Source of the DNA: Euzebyella saccharophila
GTDB lineage: Bacteria; Bacteroidota; Bacteroidia; Flavobacteriales; Flavobacteriaceae
Reading direction: 5' to 3'
DNA length: 64,000 nt
Assembly (NCBI RefSeq): GCF_014855495.1
Contig: NZ_JACYFJ010000002.1
Location: 930,001 to 994,000, forward strand
In this document: piece after piece, positions 1-64,000 of the stretch
How the letters are laid out: every line of letters starts with the position of its first letter
How positions within the stretch are numbered: the first letter of the stretch is position 1
Position numbers and translations under genes: made by a program
Notes under the pieces: model-generated
Told to the model about the DNA's origin: nothing
Seen by the model: only the letters and a program-made list of their open reading frames with translations
The model's database searches: none

Positions 1-2255
1 TTCCTAATGGTCTTTCCAGATCGGTCCTTGAACGAAGTAAAAATGACCGGATACCTATTTTCCGCAAAATGTTGCAATATCCGTTTATAGTTCGCCTTGA
101 CCTCATGGCGGAGCACCACACTGAATCGTTCGTGGGCCTCTTGGTTAAAGTCCCTTGGGAACATAAGGGTCAGGGTGGAGTTGAACTGCGCCATATTGAT
201 TTGTACCTTCTCGCCTATGAGTTCCTCCAAAAAAGACTCCTTCGCGGAAATAGGAATAAAATGGCTTTCGAAATTGAACTCGATATCGTCCAGGTCCAAC
301 TTTGCGGGAAGCAGTTCCGTCAATGCCCGTTCCATCTTTTCCATTTCAATTTCGAATGGCGGAGGATGGTTTCGGACATATTCGATCTTGTCTTGGATAT
401 AGCCACTGGAGAATAGAAAATAGGGCACCACGGCATATCCCGTTTCGGATTCCGTATCGGGCTCCAGAAAAAAAGAAAGGGTCTCCAACCCGTTCAGCAA
501 CAATTGTTTTTCGTTGGTCTTAAAGGCTTTTGCCATGGCAACTATATCGATTTGTCCGTTATGGTCAAATTGATAACGTGCCATTTGTTCGGGATTCTCG
601 AATCGGGGTTCCTTCGCGTCGGATGTATCTGGGCCGATTTCAGCAGGAACGGTTTCATCGGGTTTTGTTTTGGCGCCAGGAGCCTTCAGAAATCGTTCCA
701 AGGCAAACGACGGATTTTTGCCATAATCCTTTCCCTCCACCTTTTTCTCGAACTGCTGACGGACATGCTCGAAATAATGGTCGTCCTTCAGAAATATGAG
801 ATGCCCCTTTAGGAATCCCCACTTAAAATGGAAGGTGTCCAATTGGTAGTCCAGGTCCTGGAAGCGTCGGGCAACTTCTTGCTCCGGAAGTTCTCTTTTT
901 TCGATATTGAGGTTGAGCAGGACAAGCTCGTTCCGCATACGGGCGTAGTCCGACACCAGTTCCTTGATTTTATGGGGTACCTTTCTTGTGCTCTGTGGGT
1001 CAGTGTAAAACAGCACCTCCCCTTTCTTGTTAAAATTGTAGGTGCCGAAAAATAGTCGGGAGTATTGTTTTGCATCGTCATCATGCAAGACAATCGGAGG
1101 TAAAGCCGTATCGACGATAGGAGGCGTTGGTGGTGCTGGCGTTTGTTCATCAGCCATGGCCTCCTTTGGCAAGGATTCCGGTTTTTTCGTTATATCGGAA
1201 GGTGCCGGACCGACCTCGAACTTGAAACCATCGGATTGTCCTTCCAGAAAACTGGACAGGAGTATTTCGTTGGGTTCAACGACCATACTTGGCCTACTGT
1301 GGAAAAAGCCGAGCTTGGGCGTACCGTGGACGTTCCCCGGATTGTTCTTGAAAAAACGATTGGTCAGAAAGGATTGACCTTCCAGTTCAACGGCTTCGGT
1401 ATCCGCAAAATCCATTTCGTCGGCGGACAGCGTTTTTTTGTTGGAAGTCCTTCGGTAAACCAATAGATCCGATACGACCTTGGTGCCCTCCTTTACGAAC
1501 AGATCGGTGTTGAAACGGTTGGCCAGGAGTAGGTCGTTCTCCAACAATATAGACTCCCTAAAGTCATTGTAGGCACTTCGCTCGGCAAAGGCCGAAGAGG
1601 TAACCAAGGCCGTGATACCGCCATGACGTACCATCTTCGGCGCATAAAAATTAAAATAATTGCCCACATTCTTGAGCGGACCTTCCGTCAGGTAATCGTG
1701 TCGATAGGCCTTGGTGATGGGAATGTCGCCAAAAGGGATATTGGTCATGACCAGATCGAAACGGGTCTTTTCCCCTTGATCCAGAAAAAAATCCTCAAAA
1801 GTGGTGTTCAATACGGTTACACGGTCGTCTTTTTGGTTGTTGGCCTTGAGGATCTCAAAGGATAGGATATCGGGTTCCATAGCTGTGATATGGGCTTCGG
1901 GGAAGGCCTTTTTCAATTCCTGCACATAGGCCCCATTGCCCGCCGAGGGCTCCAGTATGGTCTTGGGTTCAAACCCGTTCTTTTTTAGAAGACCGATTTT
2001 ATATTCGATAAGGGTCTTGGGGGTATAGTAGCTGGTCAGATGGTACCGCCGCAACGAATCCAGTATTTCCATGAAGGTCTCCGGAAAGGCCTGTTCAAGG
2101 GTCTGAAGCAATTGTTGCCCCTGTTTTTCCTTCCCGGATGCAGGATAGAACAACAGTTCCCCCAACTTGGCAAGTCCGGAATTGTTGATATAATAGTTCT
2201 TGGGATTCGATGCCTTTATCAAGGCAACGATCTGGGCCAAATGTTCCTGTTTCAT
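1..2255 (-). CDS. N6-adenine DNA methylase, N-terminal part of a large ICE protein (partial)
   Basis: The reading frame is open from an ATG at 2255 through the window edge, giving 751 residues with no stop, so the gene is cut by the window. Near residue 105 it has the S-adenosylmethionine-binding signature LEPSAGNG, and about 55 residues later VMTNIPFGD, a variant of the NPPF/NPPY catalytic motif of class I N6-adenine methylases. The stretch after residue 300 is rich in charged residues and I recognise no domain in it; the last residues seen are SGKTIR. In Bacteroidetes conjugative elements a very long methylase joined to an SNF2-type helicase is common, and this could be the start of one, but the helicase part would lie outside the window. 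It probably modifies the element's DNA or protects it from host restriction; that role is inferred. The gene lies 6 bases after the end of the 121-residue gene upstream, in a minus-strand operon. Confidence 0.8.
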   Translation of the reverse strand, partial: MKQEHLAQIVALIKASNPKNYYINNSGLAKLGELLFYPASGKEKQGQQLLQTLEQAFPETFMEILDSLRRYHLTSYYTPKTLIEYKIGLLKKNGFEPKTILEPSAGNGAYVQELKKAFPEAHITAMEPDILSFEILKANNQKDDRVTVLNTTFEDFFLDQGEKTRFDLVMTNIPFGDIPITKAYRHDYLTEGPLKNVGNYFNFYAPKMVRHGGITALVTSSAFAERSAYNDFRESILLENDLLLANRFNTDLFVKEGTKVVSDLLVYRRTSNKKTLSADEMDFADTEAVELEGQSFLTNRFFKNNPGNVHGTPKLGFFHSRPSMVVEPNEILLSSFLEGQSDGFKFEVGPAPSDITKKPESLPKEAMADEQTPAPPTPPIVDTALPPIVLHDDDAKQYSRLFFGTYNFNKKGEVLFYTDPQSTRKVPHKIKELVSDYARMRNELVLLNLNIEKRELPEQEVARRFQDLDYQLDTFHFKWGFLKGHLIFLKDDHYFEHVRQQFEKKVEGKDYGKNPSFALERFLKAPGAKTKPDETVPAEIGPDTSDAKEPRFENPEQMARYQFDHNGQIDIVAMAKAFKTNEKQLLLNGLETLSFFLEPDTESETGYAVVPYFLFSSGYIQDKIEYVRNHPPPFEIEMEKMERALTELLPAKLDLDDIEFNFESHFIPISAKESFLEELIGEKVQINMAQFNSTLTLMFPRDFNQEAHERFSVVLRHEVKANYKRILQHFAENRYPVIFTSFKDRSGKTIR

Positions 2256-2261
2256 CCCGGA

Positions 2262-2627
2262 CTATTGAAGCGATTTCAGAATGGCCGCCCTTCCCTTTGG
2301 GTGTTTTTCGTTCAGGGCCCGATAGATATCCGACAGGGCTTCATTGGCATGTTCCAGCGCAAGGGGCCCAATGTGGCCGTCCTCAAGAAACTGTTCCTGC
2401 AATTTGGCGTGCAGGATATGGGCATTGATGGCAAAATCAAAACGGTATTCCGCAGCATCCAAACGGGCGGTCAGGTTCGGATAGGCCTCCAACGCGTAAA
2501 AACAAAAATGAAGGTCGGGACCGCATTCCCCACTGGAAAGCTGACGCTCCCAGTCCTTGATCGTTTCCGGATGTTCGGCCCGGAATTTTTGGGTTTCCGA
2601 GGTAAGCAATAGTTCTGCCTGTGTCAT
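2262..2627 (-). CDS. Conserved ICE-type hypothetical protein, 121 aa
   Basis: A 121-residue soluble protein, largely helical by composition, with no signal peptide or membrane segment. It contains an aromatic stretch FCFYALEAYPNL near residue 42 and an Asp/Ala-rich helix after it. The pattern of short helices around a YP motif loosely recalls DUF1896, a family found in Bacteroides conjugative elements, but the match is too weak to assign. It is followed after 6 bases by the DNA methylase, and such tight spacing suggests translation together with it, perhaps as an accessory of the methylase. Function unknown. Confidence 0.6.
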   Translation of the reverse strand: MTQAELLLTSETQKFRAEHPETIKDWERQLSSGECGPDLHFCFYALEAYPNLTARLDAAEYRFDFAINAHILHAKLQEQFLEDGHIGPLALEHANEALSDIYRALNEKHPKGRAAILKSLQ

Positions 2628-2639
2628 AGATTGTATTTT

Positions 2640-2954
2640 TTAAGGTTTGTTTGACAGTGTAAAATCTTTCGCGTTTTCAATATTTGGACGCAGAGTTTCG
2701 TTCAATTCGATAAGGTGTTCGTACAAGGCGTTCTTGAACAGCATCACGCCTTCAAGTGAATCGAAGTGATAGAAAACGTGTCGCCCCTTTTCGGAGTGGA
2801 TGAATAGTTCATAGGCCTGTTGCTCAGTACTTTCGCTCCATGGTTGTAATATTTCTGATGTAAAATCCAACAACGTGGTAATACTGTCCATAAGGAAAGC
2901 ATCCCGTAGTAAGGGGCGTCCAGTTGTGTCCAAAATCGTTATCTCAAAAAGCAT
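2640..2954 (-). CDS. Hypothetical protein, 104 aa
   Basis: A 104-residue acidic cytoplasmic-looking protein starting MLFEITILDT. It has no signal peptide, membrane segment or motif that I recognise. It sits 12 bases before the next minus-strand gene and 4 bases after the 419-residue gene upstream, so it is part of the same operon as the M23 peptidase and the methylase. The compact operon and the absence of frame damage support a real gene; no function can be given. Confidence 0.55.
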   Translation of the reverse strand: MLFEITILDTTGRPLLRDAFLMDSITTLLDFTSEILQPWSESTEQQAYELFIHSEKGRHVFYHFDSLEGVMLFKNALYEHLIELNETLRPNIENAKDFTLSNKP

Positions 2955-2958
2955 GGTG

Positions 2959-4218
2959 TCAAATGGAAAATTTAATTCTTCTTTTTTCTTTAGTCCCCAA
3001 TGGTTCCAAGGGATTGGTACGGTTCATATATTCCCTGTAGCCACGGTAGTATTCGGGATGTTTGCTTTTTAGATTGGCAATGGGCCTATATTCCTTGAGT
3101 TCTGGTTTCTTGCCGTTTTTAGTCAACGCAAAATAGGTTTTACCTGAACCGTAATGCTTTTTTAGCAGTAGGGTATCGTTGGTCTGCCGCAAGGGAATCT
3201 TGTCCACATCTATGAGATAGTCCTTCTTCTCAATAAGGTTTTTGACGACCTCGTACTTTAACCGTTTCGGGACGTTTTTGGATTCCAAAAAATCATCCAG
3301 CAATGTCCATTGCTTTAAAACATCGATACCTCCCACACTGTCCGTAGCCTTTAGGAATAATCTGTTCCCATGAATGCCTAGGAAAACGCCGTATTTGGTC
3401 TCGGCCAAAAAGGTTATTGATTTTTGTCCAAGTAATGTGCGGAATTCGCCTACCGAGAGATATAGGCGATTTTTTTCATTGGCGACTTTTAGATAGGGCA
3501 CCAGTACGACAACGTTTTTTCCTAGGGTTGCTGGAACGAAAAGTCCCTCCAAACCTTGTTCGACCTGAATAGGCAACGTTTTGGAAAATTTGGGTAGTTT
3601 ATCGCCAGGCGGCCCTAGAGTTTGGATGCCATTTTGTAGATGCCGATTGTATGAGTAAATATTACTTAAAGTATCGTTGAAAAGGTGGAGCAGCCTGTTT
3701 TTGGTCTGCATATCCAAATGGTCGACATCCCTTTGGAAATACCTGTGCTTCATAAACAAATGATCGGATCTGGAAGGATACAGGTGTTGAACCCTTTCCT
3801 TTAGTAGCGAAATGGAATAGTTGCGCCAGACCGGACAATTGTTCACATGGGTAAAGGATATATAAGTCCTATTCTCTACCCTATGATACCCCAATAACAG
3901 TTTCATCAACTTATTTTCGTTTTCATGGATGGATATGCGACCTATAGGGGTAATATTCCGGTCTTTTTGGAACAGCTGGTCTTTACTTTTTAAAAGGGCC
4001 AACTGCTCTTTCAATGCCGTATTGATAAAACCCGATTCGGCCAATTTGAGATCACGGACATATCGCAACTTTCTGAGGTCATTCAATTGATCGGTCGGAA
4101 CGGCCTTAAATTCAAATTTTTTAAATGCACTGAAGTCGGGGTCCAAAAATTGGGACACAAAATTTTTGATCCTGTGGAAGAGTTTAATGGAATTGCGAAT
4201 AGTGAGATACGATTTCAT
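2959..4218 (-). CDS. Hypothetical ICE protein, 419 aa
   Basis: A 419-residue basic protein without signal peptide or membrane segment. The first 60 residues are rich in Phe, Lys and Arg; the C-terminus ends in a very basic tail (KEKRRIKFSI). I do not recognise the family. A short KHYGSGKTYFAL segment near residue 357 resembles a P-loop only by chance: the glycine pattern GxxxxGK[ST] is absent. The gene is 10 bases downstream of the M23 peptidase gene and clearly in its operon. The basic character fits a DNA-associated role in transfer or maintenance, but this is only inference. Confidence 0.55.
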   Translation of the reverse strand: MKSYLTIRNSIKLFHRIKNFVSQFLDPDFSAFKKFEFKAVPTDQLNDLRKLRYVRDLKLAESGFINTALKEQLALLKSKDQLFQKDRNITPIGRISIHENENKLMKLLLGYHRVENRTYISFTHVNNCPVWRNYSISLLKERVQHLYPSRSDHLFMKHRYFQRDVDHLDMQTKNRLLHLFNDTLSNIYSYNRHLQNGIQTLGPPGDKLPKFSKTLPIQVEQGLEGLFVPATLGKNVVVLVPYLKVANEKNRLYLSVGEFRTLLGQKSITFLAETKYGVFLGIHGNRLFLKATDSVGGIDVLKQWTLLDDFLESKNVPKRLKYEVVKNLIEKKDYLIDVDKIPLRQTNDTLLLKKHYGSGKTYFALTKNGKKPELKEYRPIANLKSKHPEYYRGYREYMNRTNPLEPLGTKEKRRIKFSI

Positions 4219-4228
4219 GGCTATCGGT

Positions 4229-5023
4229 TCAATCGATTTTTAAATTGGAATACGCCTCATACTTTATATTGAAGGAAGATGCGGGATTTACCCTCTTTCC
4301 GTCCTTGATGACCTCGTAGTGCAAATGGGGTCCAGTGGAAATCCCCGTATTCCCAACGGTTCCAATAAAATCATGGGCATCGAGTACTTCCCCGAGTTCG
4401 ACCGCCACGGATTCCATATGCCCGTATAGGGTACTGAAACCATAGGCATGTGAAATGATAACATGCAGGCCATGCCCATTGGGATCGTTTTCGATATGGG
4501 CCACCCTTCCGGCAGCCGTACAATAGATCGGGGTATCCTTTTCCGCCGCCAAATCGACCCCAAAATGCTTCCTAGTGACCCGATGGATGGGATGGTGCCG
4601 GTTTCCATAGGAACTTGAGAGAACATAGTGCTCCCGGAACAGGGGAACCGTCGAGGGCACACTGTCCAAGATTTCCGGGCGCAAGGGCAAAAACGGTTTT
4701 AACCGGTCCATTTGCTCGAAATTTTCCAAGTCGTGCAATAATTCGTTGAGCCGTTGATAGATCAGGTCTTCCCTTGATTCCTCGGTCATGGGTTTGTTTA
4801 TTTGCCTTGTTAGCTTTCCAAGGTCTTTGGTATTTTGGGGATTATTGTAAAAAAATCGATTGGCGGCGATACAAAGAAAGAACACCCCGACAAAAATCCA
4901 GTAACTGCTGTTCTGTGGGGTAAAATGACCGCTATCCGTGGAATTGGTGATGCCGCCCACTTTTTGGGCGTATCCCTTTATCCAACCGATCGAAGATTTT
5001 TTAATGTTCTTCCATGTGCTCAT
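4229..5023 (-). CDS. Membrane-anchored M23 family peptidase
   Basis: A 264-residue protein with one membrane segment at about residues 41-57 and a C-terminal LytM/M23 metallopeptidase domain. The zinc ligands are visible: HFGVD (His153, Asp157) and GPHLHYE (His233, His235), with His202 in YGHM. The domain faces the periplasm if the N-terminus is cytoplasmic. M23 enzymes cut peptide cross-links of peptidoglycan; in conjugation clusters such an enzyme opens the wall locally for assembly of the channel, the role VirB1-type lysozymes play elsewhere. The residues between the anchor and the domain (60-120) look helical and may act as a spacer. It is the first gene of the minus-strand operon and is divergent from the Toprim gene at 5122, sharing a 98-base intergenic region. 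Confidence 0.88.
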   Translation of the reverse strand: MSTWKNIKKSSIGWIKGYAQKVGGITNSTDSGHFTPQNSSYWIFVGVFFLCIAANRFFYNNPQNTKDLGKLTRQINKPMTEESREDLIYQRLNELLHDLENFEQMDRLKPFLPLRPEILDSVPSTVPLFREHYVLSSSYGNRHHPIHRVTRKHFGVDLAAEKDTPIYCTAAGRVAHIENDPNGHGLHVIISHAYGFSTLYGHMESVAVELGEVLDAHDFIGTVGNTGISTGPHLHYEVIKDGKRVNPASSFNIKYEAYSNLKID

Positions 5024-5054
5024 AACGAATTTATTGCGAAGAATCTTGACAAAA

Positions 5055-5085
5055 TTTTGATTATTACAAATTTTATTTATATTTG
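5055..5085 (+). promoter_or_regulatory. Bacteroidetes-type promoter for the plus-strand transfer operon
   Basis: TTTTG at 5055-5059 and TATATTTG at 5078-5085 are separated by 18 bases, close to the Bacteroidetes consensus (TTTG, 17-23 bases, TAnnTTTG). The gene start follows 36 bases later at 5122. The surrounding 60 bases repeat the word ATTACAAAT with variations (5063-5071, 5094-5102, 5113-5121, and inverted at 5082-5093), which suggests an operator. A TATATTTG also occurs on the minus strand at 5098-5105, a possible -7 element for the M23 gene. Confidence 0.5.
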
Positions 5086-5121
5086 TAGTAATTATTGCAA
5101 ATATATGTAATTTTTACAAAT

Positions 5122-6333
5122 ATGAATAACACATGGCGAAAATTTGATGCAACGCTGGATCTACCGGCCCTAATGGATTATTTTGGGCTTGTGGTGCAAC
5201 GAAAAACGAGTACCATTATATGCTACCAAATCGGGAAGGAGCAGTATATCGTCATAAGGACCGAGTTCGGATATCGCTATTACAAACCGAGCGGACCCAA
5301 GACAAAACTGACCGTTTTTGACTTTATATTGGAACGGCTTTCCCGAACGGATGCAGAGGCGAGAACGGGTCTGTGGACTAAAATCGAGGATTTCTATGTA
5401 GAGCTTGAAAAAAAATCGGAATTTTTTCTAAATGACGGCTCCAAAAATTCACTTGAAGTTGTTGACATCGGTTTCAATCATTTTGAAGCACTGACCGAGG
5501 AACTTTCCCTAAGGCCGAAAATCCTAGCAGGCGTCGGTTCCGACATTTTCCAAGATTGTATCTACGAAAATCCGGAGGGCCAATTGTATTTCCCCTATCG
5601 AAACTTAGCCAACACCCTTACGGGATATGCCATGGACAAGGAAGGGAAGCTTTCCCTGATAGCGGAAAGCGATATTTCCAAATCCGTTTGGTTCAGTAAG
5701 GTCCCCGATACCATCAAGCATTTAGTGGTACTCCGCAACCCCATGGAGGCCATGGCCTTTCATCGAAGGTTCCGATTGGAGAATGTGGTCTACCTTACGA
5801 TATCCAACATCAATTACGACACCTCAAAACTACTGGTGCAGATTCTGAAGCGTACGAAGCTGAAAAAAATGGTGCTCAGTTTTACCGGATCCTCCAAGAT
5901 CGAGGGCTATATCCATGACCTGATGCTCATTTCCTTTATCAACGATTCGCGCTTTCTGTTCAGGGTGGGCAAGGACCATTTGGCCGTCCGCTTCGATCCC
6001 GAAGGGCAGAAACCGTTGGCGAAGCTGCACAATGAGGTACTGAAATACAACGGAAGCTTGGCGAAGGAATATATCAAATACAACAAAGTTCCCGACCAAT
6101 CGCTCCTTAACAGGAAGAGCATCGTGCTGACCAAGGAAAAGCAGTGGGTATCGTGCCGTATTCCCTTTGAGGTCAACGCACTTCGCTATTTTCTCTGGAG
6201 CTATTACCGAAACTATATGGACAAGACCGTTGAGATCGTTAAGCCGGTACACACCAATTGGAGGCTGGAGTTCGAAGCGAACGGGGCCTATGGCGGAACA
6301 GAAAAATTAAAGGCTTTTAGGATGGCCGTATAA
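5122..6333 (+). CDS. Toprim-like (primase-related) protein
   Basis: A 403-residue cytoplasmic protein counted from the ATG at 5122; an in-frame TTG at 5095 lies between promoter and gene and would add AT-rich-coded residues, so I prefer the ATG. Its middle has the layout of bacterial primase/Toprim proteins of mobile elements: a folded block with FPYRNLANTLTGYAM, then KHLVVLRNPMEAMAFHRRF, which aligns with the Toprim motif ESGFDAMAYH of the paralogue at 7414. In this copy the catalytic Glu is replaced (RNPMEAM) and no DxD follows, so it may bind nucleic acid without catalysis. It is the first gene of the transfer operon. Role in priming or handling the transferred strand is inferred. Confidence 0.6.
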   Translation: MNNTWRKFDATLDLPALMDYFGLVVQRKTSTIICYQIGKEQYIVIRTEFGYRYYKPSGPKTKLTVFDFILERLSRTDAEARTGLWTKIEDFYVELEKKSEFFLNDGSKNSLEVVDIGFNHFEALTEELSLRPKILAGVGSDIFQDCIYENPEGQLYFPYRNLANTLTGYAMDKEGKLSLIAESDISKSVWFSKVPDTIKHLVVLRNPMEAMAFHRRFRLENVVYLTISNINYDTSKLLVQILKRTKLKKMVLSFTGSSKIEGYIHDLMLISFINDSRFLFRVGKDHLAVRFDPEGQKPLAKLHNEVLKYNGSLAKEYIKYNKVPDQSLLNRKSIVLTKEKQWVSCRIPFEVNALRYFLWSYYRNYMDKTVEIVKPVHTNWRLEFEANGAYGGTEKLKAFRMAV

Positions 6334-6336
6334 ATA

Positions 6337-6358
6337 AAGGGGGCGCTCCCGCCCCCTT
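6337..6358 (+). terminator. GC-rich hairpin after the first Toprim gene
   Basis: GGGGGCG at 6339-6345 pairs with CGCCCCC at 6350-6356, extended by AA/TT on the outside, with a 4-base loop. It begins three bases after the stop codon. A clear T-run does not follow, so it may attenuate rather than end transcription. Confidence 0.5.
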
Positions 6359-6359
6359 C

Positions 6360-6390
6360 AATCCTTAATTCCGAACATGAAAAATGGAAA
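6360..6390 (+). repeat. Leader repeat, copy 1
   Basis: A 31-base element beginning AATCCTTAATT and ending TGAAAAATGGAAA. Copy 2 at 6429-6459 matches it at 27 of 31 positions by eye; copy 3 at 13297-13323 matches its first 26 bases with one inserted base. Each copy covers or directly precedes a start codon, so it may be a translation-leader element reused within the transfer operon. Confidence 0.6.
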
Positions 6391-6430
6391 TGTCATATCC
6401 AGAATTACAAAGTTAACAATTGTTTATTAA
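6377..6430 (+). CDS. Possible 17-aa leader peptide
   Basis: An ATG inside leader repeat copy 1 opens a short frame, MKNGNVISRITKLTIVY, which stops within the start of copy 2, 22 bases before the DUF3945-like gene. The equivalent ATG in copy 3 is the start of the pilin-like gene at 13315, which is why I list it. It could be a leader peptide coupled to the downstream gene or only a decayed start. Evidence is weak. Confidence 0.2.
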   Translation: MKNGNVISRITKLTIVY

Positions 6431-6459
6431 TCCTTAATTTAAAACTTGAAAAATGGAAA
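6429..6459 (+). repeat. Leader repeat, copy 2
   Basis: Second copy of the 31-base element, overlapping the start codon at 6453 of the DUF3945-like gene. It differs from copy 1 by a three-base block and one further base. Confidence 0.6.
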
Positions 6460-7265
6460 AACAAGCAGAGAAGGTTTTCGTAAAAGTAAACCAACGGTGG
6501 CAGCGAGCGACCGTAACCGGAGAAAAGGACGGAAAGGTGTCCGTTATGACCAATGATGGACAGTCGTTCAAGCTGACGAGAAACAAGAAATGGTTTGAAC
6601 CTATCGAATCCCAGGATCAGAAATTCGCCTATCGGGATGTCAGGGAACAATTGGAGGGGCAGTACATCAGTTATAAGAAGCTCGCCCCGAATGTACGCAC
6701 GAATCTGACCGAGGGACAGGAGTATTTCCACGAGTCCACCTATATCTCTGATGGCGAGCTCAAGGAAAGTGCGAAAATGATACAGATGGTCTATGACCGG
6801 AACTTGGGTTCCCGAATGGATGTCCAGTTCCGAAGAAATGAAATGGTGACCTTGGACGATGCATGGGCCTATAACCATAGTTTCAGTGCCGACGAGTTCG
6901 AGCGCATGGTGGACAAAAAGGAGTTTGTGCTGTTCCAGGGAAGCACCAACGACGGCGAAGTGTTCCAAAAACTGGCCTATTACGAGCCGAAGGTACAGGA
7001 TATCCGTACCAAACCGGCACTTTCCACGAACACCTATTTTTATGGGCAAAAGTTGACGGCGAAACAGGCCGATGTGCTCAACAGGGGCCAGGAACTCGAA
7101 ATGGTCATAAAGAGCAAAGTCCACGGGAACAAACCATATATGGTATCCTGGTCCCCCCGTAGGCAGACCTTTATCACCAAAAAAGTCGATTTGGAAAAGG
7201 CCAAAAAGCTTGAGGTAAACCCCGGCGAAAAAAAAAAGTCGCGCAGCCGAGGCATGAAAGTCTGA
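6453..7265 (+). CDS. DUF3945-like mobile-element protein
   Basis: A 270-residue soluble protein. The C-terminal part has LTAKQADVLNRGQELEM followed by a beta-rich segment ending in an arginine-rich stretch, the pattern of DUF3945, a domain found on Bacteroidetes conjugative elements next to Toprim and topoisomerase-like genes. The tail is strongly basic (KKKSRSRG), which fits nucleic-acid binding. The start at 6453 lies in leader repeat copy 2 and a strong terminator follows 18 bases after the stop. It sits between two Toprim genes, so a function with them in DNA processing is likely but inferred. The family assignment is tentative. Confidence 0.5.
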   Translation: MEKQAEKVFVKVNQRWQRATVTGEKDGKVSVMTNDGQSFKLTRNKKWFEPIESQDQKFAYRDVREQLEGQYISYKKLAPNVRTNLTEGQEYFHESTYISDGELKESAKMIQMVYDRNLGSRMDVQFRRNEMVTLDDAWAYNHSFSADEFERMVDKKEFVLFQGSTNDGEVFQKLAYYEPKVQDIRTKPALSTNTYFYGQKLTAKQADVLNRGQELEMVIKSKVHGNKPYMVSWSPRRQTFITKKVDLEKAKKLEVNPGEKKKSRSRGMKV

Positions 7266-7280
7266 CCGATTGACCAAACA

Positions 7281-7312
7281 AAGGGCCGTCCATTACGGAC
7301 GGCCTTCTTTTC
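7281..7312 (+). terminator. Rho-independent terminator
   Basis: GGCCGTCC (7284-7291) pairs exactly with GGACGGCC (7297-7304) around a 5-base loop and is followed by TTCTTTT. It ends the transcript of the DUF3945-like gene, so the next gene at 7414 should have its own promoter. Confidence 0.85.
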
Positions 7313-7413
7313 ATCGATACTCTCTACAAAAGTTAACAACGCGGGGGGAGACCCACGAGGTATTATTAATGAAATCAATTTAAAATATAGAGTAAAGTTT
7401 GGGACATATCCAC

Positions 7414-8736
7414 ATGGAATGCTCCCAAAAAAACCATGCCTATATGAAAAATTATGCCGAAAATCCGGAGCACTACAAACGGTTGATCGCCCAGATCGAT
7501 CGTGAGGTCGATTTTCCCGGATACCTGATCGCACAGGGCTACCAATTGCTCAAGAAAAGTTCGGGTTCACAGGAATTTGGCAAGGAGGCGGAACGCCTCG
7601 TCCTACAGACAAAAAGAAATCCCGTAACCTATTTCAATCGCAACGACTCTTCGGACAAGGGGCGATTTTTCAAATACCTCCACAAACGCTCCGCCAATTT
7701 TTACGAAGCCGTAAAACAGGGACTGGGCATCATCCAAAGGGATTATCCCGAACCAACCACCGTTAAGGTGAGCCAAAAGAACAACAAGCGCATCAGCTTG
7801 GAAGATCGTTATCGTATCGGTCCCTTAACCAGACCGAACTATTTAATGGAAGGTCGCGGACTCTCCATAAACACCCTCCAATCCGAAGCCTTCAAGGGCA
7901 GGATCTTCAATGCCTTCCACGTCAGTGACAACAAGGGCCGCATCGCCAATATCGCCCTTCCCAAATATGGATTGGACGGTAACATCAAGAACTATACGCT
8001 TTATAATAGGCCCTATCGGGACAGAAAGGACGGAAAGGTGAAAAAGTTCCGGTTGTTCCTCAACGAGCGTTATGAATACCTTTTCGTTTCCAATCCAAAT
8101 ATCAATGCGGAAAAAATAGTTTGTGTCGAGAGCGGTTTCGATGCCATGGCCTACCATGAACTACACGGTTGCCCAAAAATATTCTACATCTCCATGTCGG
8201 GCCATATCGACGAGCGGAAACTCGAACAGTTCCTCCAATGGAACCGTACGGTAGACCCTTCCCATACGCTCCCTCTTCTTTTGGCCTTTGACCATGATAT
8301 CGAGGGGATGCGCTACGACCTTATTCTTTTGAGCCATTGGATCAATCGAAAGTCCAACCGGGTATTCATCGAAACGGATTGGAAACGCCCCGTGATGCGT
8401 TTGAAACTAAACTATCTTTCCAAATCCATTGCTATCATGGAACGGGATACCGATTACATTAATGAACGGATTTCCAGAGGTTCCCACGGAATGCCCGAAG
8501 GTCTTCTAAAAGCCATCTGCTATCGCGACAAGGTGCTTTGGGAACTGGATTTGGAAAGGATAGTCTCCCTCCCCCAACATTCCAGAACCTATTGGCGGCT
8601 GGCAGTGGAGGCACTTTCAAAATGCTTCGCATCGGGCATCCTGAAAATGGACAAATGCCCCACCATGAAGGATTGGAACGAGGAACTGATCTCGGTAAAA
8701 AAAAAGTCCAGTTGTCGGCTAGTGAATCTACTTTAA
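7414..8736 (+). CDS. Toprim domain (primase-like) protein
   Basis: About 440 residues. The Toprim fold is visible in the second half: the catalytic Glu in KIVCVESGFDAMAYHELHG, then FYISMSGHID, then the DxD-type acidic motif LLAFDHDIEGMRYD. The N-terminal half carries the fold that precedes Toprim in plasmid and phage primases (RPNYLMEGRGLS, then NIALPKYGLDGN). It would synthesise primers on, or otherwise process, the transferred strand in the recipient. I chose the ATG at 7414; an ATG at 7444 is an alternative, and a TTG at 7399 opens the same frame. It is a paralogue of the gene at 5122 but keeps the acidic residues. It lies 45 bases before the coupling protein gene. Confidence 0.7.
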   Translation: MECSQKNHAYMKNYAENPEHYKRLIAQIDREVDFPGYLIAQGYQLLKKSSGSQEFGKEAERLVLQTKRNPVTYFNRNDSSDKGRFFKYLHKRSANFYEAVKQGLGIIQRDYPEPTTVKVSQKNNKRISLEDRYRIGPLTRPNYLMEGRGLSINTLQSEAFKGRIFNAFHVSDNKGRIANIALPKYGLDGNIKNYTLYNRPYRDRKDGKVKKFRLFLNERYEYLFVSNPNINAEKIVCVESGFDAMAYHELHGCPKIFYISMSGHIDERKLEQFLQWNRTVDPSHTLPLLLAFDHDIEGMRYDLILLSHWINRKSNRVFIETDWKRPVMRLKLNYLSKSIAIMERDTDYINERISRGSHGMPEGLLKAICYRDKVLWELDLERIVSLPQHSRTYWRLAVEALSKCFASGILKMDKCPTMKDWNEELISVKKKSSCRLVNLL

Positions 8737-8781
8737 AGACTGTCATGGACAGACCGAGGAAAACCCAAAAAAGAAAAGGGC

Positions 8782-11247
8782 ATGCAAGATAAGAACAAGG
8801 GCTATATGGGCATGTACCTATCCGCCTTCCACTTCGCCATTATCCTGTTCCGGGAGCAATATGCCCTGTACATATTCCATTACGGGCATCAGGGATTCTT
8901 GGATAGCATCCATTCCTTTCTGGTACGGTCCGGGCTACCGTCCCAAGGCATGGTCGCCCGTCTGCTCTTGTTGGGACTTCTGATGGGCGGTATCATGATG
9001 TACCGTCCGGTCAAAAAAGAGGAAGTCGGTCGCAGAAAAAGTATTACGGGCTTTCTCGTTTCCTTGGCCTTGCTGTTCGTTTCTTGGTGGTGCCACGGTG
9101 TTTCCGAGCTGGGGATGTGGGCCTCCATGATATTTCTTTCATTGGCCTACTTGGGATTGATGACCTTCGGGATGCGATTGTTCCAGTTTTTGGACTTCAT
9201 GAACTTGGCAATAAATGACCCCTTTAACGATACGAAGGAAACCTTCGAGCAGACGGGGACACGGATAGACACGCCCTATTCCGCCAACATCCCGTACACC
9301 TATTCCCACAATGGGAAACAACTGAAAGGATGGATCAATTTTGTCAATCTTTTCAGGGCATTGTTGGTCATCGGCACTCCGGGGAGCGGCAAATCCTTTT
9401 CCGTTATCGAGGAAATCATGGCCCAGTTCATCGACAAGAAATACGCCATGGTCATCTACGATTTTAAGTTCGATACGCTGACCCGCAAGGCGTACGGTTA
9501 TCTACAAGAGGCCATAAAAAAGCACGGCAACGATTCCGAAATACCCTTCCCTAAGCTCTACCGTATCTGTTTTGATGACCTTCGGATGACCCATCGGAAC
9601 AACCCCATGGATCCCTATGGCCTGGTCAACCAGTCGGATGCCATCGATACGGCCACGACCCTTATGAAAAACCTCAATCCCGAATGGATTAAACGACAGG
9701 ACTATTTTTCACGCAGTGCCATCAGTTATACAGGGGGCTGTATCTGGTACCTCAAGAAAAAATCGGAAGAAACCGGCAAATATCTTTGTACCCCGGGGCA
9801 TTTGGCCATTCTGACCACCGTAAAGATCGATATATTGATGGAAATCATGACCAAGGACGTAGAGGTACGCCAAATACTGGTGCCCTTTCGGGACGCATTG
9901 GAAAAGGAGGCCATGGAACAACTGTCTGGCCAGACCAGTACGGTCCAGATAAGCCTTTCGAGTATTGCGACCAAGGAAATCTTCTATGTGATGTCCGGCA
10001 ATGACTTCAGTCTGGAAGTAAATGACGCCCGATATCCCAAAATCGTATCGCTACAGAACAATCCCGAACGGAAAGAGGTTTATTCCGCACCTTTGGGCCT
10101 GTACATGAACACTATTCTCAAGCGGGTAAACAAACCGGGCAAGCGGCATATGGCGTTACTTATCGACGAGGTACCCACCTTGTTCATCATGTTATTGCGG
10201 ACCATTATCGATACCGGGAGGGAAAACAAGATCGCCACCATTTTGGGGCTTCAGAGCGTCGGACAGCTTATCCTGGATTACGGCCGGGAACTGGCCGATG
10301 TCATCTATGACAACTGTGCGAACCTTATCTGTGGTGCGGCCAAAGGCGAGACGGCCAAACGGTTGAGCGAGCTTTTCGGAAAGATTCATCAAGAAAAGGT
10401 CTCAAAGAACACGAGCAGTTCCGATGTAAGCACCAATCTGAGCACACAGATGATGGAGCTATTGCCCAAGAGCAAGATCGCATCCATGTCTACCGGACAT
10501 TTCGCAGGGTTGGTGGCCGATACTTTCGAGCATCAGATCAAGGAAAAGAAATGTTATGGCCAGTTGCTCCCCGACATCGAAGGCAAGCGAAGGGCCATGA
10601 AACACAAGTTGCCCGTTGTCAAGGATTTCAAACCGGAGAATTTCGGGGAACTGTTCCAAGCGCAGATGAAGCTCATAGAGGAACTGGATTTACAGAAGAA
10701 CGTCTCGGGCTTGTTTACCAAGGAAATCGGGTACATCGAATTTTATGGTACGCGTCTGGAAGAAACGGCCAAAAATGCATTTACCAATGGTACCAAACGC
10801 CGAATTTTTAAGGATGTGGTCAAGGAGCTTCGCCTGTTCGATTTCAGGGAGGATATTCTGGAACTACTGAATACTGGTCCAAGGGGTGCCGATTGGCAAA
10901 GGTTATTGGCCTATATTGTGGAGGAATTTTTGGTACGTACGGAAATGGACCGTGTGGCCCAGGCCGAATTCGACAAGATCATCGGTGAAGTGGACTGCTT
11001 GGTAAAAGAGGAATATAAGGCCGTTACGGGAAAAGAGCTTGAGAGCGCCATATTTGACGAAAAGAAAATAAATGGTGAAATTGCAAAATCAATCGACAAC
11101 TCCGAGGCGGCCGTAGAAAAATTCATGGACGATTTCGGGAAGGAACTCGATGGGTCCCTGTCCCAAAGTTTGGCAGCTTTGCAGGAAGAGACGGAGTATA
11201 ATTTTGAAGAGGAATTTTCCTCGTATCCCATAGAAAATTTTGAATAA
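8782..11247 (+). CDS. Type IV coupling protein (VirD4/TraG-like ATPase)
   Basis: An 821-residue inner-membrane ATPase that should bring the relaxase-DNA complex to the transfer channel. The first 130 residues hold about four hydrophobic segments (for instance at 58-74 and 90-102). The Walker A motif IGTPGSGKS is at about residues 197-205, and the Walker B ALLIDEV at about 457-463. The segment SVGQLILDYG near 490 corresponds to the conserved sensor region of coupling proteins. The C-terminal 200 residues are acidic and helical and may bind substrates. In CTnDOT-like elements the coupling protein is encoded with the mobilisation genes; here it lies inside the transfer operon and its stop codon overlaps the start of the HTH gene by one base. 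Confidence 0.85.
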   Translation: MQDKNKGYMGMYLSAFHFAIILFREQYALYIFHYGHQGFLDSIHSFLVRSGLPSQGMVARLLLLGLLMGGIMMYRPVKKEEVGRRKSITGFLVSLALLFVSWWCHGVSELGMWASMIFLSLAYLGLMTFGMRLFQFLDFMNLAINDPFNDTKETFEQTGTRIDTPYSANIPYTYSHNGKQLKGWINFVNLFRALLVIGTPGSGKSFSVIEEIMAQFIDKKYAMVIYDFKFDTLTRKAYGYLQEAIKKHGNDSEIPFPKLYRICFDDLRMTHRNNPMDPYGLVNQSDAIDTATTLMKNLNPEWIKRQDYFSRSAISYTGGCIWYLKKKSEETGKYLCTPGHLAILTTVKIDILMEIMTKDVEVRQILVPFRDALEKEAMEQLSGQTSTVQISLSSIATKEIFYVMSGNDFSLEVNDARYPKIVSLQNNPERKEVYSAPLGLYMNTILKRVNKPGKRHMALLIDEVPTLFIMLLRTIIDTGRENKIATILGLQSVGQLILDYGRELADVIYDNCANLICGAAKGETAKRLSELFGKIHQEKVSKNTSSSDVSTNLSTQMMELLPKSKIASMSTGHFAGLVADTFEHQIKEKKCYGQLLPDIEGKRRAMKHKLPVVKDFKPENFGELFQAQMKLIEELDLQKNVSGLFTKEIGYIEFYGTRLEETAKNAFTNGTKRRIFKDVVKELRLFDFREDILELLNTGPRGADWQRLLAYIVEEFLVRTEMDRVAQAEFDKIIGEVDCLVKEEYKAVTGKELESAIFDEKKINGEIAKSIDNSEAAVEKFMDDFGKELDGSLSQSLAALQEETEYNFEEEFSSYPIENFE

Positions 11248-11645
11248 TGGACATTGAATCGATCATCAATCTGGACTCCAAGGATTTGGGGTATATCGGG
11301 GAACGCTTAAAGGAAATACGTCTTGAACTGGTGGAATTGGACGATGTCGAAGACAAACGGTTCAGTCAGTTTTCGATGACCAATCTGAGCGATTACCTGA
11401 ACATGGACCGTACAACTTTGGCCAATGTGGAGCGCGGTTCCTCAATGGTCAATTCCATCAAGATCATCCTCTATTTCTACAGTTTGGGCTATAATCCCAT
11501 TTGGATTCTGTTACCCGATAACGAGTTCGTGCAAAAACGTAACCTTGGGGAAAATATGGTCTACCAAGAAGGGCTTCGTGAGAAATACCTTGAGCTGGAG
11601 GAACGGGTTTCAGAGGCCATGAAGGAATTCAAATCGTCCTTGTAA
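11247..11645 (+). CDS. XRE-like helix-turn-helix regulator
   Basis: A 132-residue protein with a helix-turn-helix of the XRE type at about residues 41-75: SMTNLSDYLNMDRTTLANVE followed by a helix that ends in LGYNPIWIL. The C-terminal 35 residues are charged and likely form a coiled coil for dimerisation. Its start overlaps the stop of the coupling protein gene (TAATG), so the two are translated together. The following 240 bases carry a dense set of palindromes ahead of parA, a natural target for this protein, though that is inferred. Confidence 0.65.
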   Translation: MDIESIINLDSKDLGYIGERLKEIRLELVELDDVEDKRFSQFSMTNLSDYLNMDRTTLANVERGSSMVNSIKIILYFYSLGYNPIWILLPDNEFVQKRNLGENMVYQEGLREKYLELEERVSEAMKEFKSSL

Positions 11646-11735
11646 ATTTTGCATTCGGCGTAATTTCTTGCCGTTAAAAGGGTTCTTGGTCCAATATCCC
11701 CATTATTGTTTGCGAAGACCTACCTATGCTTTGTT

Positions 11736-11862
11736 CATGGCTATATACCAATGTCCATGGCATTATACAATCATTGCTATATAGCAACCTATAATGCACT
11801 GTATATTCAATGCTATATAGGGATATAGCATCAAATGTTCATATGGTCATATGACCATATGA
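11736..11862. promoter_or_regulatory. Nested palindrome cluster before parA (operator, partition or transfer-origin candidate)
   Basis: Within 127 bases I see a perfect 24-base palindrome at 11839-11862, made of three CATATG hexamers at 8-base spacing; a dyad with 9-base arms ATGCTATAT/ATATAGCAT at 11810-11831; a perfect 14-base palindrome TTGCTATATAGCAA at 11774-11787, bracketed by inverted GCATTATA (11760-11767) and TATAATGC (11790-11797); and CATGG/CCATG arms at 11736-11760. The word GCTATATA recurs three times. This is far more symmetry than a promoter needs. It is directly upstream of the parA start at 11888. Confidence 0.7.
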
Positions 11863-11887
11863 TACTATGGTTTTAAAAAGTATATTT

Positions 11888-12562
11888 ATGGAAACAAAAA
11901 TAATTTCATGTACGGGGGAAAAGGGCGGTTGTGGCAAGACGACCCTGAATATCATCTTGGCCACCAACCTTTTCCACCTGTACGGGAAGAAAGTAGTATT
12001 GATCGATATGGACAATCCCCAGTACTCGGTTTACAAAAAGCGGAACCGAGATCTTGGACAGGCAGGTTCGACCGAAATGCCGATATTTCCCGTGGAGCGG
12101 GCAACGGTCCAGACCCTGGAACCGTTGATCAAAAAATATTATGGTACCGTGGATTTTATCATCGTCGATTTCCCCGGAAACCTTAACGAGGAAATGGTAA
12201 GGGGGCTGCTGTATGTCGAACATATCTTCATTCCCTTTTTCCTTGACGAACTGGAAATCGACAGTACGGCGGTGTTCTACAAAACACTGCAACGGAACTA
12301 TCTATGGAACGAAAATCGGGTACTGCGGTCCGTCAACCTGTTCTTCAACCGCTACGAGCTGGTCAAGGTCAATAAGTTCGATGCGGTGAGGAGAACCTTG
12401 GCAAAGGCGGGAATGCCCATGATGGAACAGGTCGTCATGGAACGGACCGTGTACAGGGAGCGATACCGGAATACCCTGATTCCCATTCCCCCGACAAAAG
12501 AGAACGGGGAACTGGGGCTAAAACGATTTATGGAAGAGGTCATGAGAATTTCAAAAAATTAA
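11888..12562 (+). CDS. ParA-family ATPase (TraA of Bacteroidetes elements)
   Basis: A 224-residue ATPase of the ParA/MinD class with the deviant Walker A motif EKGGCGKTT at residues 11-19, the switch DMDNPQ near 45 and IIVDFPGN near 96. It would bind DNA non-specifically with ATP and position the element or the transfer machinery. In CTnDOT-type operons a ParA homologue (TraA) opens the tra gene row, as here. I start it at the ATG at 11888; an ATG at 11867 adds seven residues but lies next to the palindromes. The gene ends two bases before its likely partner at 12565. Confidence 0.85.
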   Translation: METKIISCTGEKGGCGKTTLNIILATNLFHLYGKKVVLIDMDNPQYSVYKKRNRDLGQAGSTEMPIFPVERATVQTLEPLIKKYYGTVDFIIVDFPGNLNEEMVRGLLYVEHIFIPFFLDELEIDSTAVFYKTLQRNYLWNENRVLRSVNLFFNRYELVKVNKFDAVRRTLAKAGMPMMEQVVMERTVYRERYRNTLIPIPPTKENGELGLKRFMEEVMRISKN

Positions 12563-12564
12563 AA

Positions 12565-13029
12565 ATGGGCAAAAAAGTAAACGTTAAGGACTTGCTGGAA
12601 TCGGCCATCCTAGAGAATACGGATACCAAGGAAGAGGTCGAGGGACTTAGGGAACAACGGCACGGCACGGTCGGAAAAGTTGGAAAAAGTCCAATCCGGA
12701 AAAACAAAAGAAACGATGACTACGTTAGAGGTGGTAACACGCGTGGGGCCACGGGACGTACATTTCCCTTGGCAAAGTTAAGCCGTAGGGAACAAAAGAA
12801 GGTAACGGATCTCGAGACGTTGCTGGAACAAAACAATTATATCGACAAAAAGGAGCAATTTATCTTTAGGTTGAGCAAGACCTGTTTTGAGGACTATGAG
12901 CGACTGGCCAGCGCATGCAGCTACAAGTTGGAAAAAAAGGTCTCGCGCAACGATATCATGCGAAAGGCCTTGGAGCTTTACCATCAAGAAAACATTCGGG
13001 AACTTCAACGAATTATCGACAAGATTTGA
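12565..13029 (+). CDS. DUF3408-like DNA-binding partner of ParA (TraB position)
   Basis: A 154-residue protein: a basic, disordered-looking N-terminal 75 residues (RKNKRNDD, TRGATGRT) and a C-terminal domain with FIFRLSKTCFEDYERLA and SRNDIMRKALELY, the pattern of a ribbon-helix-helix DNA-binding fold. The position right after parA and the fold match the DUF3408/TraB proteins of Bacteroidetes conjugative elements, which likely act with ParA. It may bind the palindromes at 11736-11862. The last four bases overlap the next frame (TTGA). Confidence 0.6.
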   Translation: MGKKVNVKDLLESAILENTDTKEEVEGLREQRHGTVGKVGKSPIRKNKRNDDYVRGGNTRGATGRTFPLAKLSRREQKKVTDLETLLEQNNYIDKKEQFIFRLSKTCFEDYERLASACSYKLEKKVSRNDIMRKALELYHQENIRELQRIIDKI

Positions 13030-13382
13030 ATTGGCAGTGGGAACATATCGTCTATGCCGTCATCGGTATCCTGTGCCTGTTGTGGTACCTATGGGTCTTT
13101 GTCATACTTAAAAAATCAAAAAACGAAAAAAATGTTCAGGAAAATGATTCATATATGCAAAAATCACATATATTTGTAAAAAACACATCTTCAAAGGATA
13201 AAGATATGGACCAGTTACTCAACCGTGTCGATGAGAATGAAACCAGCTCCGAGCTGTTGGATATTTTCAATGCGTCCGATAAAGATGTTCAGAATGAATC
13301 CTTAATTCCAGAACATGAAAAATTCAAGATTATCAAAAATTCCGAGTCCCCTCCGGAACCGGAGGTGGACGACTCCGATTAA
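13026..13382 (+). CDS. Small membrane protein, probable TTG start
   Basis: No ATG fits, but a TTG at 13026 overlaps the stop codon of the preceding gene (TTGA), a typical coupled start. The resulting 118 residues begin LNWQWEH and carry one membrane segment at about residues 7-26 (VIGILCLLWYLWVFVIL), followed by a charged, Asp/Glu/Ser-rich cytoplasmic tail. It occupies the TraC/TraD position of CTnDOT-type operons. The 3' end overlaps the next gene by 68 bases, and leader repeat copy 3 lies inside it. Function unknown. Confidence 0.45.
   Translation: MNWQWEHIVYAVIGILCLLWYLWVFVILKKSKNEKNVQENDSYMQKSHIFVKNTSSKDKDMDQLLNRVDENETSSELLDIFNASDKDVQNESLIPEHEKFKIIKNSESPPEPEVDDSD
13297..13323 (+). repeat. 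Leader repeat, copy 3
   Basis: Third copy of the element at 6360 (AATCCTTAATTCC, then GAACATGAAAAAT), one base longer. It lies within the small membrane protein gene and contains the start codon of the pilin-like gene at 13315. Confidence 0.55.
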
Positions 13383-13671
13383 CGTCTTCCTGACCCTACT
13401 TCTTGTTGTTGCTTTCCATTCGGCCGGCTTTGCCCAGATCGATGAACTGGTCGATCAGGTCAACGAGGCGGAACAGGGTACGGCACAGATAGGGAACAGT
13501 ATTTTCCGCATCATCAAGATTGCCGCAGGCGTACTTCTGGCCATCGCGGCACTGGCCTTTCTCATCATCAGGGAACAGAACCAGGACATGGCGCGTAAAG
13601 TGGGCAACGCCATTGTCGGGCTCGTTATTTTCTACGGCCTTATTGAGATCGGGGAAAACTTGGCCAACTGA
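13315..13671 (+). CDS. Pilin-like conjugation protein (VirB2/TraE position, DUF4134-like)
   Basis: A 118-residue protein with a long basic n-region, a hydrophobic signal segment (VFLTLLLVVAFHSAGFA) ending in AQ, then two membrane helices at about residues 65-85 and 96-112 joined by a short charged loop. This is the layout of VirB2-type pilins and of DUF4134 (TraE) in Bacteroidetes elements. The processed form would be about 78 residues. The start is supported by leader repeat copy 3. It stops two bases before the DUF4133 gene, as TraE precedes TraF in related operons. Confidence 0.65.
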   Translation: MKNSRLSKIPSPLRNRRWTTPINVFLTLLLVVAFHSAGFAQIDELVDQVNEAEQGTAQIGNSIFRIIKIAAGVLLAIAALAFLIIREQNQDMARKVGNAIVGLVIFYGLIEIGENLAN

Positions 13672-13673
13672 TC

Positions 13674-13997
13674 ATGGAAAACAAGCTGGTCAAAATTCCA
13701 AAGGCCCTGCAAAAGGACGTCTCCTTCTTTGGGCTTCGCGCTAAATATGTGGACCAAGCCTTTAAGGGCTCGTTCCTATCCCTGATGGTAGGGCTGTTCC
13801 TCAGCACGGTCATCCCGACCTTTCTGAGCCTTTTGCTTTCCTTCTGTACCGCGGCCCTCTATATCGTACTCATGCTTTTCTATTCAAAGGCTTATGGGGA
13901 AAATGGCTTTATCAAGTCCCGAGCGAACAGAAAGGGACCGGATACCATTAAGGGCCATGTCAACAAAAAAAATTTGGTGCTATGGAAAAAAGATTGA
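13674..13997 (+). CDS. traF: Conjugation protein TraF (DUF4133, VirB3-like)
   Basis: A 107-residue inner-membrane protein matching the DUF4133 layout: a GLRAKYV motif near residue 20, two hydrophobic segments at about 34-70, then a conserved KAYGENGFIKSRANRK stretch. In type IV secretion VirB3 sits with the VirB4 ATPase at the inner membrane, and the next gene is the VirB4 homologue, whose start overlaps this gene by 16 bases. Confidence 0.8.
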   Translation: MENKLVKIPKALQKDVSFFGLRAKYVDQAFKGSFLSLMVGLFLSTVIPTFLSLLLSFCTAALYIVLMLFYSKAYGENGFIKSRANRKGPDTIKGHVNKKNLVLWKKD

Positions 13998-16585
13998 ATC
14001 TTCTGGATGCCTTTCCCATTTACGGTTATGAGGCACCGATCTTGGTATCCAAGGAACGGGGTTGCCTGAGCATTCCGTTGCAATTGGAACTTCCCGAAAT
14101 CTACACTTTGGACAGCAAGGATTATCTGAACCTGAACCGGATGGTCTCGGGTATCTTGGAAATCCTGGGCGAGAACTGTCTTTTGCACAAACAGGACCTC
14201 TTCTTCGGGGAAACCTATTCCATGGACCGACAACGATTGGAACGGGATTTTTTCGAGACCGAGGACGAACGCTATTTCAAGGACAGGCCCTTTTTGGAGC
14301 ACCGGTGCTATCTAGCCATCCATAAAGTGCCCAAAAACTATATCGGCCGCACGCCTATCGGGGCCAATTCCTTCTTAAAAAAGGAGCGCCGGTTCTATGG
14401 CCAAAGCTATGTTCCCGAAGAATACCTCGATGGGGACACAATGGCGGATTTCGAGGCCAGGGTCGGTGCCGTCAACGATCTTATCAACGATTCGGGCCTG
14501 ATGAGCTCGAAAATCCTTGATTCCGAGGGACTTTTCGGTCGAGCGGGCTATTACGATTGTTATCTGGAAGCGCGCTACGGGGAAGGTACGGGAAGGGATA
14601 TCGACTTTTCCGAACACGGGCTGCGGGTCGGCGACAAACAGGGACAGTACTTTACTTTGGAAAACCTGGACCAGTTCTCCAAGGAGGATATGGCCTTTCA
14701 CGAATATTTTGGAAAATACAGCACCGGTGACAACCTCTTTCCTATAGGAAACCTGTTTTCCTTGGGGTTCAGGATTCCGCAGGAACATATTGTCAACCAA
14801 TATATCTATACCCCCGAAAAGGAGAAGGCCATGGCCAAACTTAGGTCGAAGGCCAAACGTCTGGACAAATATGCCCGCAACCGCAAGGGGGACAAGAACA
14901 GTACCTACCGGGACCAAATCTATGAGTTCCAGCAGCATATCCTGAACGAGCATAAGGAACTGGTCTATTATCACTTGAACGTATTGGGCCTTTCTAGCTC
15001 CAAAAAATCCTTTAGGTCGATGTGCAATTCCATCCGGTCGGCTTTTCGGAAGCTGGGCATCCATGCCAAGGAAAATACCGTGGACCGAAAAAACCTCTTT
15101 TTCGGGGGTATCCTTGGCAACGGCATTGGGTTGAGCATGGAACTCTTCAGCCCCTTTTCCTCGGAGATGGCGGCCAGTCTCTGGTATTTTGAAGGTGGAT
15201 ATCGAAACAGGATGCACGGCCCCCACGGACTGCGCATGGTCGATAGGGCCACGGGAAAACCATTATTGGTAAGTCTCTACCGCGATCCCGAGGCAAAGGA
15301 CTGGATCTTTAACCGGGGCATGCTCATCGCCTCCGGTTCCGGTGGCGGAAAGACCTTTTATGCCAATGCCTATCTGTTCTCCGAATATCGCGAGGGAGCG
15401 GAAATCCTCATTCTTGAGAACGGGAATTCCTATGATAAGTTGTTGGACCATCTGGACGGGGTCGTCATAGAGAACGACGACAAAAATCCCTTTACGTTCA
15501 ACCCCTTTATGCTGGATTCAGGGGATATGGTAGAAAAAGATGGCCAAAAGATGCTTACCGAGCACAAGCTGACCCAGCTTATCGCATTGGTCTATCTTCT
15601 GTTGGGACGAAAGGACAATGCAATGGACGACGGTCATGACAGTGCCGTGATCCAGACCATTATTGAATTGTTGGTACAGGGATATTATCGGGACCAGTTT
15701 ATCAAGGATAGTCCCGATAACTCCTTCAATACTTTTTATGAATATTCGGAAAGGCATTTGGAGCGACTTATGGATTCCAAGGGCATACGAAAGGAAGTCT
15801 TCGACCCCAATCTGTTTTTACTGCTCTTGGGCAAATATGCCCACGATGGCCCCAGGGCATACCTGTTGAACAGTAGGGACAAAAGGATAGCCCAATTGGG
15901 CCGTGAAAGGTTGGTCTACTTCAAACTCGAAAACCTAATCGAAAACGAACAGCTCTTTCCGATCTTGGCGTTCCTGATGATCGATGTGTTCGACAAAAAA
16001 CTGAAGGATCCAAAAAAACTTTCCTTAAACAAAATATTGGTCGTTGACGAGGCGTGGAACCTGTTCGACAATCCGATAATGGCCAATTATTTTGACGCCA
16101 AATCCAGAATGGCCCGGAAATATGGGGGCCAGCCCATTTTTATCTCGCAAAAGGTAAGCGATTTTGTCAAATCCAAATACATAGGCAATACCATCGTAGT
16201 CAACAGCCACATCAAAGTATTGCTTGACCTCGGCGAGTTCGGCAATTCCTTTGGGGAGATCCAACGGTTATTGGGCCTGAACGAGAAACAGAAGCAACTG
16301 ATCCTATCCATCAACAAAGATTTGCCCATGGGCCGAAAGCTAAGGGAAATGGCCATTTGTTGGAAGGACCGCGTCAAGGTGTTCGGATTGGAAACCTCAT
16401 TGCCGACCAAATGCCTGTTCGAGACCAACCCCAACGAAAAAGCAAAGATCAACCGTCTCCACGAAAAACACGGTCGTGTTTGGCAAAGAACGGCCAACGC
16501 CTACAAACAGCTACAAAACGAACTGGTGGAATCCGGTTCTGGGAATTTGAACGGCAGCGACATTAACCCTAAAAATAGAAAATGA
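13982..16585 (+). CDS. traG: Conjugation ATPase TraG (VirB4 family)
   Basis: An 867-residue ATPase that powers assembly of the transfer channel and pilus. The N-terminal half has the usual VirB4 membrane-associated domain; the Walker A motif IASGSGGGKTF is at about residues 448-458 and the Walker B KILVVDEAW near 683-691, followed by QPIFISQKVSDF, the conserved sensor region. The length is normal for Bacteroidetes TraG. The P-loop has Gly-Gly before the Lys where most relatives have Ser-Gly. It overlaps traF at its 5' end and the next gene by four bases (ATGA) at its 3' end. Confidence 0.92.
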   Translation: MEKRLNLLDAFPIYGYEAPILVSKERGCLSIPLQLELPEIYTLDSKDYLNLNRMVSGILEILGENCLLHKQDLFFGETYSMDRQRLERDFFETEDERYFKDRPFLEHRCYLAIHKVPKNYIGRTPIGANSFLKKERRFYGQSYVPEEYLDGDTMADFEARVGAVNDLINDSGLMSSKILDSEGLFGRAGYYDCYLEARYGEGTGRDIDFSEHGLRVGDKQGQYFTLENLDQFSKEDMAFHEYFGKYSTGDNLFPIGNLFSLGFRIPQEHIVNQYIYTPEKEKAMAKLRSKAKRLDKYARNRKGDKNSTYRDQIYEFQQHILNEHKELVYYHLNVLGLSSSKKSFRSMCNSIRSAFRKLGIHAKENTVDRKNLFFGGILGNGIGLSMELFSPFSSEMAASLWYFEGGYRNRMHGPHGLRMVDRATGKPLLVSLYRDPEAKDWIFNRGMLIASGSGGGKTFYANAYLFSEYREGAEILILENGNSYDKLLDHLDGVVIENDDKNPFTFNPFMLDSGDMVEKDGQKMLTEHKLTQLIALVYLLLGRKDNAMDDGHDSAVIQTIIELLVQGYYRDQFIKDSPDNSFNTFYEYSERHLERLMDSKGIRKEVFDPNLFLLLLGKYAHDGPRAYLLNSRDKRIAQLGRERLVYFKLENLIENEQLFPILAFLMIDVFDKKLKDPKKLSLNKILVVDEAWNLFDNPIMANYFDAKSRMARKYGGQPIFISQKVSDFVKSKYIGNTIVVNSHIKVLLDLGEFGNSFGEIQRLLGLNEKQKQLILSINKDLPMGRKLREMAICWKDRVKVFGLETSLPTKCLFETNPNEKAKINRLHEKHGRVWQRTANAYKQLQNELVESGSGNLNGSDINPKNRK

Positions 16586-17214
16586 TGATATACTTGAAAC
16601 CAAGAATTGTTTACCTAAGAATTTTAATCGGGCTACTCCCTTATTTCGGGTCCGCTCAGATTCCCGTGACCGATGTGGCGGCCAATGCCCAACTGGTAAT
16701 CCTCAATCAAAATGTGGCAACATTGAATTCGCAACTGGTCACGTTGAACTCGACCATGGGCAAGCTTTTGGCACAGATGGAACGAAACGTTACCGTCAAT
16801 TCCAGTGCCTCCAAGATCCTGAGCCAGGACCTTACGGCAAAACGGACCCCTGCCAGTTATGTCATGGGAAGTCCCGAAATGACCGAACTCTATAACCTGA
16901 AGGACAAGATCGTGGAAGCCTATAAGGGTACTCAGAAAAATCTGCGCTCTTTCGCCAATCTGGAAAAGGTAGAAAAGGAAAGGGCGACCGAAACCTTGGC
17001 CGATGCCCTGGTACAGGTTACCTCCTTGGTCTCCCAAGGATCGCATATCGCCTCCACGGGCGAAATCATCGAATCGGCCGACCGGCTTTCGGCACTACGG
17101 TCAATCTTGGACAAAATGGACAGCGTGCTGGAAACCATCATAAAGGTCAATACCTCGCTCTTGCAAAAAAACGAACACCGCAAAGCGGTTTATTCCTTGA
17201 TCAAGACCAATTGA
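16582..17214 (+). CDS. Conjugation protein TraI-like (DUF4141, VirB5 position)
   Basis: A 210-residue secreted periplasmic protein: signal segment at residues 8-25 (IVYLRILIGLLPYFGSAQ), then a long helical region with heptad-like NQNVATLNSQLVTLNSTMGK and a second coiled section. This is the layout of the DUF4141/TraI proteins that stand between TraG and TraJ in Bacteroidetes elements and correspond to VirB5, a minor pilus or tip component. Its start overlaps traG (ATGA) and its stop overlaps traJ (TGATG). Confidence 0.72.
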   Translation: MMIYLKPRIVYLRILIGLLPYFGSAQIPVTDVAANAQLVILNQNVATLNSQLVTLNSTMGKLLAQMERNVTVNSSASKILSQDLTAKRTPASYVMGSPEMTELYNLKDKIVEAYKGTQKNLRSFANLEKVEKERATETLADALVQVTSLVSQGSHIASTGEIIESADRLSALRSILDKMDSVLETIIKVNTSLLQKNEHRKAVYSLIKTN

Positions 17215-18128
17215 TGTACGTTATGCAATCGGATACAGGTTTTAGGGTAACGGTCAACACGATATTCGACCAATATATCGATGATGCCTTTGCGAATTTG
17301 GGGCCCACCTTGGGCATTGGTTTTCAAATGGCAAAGATCGGGTTGGGCATTTTCGCCATCATGCATTTTGTGGGCAATGATCGTGCCGATGTGTTCAAGG
17401 CCCTAAAGTGGTTTCCGTTGATGTTCATCCTTTTCAACTATTCGGAGTTTGCACACGCCATCTTTGAATTCTATAGCAACCTCGGCTCCTCGTTTGTCAG
17501 TACCCAAAAGAACTGGGATACCATCGGGCAAAAGGTGGCCCTGGCCCAGATCGATGTGGCCGCCAACAATGTGGTGGAATGGAACATGTTCAGCATGGAT
17601 ATCGATGGACTGCAATCCTTTGCCCTTACCGGTTTGGCCGGTTCCATAACGGCCTTTGCCCACATCATCTCGACGTTGATTTTCGTGGGCATCAAGGCAT
17701 TGGCCACCATCTACCTGTTCATTCTTATCATTTTCGGGCCTATCAATATCGGGCTTTCGTTCATTCCCGCCATTTCGGGCCTTTGGAAAGCATGGTTGCA
17801 AAAGTTCATGAGCCTCTGCCTATGGCTTCCCATGTTGTATGTAGTGGATATGTTCATGGTCAATCTTGTCGATGCGCTCGTGGACCATTTGTTGCGTAAC
17901 AGTGCCTACGACCTCGGATTGATCTTGAGTTCCTCCCTCCTAATCTTGATGACCTCCTTCTTTTATATCAAGGCCCCTACACTAGCCAACTTTGTAGTGC
18001 AGGGACTCAACATTTCGGGCGGTGGCATCGTCTCCAAGCCCAAGCACTATGGCAAAAAAGCGATACAAACGGTCATCGATGCAAAGAGCGGCGGGGCCAC
18101 AAAAGCGGTTAGGACACTTACGCAATAA
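17214..18128 (+). CDS. traJ: Conjugation inner-membrane protein TraJ (VirB6-like)
   Basis: A 304-residue polytopic membrane protein with about six hydrophobic segments, including a long central one (IYLFILIIFGPINIGLSFIP) that carries the GPINIGLSFIPAI signature of Bacteroidetes TraJ, followed by a tryptophan-rich WKAWLQKFMSLCLWLP. It should form part of the inner-membrane channel. The ATG at 17214 overlaps the stop of the preceding gene. Confidence 0.85.
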   Translation: MYVMQSDTGFRVTVNTIFDQYIDDAFANLGPTLGIGFQMAKIGLGIFAIMHFVGNDRADVFKALKWFPLMFILFNYSEFAHAIFEFYSNLGSSFVSTQKNWDTIGQKVALAQIDVAANNVVEWNMFSMDIDGLQSFALTGLAGSITAFAHIISTLIFVGIKALATIYLFILIIFGPINIGLSFIPAISGLWKAWLQKFMSLCLWLPMLYVVDMFMVNLVDALVDHLLRNSAYDLGLILSSSLLILMTSFFYIKAPTLANFVVQGLNISGGGIVSKPKHYGKKAIQTVIDAKSGGATKAVRTLTQ

Positions 18129-18136
18129 TTAGGATT

Positions 18137-18763
18137 ATGAAAGGAAAATACGAGATATTCAATGATATCGCCCAAAGTAGAAGGCACAACAACAGGCTCG
18201 TCTATAGCTGCCTGATCTTGATGATAGCGGTCTTCGCGATTGCCATCTATTTCGTGGTATCGGCCCATGAGCGTGCCAACAATAACGCCTATGTGCTGCA
18301 TGGGGGGCAACGCCTCCCCATGGTACCGATCAGGGATGCCAAGGAAAACCTCGAAATTCTTTGCGAAGGTCACGTCCAAAACTTTCATGAACTGTTTTTC
18401 TCGTTGGAACCCGATTTGAACCTGATCAAAAGAAACATAGAGGAAAAAGCCTTGTTCATGGTCGATTGGTCAGGCAACCGTTTATATGCCCGTTTGGTCG
18501 AAAAAAAATACTTCCATGATGTGGTAATGCGTGACTATCACTACTTTGTGGAACTTGATTCGATTCAAATCGACTATGCAACCTATCCGTTTCCGTTTAC
18601 TTTTTACGGCAAACAGGCCATAGAAAAAGGCAAATCCACAACGTATAGGAACTTGGTCACTAAGGGGCACCTGAAAAAAGCGGGCATTACCCCGAACAAC
18701 CTGAACGGAATCAAGATTATCGACTTTGAGGTCGTGGACAATTCCGATCTCGAGCGTAGGTAA
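18137..18763 (+). CDS. traK: Conjugation protein TraK (VirB8-like)
   Basis: A 208-residue bitopic protein: short cytoplasmic N-terminus, one membrane segment at about residues 25-42, then a periplasmic NTF2-like domain, the form of VirB8/TraK. The motif FHELFFSLEPD at about 84-94 is typical of Bacteroidetes TraK. It follows traJ by eight bases and is followed by traM after one base. A TraL gene, usually found here, is absent. Confidence 0.85.
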   Translation: MKGKYEIFNDIAQSRRHNNRLVYSCLILMIAVFAIAIYFVVSAHERANNNAYVLHGGQRLPMVPIRDAKENLEILCEGHVQNFHELFFSLEPDLNLIKRNIEEKALFMVDWSGNRLYARLVEKKYFHDVVMRDYHYFVELDSIQIDYATYPFPFTFYGKQAIEKGKSTTYRNLVTKGHLKKAGITPNNLNGIKIIDFEVVDNSDLERR

Positions 18764-18764
18764 C

Positions 18765-19796
18765 ATGAAATTCAATGGCAACATAAAGCGTTTGAAGCGA
18801 TGGGTCGTAAGGCACAGAAATTTTGCCATGGCCCTACCTTTTATTCTGGTACTGACCAGTTTTTTTGTCATTGAGAACGTCAAGGATTTCCAAATGGGGC
18901 TCGGCGACACTACCGATCCCACGAATGGCTTCAATCCAGATCTTCCCGGCAAGGTTCCGACCTTGGAATCCGAAGCTATCGCCGAGCCTTGGAAATTAAA
19001 GGACTCAACAGAAAAGAAAAAGGTAGTGAAATCTTCGTCCTTACCGGACATGACCCAGATGAACGATTCGCAAAACGATTCGCTCCAAAAAATCTTGAAG
19101 CGATTGGAAGGACTATCCTTGGATACTAAACTCCAGGAAACGATGGAGACCGACCCACCGGATAGAAAGAAAACCGTGGAGAGGGAAAAGAAGAACAGGA
19201 TGACCGCGGAGGAGCAGAAACAAAAATTCGTGGAGAACCGCTTGGCCTACCGTGAAATGCTGCTGGAGGGAAAAAGGAAAATAGTCGGGGAATCCTTGAC
19301 CGGCAACCGCTGGCCCCAACAGGAACGGATGCCCGTTACCAAAAAGCCGATCTTCTTTAGGGCAACCGTATATGGCGATCAGTTCATCTTGCCCAATGAG
19401 AATGTAAGGCTACTGCTCATGGAAGATATGGTCCTTAGTGATAAACGATTTCCCAAAAATACCTTCATCTACGCTATGGCTTCCATACAGGGAAATAGGG
19501 TGTATTTGGATATAGACAATATCGAGCACCATCCGGTCGATATCTCCGTCAGGGACTTCAACGATGGGAGGGAAGGAATCTACAACAAAAGGGCCGGGGA
19601 ACTCTGGAGGGAGTACAAGGCCGAAATGGGAGGCGATGCACTGCGAGGGGCCACCGACGAAATTACCAGCGGCGCACCGGATGTTTTAAAAGGCATCGCC
19701 CAAGGGTTGGGGACTTTCCTTCGAAAAAAAAGGTTACGGGAAAAAGAAAAAATCCTATTGATGGATGATTATGAACTCTTATTGGCAACACAATGA
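18765..19796 (+). CDS. traM: Conjugation protein TraM (VirB10-like)
   Basis: A 343-residue protein with an N-terminal membrane segment at about residues 21-36, a long charged linker with a predicted coiled-coil section (SLQKILKRLEGLSLDTKLQ), and a C-terminal domain beginning FFRATVYGDQFILPNENVRL, as in the TraM C-domain. It should span the periplasm and link the inner-membrane ATPases to the outer-membrane ring. I start at the ATG at 18765; a longer frame from 18726 lies inside traK. The last four bases overlap traN (ATGA). Confidence 0.85.
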   Translation: MKFNGNIKRLKRWVVRHRNFAMALPFILVLTSFFVIENVKDFQMGLGDTTDPTNGFNPDLPGKVPTLESEAIAEPWKLKDSTEKKKVVKSSSLPDMTQMNDSQNDSLQKILKRLEGLSLDTKLQETMETDPPDRKKTVEREKKNRMTAEEQKQKFVENRLAYREMLLEGKRKIVGESLTGNRWPQQERMPVTKKPIFFRATVYGDQFILPNENVRLLLMEDMVLSDKRFPKNTFIYAMASIQGNRVYLDIDNIEHHPVDISVRDFNDGREGIYNKRAGELWREYKAEMGGDALRGATDEITSGAPDVLKGIAQGLGTFLRKKRLREKEKILLMDDYELLLATQ

Positions 19797-20782
19797 AAAT
19801 AAAAGCTGTACTTACAATAATTGGGCTATTGGGGTCTCTATCGGTTATGGCGAAAATGGACACCATTGCGGTTTCAAGGAACTATAAGACCATTCTGGTA
19901 CTGCCCGCCCCTTATGATTTTTCCATTAATGGGAAGGAGCTGAATTTTTTGGAGTCCTTTCCGACGAAAAGTGCTTCCGCAACCTCAGAGCGTATCGTTT
20001 TGCTTATCTATAACGATGTGGCACCCGACACCTCCGATTTTACGAACTATACCATTTATACCCGTGACGGTCGTGCCTATGATTTTATCCTGCAACTGGT
20101 GGACATCCCCGCCAAGAAGCGATGGACCATAACCACCGACATGGTCGATAACCTCGAAGAGCTATCCCATAAAAAAAGTGCTACTGAATTGGATGAATCC
20201 GACTTTGCTTCATATCCTGTCATAAAGGAAAAGGAAACCATAGCGGCCACTGAAACAGTTACGGAAACATTTAAAGTTATACCCGAAAAGGAGATAGATG
20301 GGGAACCCTTGCCGCTTACCCAGGAATTGTATGTCTTGGATCGAATGGAATATATACGGCGGAGATGTTATTACAACCAGTTCAACAAGGGCAAGATCAT
20401 CCGATATTTTTCCAAATACGATGATGTATTTCTCTGGCTGGAGAACGTGTATTATGAGAATAACGAAATATACCTACAGTTTCGCTTGGAGAACAAGGAA
20501 CATATAGACTATGATGTCAATTTTATAAGGTTCAGCATCGCCACCAACTACAAGAATAGTTCGAGCAATGTCAAGACGGAACACAAGCCCTTGTTCAGGT
20601 ATAAAGTTCCCAAAAAGGTCGAGGGGAATTCCGAGAACTATTTTATGGTGGTCTTCGATAAGTTTACCCTTGACCGGAGAAAGTCCCTCGTAGTGGACCT
20701 AGATGAAGAAAAGGGCAATAGAAACCTATCCTTGGATATAGACCAACTTGTCATCAATAACCCATCAGGATTTAAATTATGA
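19793..20782 (+). CDS. traN: Conjugation protein TraN (DUF4138, VirB9-like)
   Basis: A 329-residue exported protein with a signal peptide (residues 1-20, ending SVMA) and two beta-rich parts joined by a Thr/Glu-rich linker at about 140-165. The start of the mature part (SRNYKTILVLPAPYDFSIN) and the C-terminal part match DUF4138/TraN, the VirB9 analogue that forms the outer-membrane ring with TraM and TraO. Overlaps traM by four bases. Confidence 0.85.
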   Translation: MKIKAVLTIIGLLGSLSVMAKMDTIAVSRNYKTILVLPAPYDFSINGKELNFLESFPTKSASATSERIVLLIYNDVAPDTSDFTNYTIYTRDGRAYDFILQLVDIPAKKRWTITTDMVDNLEELSHKKSATELDESDFASYPVIKEKETIAATETVTETFKVIPEKEIDGEPLPLTQELYVLDRMEYIRRRCYYNQFNKGKIIRYFSKYDDVFLWLENVYYENNEIYLQFRLENKEHIDYDVNFIRFSIATNYKNSSSNVKTEHKPLFRYKVPKKVEGNSENYFMVVFDKFTLDRRKSLVVDLDEEKGNRNLSLDIDQLVINNPSGFKL

Positions 20783-20791
20783 AAGGCCATA

Positions 20792-20872
20792 ATGCGCATT
20801 TATAAGATAATGACCAACTCCAACCGATATAATAAAAAGGCTGTCATCACTGGTTGGCTAAATTTTAAATAG
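20792..20872 (+). CDS. Possible 26-aa micro-ORF between traN and traO
   Basis: A short frame, MRIYKIMTNSNRYNKKAVIT and six more residues, starts nine bases after traN and ends exactly one base before the traO start (TAG then ATG). The perfect fit could mean translational coupling, but the composition is not distinctive and it may be chance. Confidence 0.2.
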   Translation: MRIYKIMTNSNRYNKKAVITGWLNFK

Positions 20873-21424
20873 ATGAGAACAAAGTTATTTTTCATTACGG
20901 TACTATTTTGTCTTGTGGCTTCATCCGTTTCAGGCCAAATGCGGGGCAACCTTGCTTCTTCGGTCGGCGTGAGCGGTGGCTATGTCGAGGATGGTTATGG
21001 TATTATGGGAACGTTTAATTTTCATCCCAATCGGTTCCAATATTTTCAGATAAGTGTTTTGGCCGCAATTGCCGAGGACAAGGGTGCCCAAAATATTCCC
21101 TATAATATTTTCACTATCCAGCCGGGGCTGTACTATCGTGTATTCATGGCGCCTCGAAGAAAAAATTTTAGTCTCTTCCTTGGTGGCGGTGGGCTGTTCG
21201 GATACGAGGTCATCAACAACGGAAGCAATGAACTGCCCACCGGTGCGCTTATCAATGGCAAAAGCCAATTTATTTACGGCCTATATCTCGGTGCGGAAAT
21301 GGAAATAGGCCTAAGTAACGATTTTTCGCTATTGGTCAAGGCCAACGAATACTACCATGTCAATTCGGACGTGGGAAATTTTTATCCGTATGTCGGCGTC
21401 GGCCTACGGTATTTTTTGTTTTAA
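20873..21424 (+). CDS. traO: Conjugation protein TraO-like (outer-membrane)
   Basis: A 183-residue exported protein: signal peptide ending VSG-Q at residue 21, then a beta-strand-rich body with alternating hydrophobic residues and a C-terminal aromatic residue (GLRYFLF), the pattern of a small outer-membrane beta barrel. Position after traN and length match TraO of Bacteroidetes elements. Confidence 0.75.
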   Translation: MRTKLFFITVLFCLVASSVSGQMRGNLASSVGVSGGYVEDGYGIMGTFNFHPNRFQYFQISVLAAIAEDKGAQNIPYNIFTIQPGLYYRVFMAPRRKNFSLFLGGGGLFGYEVINNGSNELPTGALINGKSQFIYGLYLGAEMEIGLSNDFSLLVKANEYYHVNSDVGNFYPYVGVGLRYFLF

Positions 21425-21435
21425 AAAGCGACGTT

Positions 21436-24400
21436 ATGAAATTCAATACCCCACAACGCATAGCCGCCATAGGTTCGCTATGCATGATATTTATAATTGC
21501 CTGTAGCAAGGACTTTGAAGGAATAGTGCAGGATTCCTTTGATTTTACTTTTCATGGCACGAACGAGGAAAACGGCTTTGTATTTGAAGCTGTAAGAACG
21601 GATTTCAGCTTGGAACCCGAACGGATGGTCTCTACCGTTTCCTATTTCATGAAATATAATATCCTTGACGGAAAAGGCTATTATTTAGGTACGGAAAACG
21701 ATACCATCCGCGAAAACGATACCATCCCCGTCAAGGATTTTGACCTTTCTTACCGCTATATGCCCATCGATACGGGTATGCACAAAGTCAAGGTATTAGC
21801 CTGGGATTCAAACCGATTGCAAAAGGAGTTGGAGTTGGCCTACAATGTCAAGTACGCCAGTTTCAGCTTTCTCTTGGGCAAGGGTACCGGGGATTTCATT
21901 ATCAATAGCCGGAACCCCGTCAATGTAACCTTGTTACGGGACAAGAACACGGTTGCTCCGGATGGGGATTCGACCGAAGAATTTGAGATTACCTACCAAC
22001 TGGAAGATGGTTCGGGCAAACTCCATTTGGACGATGTTACCTACGATGCTGGAACCCCCTTCAAGTTGCCCAAGGGCGTTACCGAATTTGGCTACTTACC
22101 AGAAACCTTGGGCGAGCACAAATTGACCATGATTGCGAAGGCTCCCGATGGGGCATCCCTGATGAACGAGTTGCTGCTGACGGTGGGAAATGTCAATTTC
22201 ACATTTAGGGCAACCGCGGCATCCTCACAGGTGGAGCTGGACACCAACCTGGCAATCAATATCGATTTGCAGACACAGGAAGGGGAAAGCGAAGTTACCT
22301 ATGATATTAGCCATTCCTTTTCTTCCGATAGCCAAGGCGCGGGAACCGTACGGAACCAGAATGGCGGGGTCATGGACCCCGGGACTTTTCGCGGCATTGA
22401 TCCCGGCAATTATAACTATACTTTTGAGGACGATGAATTGGGGCAGCGCAAAATCTATTTTGATATACGAGACAGCAATGGCCAGAGGAAAAGGGACAGT
22501 GTCGAGATCGAGATTGCCAACATTCCCTTCACTTTTAGCGGAAATTCGGAAAGCAACCAGGTATTCGTAAACCAACGGACACAGCTTAATTTCAACATTA
22601 AATCGAACGGTAACACATCCAATATCGATTATTTCCTGACCTATGACCTAGAAGAAGGAAACGGAAGGGTTACTGGGGTCAATGGAAATACGATCCGGAA
22701 CAATACCGACTATCCGGTCGACTTGGGTAATTTCCCATTGTTTTATACGCCGGAAACCTTGGGCCCGCATCGCATCAATTTTCTCGTTACGGACAATTAC
22801 GGGCAAGCGGTCGGACCTGTGGAGATCGATCTGGATGCCAATCCCCTTGAACTGGAATTCAATGCCTCGGCCAATAGCAACGAGGTATTGGTAGGCCAGC
22901 GTGGTACGATTTCATTGAGCCTTATCGAACAAGGGGATTACGATGGAGTTTCCTATGAACTGAATTACTTTATTTCAGGTGGTGACGCACAATTGTACAA
23001 TGGGAATTCGCCCATAATCCCTAGCCAATATTTTTCGGTAAGTCCGGGAAGCTTTGCGTATGATTTCGTTGGGCACCAGGCAGGAACCTACGAAATAACT
23101 TTTTTGCTTCGTGACAGCAACGGTCAGATTCTTGAAGATAAGGTTACCGTTGTCGTTGGCAACAACGACTTTACGGTCAATATGACCCCGTCCAAGGCTA
23201 CTGAGTTTTCCAACATTCCGGTGGGTATGATCGTGGATATCGACGAAGTTCCCGACGGAGCGAACGACAGTTACACGGCTTTCTTTTCTTCTAGTCAAAA
23301 CGGGTCGATGTCCATTAATGGTATAACCTATGGTCCGGGGGAACAATTTCCTTTGGGTGCCGGGGTCAACAATATTTCCTATACCGGATCGGAACCCGGA
23401 CAGCATAATATCGTTCTCAGTGTCGAATCGGGATCGGACGTTACCCGAACGGCCAACACTACCATCACTTTTGACCAGGTCGATTTTACCTTTACCGGGG
23501 GCACCCAAAAATCGGACATAACCGTAGGGGAAACCACTGGCCTCAATTTTAATATTTCGGAAAGTGTCGGGTCTTCGGATTACACGATGCGTTTCAGTAT
23601 GAACGGCAATGCGCTCATCAGGGACAACAATGGTATAGAGGTAAGCCCTGGGAACAGTTATGATGTTAATACGGGCAACTTTAACTGGACGCTCGAAGGT
23701 ACCAATGAAAGTACCGTTCGAATGGCTTTCACGGTCCGAAACGATACCGGATTGGAGAAAACCGTGGATATAACGGTAAACGTTGCGGCCAAGGATTACA
23801 CCTTTACCGCATCGGGCACATTGCAGCAGGCCTATATCGGGGAACAGGTGGATGTTAACTTCAATATTTCCGAAATCGGAATCGGTGGGGACACCTACGT
23901 GATGTATTTTTCGGCAAATGGTAACAACGGTTCTTTTGAATATGCGGGCACAAGCTATTCCGCTGGGGAAAGTTTTGATGTACCCGTTGGGGCATTTTCG
24001 GGAAAGTATGTCGGAATGACCGAAGGCAACCATAACATCACTTTTACGGTGCGCTCCTCATCAGATGTGGAAAAAACGGCCAATGTCAATATCAACTATG
24101 AAAGGTACGAGGAACCTTTCGAGTTAACCGTTAGTCAGGCTCCCGGAGAACGTTTGGAAGAAGAACCCTTTAACATCACGGTCATTACCAATGCCATTGG
24201 CACCCATGATCCGGCGGTGACCTATCAAATGACATTTTCTTTCAATGGAAACCGTGTCGGTTATTTCTTTTATGGCGGAAATAGATATGATGAGGGGGAA
24301 ACAATTCCATTGAATTATGGTAGTACCAACCTTACTTTCTATCCAGAGACCCCAAATACGTTTACCATTGATTTTGAGGTGGAGAACTCAACAGGACACT

Positions 24401-24792
24401 CCAAAAGCGGAAGCACATTTGTTGACACTTTAGGAAGGCCCGTGGCATTGGTCAAAGGGGAAAAGCACAATGTCAGTTGCGGAGGATTGAACGGTTGTGA
24501 TTATCAAGTCAGGATCTATACCTGTTTTGATATCGGGTGCTCGGAGGCCTATGGCGGTGCTACGCTGGACCAGGTGGAAATCAGGATATTCAACCGGAGT
24601 ACCAACCGATGGGATACCCGATTGTTCAATTACAACGAAGCCACGGGCAGTGGAGTGTATCGATATTTCATGTTGGAAGAGGAACCCCGAGAAAGCCGTT
24701 TGAAATATCTTGATCAGGACTTTGAGGTCAGGGTCAGGGATACCAATGGCCAATGGAGTGATAAAGTGACGGGGAGAGTGGTCAGAGTTTGA
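21436..24792 (+). CDS. Giant TraQ-like surface lipoprotein with about nine Ig-like repeats
   Basis: An 1118-residue lipoprotein. The signal ends in FIIAC (Cys23) and is followed by SKDFE, resembling the charged Bacteroidetes surface-export signal. From about residue 35 to 1010 I count nine repeats of about 105 residues. Each opens with a strand such as DFTFTGG or NFTFRAT, has a block like VGQ...INFNI, a central YxMxFS...NGxGxxxxNG, a proline-glycine turn and a closing strand ending in T-V-x-V. This matches the single TraQ/DUF3872 domain that ends transfer operons in Bacteroides. A C-terminal domain of about 100 residues has three Cys within CGGLNGC and a further pair, possibly disulfide-linked. 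The repeats probably form a long rod on the cell surface acting in mating-pair contact, which is inference. The gene lies 11 bases after traO and ends the operon. Confidence 0.7.
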   Translation: MKFNTPQRIAAIGSLCMIFIIACSKDFEGIVQDSFDFTFHGTNEENGFVFEAVRTDFSLEPERMVSTVSYFMKYNILDGKGYYLGTENDTIRENDTIPVKDFDLSYRYMPIDTGMHKVKVLAWDSNRLQKELELAYNVKYASFSFLLGKGTGDFIINSRNPVNVTLLRDKNTVAPDGDSTEEFEITYQLEDGSGKLHLDDVTYDAGTPFKLPKGVTEFGYLPETLGEHKLTMIAKAPDGASLMNELLLTVGNVNFTFRATAASSQVELDTNLAINIDLQTQEGESEVTYDISHSFSSDSQGAGTVRNQNGGVMDPGTFRGIDPGNYNYTFEDDELGQRKIYFDIRDSNGQRKRDSVEIEIANIPFTFSGNSESNQVFVNQRTQLNFNIKSNGNTSNIDYFLTYDLEEGNGRVTGVNGNTIRNNTDYPVDLGNFPLFYTPETLGPHRINFLVTDNYGQAVGPVEIDLDANPLELEFNASANSNEVLVGQRGTISLSLIEQGDYDGVSYELNYFISGGDAQLYNGNSPIIPSQYFSVSPGSFAYDFVGHQAGTYEITFLLRDSNGQILEDKVTVVVGNNDFTVNMTPSKATEFSNIPVGMIVDIDEVPDGANDSYTAFFSSSQNGSMSINGITYGPGEQFPLGAGVNNISYTGSEPGQHNIVLSVESGSDVTRTANTTITFDQVDFTFTGGTQKSDITVGETTGLNFNISESVGSSDYTMRFSMNGNALIRDNNGIEVSPGNSYDVNTGNFNWTLEGTNESTVRMAFTVRNDTGLEKTVDITVNVAAKDYTFTASGTLQQAYIGEQVDVNFNISEIGIGGDTYVMYFSANGNNGSFEYAGTSYSAGESFDVPVGAFSGKYVGMTEGNHNITFTVRSSSDVEKTANVNINYERYEEPFELTVSQAPGERLEEEPFNITVITNAIGTHDPAVTYQMTFSFNGNRVGYFFYGGNRYDEGETIPLNYGSTNLTFYPETPNTFTIDFEVENSTGHSKSGSTFVDTLGRPVALVKGEKHNVSCGGLNGCDYQVRIYTCFDIGCSEAYGGATLDQVEIRIFNRSTNRWDTRLFNYNEATGSGVYRYFMLEEEPRESRLKYLDQDFEVRVRDTNGQWSDKVTGRVVRV

Positions 24793-24836
24793 GGCTCAAG
24801 AGCACTTTTAATGCAGTAAGCTAAACATAACTAAAA

Positions 24837-25322
24837 CTAGCTTCTCTTGAAAGTATAGGTAATCACTACGTCCTGATCATCCAGAAAATCCTCTTGGTCG
24901 ACTACCAATCGGTTTTGGCTAAACTCCACGATAATCCAATCGTTACGATTATCAAATCGTATAATCCGGTTGTCAATTAGTTCGTAACTATCGTCCTCGA
25001 CATTTTGAAATGCGGGTACTTCCCCACAGGACAGTCCGTTCTCATTAATAGAAAAAGCACCTTTTTCTTCAGCTCCCCGAGAGCTGAAGAAAGTGAGATT
25101 ATCCTTTAAGCATTGGCGTATTTCGTTGGTGTTGAACAGGTCTACATTGACCGTACCGTCACCGTTGATGTCCACGGCCGTATTGGAATCAATCGCCTCA
25201 TATTCCCATTGACCCAACAAGGCTTGGTCTCTATCCGATTCCGCGACACTGTCATCATCGCTATTGCACGAAAAAAATAGTAGCATCGGGAATGCAAGAA
25301 AGATGAAAATATTTGGTTTCAT
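24837..25322 (-). CDS. Asp-rich lipoprotein, 161 aa
   Basis: A lipoprotein with signal LLFFSC and CNSDDD directly after, the typical Bacteroidetes surface-export tag. The body is about 135 residues and includes DINGDGTVN (around residue 52), an EF-hand-type calcium loop, and two Cys pairs. The length and the LLGQWEYEAID opening recall lipocalin-like lipoproteins, though I cannot confirm that fold. It is convergent with the transfer operon and shares a 15-base promoter element with the gene at 5122, so it probably belongs to the same element. Function unknown. Confidence 0.7.
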   Translation of the reverse strand: MKPNIFIFLAFPMLLFFSCNSDDDSVAESDRDQALLGQWEYEAIDSNTAVDINGDGTVNVDLFNTNEIRQCLKDNLTFFSSRGAEEKGAFSINENGLSCGEVPAFQNVEDDSYELIDNRIIRFDNRNDWIIVEFSQNRLVVDQEDFLDDQDVVITYTFKRS

Positions 25323-25337
25323 TGGAATTGGCCTAGG

Positions 25338-25352
25338 ATTACTACAAATATA
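25338..25352 (-). promoter_or_regulatory. Promoter element shared with the transfer operon
   Basis: The minus strand reads TATATTTGTAGTAAT here, 15 bases before the lipoprotein start. The same 15 bases stand at 5078-5092 before the first transfer gene. It includes a TAnnTTTG -7 element; a TTG lies further upstream than usual (about 24 bases). Confidence 0.5.
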
Positions 25353-25412
25353 TCAATAAGGATTACACATTTTAAACAAGAATTTCCAAAATTAATTGTG
25401 CGTAGGCAAGAT

Positions 25413-25600
25413 AAATGCATGGAGCGCTTTTTTGCGCCTCCATGCTTTTATGCGCGGTGCTGAGGATGTTTAAAAGCCGAAGCCGGAAAGACGACCGAGT
25501 GCGAGCCAGCGCAGCTTGCTCGCTCGGTCAGGCTTGGAGGCGAAGGGTTTTTAACTTCCGCAGGCACAGGGGCAGGCATTCTGAAAATGGCCTGTCGCAT
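25413..25600. repeat. Hairpin-rich intergenic junction
   Basis: This 300-base stretch between 25323 and 25644 holds no gene. It has three strong hairpins: GCATGGAGCGC (25417-25427) with its complement at 25434-25445 and a T6 loop; a GC-rich arm at 25493-25506 pairing with 25518-25529, with one bulge; and GCAGGCATT (25572-25580) with 25586-25596. Outer flanks of the second hairpin are also partly complementary (about 100 bases). The first hairpin could end transcription from either side. The composition differs from the AT-rich neighbours. Confidence 0.55.
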
Positions 25601-25644
25601 TAAAAAAAATAATTTTATAGTTATTTAGATGCTTTTTGAGGGAT

Positions 25645-26088
25645 TTACTGTACCGTATCAATCACACTTCCGCAAGTAAGCATAGCATCCCCGTAATAAG
25701 GATTTCGTATTTCGGTATCTGCACTTATCCAAAATGCACCCTTGTTATTATTTGCCATTGGACATTTTTGGATAAAGACTTTTGGGTCTATATTATCAAT
25801 ATTCATTACAATGGGAACCATATTCTGATTCAATAACACAAAGTGGCTACGTTGGTTCTCAATGTCATCGTTCTCGGAAATGGCCCCCAACATCTTTTTG
25901 ATTTTAGCAACGTGCGATTTTTCCATAGTCCCCAATTCCGATTCCCGAATAAGTTGGATTTCTTCCAGTGTTTCTTTTGCGAAAGCGGAAGTGTTTATTG
26001 CGTCGCTGTCAACAAAAGCGTCCTTCATTTTCAAATACGGTTTTAAGCTTTTTTGAAAAATACTTTGAGTGTTTTTGGAAAGTTCCAT
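25645..26088 (-). CDS. DUF3347 protein lacking a signal peptide
   Basis: A 147-residue protein whose C-terminal 50 residues carry the DUF3347 signature: QKCPMANNNKGAFW, then IRNPYYGDAMLTCG. DUF3347 proteins are normally exported and sit next to copper or silver efflux adaptors, binding metal through the Cys, Met and His residues. Here the frame begins MELSKNTQSI with no signal segment, and an in-frame stop lies five codons upstream, so it is either cytoplasmic or, more likely, cut at the N-terminus. It is divergent from the iron-type operon at 26228. It could be a remnant of a metal cluster that lost its first part. Confidence 0.6.
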   Translation of the reverse strand: MELSKNTQSIFQKSLKPYLKMKDAFVDSDAINTSAFAKETLEEIQLIRESELGTMEKSHVAKIKKMLGAISENDDIENQRSHFVLLNQNMVPIVMNIDNIDPKVFIQKCPMANNNKGAFWISADTEIRNPYYGDAMLTCGSVIDTVQ

Positions 26089-26131
26089 TTTACACTGCTG
26101 CCGTCACGTGTTAAAAATGATTTGTTATTTA

Positions 26132-26146
26132 TATTTAATCTAAATA
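26132..26146. promoter_or_regulatory. AT-rich dyad (Fur-type operator candidate), upstream site
   Basis: TATTTAATCTAAATA: TATTTA and TAAATA are inverted around three bases, overlapping the region just upstream of the -33 element of the DUF4856 operon. A related copy lies at 26202-26220. Confidence 0.45.
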
Positions 26147-26149
26147 AAG

Positions 26150-26180
26150 TTTGTTCTTTCCGTTTTGATTTCTATTTTTG
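26150..26180 (+). promoter_or_regulatory. Promoter of the DUF4856-imelysin-HTTM-TonB operon
   Basis: TTTG at 26150-26153 and TATTTTTG at 26173-26180, 19 bases apart, match the Bacteroidetes TTTG/TAnnTTTG pattern. The first gene begins 47 bases later. Confidence 0.6.
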
Positions 26181-26201
26181 TCGCCGAAATAATCACTTAC
26201 T

Positions 26202-26220
26202 TATATTAAGTCTAAATAAA
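26202..26220. promoter_or_regulatory. AT-rich operator candidate, downstream site
   Basis: TATATTAAGTCTAAATAAA closely resembles the site at 26132 (shared TATATT-A--CTAAATAAA), lying between the promoter and the gene, where a bound repressor would block transcription. Confidence 0.45.
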
Positions 26221-26227
26221 TTTAAAG

Positions 26228-27448
26228 ATGAAAAAATTGTTTTTTACCGCTATTATAGGGAGCCTTATTCTTGCATCGTGTTCTTCTGATGACGACCCGA
26301 TTACTGAAACATCAAACCTTGAGGTACCTGCAAACTATACCTTTGAGCGAAACGGACAATCCACAGTGGATTTTAGCGGCCAGACCACCCGTATTTTAAT
26401 GGCCGAAGAAATCCTGAATGCCTTTACAGATTTCGAAAACACGACTGAAGTATCCTTGCAGGCAATGTATGCACACCAGCAAGGAAACTCCGATTTTTCG
26501 GATAATGTTTTAAATTCATCAGATAAAAATGTACGCAGCAAGACCGCAGCTTCCCAAGATTATTTTAGTGCCAATGCCACAGAAGCGGCAGCGATCAAAG
26601 CTTTGTTTGACAGCTATATTTCAGGCCAAGTCAATGAGGTATTCCCTAATAAGGATGTCTTGGCAGCAGCCGGCAGTGCCGGTCAACTTGCCGATGGTAC
26701 CAAAACCCGTTATGTTAACGCCAATGGCCTAGTGTACAAGCAAATCTTCGCAAAAAGTCTTATCGGCGCCCTCATGGCGGATCAAATGCTCAACAATTAT
26801 CTCAGCCCCGCTGTTCTTGATGCTGACAACAAAGTAGCGGACAATGATAATGGGATCACGGAAGAAGGAGAGGCCTTCACCACGATGGAACATAATTGGG
26901 ACGAGGCCTATGGATATCTTTACGGAACATCTGTTGAACCGGCCAGCCCCAACACAACCATTGGGAGTGATGATAGTTTTTTAAATGATTATGTGGGCAC
27001 GGTAAACGGGGATCCGGATTTCTCTACCATTGCTGCTGACATTTTTGACGCCTTTAAATTGGGCCGTGCCGCCATAGTGGCAAAAGATTATGCCCTGCGG
27101 GACGCCCAAGCTGCCATTATACAGCAAAAAATATCCGAGGTCATCGCCATCCGTTCCGTATATTATCTCCAACAAGGGAAAGATTTGCTCGCAATTGGGG
27201 ATTTTGGGGCCGCATTCCAAAACCTTTCCGAAGGCTACGGTTTTGTTTTCAGTTTACGGTTCACTAGAAATCCGGACACGGGTACTTCCTTGTTCAGCAA
27301 AAGCGAGGTCGATGGTTTTACGTCTGATCTCTTGGCAGATGGCCCCAATGGTTTTTGGGACCTTCAACCATCAACAGTGGACGGTATTTCTGAAGCTATT
27401 GCCGCTAAATTCGACTTCACGGTCACCGAGGCAGCCAGCGCAAATTAA
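26228..27448 (+). CDS. DUF4856 domain lipoprotein
   Basis: A 406-residue lipoprotein: signal ending LASC, then SSDDD, the Bacteroidetes surface-export tag. The body begins VPANYTFERNGQSTVDFSGQT, the typical start of DUF4856 proteins, and is mostly helical. In flavobacteria these proteins are encoded with imelysin-like lipoproteins and TonB receptors, as here, and are thought to act in iron or heme-type uptake at the cell surface. First gene of a four-gene operon under a promoter flanked by two operator-like dyads. Confidence 0.8.
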   Translation: MKKLFFTAIIGSLILASCSSDDDPITETSNLEVPANYTFERNGQSTVDFSGQTTRILMAEEILNAFTDFENTTEVSLQAMYAHQQGNSDFSDNVLNSSDKNVRSKTAASQDYFSANATEAAAIKALFDSYISGQVNEVFPNKDVLAAAGSAGQLADGTKTRYVNANGLVYKQIFAKSLIGALMADQMLNNYLSPAVLDADNKVADNDNGITEEGEAFTTMEHNWDEAYGYLYGTSVEPASPNTTIGSDDSFLNDYVGTVNGDPDFSTIAADIFDAFKLGRAAIVAKDYALRDAQAAIIQQKISEVIAIRSVYYLQQGKDLLAIGDFGAAFQNLSEGYGFVFSLRFTRNPDTGTSLFSKSEVDGFTSDLLADGPNGFWDLQPSTVDGISEAIAAKFDFTVTEAASAN

Positions 27449-27526
27449 ATAAAAGTTGAATTAACCGGATCAACCGATTTCCCAACAAAGGACAAATCGG
27501 TTGGTCCAAAATCAAAAAAAATAGTT

Positions 27527-28642
27527 ATGAAACTTTGGAGCTTTATCTGTATTGGATTCCTGTTATTCGCCTGTTCAAAAGATGATGGGACCGGGACCAT
27601 AGCACCGCCCAAATCTGGTTTTGACCGTGGCGCCATGCTCGTAAATTGGGCAGATAACATCATTGTCCCCACTTATACTTCCTTTAAAACAGAGGCAGAA
27701 AGCTTGAACAATGCCGCAACAGCCTTTACAAATGGGCCGACAGAGGCAACGCTACAGAGTTTGCGCGCCTCGTGGACAACTGCCTACATTTCCTTTCAAA
27801 AGGTCTCTATGTTCGAAATAGGCAAGGCCGAAGAGATACGGTACAGGAACCGCTTGAATATTTACCCGTCAAACACCGAAAAAATAGAAAATTTTATAGC
27901 AGCCGAATCCTACGATCTGGCCTTGCCGTCAACAATAGATGCACAGGGTTTTCCGGCTATAGATTATCTCATCAATGGCCTTGCCGGAACAGATATTGAA
28001 ATAGTAAGCTTCTATAATACGAACGGCAATGCCCAGGGCTATAAAAATTATCTTGGCACCCTAACGGAAACTATCCTGCAATTGACCACAATGATACTCG
28101 ATGATTGGAATGCAGGCTTTAGGGACAGTTTTGTCGCAAATACAAGTTCTTCGGCAACCGGATCTGTTGACAAAATGGCGAACGACTATATCTTCTATTT
28201 TGAAAAATCGTTGCGCGCAGGCAAAGTAGGAATACCCGCAGGTGTTTTCTCTGAACAACCGCTACCCGAAAATGTAGAGGCCCGCTATAAAGAAGATTTT
28301 TCCAAACAACTGTTACTTACGGCGATCAAGGCTAGCCAGGATTTTTTCAACGGAAAATATTCTAACAACAATACTACCGGGGAAAGCTTTAAGACCTATC
28401 TTGATTTTTTGAACAGTATTAAAAACGGGGAGGACCTAGGTAGCCTTATCAATGCACAGTTCAATGCGGCGGATACCCAGGCAAACGAATTGAACGATAA
28501 TTTAGCCCTACAGATTGAAACCGACAACACCAAAATGCTAAGTACCTATGATGAGCTACAACGCAACGTTATCCTCTTGAAAGTGGATATGCTGCAGGCA
28601 TTGAGCATAAATGTGGATTATGTAGACGCCGATGGCGATTAG
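27527..28642 (+). CDS. Imelysin-like lipoprotein
   Basis: A 371-residue lipoprotein with signal ending LFAC and SKDDG after it. The core is the imelysin/IrpA fold: an N-terminal helix bundle (NWADNIIVPTYTSFK) and a GFPAIDYLINGL segment near residue 144, where classical imelysins have GxHxxE; here the His is replaced by Pro-Ala. So it likely is a ligand-binding, non-peptidase member that takes part in iron uptake. Second gene of the operon, 78 bases after the DUF4856 gene and 3 bases before the HTTM gene. Confidence 0.82.
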   Translation: MKLWSFICIGFLLFACSKDDGTGTIAPPKSGFDRGAMLVNWADNIIVPTYTSFKTEAESLNNAATAFTNGPTEATLQSLRASWTTAYISFQKVSMFEIGKAEEIRYRNRLNIYPSNTEKIENFIAAESYDLALPSTIDAQGFPAIDYLINGLAGTDIEIVSFYNTNGNAQGYKNYLGTLTETILQLTTMILDDWNAGFRDSFVANTSSSATGSVDKMANDYIFYFEKSLRAGKVGIPAGVFSEQPLPENVEARYKEDFSKQLLLTAIKASQDFFNGKYSNNNTTGESFKTYLDFLNSIKNGEDLGSLINAQFNAADTQANELNDNLALQIETDNTKMLSTYDELQRNVILLKVDMLQALSINVDYVDADGD

Positions 28643-28645
28643 TCC

Positions 28646-30010
28646 ATGGTTTCACGTATAAATGCATACCGGAATAAAACTACAGATGCCGCCCCGTTGG
28701 CGGCTTTCCGTATTTTATTTGGACTGATGATGTTTGTTGGTATCGTCCGTTTTTGGAGCTATGGCTGGATCGATAAATTTTACATTCAACCCAAATTCTT
28801 TTTTTCATATTATGGGTTTGAATGGGTGCGGCCTTTGGGCGGTTACACCTATTTATTGTTCTTTATTTGCGGTATTGCGGCAATCTGCGTTGCCTTGGGG
28901 TATCGATACAGGATAGCGATCATACTTTTCTTTTTAAGCTTTACCTATATCGAGTTGATGGATAAGACCACTTACCTCAACCACTACTATTTTATTAGTT
29001 GTCTTAGTTTTTTAATGATCTTCCTCCCCGCAAATGCCTACTTTTCATTGGATGCCCATCGGGATAGGGATAAGGCCTATGGACAGGTTCCCAGATGGAC
29101 CGTTGACGCCATAAAATTATTGATCGCACTTGTATATCTCTACGCCGGTTTGGCAAAATTGAACAGCGACTGGCTAATTCGGGCAATGCCGCTTAAGATT
29201 TGGTTGCCGGCCCAATATGATCTGCCACTGTTGGGGAACTTAATGCAGCGGGAATGGCTTCACTATGCCTTTAGCTGGGGCGGTGCGGCCTATGACCTGG
29301 CAATACCGTTTTTGTTATTTTATAAACCCACCCGTTGGTCAGCTTTCGCTCTGGTGGTATTTTTTCATTTGATGACCCGCATCTTGTTTCCCATAGGTAT
29401 GTTCCCTTATGTGATGATCGTGAGCGCACTCGTTTTTTTCGATGCGGGAGTCCACCATAAAATACTGAAAACGCTTTCGACTATTTTTAGGATTAAAAAG
29501 GAAAAAGCAGATGCAAGGATACGCAATAAAACCTATCGCAATAAAACCAGGACTCCAATGCTTATTGTGGGTTTGTTTATTGCTTTTCAGTTACTTTTTC
29601 CTTGGCGTTATCTGCTCTATAAAAACGAGCTTTTTTGGACCGAGGAGGGATACCGCTTTTCTTGGCGCGTAATGCTCATGGAAAAAGCTGGATATGCACA
29701 ATTTAAGATTGTGGATAAAAAAAAGGAGGCAGCTTTCCTTGTTGACAATACCGATTTTCTGTCAACATTTCAGGAAAAACAGATGAGCACCCAACCCGAT
29801 TTTATCCTTCAGTACGCCCATTTCCTCGGAAAACATTTTACAGCACAGGGCCATAAAAATGTAGCGGTCTATGTAGAAAGTTATGTAGCACTCAACGGCA
29901 GATTAAGCCAACCTTATATTGACCCAAAAGTAAATTTATTGGAGCAGGAAGAGTCCTTTGGAGCCAAGGACTGGATATTGGAATTTAAGGATGAGATCAA
30001 AGGTTTTTAA
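28646..30010 (+). CDS. HTTM domain membrane protein
   Basis: A 454-residue polytopic membrane protein. The start region AAFRILFGLMMFVGIVRFW and the LIALVYLYAGLAKLNSDWL segment near residue 153 are the signature of the HTTM domain (related to vitamin-K-dependent gamma-carboxylases). Hydrophobic segments cover about residues 20-290, followed by a basic loop, one more segment at about 305-320 and a soluble C-terminal domain. Its role in bacterial uptake operons is not established; here it stands between an imelysin and a TonB receptor. Confidence 0.8.
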   Translation: MVSRINAYRNKTTDAAPLAAFRILFGLMMFVGIVRFWSYGWIDKFYIQPKFFFSYYGFEWVRPLGGYTYLLFFICGIAAICVALGYRYRIAIILFFLSFTYIELMDKTTYLNHYYFISCLSFLMIFLPANAYFSLDAHRDRDKAYGQVPRWTVDAIKLLIALVYLYAGLAKLNSDWLIRAMPLKIWLPAQYDLPLLGNLMQREWLHYAFSWGGAAYDLAIPFLLFYKPTRWSAFALVVFFHLMTRILFPIGMFPYVMIVSALVFFDAGVHHKILKTLSTIFRIKKEKADARIRNKTYRNKTRTPMLIVGLFIAFQLLFPWRYLLYKNELFWTEEGYRFSWRVMLMEKAGYAQFKIVDKKKEAAFLVDNTDFLSTFQEKQMSTQPDFILQYAHFLGKHFTAQGHKNVAVYVESYVALNGRLSQPYIDPKVNLLEQEESFGAKDWILEFKDEIKGF

Positions 30011-30023
30011 ACAATTCAGAAAA

Positions 30024-32471
30024 ATGTATTTAAAAAAGGGATATATAATTGTGGCACTAATTTTTGCTTTCACCAGTTCCGCGATGCTTGCACAATTTGT
30101 AGTTCAGGGAAAAGTAGTTTCCGCAGCTTCCAACGAACCCGTCCCAAATGCTGAAGTGTATCTCACCTCCCTAAGAAAATCAACCGTCACTAATGATTTT
30201 GGGGATTTCAAATTTCAGAACATCCCTAAAGGAACCTATACTATTACCGTATTTGCGTACGAGTTTGCCATACGGGATCACGTAATCGGCATTTCTGGTG
30301 ATACCTCGCTGCACTTAGAACTTGAATCTTTGGGCGTAGAACTTTCTGAAGTAGTGGTTACCCAAAGGAAAGAACGCATTTTTGCCCTAAAACGATTAAG
30401 GGACGTTGAGGGAACTGCCATTTATGCTGGCAAGAAGAACGAAGTGGTACTGGTAAGTAACCTTACCGCTAATCTTGCCAGCGGGAATGCCAGGCAGATT
30501 TACGCTCAAGTGGTCGGGCTCAATATCTATGAAAACAACGATGCCGGGCTGCAATTGAACATTGGAGGGCGTGGACTCAACCCCAACCGCAGTGCAAACT
30601 TCAATACCAGACAGAACGGTTACGATATTTCCGCCGATGTTTTAGGGTATCCTGAAAGTTACTATACCCCACCCCCAGAATCAATAGAACAGATAGAAGT
30701 GGTAAGAGGTGCAGCTTCTTTGCAGTACGGGACACAATTTGGAGGCCTTATTAATTTTAAGCTGAAACAACCCGACTCCAACAGGAAAATAGAGTGGATA
30801 TCCCGGCAATCCTTAGGTTCTTATAACTTGTTCACCAGTTTTAATAGCTTAGGTGGAGCCTTGGGAAAAGTCGGTTATTATACCTTTTTCAACTATAAAA
30901 AAGGAAAAAGTTTTCGTCCCAATTCGCAGTTTGAATCCTTCAATGGATACGCACATTTGGATTATTCCCTTACAGAAAGAACCGCCATTTCCTTTGAAGC
31001 AAGCTATTTAAATTATCTAGCGCAACAACCAGGTGGTCTTACCGATAAACAGTTTGAACAAGATCCAAGCTTTAGCAACCGAACACGTAATTGGTTCAAT
31101 GTTGATTGGAAACTATACTCAATCCGCTTGGAACACGCTTTTGATAATAAAACCGATTTAAGCCTCAACCTCTTTGCCCTGGATGCCTATAGGAAATCGG
31201 TTGGTTTTCGCGAAAACAGGGTTTCACAGGAAGATGATCTGGAGGCTCCACGGGAATTGATAGTAGGTAATTTTAACAATTGGGGGGCAGAAGCCCGTTT
31301 GTTAACGCGGTATAATTTTTTCGGAAAAGAGAATTCGTTGCTTTTTGGTGGAAAGTACTACCAATCCAATAATACGGAACGGCAGGGTCCAGGCAGCAAC
31401 GGCAGCAACGCCAATTTTAATTTTGAAGAACAGACCTATCCCAACTACCCAAGGCAAAGCGATTTTAGGTTTCCGAACTTGAACCTTGCCCTGTTTTCCG
31501 AAAATATCTTTAAGGTCTCCGAAAAATTTTCGGTAACTCCCGGACTACGGTTTGAATATATAAAGACCAGAAGTAGGGGCGCATTTAAGCGAATCAACTT
31601 TGATATTGCAGGTAACCCCATCTTAAACGAAGAGATGGCGGATAACCGTGATTTTGAACGTTCTTTTGTTTTATTGGGTGTTGGGTTGGGTTATAAATCT
31701 CATAAAACGCTAGAACTTTACGGGAATATAAGTCAGAATTACCGCTCGGTTACTTTTAACGATATTAGAATTACCAATCCGTCACTGACCGTAGACCCCA
31801 ACATCAAAGATGAGCAAGGATATACTTTTGATATAGGGGCTCGCGGGCGGATAAAGAAATACATTTCCTATGATGTGGGTGCATTCTTTTTAAGTTACAA
31901 AGACCGTTTGGGAGTTATAATAAGGGAAGTAAGTGATATCCAGCAGGAGCGGTTTAGAGGGAACATAGGCGATGCCGTTTCCTATGGCGTTGAAAGTTTT
32001 GTGGACTGGAATATATGGGAAACCCTATCCACAGAAAAAAATGATATCAAGCTCGGTACTTTTGTCAATCTGGCCCTAACAGATTCAAAATATACGGCTT
32101 CCCAAGAAAATAATGTAAGGGGTAAAAAAGTCGAGTTTATTCCCGGCATTAACCTAAAAACAGGATTAAATTTTGGTTATAAAGACTTTTTGGGGAGTTT
32201 GCAATATACTTATTTGGGCCAACAGTTTACCGATGCGACTAATTCACCCAGGGATTTTGAAAGCCAGAGTGGTATTGTAGGCGAGATACCTGCCTATGAC
32301 ATTTTGGACCTTTCCTTTTCCTACACCTACAATCGGTTTAAACTGGAGGCAGGGATCAACAATGTTTTGGACGAAAGCTATTTTACGCGCCGGGCTACAG
32401 GTTATCCGGGTCCGGGGATCATACCAAGTTTACCACGTACCTTCTATGCGCTCCTGCAACTTAAATTTTAG
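30024..32471 (+). CDS. TonB-dependent receptor (FecA-like)
   Basis: An 815-residue outer-membrane receptor counted from the ATG at 30024 (a longer frame from 29958 lies within the HTTM gene and lacks a signal sequence). After a signal ending MLAQ comes a carboxypeptidase-regulatory-like domain (VQGKVVSAASNEPVPNAEVY), then a plug domain with IEVVRGAASLQYGTQFGG, then a 22-strand-type barrel ending in LQLKF with a C-terminal aromatic. It would import a metal chelate using TonB energy. The start lies 13 bases after the HTTM stop. Confidence 0.9.
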   Translation: MYLKKGYIIVALIFAFTSSAMLAQFVVQGKVVSAASNEPVPNAEVYLTSLRKSTVTNDFGDFKFQNIPKGTYTITVFAYEFAIRDHVIGISGDTSLHLELESLGVELSEVVVTQRKERIFALKRLRDVEGTAIYAGKKNEVVLVSNLTANLASGNARQIYAQVVGLNIYENNDAGLQLNIGGRGLNPNRSANFNTRQNGYDISADVLGYPESYYTPPPESIEQIEVVRGAASLQYGTQFGGLINFKLKQPDSNRKIEWISRQSLGSYNLFTSFNSLGGALGKVGYYTFFNYKKGKSFRPNSQFESFNGYAHLDYSLTERTAISFEASYLNYLAQQPGGLTDKQFEQDPSFSNRTRNWFNVDWKLYSIRLEHAFDNKTDLSLNLFALDAYRKSVGFRENRVSQEDDLEAPRELIVGNFNNWGAEARLLTRYNFFGKENSLLFGGKYYQSNNTERQGPGSNGSNANFNFEEQTYPNYPRQSDFRFPNLNLALFSENIFKVSEKFSVTPGLRFEYIKTRSRGAFKRINFDIAGNPILNEEMADNRDFERSFVLLGVGLGYKSHKTLELYGNISQNYRSVTFNDIRITNPSLTVDPNIKDEQGYTFDIGARGRIKKYISYDVGAFFLSYKDRLGVIIREVSDIQQERFRGNIGDAVSYGVESFVDWNIWETLSTEKNDIKLGTFVNLALTDSKYTASQENNVRGKKVEFIPGINLKTGLNFGYKDFLGSLQYTYLGQQFTDATNSPRDFESQSGIVGEIPAYDILDLSFSYTYNRFKLEAGINNVLDESYFTRRATGYPGPGIIPSLPRTFYALLQLKF

Positions 32472-32549
32472 GCAATCTTTATTTGGGATTAAATTTGGAT
32501 TTCATCAAAATATATTACAAAAATAGTCGCTGAAGATCGGATTTACCAA

Positions 32550-32918
32550 CTACCGTTCCTGATTTTTGTCAATGTCAAGCCTCTTGTGAAGTGCATCAAT
32601 TTCCTTCATTTTAGAGGTAAGCGAATCGAGTCCCAAATTAGGGAATCGTTTTCGTATAAATTCAATCCGATCTTCATTACCACAATCACCAGGACAGGCT
32701 TCCACGGTTTCGGAGATTTTTATGGCCAGTGCCTTTCGGTAGGTTTCATCCAATAAAAGGAAGTGCGCTTTATCAAGTCCTTTTTGCGCTGCTTTAAATT
32801 GAATCAATATTTTGTCGGGGTCGGCATCCTCATCAAGCATTTTAATGAGACCTCCAAGTTGCCCACTGATGCCCTGAAGCCTTGTTTTAATATCTTTACT
32901 TAAATCTCTCGGTATCAT
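32550..32918 (-). CDS. CsoR/FrmR-family regulator lacking the usual metal ligands
   Basis: A 122-residue protein with the CsoR-type helical core: RLQGISGQLGGLIKML, then ILIQFKAAQKGLDKAHFLLLDE. In canonical CsoR/RcnR members a Cys in the first ligand position and a His-Cys pair in DHIxHC bind metal; here these are replaced by DPDK and DETYRKAL. A Cys-Pro-Gly-Asp-Cys motif near residue 75 may serve instead. It is the last gene of the mer-type run on the minus strand, with a G-tract operator candidate just upstream. Confidence 0.75.
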   Translation of the reverse strand: MIPRDLSKDIKTRLQGISGQLGGLIKMLDEDADPDKILIQFKAAQKGLDKAHFLLLDETYRKALAIKISETVEACPGDCGNEDRIEFIRKRFPNLGLDSLTSKMKEIDALHKRLDIDKNQER

Positions 32919-32944
32919 TGGTCTTAAATTTTTGTCAATATATA

Positions 32945-32970
32945 ACTGTCTTGGGGGTGGTCTGCAAATT
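32945..32970. promoter_or_regulatory. G-tract operator candidate for the CsoR-like protein
   Basis: The 66-base gap between the CsoR-like gene and the GDCCVxC gene contains TGTCTTGGGGGTGGTCTG, a G-tract flanked by AT-rich sequence, as in RcnR/CsoR type operators. The match is by resemblance only. Confidence 0.3.
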
Positions 32971-32984
32971 TATCCTGAAATTAT

Positions 32985-33191
32985 TTAGCAACAACCAGAG
33001 CCTTCCTGAATTGGTGGGCAGGCTACGGTTCCATATGAGCAATAGACACAACAATCACCTTCTTTTGGTCTTATGATTTCTTTGCAATTATCACATTCAT
33101 AGAAGAATTGACAGGCCGTTGTAGGCATTTCTTCCTCTTTTTTAAAACTGCACTTTGGGCAAGTAATGGTAGATTTTAATATCGTTTCCAT
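32985..33191 (-). CDS. GDCCVxC-domain small metal-associated protein
   Basis: A 68-residue Cys-rich protein: CPKC near the start, CDNC in the middle, GDCCVYCSYG near residue 46 and a CC end. The GDCCVxC family stands next to MerT-type transporters in many bacteria; some members carry selenocysteine, while this one has Cys throughout. Eleven Cys in 68 residues fit binding of Hg or a similar soft ion, or zinc-ribbon folding. It lies 9 bases after the MerA-like gene in the same run. Confidence 0.8.
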   Translation of the reverse strand: METILKSTITCPKCSFKKEEEMPTTACQFFYECDNCKEIIRPKEGDCCVYCSYGTVACPPIQEGSGCC

Positions 33192-33200
33192 ATTTGAATT

Positions 33201-34562
33201 TTAAAGCATATAGGTTAGGTCAGAGGCCATGGTCGGATAGGCAAACACCATCGTCCTTAAATCGTTTACGGTCATTTTGGTCTTTATTGCCATCGCGAAT
33301 AGGTTAACAGTCTCCTCACAGTGTGGCCCGATAAGATGTGCCCCTAGAACCGTACCGTTATTTTTGTCAATTATTGTCTTGTATGCATATTCTTCGACAT
33401 TCAGACGCCTTGCGTTGAACCAATCATCAACCTTATCATAGTTTACCCTAAATTCAAGACCACTGTTTTTGGCCTCGGTTTCTGTCATTCCGACGGATGC
33501 CATTGTAGGCAAGGTGAATACCACCGTCGGCATCGGGGGATAATCCACTTCTTTGGAATTTCCCTTTAGGATATTGGAAGATACTACGTGTCCCTCCATT
33601 ACGGCCACGGGTGTCAAAGCCAATCCTTCCGTTTCCGCTGCATCCCCTGCGGCGTACACATTGGGATTTGAAGTGCTCTGAAGGTATTTGTTGACCGAAA
33701 TCCCTTTATTGGAATAGGCGACATTTGCTCTTTCCAACTCCAAATCGAAAATAGCGGGAGGCCTTCCGGCCGAATTGAATACGGCTTCCACTTCAAATTG
33801 ATTCACGTTCCCGTTGGTAGTGCCACTAATTAAATAGCCTTTATCGATTTTTTCAATTTTGGTCACTTCAGTTTCCAGAACCAAGTTTACTCCCAAATCC
33901 TCGGTTGCCGTAGCAAGATGTGAAACTATATCGGGGTCAAAATTTTCCAGGGGCCTTTCGCCTCGGTGCACTATCGTAACATTGGCACCGGAGCGAGCGG
34001 CGATATGGGCAAATTCAAAGGCTATGTAACCGCCTCCGATAAACAATAAAGATTTGGGCAATTTCTTTAAATTCAGAAAATCGGTACTGGTCAGGGCAAG
34101 TTCCCCGCCTTCGAAATCCAAAACTTTAGGTTTTGAGCCGGTTGCCACTACAATTTTATCTGCCTGAATCGTTTCTTGCCCCACTTGAAGCGTGTCATTG
34201 TCAACGAATTTTACAGAAGCATGAAAGGTTTCGATGCCATTTTTCTTGTAGCCTTTCTCAATCTTCGGCGGCATTTCGTCAACAAAGGTCTGCTTGAATG
34301 CCATTATATCCTGCCAATTGATTTCGGGAATTTCATCAATGCCCTTTCCTTTCAGTCTTTTTGCAAAATCACGCACTTCCGTTGCGCCGATAATCACTTT
34401 TTTGGGGTCGCAACCGCGCAGTGCGCAAGTACCGCCATAGGGCAGTTCGTCGGTAATCCCGACCGAAAGCCCTTTTGAGGCACATCTGTTGGCTATGGTC
34501 ATACCGGCCATACCCGAACCGATAACAAAGACATCGAATTTTTTAGTCACGGCCTCACCCAT
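33201..34562 (-). CDS. MerA/Lpd-family FAD-NAD(P) oxidoreductase
   Basis: A 453-residue flavoprotein disulfide reductase: FAD motif VIGSGMAGM at residues 13-21, active-site pair GGTCALRGCDPKK (Cys46, Cys51), a NAD(P)-binding GGGYIAFEFAHIAARSG motif near 180, and a C-terminal dimerisation domain. The segment between the active-site Cys residues is ALRG instead of the VNVG of lipoamide dehydrogenases, and the Cys-Cys tail of classical MerA is absent. It may reduce Hg(II) or another thiol-bound ion in the cytoplasm, given its position in the mer-type operon; a glutathione-reductase-like role is possible. It overlaps merTP by eight bases. Confidence 0.8.
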   Translation of the reverse strand: MGEAVTKKFDVFVIGSGMAGMTIANRCASKGLSVGITDELPYGGTCALRGCDPKKVIIGATEVRDFAKRLKGKGIDEIPEINWQDIMAFKQTFVDEMPPKIEKGYKKNGIETFHASVKFVDNDTLQVGQETIQADKIVVATGSKPKVLDFEGGELALTSTDFLNLKKLPKSLLFIGGGYIAFEFAHIAARSGANVTIVHRGERPLENFDPDIVSHLATATEDLGVNLVLETEVTKIEKIDKGYLISGTTNGNVNQFEVEAVFNSAGRPPAIFDLELERANVAYSNKGISVNKYLQSTSNPNVYAAGDAAETEGLALTPVAVMEGHVVSSNILKGNSKEVDYPPMPTVVFTLPTMASVGMTETEAKNSGLEFRVNYDKVDDWFNARRLNVEEYAYKTIIDKNNGTVLGAHLIGPHCEETVNLFAMAIKTKMTVNDLRTMVFAYPTMASDLTYML

Positions 34563-35166
34563 TGTTTTCCGTTACTTTATAACCAGTGCCGTTGATGGCT
34601 TTTATGATTAGTTCCTCGGTAACTTTGGTACTGTCATATTTGACTATTGTACTGCCCTCTTCATAGCTGGCCTTCACGGAAAGTATACCATCCAACTTGT
34701 TGACCTCGCTCTCTACGTGGTTTTCGCAACCCGTACAGGTCATTCCTTCCACTGTAAAGGTTTTCTCAACAATACTTTCCTGCTGCACATATACGATGTC
34801 CTTTGAGGGTTGGGCATAAAAAATTCCGGAGTAATAAGGAAATGCCAGCATTAACGCCGCAAAGAGCGTTACAACGAGCAAGAATTTTTTTGATTGCAGA
34901 AAGGAAGGTTTCCCTTCATCTTCACAGGCGCAATCAATTTCGTGCTGTGTTTTTGGCTTTAGCTTTTGGTACCAGGCAAAAGCAAGCACCAAAACTGTTA
35001 GACCAATGAGATAAGGTCTAAAAGGTTCTACCCAAGAAAAGGTGGATGCGATTCCGCTAGTTCCCGCAATCAAAGCCAAAACCGGGGTTATACAACATAT
35101 TGATGCCGCTATGGCCGTCAATATTCCTGCATAGGCGACCTTGTTCGAGGTTTTTCCTGTTTCCAT
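34555..35166 (-). CDS. merTP: Mercuric transport protein MerTP fusion
   Basis: A 203-residue protein fusing a MerT-like membrane part to a MerP-like HMA domain. MerT part: three hydrophobic segments with the SICCITP cysteine pair (Cys24-Cys25) in the first and a cytoplasmic CAC pair (79, 81) in the loop. MerP part at about residues 134-199: GMTCTGC (Cys144, Cys147) with the beta-alpha-beta pattern. It should take Hg(II) from the periplasm into the cytoplasm for the reductase encoded next. It overlaps that gene by eight bases and follows the ArsR-type gene by one base. A decayed second copy lies at 42440-43024. Confidence 0.9.
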   Translation of the reverse strand: METGKTSNKVAYAGILTAIAASICCITPVLALIAGTSGIASTFSWVEPFRPYLIGLTVLVLAFAWYQKLKPKTQHEIDCACEDEGKPSFLQSKKFLLVVTLFAALMLAFPYYSGIFYAQPSKDIVYVQQESIVEKTFTVEGMTCTGCENHVESEVNKLDGILSVKASYEEGSTIVKYDSTKVTEELIIKAINGTGYKVTENNG

Positions 35167-35167
35167 T

Positions 35168-35539
35168 TTATGCTACCTTTTTGTTTTTCTGAATTTTGAT
35201 AAATACATTGTCCAATACTTCGTTGTGATTCCGGACCAATGAATAATACAGGGTTTGCCCCTCACGTCTCGAAGAAATCAATCCCACATCCTTCATTTTA
35301 CGTATGTGCTGTGAAATTGCGGGCACGCTCATTTCAAGTATATCGGCAAAATCACAGGGACAAAGCTCACCTTCCTCATTCAACAAGAATAGTATCTTTA
35401 ACCGTGTTTCGTTACCGGCCAGGGCTAACACTTTGCTGATTTCGACAATCGCCTCTGAGTTTGTTCCCAAGGTTTCCCGACAACGCATTAGCTGCTTTTG
35501 GTCGGCCTCGGCGCGTGTACAACTTAATTCAAGTGCCAT
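35168..35539 (-). CDS. ArsR/SmtB-family metal-sensing repressor
   Basis: A 123-residue winged-helix repressor of the mer-type operon. The recognition helix lies in MSVPAISQHIRKMKDVGLIS, and the metal site in helix alpha-3 is GELCPCDFADIL. Other Cys residues near the N-terminus (SCTRAE, RCRE) fit a CadC-like binding site. I start at the ATG at 35539; a GTG at 35554 adds five residues. The dyad at 35574-35595 just upstream is its probable operator. Metal binding releases it and opens the operon. Confidence 0.85.
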   Translation of the reverse strand: MALELSCTRAEADQKQLMRCRETLGTNSEAIVEISKVLALAGNETRLKILFLLNEEGELCPCDFADILEMSVPAISQHIRKMKDVGLISSRREGQTLYYSLVRNHNEVLDNVFIKIQKNKKVA

Positions 35540-35573
35540 AGTACTGTTTTTCACAAAGATATATTAATATAAT

Positions 35574-35595
35574 TATTTAAGCAAATACTTAAATA
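35574..35595. promoter_or_regulatory. ArsR-type operator dyad
   Basis: TATTTAAG and CTTAAATA form perfect 8-base arms around the 6 bases caaata, 35 bases upstream of the repressor start. Size and AT-rich arms fit operators of ArsR/SmtB proteins. Confidence 0.65.
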
Positions 35596-35640
35596 TATTC
35601 AATGTCATAATCCCCTTTCGATTAAAAGGGGTACTAAAGA

Positions 35641-38600
35641 CTATTTATTTCTTGAAACCATCAATTGATAAACACAAGGAATCACAATCAAATTCAAAAT
35701 AGTAGCAGATAACAAACCACCCAAAATGACCACCGCCATTGGGCTTTGTATTTCACTTCCCGGTTCGCCACCTTTTAAAGCCAATGGTATCAATGCCAGA
35801 CCTGTGGTAAAGGCAGTCATTAAGATGGGATTCAATCTATCCAAAGCTCCGGTTTTAATCAACTGAAACCCTTGTTTGCCATCCTTTCTTAAATCTTCAT
35901 ATCGTGATACCAATAAAATACCGTTACGAGTAGCAATTCCGAAAAGGCTGATAAAACCAATGGTTGCTGCAATGCTTATGATTCCCGATGTAAAATAGAC
36001 GATCAAGATACCACCAATTAAAGCCAAAGGCAGATTTATCAACACTACGAATGCCAGTTTTACATCCTTGAATTCATAATAGAGTAACAGAAAAATAATC
36101 ACTATGGCAATGATGGCAGTTATCAAAAGTAACTGCGAGGCCTTGGACTCACTCTCAAACTGTCCACCATATTGTACTCGATAGCCTTCTGGCATATTCA
36201 CATTACTGGAAACCACTTCTTGTATTTCCTCCACGGCACTCCTCAAATCCCTGCCCTGAACATTGGCAGCGACAACGATTTTACGTTGTACATCTTCTCG
36301 ATTAATCGTATTTGGACTACTCACGGATTGAACGGTTGCCAATTCGCCCAAAGTGGTCTGACCTTCATTCGGCAAACTGATTGAAGTATTCCCGATGGTT
36401 TCAATATTATCCCGAAACGGTTTTTCGTATCGAACCACCAAATCAAAATACTGTTGCCCTTCATAAATCTCGCCAGCCTCTTCGCCTGCAAAAGCAATAT
36501 CCACTTGTTCCATTAAATTGCCGACGGTCATTCCATAGGCCGAAAGGATTTGACGTTTGGGCTTGATGCGTATTTGCGGTACTTCAATTTGTTGGTCAAC
36601 CGCAACATCTGCCAATCCATCAATTTCCTTGATGTTCTGTTCCACGCTTTTACCAACTTCAAACAAACGTTGTAAGTCTGAACCGAATATTTTTATGGCA
36701 ATGTTGGCACGTGTCCCCGAAAGCATATGGTCGATACGGTGTGCGATGGGCTGTCCCAATGTAATATTGACACCAGGTGCGATGCTCAATTTATTCCGGA
36801 CTTCCTCAAAAAATTCTTCCTTGGTTTTATCTTCGAGAACAAAAGGAACATCAATTTCCGAAGCATTAACGCCTTGTGCGTGTTCGTCCAGTTCGGCACG
36901 ACCTTGTCTTCGTGTTACCACTTCCACCTCGGGCATATCCAGTAATAGGGTCTCTATCAGCTTACCTGTCTTATTGCTTTCTTCCAAAGACATTCCCGGT
37001 GGACCGACCACACTAATTACCAAAGAACCTTCATTAAATTCCGGCAGAAAACTTCTTCCCAATTGCGTTACGACCAAAAGGCTTAATACAAATGCAATGA
37101 CAGTTACGCCTATAATCGATTTGGGTATTTTTGTCGCACGTTCCAAAAGGTTACCATAATGCTCCTGTAACCAACGTTCCACACGGGTTCCTTCGGATTG
37201 TTTCTTCAACAATTTTTCATTGTTCAATAAATAGGAACATAAAATTGGGGTTACGGTTACGGCAACAATCAACGAGGTCAATACTGACGTCACAAATGCG
37301 ATTCCCAGCGGCTGTAATAAACGACCTTCCATTCCGCTTAAAAAGAATAAGGGGACAAATGAAACGATGATGATAAGCGTTGCAATAATGATGGAGCTTC
37401 GTATTTCCACGGAAGCATCTCGCACAACCGTAATTGTCGATTCCCGTTCTGCTTTTGGTTTTCTGATATTTTCGCGAAGGCGTTTATAGACGTTTTCCAC
37501 ATCAATAATGGCATCGTCCACCAATGCACCAATCGCAATGGCCATACCACCTAAACTCATCGTATTAATGGTGTAGCCCAACCACTTTAAAATGATGATG
37601 GACACTAATAATGAAATAGGAATTGCCAATAAGGAAATTAAGGTCGTTCTCCAATTCATTAAAAAGATGAAGAGGATAATCATTACAAAAAAAGCACCTT
37701 CTAAAAGGGTCATATTTAGATTGCTAATGGAAGCATCAATAAAATCGGACTGTCTAAAGATTTGACTTTTAATATTGACACCTTTTGGCAAGGTTTTTTC
37801 CAAATCGGCAATGGCTTCATCCAATCGGTCTGTCAGTTCTAACGTGTTGACATCGGGTTGTTTTGAAATGGTCAGAATTACTGCTGGATTTGCATTCAAT
37901 GAACCATCTCCAATTTTATCGGCAGCACCTATTTGAACCGTTGCCACATCTTTTATTTTGATGGTTTGACCATTCACTTCCTTGAGAACAGCCTCCTGTA
38001 AATCCTCAATTGCATAAGCTCTACCACTACCTTTTATGATGTATTGATTACCGTATTGATTAACAATACCGCCCGGTGCATTTTGGTTTGCTTCCTTAAC
38101 GTATTCTACCAATTCGGAAAGGCTCACATTGTAATGCTTCATCTTTTCAGGATTGGCAAATACTTGGTATTGTTTGTAATCGCCACCTATGACCACTACA
38201 TTGGCTATGCCGCCAATCGCTTTTATGCGTGGGCGAATTGTCCAATCCGATAAGGTTCTTAATTCCATTGGCGAAAGACTATCGGACGTTACGCCTAACA
38301 ACATTATTTCGCCCATAATGGACGAAATAGGTGCCATCGTGGGTGCGCCAATTCCTTCGGGCAAATTTTCCCTTACCATAGGGATACGTTCACTTACAAT
38401 TTGGCGTGCTCTATAAATATCGGTTCCCCATTCAAATTCTACCCAAACAATGGAAACTCCTGCTGCTGATGACGAACGGATTCGTCTCACATTTGGCGAA
38501 CCGTTTAAGGCTGTTTCCAATTGATAGGTTACTAATTTTTCTACTTCTTCAGATTCCATTCCGTGCGCTTCGGTAAGAATTGTTACCGTTGGTGCCGTAA

Positions 38601-38724
38601 GGTCTGGGAATACATCGACGTTCATAGTACGTGCATAGTAAATGCCCAAAACGCTCAATGCAACCGCTCCCAATAGAATGAGCAGTCTGTTTTGAAGTGA
38701 AATTGATAATATTTTGTTTAACAT
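35641..38724 (-). CDS. Heavy-metal efflux RND pump (CusA/CzcA family)
   Basis: A 1027-residue inner-membrane RND pump with the usual twelve membrane segments and two large periplasmic domains. The transmembrane motif GALVDDAIIDVENVYKRLR near residue 400 marks the heavy-metal branch (CusA/CzcA). It expels metal from periplasm or cytoplasm through the adaptor at 38737 and the TolC-type channel at 40570, using the proton gradient. Last gene of the efflux row, 12 bases after the adaptor. I cannot tell Cu/Ag from Zn/Cd/Co by eye; the DUF3347 and His-rich neighbours favour Cu or Ag. The pump and adaptor genes look richer in A and T than the channel gene upstream. Confidence 0.92.
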   Translation of the reverse strand: MLNKILSISLQNRLLILLGAVALSVLGIYYARTMNVDVFPDLTAPTVTILTEAHGMESEEVEKLVTYQLETALNGSPNVRRIRSSSAAGVSIVWVEFEWGTDIYRARQIVSERIPMVRENLPEGIGAPTMAPISSIMGEIMLLGVTSDSLSPMELRTLSDWTIRPRIKAIGGIANVVVIGGDYKQYQVFANPEKMKHYNVSLSELVEYVKEANQNAPGGIVNQYGNQYIIKGSGRAYAIEDLQEAVLKEVNGQTIKIKDVATVQIGAADKIGDGSLNANPAVILTISKQPDVNTLELTDRLDEAIADLEKTLPKGVNIKSQIFRQSDFIDASISNLNMTLLEGAFFVMIILFIFLMNWRTTLISLLAIPISLLVSIIILKWLGYTINTMSLGGMAIAIGALVDDAIIDVENVYKRLRENIRKPKAERESTITVVRDASVEIRSSIIIATLIIIVSFVPLFFLSGMEGRLLQPLGIAFVTSVLTSLIVAVTVTPILCSYLLNNEKLLKKQSEGTRVERWLQEHYGNLLERATKIPKSIIGVTVIAFVLSLLVVTQLGRSFLPEFNEGSLVISVVGPPGMSLEESNKTGKLIETLLLDMPEVEVVTRRQGRAELDEHAQGVNASEIDVPFVLEDKTKEEFFEEVRNKLSIAPGVNITLGQPIAHRIDHMLSGTRANIAIKIFGSDLQRLFEVGKSVEQNIKEIDGLADVAVDQQIEVPQIRIKPKRQILSAYGMTVGNLMEQVDIAFAGEEAGEIYEGQQYFDLVVRYEKPFRDNIETIGNTSISLPNEGQTTLGELATVQSVSSPNTINREDVQRKIVVAANVQGRDLRSAVEEIQEVVSSNVNMPEGYRVQYGGQFESESKASQLLLITAIIAIVIIFLLLYYEFKDVKLAFVVLINLPLALIGGILIVYFTSGIISIAATIGFISLFGIATRNGILLVSRYEDLRKDGKQGFQLIKTGALDRLNPILMTAFTTGLALIPLALKGGEPGSEIQSPMAVVILGGLLSATILNLIVIPCVYQLMVSRNK

Positions 38725-38736
38725 TTCTCTTCGCTT

Positions 38737-40239
38737 TTAATGTTCGTGACCGTGTGCAGGTGTTGAACCAGACATTGAAGCCATTTTAACTTGATATGCT
38801 CCTGTGGTTACCACCACTTCGCCAACTTTTAAGCCTTGAATAATTTCTACATTCTCGCCATTACGTTTTCCTATTTTCACGGGCCGCCTTTCAAAACTTT
38901 CGCCCGAACGTTGCACGATAACAGAATAGCTTCCATAATCTTCCAATAAGGCATTCACAGGAATCATAGTATTTTGGGTCGCATTTCCCATTGCAATTTG
39001 CACGGGCGTTAAACTTCCCTCTGGCATATCGACCTCTGCATTTACTTGCGCAAAAACTGAAATCAACGGGTTTTCACGTTCTACATTTTTACCAATGGAA
39101 AGAATTTTACCATCTGCTTCGGTTACACTTTTCCATTGCCCATCTTTAGTTTGATACCAAATGCCCTGTACGTTCTCCATTGTTAGTCCGTAGTTGGGTG
39201 CTAATTGTGCATTTAAAACTTTGGATTGATGCGTTCCAATATTTACAAGTGCCACGCCTTGTTCTACGTAATCGCCATTGGAAACCGTTATGGATTTGAT
39301 AAAGCCATCAAAAGGCGCTCGAATTTGTTTGCTGCCTCCAGAAACGCCCGATACCAATGATTGATAGTTGGCTTTGGCAATCTCAAAATTGCTGGCTACT
39401 TTCTCGAACTCAGATTTAGGGACAATCTTGGATTCGTAGAGCTCTTTCTTTCGGTCGTATTCAGATTTGGCCTGTTGGAATTTCGCTTTCGCGGAAGCAA
39501 TATCCGTACTCAAATTGTTGGAAGCTAAGCCTTGACTGTTCAAACTCATTAAGAGCTCGCCTTTCTTAACCGCTGTACCTTCCGTAAGATTGCTTACTTT
39601 GAAGTCAACTACACCATTGGACTTTGCTGCCAAGGACTTTACAGAACCGGGCGAGGGCATCCAAACTCCGGAGGTGTTGATGACATCATAAATTTTACCT
39701 GAAACCACGGGCGACGTTTGAAAATCGATTTTCCAAGCCTGTTCCTTTAAGAACGAAATGCTCCCATCATCTTCGGCAGTACCCAAAGCTTTTATGGCTT
39801 CGTCTGCATTGGCATATACCGTAACATCATCAATCGTTATTTTATCTGAATAGTCTGGCGTTTTCAGTTCAAAAACCAATTGATACTTACCAGCTTCTTT
39901 AGGTTGGATGGCAGACGAAAATATGCCTGGGGATGAAGGTGTTTCTGCCGTATTGCGAATGCCTCTATCATCCTTAATCAAACTGACCGTAACCGAACCT
40001 TTCCGAACGGGTTGGTGCTTGTCCAACACCGTAAAATGGGCTGCAAACTTGCTCGGATTTCCTACTATCAAAGCAGGATACTCTACAAACAGTTCGGTCT
40101 GATCCGTCCAAAGGGTATGTGATAGGCGTGGAATTTCTTCTCCCACGTGACTACCATCTTCATTGTGGGCGTGCGCATCTTCTGCCTTGTTGTTACAGGA
40201 CATTGCCAAAAAGGCGAACGCTATGAGTATATATTTCAT
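38737..40239 (-). CDS. RND efflux adaptor lipoprotein (CusB-like)
   Basis: A 500-residue membrane-fusion lipoprotein: signal ending AMSC, a His-rich AHAHNEDGSH segment directly after, an extra beta-sandwich N-domain at about residues 40-150, then the barrel-hairpin-lipoyl layout (coiled hairpin LSTDIASAKAKFQQAKSEYD..., FDGFIKSITVSNGDYVEQG). The last residues are AHGHEH. The His clusters at both ends should catch metal ions in the periplasm. It connects the pump at 35641 with the outer channel. Confidence 0.9.
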   Translation of the reverse strand: MKYILIAFAFLAMSCNNKAEDAHAHNEDGSHVGEEIPRLSHTLWTDQTELFVEYPALIVGNPSKFAAHFTVLDKHQPVRKGSVTVSLIKDDRGIRNTAETPSSPGIFSSAIQPKEAGKYQLVFELKTPDYSDKITIDDVTVYANADEAIKALGTAEDDGSISFLKEQAWKIDFQTSPVVSGKIYDVINTSGVWMPSPGSVKSLAAKSNGVVDFKVSNLTEGTAVKKGELLMSLNSQGLASNNLSTDIASAKAKFQQAKSEYDRKKELYESKIVPKSEFEKVASNFEIAKANYQSLVSGVSGGSKQIRAPFDGFIKSITVSNGDYVEQGVALVNIGTHQSKVLNAQLAPNYGLTMENVQGIWYQTKDGQWKSVTEADGKILSIGKNVERENPLISVFAQVNAEVDMPEGSLTPVQIAMGNATQNTMIPVNALLEDYGSYSVIVQRSGESFERRPVKIGKRNGENVEIIQGLKVGEVVVTTGAYQVKMASMSGSTPAHGHEH

Positions 40240-40259
40240 CTTTTTCTGTTCTTAGGGAT

Positions 40260-40550
40260 TTAGTGGTCGTGGTGTTGGGAACCATCCTCGTGTTCGTGGG
40301 TCTCGGAACCGTCGTCATTCGAATGGCTTCCGTCCGGACCGTGTTCTTTTGTCTTTATTGCCATAGAATCTTTTCCTACCTGAAATTCTTCCTGTTCCGG
40401 GGTTTCGGCGTCCATATGGTTTCCGTCGGCATCGTGTTCGTGCCCATGCTCTTCTGTGGACTCCTCTTTTTTGGAGGGTGTTTCCCGGCACGATGCCATC
40501 AGAAATGTGAATGCGAGCGTTATTGCGAATATTGATTTTGAAATTCTCAT
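40260..40550 (-). CDS. His/Asp/Glu-rich small lipoprotein
   Basis: A 96-residue lipoprotein with signal ending LMASC. The mature part has 14 His and many Asp and Glu in repeats such as HGHEHDADGNH, HGPDGSH and HEHEDGSQHHDH. This low-complexity composition fits a periplasmic metal sponge or chaperone for the pump set, and it lies between the adaptor and the channel gene. It is too short and simple for a family call. Confidence 0.75.
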   Translation of the reverse strand: MRISKSIFAITLAFTFLMASCRETPSKKEESTEEHGHEHDADGNHMDAETPEQEEFQVGKDSMAIKTKEHGPDGSHSNDDGSETHEHEDGSQHHDH

Positions 40551-40569
40551 TTGTTTATATTTTAATGAT

Positions 40570-41754
40570 TTATAGTTGATGTTTTAAAAGTTCCGCCTTG
40601 AGCTGGTAAAGTTCCTTTTCCATCTGGAGCATGGTATCAAGGGCATCCCTATAAAACCGGAGCTCTACATAATAGTCCATAAACGAGAGTTCGCCCAGTT
40701 GAAATGCCTTGAACAAAAGGGATTCGCTATCCAGCGATTCCATGGTTTTCCGGTATTCCCGATACTTTTTAAGTAAAAGCTGATACCGGTTGTACTGTTC
40801 CCGAAAACCGGCGTAAAGTGTTGCCGTAACGGCCTCTGTTTGCGACTTTCGATACTCATAACCGGTTTTGGCGGCCTTTACCTTGTTCCTGCTGTTCCAT
40901 AAGGGTATGGAAACGCCCCCGTAAAACCCCGAAAAATTATTGCCGCTGACCCCTTGGTAGTTGTATCCGGCGGTAAGATCCGGCAGTACCTTGTTACGTT
41001 CCAATGTTATCTTTTGTCTGGAAACGGATTCGTTGATGCCAAGCTTCCGCAATTCGGGGTCTTGGGCCATTTTGGCCTGCCAGAGCGTTTCAAGGCTTTC
41101 GACCTCGATATCTTCCTGTAGACCGATAGCGTCCGGATCGATGGGTTCGCCGCCGTTCAGTTTTTCCAAAAGGATAAGGGCGTTCCGGATCTCGATCTCT
41201 GTTTGCTCCACGACGAACTGTTCCTGAATCCAAGCAATCTTGGCCTTGTTCAGGTCAAGGATGCCGACCTGCTCTTTTTTGAAAAGCTCCCGGATCTGAT
41301 CGTACCCCCTTTTGCTCTGTTCGCGCCTTGTGCGTTCCAACTCCTTTTGCTTTTGCAGGGTCGTAAAGTCCACTAAAAGTTTATTGGCCTTCAAGAGCAC
41401 ATCCTGTCGTCGTCTGTCATATTCGGTTTCCAGTTCCTGAGCCTGCTGATCGTTCCATTTCCCCCTTGCCGCATAAACGGTCGGGAATTCAAAGGATTGG
41501 GAAATTTGGTACTCTGAATATTCCACCCCGCTGTTGTCGCCATGGGGCAGATAGAACGCGGAAAGCTGCGGGTCGGGCAGATTGTTGCCGCTCCTGTTCT
41601 CCAGTTGCCGACTTTCTATAAAGGCACGATAGGCCTTGAGTTCGGCATTGTTTTGTGCTATGCCGTCAAGTAGTTCGCCCGTGGTATCGGTTTGAGCAAA
41701 ACCACCAACGGAGCACAGGCATCCGCATAGTGCGGACGCAAGAAATTTGTACAT
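40570..41754 (-). CDS. TolC-family outer-membrane channel (CusC-like)
   Basis: A 394-residue outer-membrane efflux protein counted from MYKFLASALC (an ATG seven codons earlier is possible). Signal peptide ends GGFAQ. The mature part has the long helical repeats of TolC (ELLDGIAQNNAELKAYRAFIES, later QAKMAQDPELRKLGINES) with a short strand pair YNYQGVSGNNFSGFYGGVSIPLW. It provides the exit duct of the RND pump at 35641. Confidence 0.88.
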   Translation of the reverse strand: MYKFLASALCGCLCSVGGFAQTDTTGELLDGIAQNNAELKAYRAFIESRQLENRSGNNLPDPQLSAFYLPHGDNSGVEYSEYQISQSFEFPTVYAARGKWNDQQAQELETEYDRRRQDVLLKANKLLVDFTTLQKQKELERTRREQSKRGYDQIRELFKKEQVGILDLNKAKIAWIQEQFVVEQTEIEIRNALILLEKLNGGEPIDPDAIGLQEDIEVESLETLWQAKMAQDPELRKLGINESVSRQKITLERNKVLPDLTAGYNYQGVSGNNFSGFYGGVSIPLWNSRNKVKAAKTGYEYRKSQTEAVTATLYAGFREQYNRYQLLLKKYREYRKTMESLDSESLLFKAFQLGELSFMDYYVELRFYRDALDTMLQMEKELYQLKAELLKHQL

Positions 41755-41834
41755 GGTCTGTGATTTTAGGTTCAACCTGAATTATAAATGGAACACTGCC
41801 GTCTATTTGGTATAGCGGTTGCTGTCCGTTCGGT

Positions 41835-42284
41835 TTAACCTAAACTGGGAGGGCCCCGCAGATCGGGGTTAGAAAGATAGGGATTGAAATAGGTGTTGGG
41901 GGGATGGTATAGAGGCCGTTCGCCGTTTTGCCCATCATCGATTAAAAAGGGTCGTCGAACCTCGCTGGCACTTTTTACAACGTCCTTGTCCACTAGGGTC
42001 TGCTGCTCTACCGTGTTCCTTTTAAGTACGACGATATCGCTGGATACGGTCGAATGCACGTGCATACCCATAAGGAACCCGAAGAAACCAAAAGGGGATT
42101 CTTCATCTTCATCGGAACTATCATCATGATGATGGTGTTCCCCGGTATGTGCGAAATCCGAATGGGAATGCGAGTTCTCGTGCTGATGGTGCACGTGTGG
42201 AAAAGCTTGATGCAGCATCATTAGGCTGAAAATGCCTAAGAAAAAATACGCCGATATTTTGTTTGCTTTTTGCATCGATTGCAA
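41835..42284 (-). CDS. His-rich membrane-anchored protein
   Basis: A 149-residue protein: a hydrophobic segment at about residues 10-27, then a His-rich run (HVHHQHENSHSHSDF, GEHHHHDDSSDEDEE), then a further hydrophobic patch and a conserved-looking tail (PPNTYFNPYLSN). The tail motif and position ahead of a TolC-type gene fit a periplasmic metal-binding helper of the pump. It would be the first gene of the row, 80 bases before the channel gene. Start could also be the ATG at 42275. Confidence 0.65.
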   Translation of the reverse strand: MQSMQKANKISAYFFLGIFSLMMLHQAFPHVHHQHENSHSHSDFAHTGEHHHHDDSSDEDEESPFGFFGFLMGMHVHSTVSSDIVVLKRNTVEQQTLVDKDVVKSASEVRRPFLIDDGQNGERPLYHPPNTYFNPYLSNPDLRGPPSLG

Positions 42285-42439
42285 AGCTAATGAAAATTAA
42301 TTATCTATGATTTTTAAGATTTGGTTTCATACCGAAACCGAATACGAGCTGATGCCACTCTTCTTTTTTTGTCAGCAATTGGGGCAGGTTATAGGAAAAA
42401 TGAATGTTACTTCCATTCTAATTATTCCCCATTTTTTTA

Positions 42440-43024
42440 GCCTGTGCTGTTTATCACTTTCCGAATGACGGCCAAATCGGTTTTGGTTTTATCGTATTCG
42501 ACTAGGATATTCGCACTTTCGAACTTGCCTTGACCGATAATATGCCATCCAATTTGTTGATCTTGCTCTTTACATGGACTTCACACCCTGTGCAGGTCAT
42601 TCCCTCCACATCAATTGTGTGCTGAACCATATTGGATTTCGAGGTATGGACTATATCCTTAATTGGGCAGTGCATAGAATATATTTGCACAACAAGGGAA
42701 TGTAAGCATCAGTCCTGCAAATGCCGTAACCATGATTAAATAGCTTTTGGATCGCCAGATAGATGTTTTCGCGCCATCTTTACAGGCACAGTCAATGTCC
42801 TCCTGTGTTTACGGTATTATTTTCTATTATTAGGCAAAGACTAAAAAAAGGAATGTTATGCCGATTAGATTAGGTCGAAAAGGTTCCATCCCAGAAAAAG
42901 TGTACGCAATACCACTTGTTTAGGCTACCAATGCCAAAACCGGGGTTTTACGACATTTTGATGCAGCTATAGCCATCAATACTCCTGCATAGGTGGCCTT
43001 GTTCGAAGGTTTCCCTGTTTTCAC
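42440..43024 (-). pseudogene. Decayed merTP copy
   Basis: The minus strand here follows merTP at 34555-35166 from end to end. It would start with GTG in place of ATG (43022-43024), reads KTGKPSNKATYAG where merTP has ETGKTSNKVAYAG, then KCRKTP for ICCITP, then a stop after LALVA. Further frame breaks follow. Only the MerP part survives as an open frame of 62 codons (42502-42690) with GMTCTGCEVHV and NKLDGILSVKAS. So the transport part is dead. The rest of the 940 bases before 43227 holds no other gene. It marks an older mercury cluster. Confidence 0.85.
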
Positions 43025-43170
43025 GAGTATCGTTAGTTTGAAATCCTCTTATAAACCGATATGAATTATTCAGGCTTCGCCCTTTTAAGAACAATATTGT
43101 ACTTAATCGACAATCGGTTCGATTATATCGAAAACCGGTAGGGTCTTTACCCATAAACATGTTATTTACA

Positions 43171-43178
43171 TATCTTTG
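43171..43178 (+). promoter_or_regulatory. -7 element before the large secreted protein
   Basis: TATCTTTG matches TAnnTTTG, 48 bases before the start at 43227. No good TTTG is visible at the -33 position. Confidence 0.35.
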
Positions 43179-43226
43179 CCTTCGAGAAATTCTTGACCGA
43201 CGAACTGGTTATAAGCACTTTGGAAA

Positions 43227-46200
43227 ATGAAAAAAACATACCCCTCCTATTTTTATACTTTGTTTCTGTCGTTCTGGTTTCTGACCGGGGCACCTTTCCA
43301 GATGAAAGCGCAACTGCCCGATGATTTTGTCAAGGTCGAGCTGGTCACCGGTCTGGAAAATGCCACGAGTTTTAAGTTCCTGCCCGACGGGCGTATTGTA
43401 TTGCTCGATCGCTACGGTGAGATTTTGATATATAAACCCGATACGCAGGTCACGGTTTCCGCGGGGCAGCTTCCCGTTTTCCATGAGCTGGAAGACGGCC
43501 TTGTCGGTGTGGCCGTCGACCCCGATTTCGAGAACAACCAGAAAATCTACCTCCACTACTCACCGGTGGACTTTATAGGGAACCGCGTATCTCGTTTTAC
43601 CCTTAACGGCGATACGGTAGATTTCAGTTCCGAGGAGATTTTGTTGCAATGGGAGACCACCCGAACGGCCCTATACCACTCGGGAGGCGACATGGAGTTC
43701 GATTCCGAGGGCAACCTGTACATCGCTACGGGTGACAACAATACCTATCCCAACCTGTTTTCGCCCTTGGACGAAGAAAGACTCGACTACAGTGCGGAGA
43801 AGAGCTCTTCGAACACCAACGACTTGCGGGGTAAGATTTTGCGTATCAGACCGGGTCAAGGTGCTAACTATACCGTTCCACCGGGCAACCTGTTCCAAAA
43901 TTCCGACCAGGGCCGACCCGAAATCTATGTCATGGGAGCCCGTAATCCCTACCGTATCCATGTCGACCGCCAGAACAGCGACTGGCTCTTTTGGGCGGAA
44001 GTAGGTCCCGACGCGAACGCCCCGACCGAACTCGGCCCCGAAGGCCTCGACGAAATCAATTTGACCAAGGGTCCAGGTAACTATGGGTGGCCCTACTTTT
44101 CGGGCGAGGACAATGATCCGTATCTCATCACCTATGCCGACGACCCCTACTACAACGACCCCAACGCCCCGGTCAATATATCTACCTGGAATACCGGTGC
44201 CACGGAGCTTCCTCCCGCGCAACCCGCGTGGCTAGAAAAGTTCCACAAATGTTACCTGGCCGGTTTTCGGTACAAGTATGATCCCGGCCTGACCGACGAA
44301 CAGCGGCTTCCGCAGGAACTGGACGGACTTTTCTTTTATTATGACTTTAATACGAGTCGGGTCTGGGCCGTGGAGATGGATGCGGAGGGCAACATCGTTT
44401 CCGATGATCGGTTCGCCGAATCGGTGCTACCCGGTAGTGGGAACAATGCCGACGGATATATGGACATCGATGTCGGCCCCGACGGTAAGATGTACATCCT
44501 GGCCTATGGTGCGGGCTGTTGCCCCGATAACGTGGGATCTGGTAAGCTCATCCGGGTAGATTATACCGGTATTACCACAAATTCCCCGCCGAACGTCGTC
44601 TTGGAAACGGACGTGACCAATGGCCCGCTCCCCCTTACTGTAAACTTTACAGGCGACGCAACCACGGATCCAAACGGTGATACTCCATTGAACTACGCAT
44701 GGGATTTTGAAGTAGACGGTACGGTCGATGCTACGACCGCGAACGTTTCCCACACCTACACCGAAGCCGGCACCTATACCGCACAACTTAAGGTCGATGA
44801 CGGAAAAGGTGGCGTAGGCTCCAAGACCGTAACCATCTTCGCGGGCAATTCTACCGCAAACTTTGATTTTGCCTATCCGCCCGACGGCGGCCTCTTCGAT
44901 TGGAACGATGATTTCGAACTGAACCTGTCCGTGAACGACCCCAATGACGGGGCCATTGCCTGTGGGGAAGTCGATGTGGTACCCTCCTTGGGCCACCTGA
45001 ACCATTTTCACGACGGCCCGACGACCGATGCCTGTACGAACGGACTGACCATCGACGATACGGACCATAATATAGATGGCGAACAGGATATTTTTTTCGT
45101 GCTGGGGGCCAGCTACCAAGATGCCGGGGGGCTTACCTCCAGGGATCAGATACGCCTGCATCCCAAGCGTAAGGAAGCCGAGTTCTTCGATACCCAGAAC
45201 GGCACGGAAACCATCAACAATACGGCCCAATTGGACGGTGGCAGTAGTGCCATAGAGGTCGATAACGAGGGCTATATTTCCTTTCAGGGCCGAAATCTCC
45301 TGAACATGAACGCCGTGAAGTACCTCGTCGCTTCCGAAAACGCCGGGGGCACCATCGAGTTCAGAACGGGCAGCCCCACCGGTAACCTGGTTGCGACCAC
45401 CACGGTTCCCGACACGGGCGGAAAGGACGAATGGGTAGAGATACAGAGCCCGATTACCGATCCCGGCGGAAAGAACGACCTGTTCTTTGTGTTCAAGGGC
45501 GGTTCGACGCAGGATATCTTTCGCTTGAACTACGTCGAGTTCCTTGGTAACGGGGTATCTATAGACAACTCGCCTCCAGAGGTTAGTAGCGTCAAACTGA
45601 ACGGCAATGACGAGGTTCGCGTCCGGTTCAATGAATACGTTGATATCAATACGGCGGGGTCTTCGGCCAACTATGCTATTGATAACGGGATAAGTGTAAG
45701 CTCGGCCACCCTGCTGTCCGACGGCAGAACGGTGGTTCTTAACACAACGGCCATGTCCACCTCCATCGATTACACGCTTACGGTCAGCAAGGTCGAGAAT
45801 ACCGGAGGACTACCTATACTTACGGATAGTTTCGCCTTCTCGGTCTTCGAGGAAACCCGTATTAATGCTGGTGGGGGAGATATCACGATTAATGGTGATA
45901 TTTTTATCGCCGATCAGTACAGTTCGGGCGGAGCGGTATATTCTGAAGAAGTGCCCATCGAGAATACCGCAGGGGATGCCCTCTACCAGACCGAGCGCTT
46001 TGCGACTGGCACGGGAGGTTTCGGATATGAGATTCCGGTAGGGATATCCGGCGAATACGATGTGCGACTTCATTTTGCCGAAATCTATTTCGGGGTGCCC
46101 GGTGGTGCGGAGGGAGGTCCTGGCTCGCGGGTCTTCAATGTGGTCATCGAAGGACAGGAGGTGCTGACGGATTTCGACATTTTGGCGGAAACCGAACCGG

Positions 46201-48578
46201 CCACCGCCCTGACCAAGGAATTCGACAACATTTTGATAACGGACGGTTTTGCCAGTATCCTCTTGAACGGAAATATCCAAAGCCCCAAAATAAGCGGTAT
46301 AGAAATACTCTCGCCGGACACCTTTGAGGGCGGCCCGGCTGAAGATGTCGATATAACGATCACCTCCCCTTCCAACGGATGGAACGTCAACCAACCTTTT
46401 GAAGTGGCTTTTAGGGTAGAGAACTGGGTGGTCAGGGAGGGCGATAGCCACCTGCACTATTATATCGATGATGTTCTTGTAAATCGTTATTATGAATACG
46501 AACCCATTCCGATCGATGGCCTTTCTCTCGGGGAACATACCATCAAGGTAGAGCTTTTCAATGCCGATCACACCGGAACCGGTATTTTTGACGAGGTCAC
46601 CGTAAACGTGACCGGCGAGATTACCTGTAACGAAACGCCCTTCCCTGGGTCATGGGCGGTGCACCAGTTGGAAGCGAATCCCTATACCTCGGTCTATACC
46701 TTTGCCGATGACGACCTTGACGGTGACGGCCTAAAGGATATCGTCACGGGCGGATGGTGGTACAAGAATCCCGGTTCGGCTTCGGGCAATTGGGTCAAGA
46801 ACACCATCGGCGACGGTTTCGGGAACGTGGCCCATGTGTACGATTTTGATGGCGACGGCAATATGGACCTTTTGGGAACCACGGGCACCTACACCAATGC
46901 CGTACTGGTCTGGGCCCAGAACGACGGATCGGGCAACTTTACGGTCTTCAATAATATCCCTGAAGGGGATACCGATTATTCGGAGCCTTTCTTGGCCGGT
47001 TTGGCCGGAGGGGTCTTCGATGTGGGCGGGCCCTATCAGATGGCCATCAATTGGAACGGCGCCGAACAGACCGGTTCGCCCGTACAGATGTTGACGCCAC
47101 CCGATAAGGAAAACATTACGACCGAAACTTGGAGCCTGGTGGACATCAGTCCGGATTCCTCCGGGGAGGACATACAGGCCGGAGACATCGACCGCGACGG
47201 TGACCTAGACCTTTTTCAGGGTATCAACTGGCTACGGAACAACGGTAATAACAATTTCGAGACCTTTGACACGGGCATCACCTATGCCAGCACGCCAGAT
47301 CGTGCCCAGTTGGCGGATTTTGACCGTGACGGCGACCTTGATGCCGTAGTGGGCCAATTGAGCTTGGGTGGCTCGGGCAACGTAACCGAATTTTCTTGGT
47401 TCGCCGCCCCTTCCGACCCGACCCAGCCCTGGGAACGCAACATACTCGATACCGATATCAACGGAAGTCTGAGCGTTTTCGCCGTCGATCTCGATTTTGA
47501 CGGGGACCAGGACATCGTGGTAGGGGAATGGCGTGGCCAGAAACGCCTCATCGCCTTCGAGAACGACCTCTGCGGATCCGGGGAGTTCGCACTGCGCGTA
47601 CTGGACGATGGCGGACTTGATCTGGAACACCATGACGGTGCCCGGGTTACGGACATCGACAACGATGGCGATCTTGACGTTATCTCCAATGGATGGCTCA
47701 ATGACCGAATCCCGCGGATCTACGAAAATACAACGAACCCGGTCGAGGACAACGGACCAGTTGTGGACGCTGGGGAAGACCGAATCGTAGCATTGGATAC
47801 GGCCTTTACCCTATCCGGATCGGCGAATGATCCCGATGGGGGCGATATCGTCACCTATCTATGGACAGAGCAGAGTGCACCTGAAGGAAGCACGGCTACC
47901 CTTTCCGGAATCGATACGCCCGAACTTACGGTCAGCAGCGCCATTGAAGGCCTATATGTATTCCGTTTGAGCGCGACCGACGATGAGGGCGATACCGGCT
48001 TCGACACTGTTAGGGTAACGATGGGGGAAGGCAATCCCGGAGAAGATGGGCTAACGGCAATTATCGAGGCCGACCCGACTGCGGGCGAGGCTCCTTTGGA
48101 GGTCAATTTTACCGGAAGCAATTCCCTCGGCGATATCGCCAGCTATCTCTGGGATTTCAAGGATGGCAACACCTCTACGGAGGCCGATCCGACCCATTCT
48201 TTCTTGGCGGAGGATACCTACGAAGTGGAGCTTACCGTGACCGATTCGGGGGGTATCACCGCTACGGATACGATTACCATTGTGGTCGGGGAAACACCAG
48301 AAGGGGAAATGATGGGGGTACTATTGGAAAGCAATCCGCCCAAAGACGGTATCGCGTCTATCCGGATCATGAACCGGCCCGATGACATTATGGTACTCGG
48401 TGTGAATGTACACAGTATGCAAGGTCGCCTGTTGAACAGCTATAAACCCGAAGAAATAATTGTAAATGACACCACCTACCACGTTCCGTTGCACATTCTA
48501 AAGGACGGGCTCTACTTTCTTGAGATCGAGATGAACCAAGGCGAACCGATGACGCTAAAGGTGTTGGTCAAGAACTGA
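43227..48578 (+). CDS. Large secreted multidomain protein with sorbosone dehydrogenase-like propeller and T9SS tail
   Basis: A 1783-residue secreted protein. After the signal peptide (ending MKAQ, residue 29) come: a six-bladed propeller of the PQQ glucose/sorbosone dehydrogenase family (about 35-450, with LVGVAVDPDFENN, GARNPYRIHVD and GPGNYGWPYFSG); a PKD domain (about 450-540); a CBM6-like region (640-775); an SbsA/Ig-like domain (778-870); a malectin domain (878-1030, starting INAGGGD); an Ig-like domain (1041-1130); an FG-GAP/VCBS-repeat region (1140-1500) with many Asp-rich loops such as DFDGDGNMD and DRDGDLD; two PKD-type domains (1506-1690); and a type IX sorting domain (1696-1783). 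It probably binds or oxidises polysaccharide outside the cell. It stands alone between two metal regions. Confidence 0.85.
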   Translation: MKKTYPSYFYTLFLSFWFLTGAPFQMKAQLPDDFVKVELVTGLENATSFKFLPDGRIVLLDRYGEILIYKPDTQVTVSAGQLPVFHELEDGLVGVAVDPDFENNQKIYLHYSPVDFIGNRVSRFTLNGDTVDFSSEEILLQWETTRTALYHSGGDMEFDSEGNLYIATGDNNTYPNLFSPLDEERLDYSAEKSSSNTNDLRGKILRIRPGQGANYTVPPGNLFQNSDQGRPEIYVMGARNPYRIHVDRQNSDWLFWAEVGPDANAPTELGPEGLDEINLTKGPGNYGWPYFSGEDNDPYLITYADDPYYNDPNAPVNISTWNTGATELPPAQPAWLEKFHKCYLAGFRYKYDPGLTDEQRLPQELDGLFFYYDFNTSRVWAVEMDAEGNIVSDDRFAESVLPGSGNNADGYMDIDVGPDGKMYILAYGAGCCPDNVGSGKLIRVDYTGITTNSPPNVVLETDVTNGPLPLTVNFTGDATTDPNGDTPLNYAWDFEVDGTVDATTANVSHTYTEAGTYTAQLKVDDGKGGVGSKTVTIFAGNSTANFDFAYPPDGGLFDWNDDFELNLSVNDPNDGAIACGEVDVVPSLGHLNHFHDGPTTDACTNGLTIDDTDHNIDGEQDIFFVLGASYQDAGGLTSRDQIRLHPKRKEAEFFDTQNGTETINNTAQLDGGSSAIEVDNEGYISFQGRNLLNMNAVKYLVASENAGGTIEFRTGSPTGNLVATTTVPDTGGKDEWVEIQSPITDPGGKNDLFFVFKGGSTQDIFRLNYVEFLGNGVSIDNSPPEVSSVKLNGNDEVRVRFNEYVDINTAGSSANYAIDNGISVSSATLLSDGRTVVLNTTAMSTSIDYTLTVSKVENTGGLPILTDSFAFSVFEETRINAGGGDITINGDIFIADQYSSGGAVYSEEVPIENTAGDALYQTERFATGTGGFGYEIPVGISGEYDVRLHFAEIYFGVPGGAEGGPGSRVFNVVIEGQEVLTDFDILAETEPATALTKEFDNILITDGFASILLNGNIQSPKISGIEILSPDTFEGGPAEDVDITITSPSNGWNVNQPFEVAFRVENWVVREGDSHLHYYIDDVLVNRYYEYEPIPIDGLSLGEHTIKVELFNADHTGTGIFDEVTVNVTGEITCNETPFPGSWAVHQLEANPYTSVYTFADDDLDGDGLKDIVTGGWWYKNPGSASGNWVKNTIGDGFGNVAHVYDFDGDGNMDLLGTTGTYTNAVLVWAQNDGSGNFTVFNNIPEGDTDYSEPFLAGLAGGVFDVGGPYQMAINWNGAEQTGSPVQMLTPPDKENITTETWSLVDISPDSSGEDIQAGDIDRDGDLDLFQGINWLRNNGNNNFETFDTGITYASTPDRAQLADFDRDGDLDAVVGQLSLGGSGNVTEFSWFAAPSDPTQPWERNILDTDINGSLSVFAVDLDFDGDQDIVVGEWRGQKRLIAFENDLCGSGEFALRVLDDGGLDLEHHDGARVTDIDNDGDLDVISNGWLNDRIPRIYENTTNPVEDNGPVVDAGEDRIVALDTAFTLSGSANDPDGGDIVTYLWTEQSAPEGSTATLSGIDTPELTVSSAIEGLYVFRLSATDDEGDTGFDTVRVTMGEGNPGEDGLTAIIEADPTAGEAPLEVNFTGSNSLGDIASYLWDFKDGNTSTEADPTHSFLAEDTYEVELTVTDSGGITATDTITIVVGETPEGEMMGVLLESNPPKDGIASIRIMNRPDDIMVLGVNVHSMQGRLLNSYKPEEIIVNDTTYHVPLHILKDGLYFLEIEMNQGEPMTLKVLVKN

Positions 48579-48584
48579 CAGGCA

Positions 48585-48643
48585 CAGGCGGCAGAATGGA
48601 TTTCATCCTATCCTTCCAGGTCATAGAACCATTCTTCCGCCTG
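48585..48643. repeat. Long inverted repeat at convergent gene ends
   Basis: Arms of 15 bases at 48585-48599 and 48629-48643 match at 14 positions as an inverted repeat, with 29 bases between them. The right arm is inside the last codons of the small gene at 48608 (Gln-Ala-Glu-Glu-Trp). It could end transcription from both sides. Confidence 0.5.
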
Positions 48644-48784
48644 TTTAATACCCTCCGTAATGGCCTCCTCAAGTGAGTAATCGTTATTTCTGACCAATTC
48701 TATAGCAATATCACAAGCTTTCTTCCGAACTGACGGTTGTAGTCGATCGAGCTTGGTCTTGAAATCTTCGAATGTCCAATCCAT
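48608..48784 (-). CDS. Small conserved-type protein, 58 aa
   Basis: An intact frame with ATG start and TAG stop. Residues 17-52 (PSVRKKACDIAIELVRNNDY, then SLEEAITEGIKQAEEW) form a helical pair with the pattern G-I-x-x-A-x-x-W seen at the C-terminus of several small Bacteroidetes proteins near stress genes. It shares this with its neighbour at 48797. No membrane segment. Function unknown. Confidence 0.6.
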   Translation of the reverse strand: MDWTFEDFKTKLDRLQPSVRKKACDIAIELVRNNDYSLEEAITEGIKQAEEWFYDLEG

Positions 48785-48796
48785 AATGTGTTTCGG

Positions 48797-48970
48797 TTAG
48801 AGCTTACGACTTTCCATCTCGGCTTTTGCTATCCCCCGTTCGAGGGCTTCTTCCTTGGAACACTGGCCCAATCCATGGAATTCCCGGGCATAACTAACAC
48901 TCAATTTTCGGATGTTTTCATCCAAAATATTCAGTCTATCGGAGTATTCCTTAAAAAGTTCGTTTTTCAT
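48797..48970 (-). CDS. Small conserved-type protein, 57 aa
   Basis: An intact 57-residue frame, 12 bases upstream of the related gene at 48608. It ends SKEEALERGIAKAEMESRKL, corresponding to SLEEAITEGIKQAEEW of the neighbour, so the pair probably arose by duplication. One Cys (GQCSKEE). The spacing shows they form an operon. Function unknown. Confidence 0.55.
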   Translation of the reverse strand: MKNELFKEYSDRLNILDENIRKLSVSYAREFHGLGQCSKEEALERGIAKAEMESRKL

Positions 48971-49051
48971 CCATCAAAAGGTTCCAAGACTTAAAAATAA
49001 TTACCGGTAGAAAGTAAAAGGTCTAAAGTTCTTATTTCTATTGCAGTCTTT

Positions 49052-49684
49052 TTATTTGACGTCATGGTTGATGTCTTTGGCTTTGCTAAAGGCCTCCCAA
49101 CCTTCTTTGGCGGCATATGGTACGATAAGCAAGGCCGCAACGGGATCGGCCCACCACCAACCCAACCATCTGACCAGTAGTAAACCGGTAAGTACTGCAA
49201 CCGTCTGATAGAGACAGATGAAGGTGTCTTTCGCATCGGCCAACAATGCCGGGCTTTCCAGTTTGTTTCCGTATTTTCTTTTGTAATAGATCAAGATAGG
49301 GTTTACTACCAATGAAACCAATAGGATAACGATACCCAAAGTGCTCCAACTTGACGTTTCTTTATTGATAAGCTTCGTAATCGAGTCATAAGAAATGAAG
49401 ATGCAGACCAAGGTAAACGATGCCGCGATTACGTTCAAGGTAATTTTCTTGCGACGCTTGACCTTTTCTTCATCTATTCCCTTGAGTTCGCCGTGTAAGC
49501 GCCATCCCAAGGTTGCGGCACTTATTACCTCGATGGTACTGTCCAGAGCCCAACCTATCAACGCCGAACTGTTTGCCGTGATTCCGGCAATAAGGGAAAC
49601 GACCACTTCGATGACGTCGTATATAACGTTCCAAATTTGAAGTGTTCTTGCTTCTTTAAGATTCTCTTTTCTAGTCTTTTCCAT
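49052..49684 (-). CDS. CDF-family cation transporter, short, variant metal site
   Basis: A 210-residue membrane protein with about five or six segments in the CDF (cation diffusion facilitator) arrangement: the second has SALIGWALDSTIEV, the fifth ALLADAKDTFICLY. In standard CDF members these positions carry DxxxD and HxxxD; here they read DxxxE and DxxxC. The C-terminal cytoplasmic metal-sensing domain is missing (the protein ends SKAKDINHDVK). It probably exports a divalent cation with protons. Its start is 3 bases inside the AT-rich gap to the next CDF gene. Confidence 0.7.
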   Translation of the reverse strand: MEKTRKENLKEARTLQIWNVIYDVIEVVVSLIAGITANSSALIGWALDSTIEVISAATLGWRLHGELKGIDEEKVKRRKKITLNVIAASFTLVCIFISYDSITKLINKETSSWSTLGIVILLVSLVVNPILIYYKRKYGNKLESPALLADAKDTFICLYQTVAVLTGLLLVRWLGWWWADPVAALLIVPYAAKEGWEAFSKAKDINHDVK

Positions 49685-49912
49685 AATTCATATTAATGCT
49701 CAGCTTATTTTTTCTCATTCCGTCCGTAAAACAGATTCTTCTATAGATCTGGTATTGGATTCAGATGCTTGTTCTTATTTTCATATTAGCAATCGTTTCC
49801 GAGGAGCGTTATAAGCAAGGGGATAAATCAATAATTCGGGAAACTGACAAATGGCCCAGGCCAGTACCGAATATATTCTGTACCCAATTGTTGATTTGAG
49901 TTCAGTCAAGAC

Positions 49913-50713
49913 TTACCTCGACAATTTTAAAATTCTAATGGCCCCACGCATCACAAAAGCGAACACAATACCGCCAATGACCAAATCGGGCCATTTACTG
50001 TCCAAAAAATAAACCAGCACCCCTGCCAGTATTACCCCGCCGTTTACGATAATATCGTTCGATGTGAAAATCGCACTGGCCCGCATATGCGCTTCCTCGC
50101 TTTTGGCCTTGTTTATCAGCCATAGGGAAACAAGGTTGCCGATAAGGGCGAAAATGGAAACGATGATCATCCATTGGAACAAAGGGGTCTCGCTACTGCT
50201 CAGAAACCTTCTAACCACTTCCGAAAATCCCAGCAGGGCCAAGCCCATTTGAAAGTACCCGCTGATTTTCGCCACTTTCTTTTTTCTTGAAATAGCGGCA
50301 CCTACGGCGAAGAGACTCAGTCCGTACACGATGGAGTCTGCCAGCATATCCAACGAATCCGCAATAAGGCCCATTGAGGCCGAAATCCATCCGGTAGTCA
50401 TCTCGATGACAAAAAACCCGAAGTTGATGTACAGGACCCACCAAAGAATTTTCTTTTGGTTGGTCTCGTCTTCGGCCATAGGTGTTTCCGCCTTTTCTGT
50501 TCCCAAAAGTTTTTCCCCCAGTTTTAATGCACCCAATTCCACGTTTATTTCTTGGGCATTCCCCTGATGGTACACTTCCAACCTTCTATTTGAAATGTCA
50601 AAGTCCAGATATTTGATTTGAGGATTTGACTCCAGTTTCATCCGTATCATCTGCTCTTCGGAAGGGCAATCCATTTGACTGACCTTAAAAGTGGTTTTGT
50701 TTATGGTGGACAT
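49913..50713 (-). CDS. CDF-family cation transporter with N-terminal HMA-like domain
   Basis: A 266-residue protein: residues 1-70 form an HMA-like domain with QMDCPSEEQMIR, where one Cys of the usual CxxC is replaced, followed by six membrane segments. The second segment reads GLIADSLDMLADSIVYG, with DxxxD in place of HxxxD. The cytoplasmic C-terminal domain is absent. Fusing a metal-delivery domain to a CDF core suggests loading from a chaperone. It is the next gene upstream of the short CDF gene, 228 bases away; that gap contains no gene that I can see. Confidence 0.75.
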   Translation of the reverse strand: MSTINKTTFKVSQMDCPSEEQMIRMKLESNPQIKYLDFDISNRRLEVYHQGNAQEINVELGALKLGEKLLGTEKAETPMAEDETNQKKILWWVLYINFGFFVIEMTTGWISASMGLIADSLDMLADSIVYGLSLFAVGAAISRKKKVAKISGYFQMGLALLGFSEVVRRFLSSSETPLFQWMIIVSIFALIGNLVSLWLINKAKSEEAHMRASAIFTSNDIIVNGGVILAGVLVYFLDSKWPDLVIGGIVFAFVMRGAIRILKLSR

Positions 50714-50756
50714 TTGATTAATCTGTATTAAATTCTACGTTTGGTGTTTCAAATCT

Positions 50757-50966
50757 TTACTTATTATGGGATTCCATATATTTTTCCAAAATCGATTTTA
50801 AGCTCTCCAAATAATCAGTGAACGATTTAATGGTCGGTTTTGCTTCATCATCTACGGGAATAGTTATGGGATTCTCATCTAAATAGCGATAGAGTTCGGG
50901 ATGTTCCTGCTCAATCCTTACTGTCAATTCGTTGATTTCTTGGGTTAGCTTCTGAATTTTCTTCAT
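50757..50966 (-). CDS. Small charged protein, 69 aa
   Basis: A 69-residue soluble protein with a heptad-like N-terminal helix (KKIQKLTQEINELTVRIEQE) and a conserved-looking ELYRYLDENPITIP segment. No Cys, no membrane segment. It stands 18 bases after the dihydrolipoyl dehydrogenase gene and 43 bases before the HMA-CDF gene. I do not recognise it. Confidence 0.6.
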   Translation of the reverse strand: MKKIQKLTQEINELTVRIEQEHPELYRYLDENPITIPVDDEAKPTIKSFTDYLESLKSILEKYMESHNK

Positions 50967-50984
50967 CGTCGTTTTTTTATAATT

Positions 50985-52388
50985 TTATATATGCAACGCC
51001 CGGTCTTCGGTAGCGGCCAAGCAGGCTTCCTTAAAGGTTTCTGAAAATGTGGGGTGTCCGTGGGACATCCGTGCAATATCTTCTGCCGCTGCCCTGAATT
51101 CCATCGCCACGACAGCTTCCGTATAACTATCGGCTATACGTGGACCTATCATATGAACGCCCAAAATCTCATCGGTTTCCTTGTCCGCAATCACTTTTAT
51201 AAAGCCGTCGGTATCCATACTTATCTTGGCCCTTGCATTGGCCTTGAAAGGAAACGAGCCCGTTTTTATCGCTCTACCTGCTTCCTTAAGTTCCTCCTCG
51301 GTAAGGCCCACGCCGGCCACTTCTGGCTGTGTATAGACAATGTTTGGTATGAGGGAATATTTGATATGCGGTTTTTGTCCCGCAATGCGTTCGGCCACAA
51401 AAATACCCTCTTCACTGGCTTTATGGGCGAGCATCGCCCCACGGACTACATCTCCAATGGCATAGACCCCTTTTACATTGGTTTCCAGGTTGTCATCTAC
51501 CTTTATCTGTCCATTATCGTTGGTTTCCACTCCCAGGTTTTCCAGGCCCAGATTGTCGGTATATGGTTTTCTGCCTATGGCCATAAGGCAATAATCGCCT
51601 TCCAATTGCATTTCCTTTTCGTCTTTTCTATTCTGAGCCGAAAGGGTGACTTTATCTTCTGCCGCCACAGCTTTTGTGACCTTATGTTCCAGATAGAACT
51701 CGATATCCTGTTTCCTTAGGGACCTGTACAATTGATGCCCTAAAGATTTGTCCATTGTATAGATAAGCCCATCAAAATACTCTACGATGGAAACCTTTGA
51801 ACCCAACCTGGCGAAAACCGAACCTATCTCGACCCCAATGACCCCACCTCCAACGACCATTAAGTGTTTGGGGATTTCTTTGAGGGCAAGGGCTTCCGTA
51901 GAGGAAATAATCCTTTTTTTATCTATTTCAATATTGGGCAGGGATGCGGGTTTCGACCCGGTAGCAATGACCATCTTATCGGTTTCTATGGTTTGCGTTT
52001 TGCCTTCGCCCTTAATTTCAATGGTGTTTTTGTCCTTGATGGTTCCGTGGCCTTCATAAACGGTAACCTTGTTCTTTTTCATAAGGTAGGCTACCCCATT
52101 GATGATTTCCCCCACGACGTCCTGAACCCTTTGGTTCATTTTTGCAATATCTACGTTCGCCTCCTTGACATCAATGCCGAAATCTTCGAATTGGTGTTTG
52201 AGCTTGTGGTAATGTTCCGAGGCTTCCAACCAGGCTTTTGATGGGATGCAACCCACGTTAAGGCAAGTGCCGCCAAGGGTGCTGTACCTTTCGATTATGG
52301 CCACTTTAAAACCCAATTGTGCGGCACGTATGGCACACACATAGCCACCCGGACCAGAACCAATAATTGTTATATCATATTTTTCCAT
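50985..52388 (-). CDS. lpdA: Dihydrolipoyl dehydrogenase homologue
   Basis: A 467-residue flavoprotein that oxidises dihydrolipoamide with NAD. FAD motif IIGSGPGGYVCAIRAAQLG, redox pair GGTCLNVGCIPSK, NAD motif VVGGGVIGVEIGSVFARLG, and the catalytic His-Glu in HGHPTFSE near the C-terminus, all standard. I start at MEKYDITI; a longer frame up to 52487 has no coding character and overlaps the Fur gene. No pyruvate or glycine cleavage enzymes are near, so within a metal island it may serve thiol-redox defence, as an Lpd/MerA-type reductase; that is inference. Confidence 0.85.
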   Translation of the reverse strand: MEKYDITIIGSGPGGYVCAIRAAQLGFKVAIIERYSTLGGTCLNVGCIPSKAWLEASEHYHKLKHQFEDFGIDVKEANVDIAKMNQRVQDVVGEIINGVAYLMKKNKVTVYEGHGTIKDKNTIEIKGEGKTQTIETDKMVIATGSKPASLPNIEIDKKRIISSTEALALKEIPKHLMVVGGGVIGVEIGSVFARLGSKVSIVEYFDGLIYTMDKSLGHQLYRSLRKQDIEFYLEHKVTKAVAAEDKVTLSAQNRKDEKEMQLEGDYCLMAIGRKPYTDNLGLENLGVETNDNGQIKVDDNLETNVKGVYAIGDVVRGAMLAHKASEEGIFVAERIAGQKPHIKYSLIPNIVYTQPEVAGVGLTEEELKEAGRAIKTGSFPFKANARAKISMDTDGFIKVIADKETDEILGVHMIGPRIADSYTEAVVAMEFRAAAEDIARMSHGHPTFSETFKEACLAATEDRALHI

Positions 52389-52476
52389 AATTGTATTTTT
52401 TTGGGTTAAATAAGGTGGAAGAACCTTGAACTTGACTCTTGGGCGCAAGTGTTCAAAGTTCTGGAACTCCCACCTT

Positions 52477-52911
52477 TTATTTTTCATTACATTTCACGCA
52501 TATCCCTTTTAATACCAAGTTGACATCGTTTATTTTATAATCATCTGGCAAACTTTCTTCCGGTAATTTATTTGGCAAACAGATTGTTTTTTTACATTCG
52601 GTACAATGAAAGTGCAGATGTAAATCCGTACCGTATTTACTTTTTGTATTTTCACCAGAAATCGCAAATTTTGCCATTCCGGTTCCATCATTAACTTGAT
52701 GAATAAGTCCTTTATCCTCAAAAATCTTGAGGTTGCGATAAAAGGTCGTTCTGTTTGCTGTCTTATTGTTTTCGCTCTTCTCAGCAAAGACCTTTTTTAA
52801 ATCGGAAAAGGACACAGCACTTTGCTTCCTTCTCAGATACCTGTATATCTTGGACCTCATTTGAGTAGGGCGAATACCGTGATTTGACAATATTTTTTCC
52901 GCTTTGGTCAT
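52477..52911 (-). CDS. Fur-family metal regulator 1
   Basis: A 144-residue Fur-type repressor: a winged helix at about residues 10-80 (GIRPTQMRSKIYRYL, NRTTFYRNLKIFEDKGLI), then the metal-sensing domain with DLHLHFHCTECKKTICL and the second zinc pair GICVKC. Both CxxC pairs of the structural zinc are present. It lies upstream of the lpdA gene (89 bases between the starts) and downstream of the P1B ATPase gene at 52952, likely its regulator. A zinc (Zur) or peroxide (Per) role cannot be separated from iron by eye. Confidence 0.85.
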   Translation of the reverse strand: MTKAEKILSNHGIRPTQMRSKIYRYLRRKQSAVSFSDLKKVFAEKSENNKTANRTTFYRNLKIFEDKGLIHQVNDGTGMAKFAISGENTKSKYGTDLHLHFHCTECKKTICLPNKLPEESLPDDYKINDVNLVLKGICVKCNEK

Positions 52912-52951
52912 TTTTTTAAACTTGATTCAAAACCAATCTCTTTTATTTGAT

Positions 52952-54940
52952 TTATTTTTTATAGGCGAGCAAGCGCAATGCATTGACCACCACTACCAAT
53001 GTAGAGCCTTCGTGAACCGCCACGGCTATGCCGATACTTGCCCAACTCATTATGGTCGCAGGGATTAAAAAGGCTACAACCCCCAAACTTACCCATAAGT
53101 TTTGCCTGATAATAGCTTTTGCTTTTCTGCTCAAACCAATGGCAAAGGGTAGGGTTTCCAGTTTATCGGCCATCAGCGCTATATCTGCTGTCTCCAAGGC
53201 CACGTCGCTTCCCGCTGCACCCATTGCAATGCCAACGGTGCTGTTTGCCATAGCAGGGGCATCATTGACACCATCGCCGACCATTGCCAGTTTATTTTCC
53301 TGTTCCGCAAGCTTTTTGATGGCTTCCACTTTTTCCTCGGGCAGCAGGCTACCACGGGCTTCTGTCAGCCCGATTTCCTCCGCTACAGCGTCGGCCACTT
53401 TCTGGTTGTCGCCCGTAAGCATAATCATCTTCTTGATGCCTATTTCCTTCAGTTGCGAAAGGGTTTCCCTGGCCTTTTCCCTTGGGGTGTCCATTAGCCC
53501 GAGCATCCCTATAAATTCATCGCCCCTTTTTATTAGCATCGTGGTTTTGCCTTCACCTTCGAGGTTTCTTACCTTTTCCGAGACTTTATCGGGGACACCA
53601 TCATCTATATCCTCAAAGAGTTCCAGATTGCCTATAAAGACAGGGCTTTCCTGATAGCTCGCCTTTATACCCTTGCCCTGAATAGCTTCCAGATTATCGG
53701 CATCGGGTATCTTATTGTCCTTTCCGAGCATTTCCATTCCGTCCCGAACCACGGCTTTCGCCAAGGGATGGTCGCTGAGTTCTTCCACCGCGACCGCAAT
53801 TTCCAAAAACTCCTTTTCTTCAATGTTGCCCAGAGTTTTCACATCGGTGAGTTTTGGTTTTCCTTCGGTAAGTGTTCCCGTTTTGTCAAAAGCGAGAGCG
53901 GTAAGTACCCCTAAATCTTCCAAGGGGCGGCCGCCTTTTATCAAAACCCCGCCTCGTGCTGCTCTTGCTACACCACTCAATACAGCAGATGGCGTAGATA
54001 TAGCCAAGGCACAAGGACTGGCTGCCACAAGTACCGCCAAGGAACGGTACAGGCTTTCATTCCACGTTTCATCAATGACCAGGAAAGCAAAATTCAATAG
54101 TATGACCAATAAGATTACCGATGGCACGTAGTACCGCTCAAACTTGTCGGTCAACAATTGTGTGGGCGATTTTTGGTCCTGGGCCTCTTGAACCATAGTG
54201 ACCAAGCGGTTGAGAGTAGAATCTTTTGCCTCTTTGATTACCTTTATTTCAAGGGTGTTGTTGCCATTGATAGTTCCAGAAAAAACACGGTTCTCGTCCG
54301 GGATATCGCTTTTTGCTGTATATTCCTTATCGGGATTTTCTATTGGTGTTTTGTCCACCGGAACGCTTTCCCCGGTAATGGGTGACTGGTCTATACTACT
54401 ATTGCCCTTTACAATAACACCATCGGCAGATATTTTACTGTTTGGGCGTACCACGATAGTATCACCTATCTGTAACTCTTCTATACCGACTTCAACGGTA
54501 TCGTCATCCTTCTTTAATAGTGCGGTTTTAGGCGCAAGGTCTGTTAATGCTGCAATGGACTTTTTTGCCTTGCCCATTGCGTAGTTTTCCAGTGCGTGAC
54601 CCAGACTAAACAGGAACAGCAACAAGGCACCTTCTGCCCATTCACCCAAATAGGCGGCTCCTGCAGCTGCAACCAGCATCAGGAAATCGATTTCAAACTC
54701 GCCCTTGGCAACTTTGGTAACGGCCTCTTTGAGGGTAAAAAAGCCACCAAAAAAGTAGGCTGCAATATAGAGCCCAAAAGGGATGTTCGCTGAAACCCCT
54801 GAATATTTTTCCAACAGGAAACCTGTAATTAGTGTGACCCCACTTAAAATCGCAAAATAGAGCTCCGTGTTTTTACCGAAGATGCCACCGTGGTCGTGGT
54901 TGTGGGCATCATCTTTGCTGTGTTTTTCCTTGTCTTTCAT
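52952..54940 (-). CDS. P1B-type metal ATPase, HEGST class (P1B-4-like)
   Basis: A 662-residue metal-exporting ATPase of the inner membrane. Landmarks: SPCALAIS in the metal-binding helix, DKTGTLTEGKP (phosphorylation site near residue 350), the Ser-Asp-His-Pro loop (DHPLAKAV), GDGVNDAPAMANS, and in the last helix VAVHEGSTLVVV. SPC with HEGxT marks the P1B-4 class (CoaT/CzcP/PfeT; Co, Zn or Fe). The N-terminus is only a short His-rich segment (KHSKDDAHNHDH); no HMA domain. Its neighbour is the Fur gene, 40 bases downstream. Confidence 0.88.
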   Translation of the reverse strand: MKDKEKHSKDDAHNHDHGGIFGKNTELYFAILSGVTLITGFLLEKYSGVSANIPFGLYIAAYFFGGFFTLKEAVTKVAKGEFEIDFLMLVAAAGAAYLGEWAEGALLLFLFSLGHALENYAMGKAKKSIAALTDLAPKTALLKKDDDTVEVGIEELQIGDTIVVRPNSKISADGVIVKGNSSIDQSPITGESVPVDKTPIENPDKEYTAKSDIPDENRVFSGTINGNNTLEIKVIKEAKDSTLNRLVTMVQEAQDQKSPTQLLTDKFERYYVPSVILLVILLNFAFLVIDETWNESLYRSLAVLVAASPCALAISTPSAVLSGVARAARGGVLIKGGRPLEDLGVLTALAFDKTGTLTEGKPKLTDVKTLGNIEEKEFLEIAVAVEELSDHPLAKAVVRDGMEMLGKDNKIPDADNLEAIQGKGIKASYQESPVFIGNLELFEDIDDGVPDKVSEKVRNLEGEGKTTMLIKRGDEFIGMLGLMDTPREKARETLSQLKEIGIKKMIMLTGDNQKVADAVAEEIGLTEARGSLLPEEKVEAIKKLAEQENKLAMVGDGVNDAPAMANSTVGIAMGAAGSDVALETADIALMADKLETLPFAIGLSRKAKAIIRQNLWVSLGVVAFLIPATIMSWASIGIAVAVHEGSTLVVVVNALRLLAYKK

Positions 54941-55020
54941 ATTATCATTATTTTTGTTATTGTTGATTCAGGTTTAATCCGCTCTTGGGCTTGTATTTTG
55001 TTTAAAGGGTAACACTTTTA

Positions 55021-56955
55021 CTATTTCCAATTCATTTTTTGCAAACGTATTGCATTGAGAATGGCAACGAACGAAACCCCTACATCGGCAAACACAGCCT
55101 CCCACATCGTAGCCAAACCGATGGTACCCAAAACCAGGAAAATCCCTTTTACCCCAAAAGCAAGACCAATATTTTGCCATACGATACGGCGTGTTGAGCG
55201 TCCAATTTGGATACCTCGGGCCATCCTGCTTGGTTGGTCGGTCTGAATGATGACATCTGCGGTCTCTATGGCCACATCGCTGCCCAAACCGCCCATTGCG
55301 ATACCCACATCACTGGCTGCGAGCACGGGTGCATCGTTGATGCCGTCGCCCATAAATGCTACCGTAGATTCAGGTTGTTCTTTGAGCTTTTCGACCTCGT
55401 TGAGCTTATCTTCCGGTAGCAAGCCGCCTTTGGCCCAATCAATATTCAGTTCCTTTGCAACTTGTTGGGTTATGGAATCCTTATCTCCAGAGAGCATTAT
55501 GATTTTAGCTATTCCGGCCTCCCGAATCTGTTGAATGGTGTGATGCGCGTCTTCCTTAAGTTCATCGGCAATGGTCACATAGCCTGCGAATTTTCCATCG
55601 ATGGCGACCATCACTATAGATTCGACTATTGCATCGGTTTCAGGTGGAACATCAACACTATTGGAAGTCATCAATGCTTTGTTGCCGACCAAGACCTGCT
55701 TATGGTTGACTGTGCCCTTTAATCCCTTACCGGCAACTTCACAAACTTCGGATGCCTTAAAATCAGTACCGTCCGCTTTGTATTCCAGAATTGCCTTTGC
55801 AATGGGGTGGGTGGATTGTTCTTCCATCGCCATCAGGTATTTCATAAATTCCACTTCCGCAAAAGCGGATGTATTAATCACTTCCTTAATCTTAAAGACC
55901 CCTTTGGTAACGGTTCCGGTTTTGTCCATCACCACAGTATTCACTTTGGTCATTGCATCGAGAAAGGATGCACCTTTGAACAGGATTCCGTTGCGCGATG
56001 CCGCACCCAGACCGCCGAAATAGCCCAGTGGAATGGAAATGACCAAGGCACAAGGACAGGAAATCACCAAGAAAATTAAAGCTCGGTATAGCCAATCCCT
56101 AAACACATATTCATCGACAAAAAAGTATGGTAACAAAGTGAGTCCGATAGCAAGGAAAACCACGATGGGCGTATAAATCCGTGCAAACTTCCTAATAAAT
56201 AATTCGGTCTTTGATTTCCGGGCCGTGGCATTCTGTACCATCTCCAGAATACGGGCGATGGAACTGTCCTTGAATTTCTTGGTGGTTTCTACTTCGATGA
56301 CACCGTCGAGATTGATGCTTCCCGCAAAGACTTTTTCGTTCTGTGTTATGGTGTCGGGTTTGCTTTCGCCAGTAATGGCAGCTGTATTGAGCGATGCTTT
56401 GTTTGATAGCAGTTTGCCATCCAACGGGATTTTTTCGCCCACCCGTACCTGTATCTTCTCGCCAATATTGACCGTTTCGGGATTGACGGAAACGAAGTCC
56501 CCATTACGATAGACCAATGCCTCGTCCGGTCGTGCATCCAGAAGTGCCCTGATGTTTCCTTTGGCACGGTTTACGGCAGCATTTTGGAACAGTTCGCCCA
56601 CGGCATAGAACAACATCACGGCAACGCCCTCTGGATATTCGCCTATGGCAAATGCTCCCAAGGTTGCGATGGACATCAGGAAAAATTCCGTAAAAAAATC
56701 GCCATTTTTAATACTTTCCCATCCCTCCTTGATGACGGGAAAGCCAACAGGGATGTAGGCCACCGTGTACCACACAATCCTAACCCATCCCTTAAAGAAA
56801 GGAAAGGCATCGAAATAGTCAATGGCAATACCAACTATGAGCATCACAAAGCTGAAAATTGCCGGTAAATAGGTTTTGAGCTTTTTTTCGCTCGCTGAAA
56901 TTACAGTGGACTGTTTCCCTTTTAGCTCCCGTAGCTGTAGTTTTTTCTTTTTCAT
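55021..56955 (-). CDS. P1B-type metal ATPase, CPC/DxG class (ZntA-like)
   Basis: A 644-residue metal-exporting ATPase: ISCPCALVISIP in the metal-binding helix, DKTGTVTKG near residue 343, STHPIAKA, GDGINDAPVLAAS, and EAVFADVGVSFVAILNA in the last helix. CPC with the DxG motif marks the P1B-2 class, exporting Zn, Cd or Pb. There is no N-terminal HMA domain; the N-terminus is basic (KKKKLQLRELKGKQ). The 5' end overlaps the SpoIIAA-like gene by four bases, so both are translated together. Confidence 0.88.
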   Translation of the reverse strand: MKKKKLQLRELKGKQSTVISASEKKLKTYLPAIFSFVMLIVGIAIDYFDAFPFFKGWVRIVWYTVAYIPVGFPVIKEGWESIKNGDFFTEFFLMSIATLGAFAIGEYPEGVAVMLFYAVGELFQNAAVNRAKGNIRALLDARPDEALVYRNGDFVSVNPETVNIGEKIQVRVGEKIPLDGKLLSNKASLNTAAITGESKPDTITQNEKVFAGSINLDGVIEVETTKKFKDSSIARILEMVQNATARKSKTELFIRKFARIYTPIVVFLAIGLTLLPYFFVDEYVFRDWLYRALIFLVISCPCALVISIPLGYFGGLGAASRNGILFKGASFLDAMTKVNTVVMDKTGTVTKGVFKIKEVINTSAFAEVEFMKYLMAMEEQSTHPIAKAILEYKADGTDFKASEVCEVAGKGLKGTVNHKQVLVGNKALMTSNSVDVPPETDAIVESIVMVAIDGKFAGYVTIADELKEDAHHTIQQIREAGIAKIIMLSGDKDSITQQVAKELNIDWAKGGLLPEDKLNEVEKLKEQPESTVAFMGDGINDAPVLAASDVGIAMGGLGSDVAIETADVIIQTDQPSRMARGIQIGRSTRRIVWQNIGLAFGVKGIFLVLGTIGLATMWEAVFADVGVSFVAILNAIRLQKMNWK

Positions 56956-57314
56956 CCTTTTGTTGAGACCCAGGTCATTGCCTGCTCTTTATTTTTAATA
57001 TCAAAAAATTTAACTTCAGACTTTATGAAAAAATCAGTTGCCTTCGCGGCCCATTCCTGCCATTTTTTATTGCCCACAAAGGCCATCTTGCCATAATCTT
57101 CCAAATGAGCCGAATCAATCTTTAGGTCTTCCCAAAAGCCTTTAAGGGTATAGCCTTTAAAATCTTCCATTTCAAAATAGAAATCCACTTTATGCCCTTT
57201 TTCTATGATGTTGTGGATAAGCGGATGCATCTTTTCCATATCCTTTTCCGTAAGTTTCCCGCTGATTTTAGCGGCAATTAGGTGTTCCTGTTCCAAGTTT
57301 ATAATCTGTACCAT
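56952..57314 (-). CDS. SpoIIAA-like (STAS-type) protein 1
   Basis: A 120-residue protein of the SpoIIAA-like family: opening VQIINLEQEHLIAAKISGKL, then KVDFYFEMEDFKGYTLKG, then a DYGKMAFVGNKKWQEWAA motif and the C-terminal helix. The fold resembles STAS domains of anti-sigma antagonists, but the phosphorylated Ser of SpoIIAA is not obvious. It overlaps the CPC-type ATPase gene by four bases; such proteins recur next to metal transporters, with unknown role. Confidence 0.75.
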   Translation of the reverse strand: MVQIINLEQEHLIAAKISGKLTEKDMEKMHPLIHNIIEKGHKVDFYFEMEDFKGYTLKGFWEDLKIDSAHLEDYGKMAFVGNKKWQEWAAKATDFFIKSEVKFFDIKNKEQAMTWVSTKG

Positions 57315-57395
57315 ATTTGTATATCTTTATATTAATCTATTTAAAATATTACTGCATTGTATGTGCAAATATCCATTGGCCTACACTTACTTTTC

Positions 57396-58169
57396 TTAAT
57401 TATAAAGCGCCTTCTCTTTTCCTAAGTGCAAGATGGCTTCGGGCAAATCGAGTTCGCGCGTTCCGTTGCCCGTTCTAATATAAAACCGTGACCTCCCGTC
57501 TTGACTTAGATAGACTGGTGTTTTGGCCGGGTCTATTTCTATGTAGCACACGTCATTTTCTCCATATCTGTAAAAAGATACATTTACAGCCGTACATAAA
57601 TGGGTGCCCAATTTTAAAGATATCAACTGCATCAGGTATTGCTCAAAACCATCTGTACCCGGTTTTTTCAAAGTTTCAAAATCCTGGTTTAGACCGAGGA
57701 TGTTGCCGTTATCGTCTACTCCTATAAGCAATTTACCACCGTTGGTGTTCATAAAGCCCGCAATGGTCTTGGCAATAACAAACTCCAACTGTTTATTCAC
57801 TTTGGATTGACGTAAATCCCACCTCAAGGTAGCCTTGAACTCTACAAACTGATTTTCGCCATTTTTAATAAGCTCTATAATTGTATTGCCGTCAATCCTT
57901 TTCTTTGTTAAAATGAAAATTTTATTTCTTAGAAAAACCATAAGGGTAAGGCTACTGCCCATAATCCCGAACAAAACATTTTTAAATATTTGGTCTATAT
58001 CACCAAAACGTATCGTGTTTTTAATGGTTGCTAAAAAAAGTGCGTACCAGTTACCAGTATCTCCTGTTTCATCATATAAGTAAAGTGATAGTCCCAAGGG
58101 CTGAATGATGAACAGTCCAAAGAGAAAGCCAATTATTATTATGAACGCTATTTTTTTCCTGTAAACCAT
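57396..58169 (-). CDS. Membrane-anchored AlbA_2 (Schlafen-type) protein
   Basis: A 257-residue protein. Two hydrophobic segments at about residues 8-32 and 61-87 anchor it, followed by an AlbA_2 domain (about 103-240): ENQFVEFKATLRWDLRQ opening, then FVIAKTIAGFMNTNGGKLLIGVDDNGNILGLNQD and VYLSQDGRSRFYIRTGNGTR near the end. The domain binds nucleic acids or nucleotides and is found as a cytoplasmic module of regulators. Putting it on a membrane anchor within a metal island is unusual. It lies between the two SpoIIAA-like genes. Confidence 0.75.
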   Translation of the reverse strand: MVYRKKIAFIIIIGFLFGLFIIQPLGLSLYLYDETGDTGNWYALFLATIKNTIRFGDIDQIFKNVLFGIMGSSLTLMVFLRNKIFILTKKRIDGNTIIELIKNGENQFVEFKATLRWDLRQSKVNKQLEFVIAKTIAGFMNTNGGKLLIGVDDNGNILGLNQDFETLKKPGTDGFEQYLMQLISLKLGTHLCTAVNVSFYRYGENDVCYIEIDPAKTPVYLSQDGRSRFYIRTGNGTRELDLPEAILHLGKEKALYN

Positions 58170-58278
58170 TTTTTTTAAACCTTGACTATCTAAATCTTGG
58201 GATTCTTACATTTTTCTTCGGAATTCCTAATTACACACTTTTTCATTTTAAAAAATTCAATATTTTATTTCGCCATCG

Positions 58279-58629
58279 TTATTTTTCAATCCAGCTTTTA
58301 GCAAGTTCTTTATCTTCCGAATGAAAATATTTAATATGTGCCTCAGAGAATGGCAAAAGATTTTTGGTAAATTCTTCCTGCCATTCTATACTACCTACAA
58401 GTGCCACTTTTTTTAAATGGTCTTGTTTTGGAATTTTGAATTCCATTTCATTTTCTACAGTTTGATGCCTTGTATTTTTGACTTCACTGACTTCTATATA
58501 CCAAGCAGCACTTTTGTATTTTTCAAGATGCTCACTAACAGCCGTTAATAACATTGTGGCATCATCTTCGTCCATACCATTTTCTGCCAATGCGTATAGA
58601 ATATTATCTTTTTTATAAATCGCTAACAT
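58279..58629 (-). CDS. SpoIIAA-like protein 2
   Basis: A 116-residue protein related to the one at 56952: KSAAWYIEVSEVKN, then HLKKVALVGSIEWQEEFTK (compare MAFVGNKKWQEWAA) and a C-terminal KELAKSWIEK helix. The family core is recognisable, but the N-terminal part has diverged. It lies 37 bases downstream of the second Fur gene and is likely controlled by it. Confidence 0.65.
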   Translation of the reverse strand: MLAIYKKDNILYALAENGMDEDDATMLLTAVSEHLEKYKSAAWYIEVSEVKNTRHQTVENEMEFKIPKQDHLKKVALVGSIEWQEEFTKNLLPFSEAHIKYFHSEDKELAKSWIEK

Positions 58630-58666
58630 AATAGGATTTTTTATGGTTTATATTTCTTGATATTAA

Positions 58667-59098
58667 CTAGTCTGATTGCCTACTGCACTTCTCACACACA
58701 CCTTTTACAACCAGATTGATATCTTCTGTGATATAACCCTCCGGTAGATTGATTTGTGGTATTTTATGTTCTGTGAGGCAAACGGTTTCATCGCAGTTGC
58801 TGCAATGAAAATGCAGGTGCAGGTCGTTGCCAACCTCACATTCACAATTCTCTTCGCATAGCGCGTACTTTAATACTCCTGTGCCATCTTCAATTTGGTG
58901 GACAATGCCTTTATCTTCAAAGGTTTTCATTGTTCTAAATAGGGTGCTCCTTTCAGATATTTTAAAATCCTTTTCCAGATCGCCAAGGCTAATGGCCACC
59001 TCTAATTCTGCCAAACGCTTATAAGTCATTAGCCGCATAGCTGTTGGTCTTATGCCTTTGCTTTCCAGAAGTTGGACTATTTTTTCCATTTCTATCAC
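58667..59098 (-). CDS. Fur-family metal regulator 2
   Basis: A 143-residue Fur-type repressor, clearly related to the one at 52477: GIRPTAMRLMTYKRLAELE, SERSTLFRTMKTFEDKGIV, then DLHLHFHCSNCDETVCL and GVCEKCSRQSD. An extra Cys-rich insert, CEENCECEVG, stands in front of the His-rich block, so its metal site may differ. A second start at 59089 is possible. It heads the run toward the SpoIIAA-like and AlbA_2 genes and follows the PII-like gene by six bases. Confidence 0.83.
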   Translation of the reverse strand: MIEMEKIVQLLESKGIRPTAMRLMTYKRLAELEVAISLGDLEKDFKISERSTLFRTMKTFEDKGIVHQIEDGTGVLKYALCEENCECEVGNDLHLHFHCSNCDETVCLTEHKIPQINLPEGYITEDINLVVKGVCEKCSRQSD

Positions 59099-59104
59099 TG
59101 GGTT

Positions 59105-59443
59105 TTAAAGGTCGTACCGTTTTAGGGATTCACCTGTTTTGATTTGGAAGGCATCCTCAATATCAGATAGATAAATAATTCCGTCGCCAGGTTCGGGCGT
59201 TTTACCATTTGTTAAAATTATTTCAATGGCAGCTTGGGCTTCCTCATTTTGACAAACCAATTCTAGCTTGACCACTGGACTGTCGGTAATATGAAAATCC
59301 AACGACGGTCTTGCTCCCTTTGACTTGAATGCACCGGTGCCTTCTGCTTGAGAAAGGGTCATACTTTTAAACCCATTATCTGATAGGGCTTCAATTACTC
59401 TTTGGATTCGGTTCGGTTTTGTAAATGCTTTTATTTCCTTCAT
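59105..59443 (-). CDS. PII-like protein of metal efflux clusters (PII-NG type)
   Basis: A 112-residue PII-superfamily protein: opening KEIKAFTKPNRIQRVIEAL, a shortened T-loop around GTGAFKSKGARPSLDF, and the nucleotide-binding B-loop GKTPEPGDGIIYLSDIEDAF with IKTGESL. The T-loop lacks the tyrosine and the usual sequence of nitrogen-type GlnB. PII proteins of this kind accompany RND heavy-metal pumps, as here between the Fur gene and the adaptor gene at 59550. It may sense nucleotides or metal to control the pump. Confidence 0.78.
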   Translation of the reverse strand: MKEIKAFTKPNRIQRVIEALSDNGFKSMTLSQAEGTGAFKSKGARPSLDFHITDSPVVKLELVCQNEEAQAAIEIILTNGKTPEPGDGIIYLSDIEDAFQIKTGESLKRYDL

Positions 59444-59549
59444 ATTTTTTAATTTTTAATCGATTTTGAACCGAGCTTGTTTTTTAATTTTAACTAACTA
59501 ATTAAGACGATGAACAAACTCGGAATCAAAATCTCTGATTATTATTGAA

Positions 59550-60803
59550 TTAATGTCCGTGTTCCAGTTCGCCTTTGACCATTTCCGAGGATAGGTTATA
59601 AGCTCCGTTTATCACGACTTGGGCATCTTTTGAAACTTCGGCAGGTAAATTGACTTCAACAAAGCCTAAATCAGATATACCAACCGTAACGGGTATCATT
59701 TTAAATTTCATTTTGTCCGCTTCCATTTCTTCATCTTCATCCAAAATAAAAATAAAGGATTGCTCGCCTTCTTTTATAATGGCAGCTTCCGGTACGGCAA
59801 AACCTTTTTTCTCGCCCTGCACTATTCGTCCTTCCACGTACATTCCTGGCAACAGGTTTTTATCCTTGTTTTCAATATCTGCCAGAACTTCCAAAGCTTT
59901 TGGGTCGGTGTTGAAGGTTTTACCCACAGACCGAACGGTTGCTCTAAGCAGTTCATCTGGACGAGAAGCTGTTGAAAAATATATTTGTTGCCCTTTCTGG
60001 ATTTGCTTTATGTCCTTCTCATATACTTTGAAGTTGACATAAATCTTTGAATTATCACTTATTGAGAACATTTTGGATTGTTGCGCCACGTAATCGCCAA
60101 GGCTAATCATTACTTCATCTACATAGCCACCTATGGGTGTGGTAATGGGAACAGCGGAATATATTTGCCCTTCCGCCACTTTGTCCGGATTAATTCCCAA
60201 CAGTCTCAATTGGGACCGCAAACCATTAACACTGGATGTTGTGGAACGAAATTTTGATTGTGCCATCTGAAATTCCTTGCCCGAAGAAACACCTTTATCA
60301 TAAAGGGTCTGCTTGCGCTCAAAATCCTGTTTTAAAAAGACCAGTTCGTCATTTTTTTCCTGATAATCCTGTTGCATTGCAATGATATCTGGGTGCTCTA
60401 TATATGCCAGTACTTGTCCTTTGTTTACGTTATCTCCAGGTACTACTTTTATGGAACTTACATTTCCGCCAACAAATGGACTGATGTTTGCCTTGTCCTG
60501 TGGGTAAAGTTCCAGCATTCCTGTTACCTTAATGTTGTTCCCTAAATTTCGTTCCTCCAGAGGTTTCGTTTCCAAACCTATGGTTTCGGCTTGTTGCTTT
60601 GTAAGTTCGACAACGCCTTCTTCCTCACTATGACCTCCTTCTTCTTCATTGTGACCTTCTTCGTCGTGCGCATCTTCTCCACCAGCTTCGGTTTTTGATA
60701 CCCCTTCAGCTTCGTTATGACCCAATTCAGAATCGGGTTTGCCGTTACAGCCTACCAATAAGAAGGTTAATAGTACTGTTATAATTATTGCTATATTTTT
60801 CAT
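59550..60803 (-). CDS. RND efflux adaptor lipoprotein (CzcB-like)
   Basis: A 417-residue membrane-fusion lipoprotein: signal ending LLVGC, then a His/Glu-rich mature N-terminus (GHNEAEGV, EDAHDEEGHNEEEGGHSEEE) for metal capture, lipoyl halves (GGNVSSIKVVPGDNVNKGQ, GGYVDEVMISLGDYV), a coiled hairpin and a C-terminal barrel ending LEHGH. It shares its gene row with the fused pump-channel at 60825, 21 bases away, and should bridge the two membranes. Confidence 0.87.
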   Translation of the reverse strand: MKNIAIIITVLLTFLLVGCNGKPDSELGHNEAEGVSKTEAGGEDAHDEEGHNEEEGGHSEEEGVVELTKQQAETIGLETKPLEERNLGNNIKVTGMLELYPQDKANISPFVGGNVSSIKVVPGDNVNKGQVLAYIEHPDIIAMQQDYQEKNDELVFLKQDFERKQTLYDKGVSSGKEFQMAQSKFRSTTSSVNGLRSQLRLLGINPDKVAEGQIYSAVPITTPIGGYVDEVMISLGDYVAQQSKMFSISDNSKIYVNFKVYEKDIKQIQKGQQIYFSTASRPDELLRATVRSVGKTFNTDPKALEVLADIENKDKNLLPGMYVEGRIVQGEKKGFAVPEAAIIKEGEQSFIFILDEDEEMEADKMKFKMIPVTVGISDLGFVEVNLPAEVSKDAQVVINGAYNLSSEMVKGELEHGH

Positions 60804-60824
60804 TATATTCTCCTTTTTTTAGGT

Positions 60825-63800
60825 TTATAAATTGCCCAATTGATACTGTAACTCAATGGCTTGTTGATTATACTGGTTAATAAATTGTAAGTGGTTCTGT
60901 TTTATGCGAATGGCACTGTTTAAAATCGTGATATAGTTTACATAGTCTATCTCGCCTTCTTTGGAAGCAAGTTCTGCAGTTGTAATCTGCTCTTCGGCCA
61001 AAACCAGTGCACCTTCTTGGTAATAATTAAGCGTTTTTTGGGTTTTTTCCAATGATTTTAACAATTGTGACACCCTGCTTTCGGTTATTGCCTTTTGTTC
61101 CAAATATTGGTTCTCGGCCACCAAAGCATCTGCTTTAGCAGCCTTGACCCTTGCTTTTTGAGGAAAGAACCACAACGGAATACTTATACCTGCTTGATAG
61201 GTGTTGAACCCTGAAACATCGTCAACGATTTGTCTTCCATAGGTCAAATTGAACTTTGGTAGAAACTGGGATTTTTCGACCCCAACGTTGGCTTTGCTCA
61301 CCTCGGCATTTTGCATAGAATATTGCAACAATGGATTATTGTCTATGGATGTTGAATCTATAACGCTCATATAATTCAACGGTTCGTAAGTACCTCCAAC
61401 GGTTTCAATTTCTTGGTCAATCCCCAAATACTGTTTAAGCGCCCTTTTGGCAATCTCGATATCGTCATAGGCCTGCTGTCTCAAGACCTGTATCTGTTGA
61501 TATTCAGAAGAAGCCGCGATAAATTCCAGCTTCCCGGTTTCACCTGTATCAAAACGCAGTTCTGCAGCTGTCTTGAAGTTGTTATATACACTATCCAATT
61601 GTTCTGCGAAGCGCAACTGGGCTTTGTTATAATTTATCTGGTCATAGGCTTGCATCACATTACGCACTAATTGTTGCTCGCTCAGGGCATAAAACTTCTC
61701 ACCCAATTGAACACGTTGCTTATAGAACTTGGATTTTGAGAAACCAGATAACAAATCGATATTTCCCTGCTGCACCCCAATGGTAGTTTGCACACCGGGC
61801 AGGTCATTACCGAATTCTTCCTTGCCCGTAAAAATTTGCGTACTACCAAGGTCGAAACTTGTTCCTTTCATCGCCCGCTCACGGTCTATAAAAGACTGAC
61901 TTTCCTTAAGGGAAGGATAATTTTCTTTTGCCAAAGAAATAGCTTCCTCCAAAGTAACAGTCTGTGCTATTCCGCTATCTTGCGCATTTACTGAATTTGA
62001 GGTTAAAAATCCTCCCAAGCTCAATAGCACAACCAAAACAGTAGTACTCTTGTTAATATAGCTTGGGTCGTTACCGTTATCCTTTCGTTGCTTACGAGCT
62101 TCCAACCAATAATACAATACAGGAAGGACCACAAGCGTTAAAAATGTTGCTGTAAGCATACCACCAATAACTACTGTTGCTAATGGTCGTTGCACTTCTG
62201 CCCCACCAGAGGTGGAAACCGCCATTGGGATAAAACCCATAATTGTTGTAATGGCTGTCAATAAAATTGGACGTAAACGTTCGTGCGTTGCTTCGTATAT
62301 CCGTTTTTTTAAATCTGTCATTCCATCATCTTTTAATTCATTGAATTTATTTATGAGTATTAGTCCGTTTAAAACCGCAACTCCGAAGAGCACGATAAAT
62401 CCTACTCCGGCAGAAATACTGAAAGGCATACCGCGAATTAATAAGACTAAAACCCCACCTATGGCAGCTAAAGGCACAGCCATATATATCATCAGGGCTT
62501 GTGAAAATGAATTTAAAGCAAAGTAAAGCAGAACAAATATTGTTATTAGAACGATTGGTACTACAATCGTCAATCGGTCTGATGCACGTTGCAAGTTTTC
62601 AAACGAACCTCCGTAGGTTACAAAATAACCTGGTGGCAGTTTTACTTCCGTTTCCAGTTTTTGCTGAATTTCCTCGACCATCGATTTCACATCACGCCCA
62701 CGAACATTTACCCCAACAGAAATGCGACGCGAAGTATTGTCTCGTGAAATCTGCATTGGTCCGGGTTTGTAACTGATATCTGCCACTTCCTTTAGAGGCA
62801 CTTGTGCACCGTTTGGTAAATCGATGAAAAGATTTTTAAGGCTGTTAATGTCCTGTCTAAATTCCTTTGCCAAACGAATGACCACATCGAACCGTTTTTC
62901 GCCTTCAAAAATCACACTTGCCTGTTCTCCTGCGAAGGCGGCACTTACATAATCGTTCAGCTTGTCAACGGTTACACCGTATTGTGCCATTTTTGACCGA
63001 TTGTATTCCACGGTCATTTGTGGCAATCCACTTGTAGCTTCCACATTGAGGTCTGCCGCTCCGGGAACTGTTCGAATGACTGCTGCGATTTCCTGTACCT
63101 TGTCTGCCAACACTCCCAAATCTTCTCCGTACAGTTTGATAGCCACGTCCTCACGAACACCTGTAAGCAATTCGTTAAAACGAAGTTCAACAGGTTGCGT
63201 AAACACGAAATTTACACCAGGAACTACTGAAATTTTTTCTTGAATTTTTTCTATGAGTTCTTCTTTGCTATCTGCGGAAGTCCATTTACTCTTATCCTTT
63301 TCAAGAATAATGTAACTATCTGCAATGTCCATAGGCATTGGGTCTGTAGGGATTTCTGCCACACCAATCCTTGAAACAACTGTTTTTACTTCTGGAAATT
63401 CATTGATTAAGTTTTGAAGTTTTTCCGAAGCTTCAATGGATTCTGTAAGACTACTCCCTGGTTTTATCAAGGCCTGAAATGCAATATCGCCTTCATCAAA
63501 CTTCGGGACAAATTCTGCTCCCATACTGCTAAATACAAACCCTGCAATGAATAGCAATGCAACCGCGCCTATAACGACACCAGCCCGAAAGCGAAGTGCA
63601 AAATTTAGTATGGGCAGATAAGCGCGATTTAGAACATCCATAATTTTATCGCTTATCCTATCCATCCTATTTTCAAATTTGGCAAACCAACTATTTTGAT
63701 TTTTAGCAGGTTTTAAAAATAATGATGACATCATTGGAACATAGGTAAGACAAAGTGTTATTGCCCCTAAAACAGCAAAACCAAAAGTAAAAGCCATTGG

Positions 63801-64000
63801 ACGAAACATTTTCCCTTCAACACCTGTCAAGAACAGAATAGGTGTGAAAACAATGAGAACTATTAACTGACCGAAAAAAGCAGAATTCATCATTTTACTG
63901 GCAGAATCATAGGTTATTTCATCCATCTCGGCTTGTCCTATAATGGCTTTGGATTTTTTCATCCGTTGATAAATGTGGAAAACCGTTCCCTCCACTATAA
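60825..64000 (-). CDS. Heavy-metal RND pump fused to a TolC-type channel (partial)
   Basis: The frame runs from the stop at 60825 through the window edge at 64000 without a break, so the N-terminal half of the pump is outside. Visible pump part (62090-64000): end of the first transmembrane block, second periplasmic domain (IAFQALIKPGSSLTESIEAS), and the second transmembrane block with GVAVLNGLILINKF. It is joined, through a charged linker, to a signal-peptide-like stretch (VLVVLLSLGGFLTSNSVNAQ, around 61985-62040) and a complete TolC-type channel (60825-61985) with VTLEEAISLAKENYPSLKES and a C-terminal QYQLGNL. One polypeptide would therefore contain an inner-membrane pump and an outer-membrane channel, unless it is cut after the NAQ. 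Confidence 0.85.
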   Translation of the reverse strand, partial: IVEGTVFHIYQRMKKSKAIIGQAEMDEITYDSASKMMNSAFFGQLIVLIVFTPILFLTGVEGKMFRPMAFTFGFAVLGAITLCLTYVPMMSSLFLKPAKNQNSWFAKFENRMDRISDKIMDVLNRAYLPILNFALRFRAGVVIGAVALLFIAGFVFSSMGAEFVPKFDEGDIAFQALIKPGSSLTESIEASEKLQNLINEFPEVKTVVSRIGVAEIPTDPMPMDIADSYIILEKDKSKWTSADSKEELIEKIQEKISVVPGVNFVFTQPVELRFNELLTGVREDVAIKLYGEDLGVLADKVQEIAAVIRTVPGAADLNVEATSGLPQMTVEYNRSKMAQYGVTVDKLNDYVSAAFAGEQASVIFEGEKRFDVVIRLAKEFRQDINSLKNLFIDLPNGAQVPLKEVADISYKPGPMQISRDNTSRRISVGVNVRGRDVKSMVEEIQQKLETEVKLPPGYFVTYGGSFENLQRASDRLTIVVPIVLITIFVLLYFALNSFSQALMIYMAVPLAAIGGVLVLLIRGMPFSISAGVGFIVLFGVAVLNGLILINKFNELKDDGMTDLKKRIYEATHERLRPILLTAITTIMGFIPMAVSTSGGAEVQRPLATVVIGGMLTATFLTLVVLPVLYYWLEARKQRKDNGNDPSYINKSTTVLVVLLSLGGFLTSNSVNAQDSGIAQTVTLEEAISLAKENYPSLKESQSFIDRERAMKGTSFDLGSTQIFTGKEEFGNDLPGVQTTIGVQQGNIDLLSGFSKSKFYKQRVQLGEKFYALSEQQLVRNVMQAYDQINYNKAQLRFAEQLDSVYNNFKTAAELRFDTGETGKLEFIAASSEYQQIQVLRQQAYDDIEIAKRALKQYLGIDQEIETVGGTYEPLNYMSVIDSTSIDNNPLLQYSMQNAEVSKANVGVEKSQFLPKFNLTYGRQIVDDVSGFNTYQAGISIPLWFFPQKARVKAAKADALVAENQYLEQKAITESRVSQLLKSLEKTQKTLNYYQEGALVLAEEQITTAELASKEGEIDYVNYITILNSAIRIKQNHLQFINQYNQQAIELQYQLGNL

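What the first reader, a model, noticed from the sequence alone, without database searches (positions are those of the whole stretch)
21436..24792. TraQ expanded into a nine-repeat surface rod
The last gene of the transfer operon in Bacteroides elements normally encodes one TraQ/DUF3872 domain of about 140 residues. Here the same position holds a 1118-residue lipoprotein in which I can align nine consecutive units of about 105 residues, each with the same strand order and YxMxFS-type core, plus a Cys-bearing tip domain. A long rod with a distinct end could set contact distance or specificity in mating. I do not know of a description of such an expansion.
Basis: partly seen in the sequence, partly recalled or inferred. 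Interest (0 to 1): 0.85.

Follow-up and report, generated by a model that had tools for sequence, protein, structure and literature searches.

The report
Multi-unit TraQ rod for bacterial mating
A mobile DNA element of marine bacteria seems to have turned a small lipoprotein of its mating machinery into a long surface rod with fixed ends and a variable number of middle units, inherited together with a small neighbouring lipoprotein that may keep out second copies of the element.

Summary
ORF 21436-24792 (1118 aa) is a lipoprotein of nine TraQ-like units (104-112 residues) plus a four-Cys tip, directly after TraO in a Bacteroidota transfer operon. The whole protein scores 114 bits to Pfam TraQ; predicted units 4, 7 and 8 superpose on solved TraQ structures (Z 13.7-14.9). 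It is no freak. All 46 elements found through TraG carry such a rod: 15 with nine units, 23 eight, 2 seven, 1 four, 2 eleven, 3 broken; more distant elements have 18 and 27. Base (units 1-2), last unit and tip are kept while middle units come and go (not resolvable in seven-unit rods). TraO, rod and a convergent lipoprotein gene (24837-25322) have a history partly separate from the T4SS core. The lipoprotein accompanies every tip-bearing rod seen (52 of 52), none of 13 single-unit TraQ genes; one stand-alone copy exists. Best reading: a surface mating stalk with an exclusion lipoprotein, working like PrgB stalks and the TraN/Sfx pair of IncC plasmids, with no shown kinship. Architecture rests on computation; function is inferred. 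I found no published description in an open-access library. New variant of a known kind.

The parts
21436..24792 (+). TraQ rod, 1118-aa lipoprotein: nine TraQ-like units plus tip
21436..21519 (+). signal peptide, lipobox Cys (residue 23) and export-like motif CSKDFE
   Evidence: pattern only; F. johnsoniae surface signal SDDFE in PMC5080379 (passages)
21532..21858 (+). unit 1 (constant base)
21859..22194 (+). unit 2 (constant base)
22195..22524 (+). unit 3 (middle, absent from the four-unit rod)
22525..22848 (+). unit 4 (middle); best Pfam TraQ match, predicted fold 4lba Z 14.9
22849..23166 (+). unit 5 (middle); no ortholog in eight-unit rods
23167..23481 (+). unit 6 (middle)
23482..23793 (+). 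unit 7 (middle); predicted fold 2l3b Z 13.7
23794..24114 (+). unit 8; predicted fold 4lba Z 14.3; quadruplicated in eleven-unit rods
24115..24441 (+). unit 9, the sub-tip unit, faster-changing, inherited with the tip
24442..24789 (+). four-Cys tip domain (CGGLNGCDY ... TCF ... CSEA), no Pfam match
20873..21424 (+). TraO, module partner
   Evidence: PF10626 E 5.8e-21
19793..20782 (+). TraN / DUF4138
   Evidence: PF13595 74.9 bits; TIGR03780 below its cut-off
13982..19796 (+). core T4SS genes TraG ATPase, TraI-position, TraJ (TrbL), TraK, TraM
   Evidence: the TraI-position gene has only a sub-cut-off T4SS match
8782..11247 (+). coupling protein (T4SS-DNA_transf)
24837..25322 (-). lip161: convergent 161-aa lipoprotein, proposed surface-exclusion factor

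Best explanation
The gene makes a lipid-anchored stalk on the donor cell surface. Unit 1 (and 2), the ancestral TraQ position, docks on the outer-membrane part of the transfer machine (TraO, perhaps TraN). The tandem TraQ-fold units form a rod whose length is set by the number of middle units. The last unit and the Cys-rich tip meet a partner on the recipient and hold the mating pair. The convergent lipoprotein lip161 is the matching exclusion factor: on cells that already carry the element it blocks or diverts the tip, preventing useless mating. Shown by computation: nine TraQ-like units, kept ends, variable middle, module exchange, tip-lip161 association. Inferred: surface exposure, docking on TraO, binding of the recipient, exclusion.
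For: Fold and family. Surface signal: CSKDFE in the rod against the F. johnsoniae LES SDDFE and C. canimorsus optimum C-X-K-(D/E)2-X in PMC5080379 (passages); lip161 has CNSDDD. Constant ends, variable middle: eight-unit rods lack unit 5, the four-unit rod keeps 1, 2, 8, 9 and tip, eleven-unit rods have four copies of unit 8. The 27-unit rod has a three-unit tandem array (up to 97% identity), while its units 1-8 and last three match 18-unit relatives in order. Module exchange: plasmid L092 has TraI 24, TraK 22, TraM 31, TraN 48% but TraO 80, rod units 1-8 66-86, tip 72, lip161 67% identity to the window. TraG rejects the nine-unit rods as one clade (p-AU 1.6e-31); the rod tree has them as one clade, support 100. 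Co-inheritance: tip-lip161 distance correlation 0.73, partial 0.54 given backbone and rod; u8-u9 only 0.53. lip161 lies in 52 of 52 tip-bearing loci, 3 of 27 others (all 18-27-unit rods), 0 of 13 classical TraQ loci. One orphan lip161 with 145 bp of its upstream DNA and no other tra gene matched around it. Non-conjugative relatives use the same base under Ig/PKD/cadherin arrays. The element moves: near-identical (99.99-100%) over window 1 to about 35,000 with Maribacter sp. 4G9, whose rpoB region is 81.9% identical.
Against: No experiment. The tip is conserved, and under purifying selection in the one pair where its rate could be computed (L032, dN/dS 0.04; undefined for L050 and L051), unlike a fast-evolving receptor binder. 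Tip-lip161 co-inheritance may follow from being neighbours; unit 3-lip161 also keeps a partial correlation of 0.40 and unit 8-lip161 0.27, and u9-lip161 falls to -0.03 once the tip is controlled. Tip clusters 4 and 5 each pair with two lip161 clusters. The lip161 tree does not itself recover the type-1 tip group; it merely does not reject it. Classical single-unit elements mate without a rod (recalled). A promoter motif for lip161 was found in 19 of 50 loci only.
Confidence: 0.58

Rival explanations
1. The rod is a structural extension of the outer-membrane core complex (an enlarged VirB7-like lipoprotein), forming or bracing a channel or cap through capsule and surface layers rather than binding the recipient. 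Length would match the donor's own envelope.
For: Fixed base next to TraO/TraN; conserved tip; length largely follows rod lineage. A VirB7-type lipoprotein with an added domain is reported in Xanthomonadaceae (PMC3093366, title and start of abstract in listing).
Against: The TraO-rod-lip161 block sits on cores as different as 22-48% identity (plasmid L092); the lip161 association and the non-conjugative adhesin-like relatives fit a surface partner better.
Confidence: 0.2
2. lip161 is not an exclusion factor but a chaperone, pilotin or docking partner needed to assemble the tip.
For: 52 of 52 co-occurrence with the tip and co-inheritance.
Against: Convergent gene outside the operon in the 46 named loci; one intact stand-alone copy without any rod or other tra gene matched nearby, beside an Abi_alpha gene. 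That is a single case and could be a remnant.
Confidence: 0.3
3. The rod is a general adhesin for biofilm or surface attachment carried as cargo by the element, with no specific role in mating.
For: TraQ-base proteins with Ig/PKD/cadherin arrays exist in chromosomal loci.
Against: The rod sits at the TraQ position in 46 of 46 named elements (found through TraG of rod-bearing elements) and replaces, rather than adds to, the single-domain TraQ; the window's genome has no other TraQ match.
Confidence: 0.12
4. Repeat number drifts neutrally by recombination among tandem units and has no function beyond that of one TraQ.
For: Lengths from 4 to 27 units occur; the 27-unit rod shows tandem gain.
Against: Units at the same position are often 60-90% alike across elements while units within the window's rod are 9-36% alike, so positions are kept apart by selection or old age; rod lengths cluster (38 of 46 at exactly eight or nine units).
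Confidence: 0.08

Closest known systems
TraQ / PF12988 (DUF3872) single-domain lipoprotein of CTnDOT-type elements; solved structures 4LBA, 2L3B, 2L7Q
   Same: Same fold, same operon position after TraO, lipobox with acidic export-like signal
   Different: One domain of about 140 residues, no tip, no lip161 (13 of 13 loci)
PrgB of pCF10 (Ig-like stalk presenting an adhesin domain in Enterococcus conjugation; PMC10588982, passages)
   Same: Tandem Ig-like domains as a stalk with a distinct end domain, in a mating system; the authors hypothesise that the stalk sets the adhesin's distance
   Different: Gram-positive protein with isopeptide-bonded domains and a polymer adhesin domain; no common ancestry shown
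TraN adhesin and Sfx lipoprotein of IncC plasmids (PMC11493245, passages)
   Same: A surface mating protein with an adjacent lipoprotein gene; orphan copies of the lipoprotein occur on elements without the adhesin
   Different: No sequence comparison made; exclusion proven there, not here
TraT surface exclusion of F-like plasmids (PMC11733297, PMC12658005; starts of abstracts in listing)
   Same: Outer-membrane protein that makes a carrier cell refractory
   Different: No sequence comparison was made; a rod partner is not mentioned in what I saw

Membership tests
TraQ (PF12988) | Whole-protein score over Pfam cut-off | tested here: met
   114.2 bits against 27
TraQ (PF12988) | TraQ fold | tested here: met
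   Predicted unit 4 to 4lba Z 14.9 rmsd 2.7 over 106, unit 7 to 2l3b Z 13.7 rmsd 2.1 over 103, unit 8 to 4lba Z 14.3 rmsd 2.1 over 102; next rows Z about 11. The lists show one best range per entry, so the other units were not compared one by one
TraQ (PF12988) | Directly after TraO at the end of the transfer operon | tested here: met
TraQ (PF12988) | Lipoprotein signal | tested here: met
   Lipobox Cys 23 by pattern; no dedicated predictor was run
TraQ (PF12988) | One domain of about 140 residues (usual size, not part of the Pfam definition) | tested here: not met
   Nine units and a tip; so it is filed as a multi-unit TraQ derivative, not a typical TraQ
PrgB-type stalk adhesins | Tandem Ig-like stalk | tested here: met
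   Repeating all-strand units predicted, mean pLDDT 79.4 for the full protein, three units matching the TraQ fold
PrgB-type stalk adhesins | Polymer adhesin domain | tested here: not met
   No such Pfam match listed for the whole protein or tip; so it may work like PrgB but is not filed as a member
Surface-exclusion lipoproteins (Sfx, TraT type) | Lipoprotein encoded beside the mating surface protein | tested here: met
   Next to the rod in all 46 named elements; lipobox pattern in most. That the rod is the mating surface protein is inferred
Surface-exclusion lipoproteins (Sfx, TraT type) | Allelic matching with the surface protein | tested here: inconclusive
   Tip clusters 1-3 pair with lip161 cluster 2 and the other tips with other lip161 clusters in 38 of 38 loci, partial r 0.54, but adjacency alone could do this
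Surface-exclusion lipoproteins (Sfx, TraT type) | Lowers entry of the cognate element | not testable with these tools
   Needs a mating assay
Surface-exclusion lipoproteins (Sfx, TraT type) | Sequence relationship to Sfx or TraT | not tested
   Only general library scans were run: sub-cut-off matches to DUF5004 and DMP12

The most novel reading that the evidence does not exclude
Bacteroidota conjugative elements possess their own, undescribed mating-contact system: a length-adjustable rod grown from the TraQ domain, with fixed base and tip and a cognate surface-exclusion lipoprotein, exchanged as a cassette between otherwise divergent transfer machines. The same TraN-TraO-TraQ base has been taken over by chromosomal adhesin-like proteins and by T6SS clusters.
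Probability: 0.42. Interest if true: 0.8.

Novelty: new variant of a known kind. Interest (0 to 1): 0.62.

Why it matters
How Bacteroidota elements recognise and hold recipients, and whether they exclude themselves, is not described in what I found. A rod whose natural variants run from 4 to 27 units with kept ends is a ready-made series for testing whether reach limits mating, and the paired lipoprotein gives a direct, simple test of exclusion in this phylum.

Tried and rejected
Unrelated Ig family: rejected, because TraQ is by far the best whole-protein match and TraQ structures top the fold lists; unit 3 alone does favour Big_9. Freak single gene: rejected. Phase or diversity-generating variation of the tip: no sign, tip conserved; no search for such systems was made. 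dN/dS: several values saturated or undefined, used for one tip pair only. Promoter of lip161: TAnnTTTG upstream in 19 of 50 loci, about 4 expected from mononucleotide shuffles, hits largely in relatives of the window; inconclusive, and the motif is recalled. Terminator scan between the convergent genes: none found, 1.2 expected. tRNA in the window as an att site: none. Foldseek on the model of units 8-9 plus tip gave long generic Ig lists, of no use for the tip; in the VIA-align lists no chain stood out for the tip itself, which proves nothing. NCBIfam gave no TraQ match for the rod. PADLOC gave nothing for the rod or lip161 of the window. Literature searches; no text on a multi-unit TraQ seen in the listings; PMC12857230 (T4SS nomenclature review) holds none of TraQ, Bacteroid-, MPFB, MPF B, CTnDOT.

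Corrected on re-check: I first took the identity with Maribacter sp. 4G9 to hold to 40.7 kb. Piece by piece it is 100% from 25,001 to 35,000, 91-95% from 35,001 to 40,000 and 75% from there to 40,702; a probe at 55,000-58,000 matches another contig at 98% over 2,369 of 3,001 bases, so more DNA than this element is shared. The rpoB region (81.9% over 6.8 kb) is the control that shows the genomes differ.

Limits: the 46 named elements were found through TraG of four rod-bearing elements, so frequencies describe that clade. Trees were quick, LG+G4, on 38 of the 40 mapped loci; 27-unit, seven-unit and broken rods and near-duplicates were left out before. Tip groups were chosen after clustering with cut-offs of my own, so their p-values are post hoc. 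Part of the printed output was cut (most of the tip tree); its test lines were seen.
Full report
WHAT IS THERE. ORF 21436-24792 encodes 1118 residues. A signal peptide and lipobox (Cys 23) are followed by nine units starting at residues 33, 142, 254, 364, 472, 578, 683, 787 and 894 and by a 116-residue tip from 1003. Leave-one-out profiles score each unit 32-78 bits; the best shuffle reaches 6-14 bits. Pfam gives TraQ_transposon at 114.2 bits for the whole protein. Singly, TraQ is listed for units 1, 3, 4, 5, 6, 7, over the cut-off only for unit 4; Big_9 is ahead of it for unit 3; units 2, 8, 9 and the tip do not list it. AlphaFold of units 8-9 plus tip has mean pLDDT 91.8. In that model unit 8 superposes on the Bacteroides eggerthii conjugative-transposon lipoprotein 4lba (Z 14.3, rmsd 2.1, 102 residues aligned), next row Z 10.8. 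The full model (pLDDT 79.4, pTM 0.34, as one expects of a jointed rod) gives 4lba on unit 4 (Z 14.9) and 2l3b on unit 7 (Z 13.7), next row Z 11.1.

SURROUNDINGS. Upstream on the same strand are a coupling protein, a TrbC-like gene (below cut-off) and a DUF4133 gene, then TraG ATPase, a TraI-position gene, TraJ/TrbL, TraK, TraM, TraN and TraO. Downstream and convergent, 44 bp after the rod's stop, is a 161-residue lipoprotein gene, here called lip161. Its Pfam matches are under the cut-offs (DMP12, DUF5004, DUF4999; Lipocalin_4 for the orphan copy). Its most conserved stretch reads AVDiNGDgtvNiDL in an alignment of 40.

HOW COMMON. With PF12988, 13 of 199 genomes of the same family match, 28 of 296 of the order and 14 of 395 of the phylum; the three samples overlap. 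Apart from a few fragments, matches fall into short frames of about 150 aa with 130-210 bits and long frames with weak scores per unit (52 bits or less). A scan of genome contigs with a TraG alignment gave 46 named loci, nearly all titled as Flavobacteriaceae genera, all with TraG-I-J-K-M-N-O-rod-lip161 (TraG is split in L080 and L087): 15 rods of nine units, 23 of eight, 2 of seven, 1 of four, 2 of eleven, 3 broken into two or three frames (L047, L065, L087) (recounted). Two plasmids match the whole rod at 73% identity, and a Flavobacterium plasmid carries 27 units in 3016 aa; a fourth (Aquimarina) matches 70% of the query at 22%. The annotation calls all four TraQ conjugal transfer family protein. 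Another family genome has two 18-unit rods; two more order genomes have rods of 2 and 4 units without tip or lip161.

CONSTANT ENDS, VARIABLE MIDDLE. Units at the same place in different elements are far more alike (often 60-90%) than units within a rod. Eight-unit rods lack an ortholog of unit 5. The four-unit rod of Flaviramulus basaltis (L061) is units 1, 2, 8, 9 and tip. Eleven-unit rods lack 5 and have four copies of unit 8 (in L073 49-58% to window unit 8, 57-70% among themselves). In the 27-unit rod, units three apart average 56% identity (up to 97%) against 26% one or two apart; units 1-8 of the 18-unit rods pair in order with its units 1-8 and their last three with its last three. Exception: the seven-unit rods (L057, L058) share the tip (57-59%) but show no clear unit order.

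A MODULE WITH ITS OWN HISTORY. Plasmid L092 has core proteins at 22-48% to the window (TraI, K, M, N) but TraO 80%, units 1-8 66-86%, unit 9 48%, tip 72%, lip161 67%; window TraG and TraJ found no match there at the threshold used. L063-type elements have TraG 53% but units 3-6 79-83%. The TraG tree rejects the nine-unit rods as one clade (p-AU 1.6e-31), whereas the tree of units 1-4 and 6-8 has them as one clade with support 100. Between unit 8 and unit 9 the distance correlation drops (0.53, against 0.79 for 7-8 and 0.80 for 9-tip). Unit 9 plus tip groups nine elements (support 100) that the rod tree refuses as a clade (p-AU 3e-98); the lip161 tree does not show that group but does not reject it (p 0.48), and it rejects the nine-unit clade (4e-5), as does the tip tree (1e-4). 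Tip-lip161 partial correlation given backbone and rod is 0.54; tip clusters 1-3 go with lip161 cluster 2, and other tips with other lip161 clusters, in 38 of 38 loci. Against over-reading: the two genes are neighbours, unit 3-lip161 also keeps 0.40, u9-lip161 vanishes when the tip is controlled, and tip clusters 4 and 5 each pair with two lip161 clusters.

LIP161 GOES WITH THE TIP. Of 27 without a tip match, 3 have a distant lip161, all 18- or 27-unit rods; the tails of two of these (L093, L107) carry a similar CGGGACDRDYDY stretch by eye. None of 13 classical single-unit loci has it. In 199 family genomes, clear lip161 matches (70 bits or more) occur only in the 5 with conjugative tip-bearing rods; 27 others give weak matches (under 34 bits), so it belongs to a wide lipoprotein background. 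In plasmids, lip161 itself was found only on the two that carry the closest rods. In 397 genomes, 16 places in 13 genomes pass E 1e-9; 15 lie beside a tip-bearing rod (one of these rods is broken). No other window tra protein matched in the 37 kb around it, and no rod or tip in L118. This echoes orphan Sfx genes of putative mobilizable elements in the IncC study (PMC11493245, passages read). It is a single case.

SURFACE SIGNAL. The rods read CSKDFE or close variants after the lipobox; classical TraQ reads CSKDDE, CDKDE or similar; lip161 mostly Cys, a polar residue or two, then acidic residues, such as CNSDDD. Lauber and colleagues derive SDDFE for F. johnsoniae and C-X-K-(D/E)2-X for C. canimorsus (PMC5080379, passages). 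This supports, but does not prove, surface exposure.

A LIVE ELEMENT. The window is 100% identical to Maribacter sp. 4G9 over 1-6758, 99.991% over 3982-26,582 and 100% in 1-kb pieces from 25,001 to 35,000; identity then falls to 91-95% up to 40,000 and 75% to 40,702. A probe at 41,000-44,000 finds 69-70%; one at 55,000-58,000 finds 98% over 2,369 bases on another contig. The rpoB regions of the two genomes are 81.9% identical over 6.8 kb. So two clearly different genomes share about 35 kb, rod included, almost without a change: recent transfer.

BASE REUSED ELSEWHERE. Several family genomes have a lipoprotein with two or three TraQ units followed by Big_2, Big_9, PKD, cadherin-like, DUF5018 or surface Ig domains (L033, L036, L038, L039, L040, L042, L043). 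TraO lies directly before it in L033, L036, L040 and L042, with TraN in the first three; no TraO was matched next to it in L038, L039 and L043. In L033 the set follows T6SS gene TssC; in L036 it lies downstream, same strand, of TssC and TssD with two unassigned ORFs between. This suggests that the TraQ base is a surface-anchoring platform.

MECHANISM. Shown: architecture, length variation, exchange, co-occurrence. Inferred: that the rod stands outside the donor, that the base docks on TraO, that tip and last unit contact the recipient, that lip161 excludes. At roughly 4 nm per Ig-like unit (recalled, not measured) nine units would reach about 35-40 nm. PrgB is the best analog for a stalk that presents an adhesin at a distance (PMC10588982, passages), TraN/Sfx for the surface-protein/lipoprotein pair. 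Neither is shown to be related.

NOVELTY. Pfam and RefSeq already place such proteins in the TraQ family, so the family is known; the multi-unit rod, its kept ends, the tip and the lipoprotein partner were not found described in the searches listed. The paper library is open-access only and I saw listings and passages, so absence is not proof.

Noticed in passing
L036 (TssD 15754-16143, TssC 16173-17531, TraN 12765-13793, TraO 12229-12768, TraQ-base proteins 2875-8364 and 8639-12223), L110; L033 (TssC 6679-8043, TraN 8301-9362, TraO 9359-9898, TraQ base 10113-12977): TraN-TraO-TraQ-base genes lie downstream of T6SS sheath (and in L036 Hcp) genes; L110 shows further large ORFs that look like a T6SS cluster by eye. 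A conjugation outer-membrane module may serve a T6SS.
   Followed up: partly
L034 11546-18808: 2420-aa protein of about 21 TraQ-like units after a second TraO, with an ExbB-type gene nearby; no other window tra protein matched in the 20 kb.
   Followed up: no
L118 5232-5717: Stand-alone intact lip161 next to an Abi_alpha gene, away from any matched tra gene: candidate orphan exclusion gene.
   Followed up: partly
L093 11962-21012: 27-unit rod, 3016 aa, with a three-unit tandem array (954-bp period, 3.0 copies, 84% match) on a Flavobacterium plasmid.
   Followed up: yes
window 24837-25322: lip161 holds a conserved D-x-N-G-D-G-x-x-N stretch like a calcium-binding loop (the resemblance is recalled).
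   Followed up: no
L047, L065, L087, L114: Rod genes broken into two or three frames; in L087 TraG and TraI are also split.
   Followed up: no
window 33201-40239: Genes that look by eye like metal resistance (reductase-like, mercury-transport-like, 1027-aa RND pump, adaptor) at the right side of the shared element (no profile search made).
   Followed up: no
window 35,000-40,702 and 55,000-58,000: Identity to Maribacter sp. 4G9 steps down from 100% at about 35,000 and ends near 40,702; a separate stretch at 55-57 kb matches another of its contigs at 98%: element edge and perhaps a second shared mobile stretch.
   Followed up: partly
window 4229-5023: M23 peptidase gene near the transfer genes; an M23 peptidase is also annotated on plasmids L092 and L093 near the rod.
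   Followed up: no
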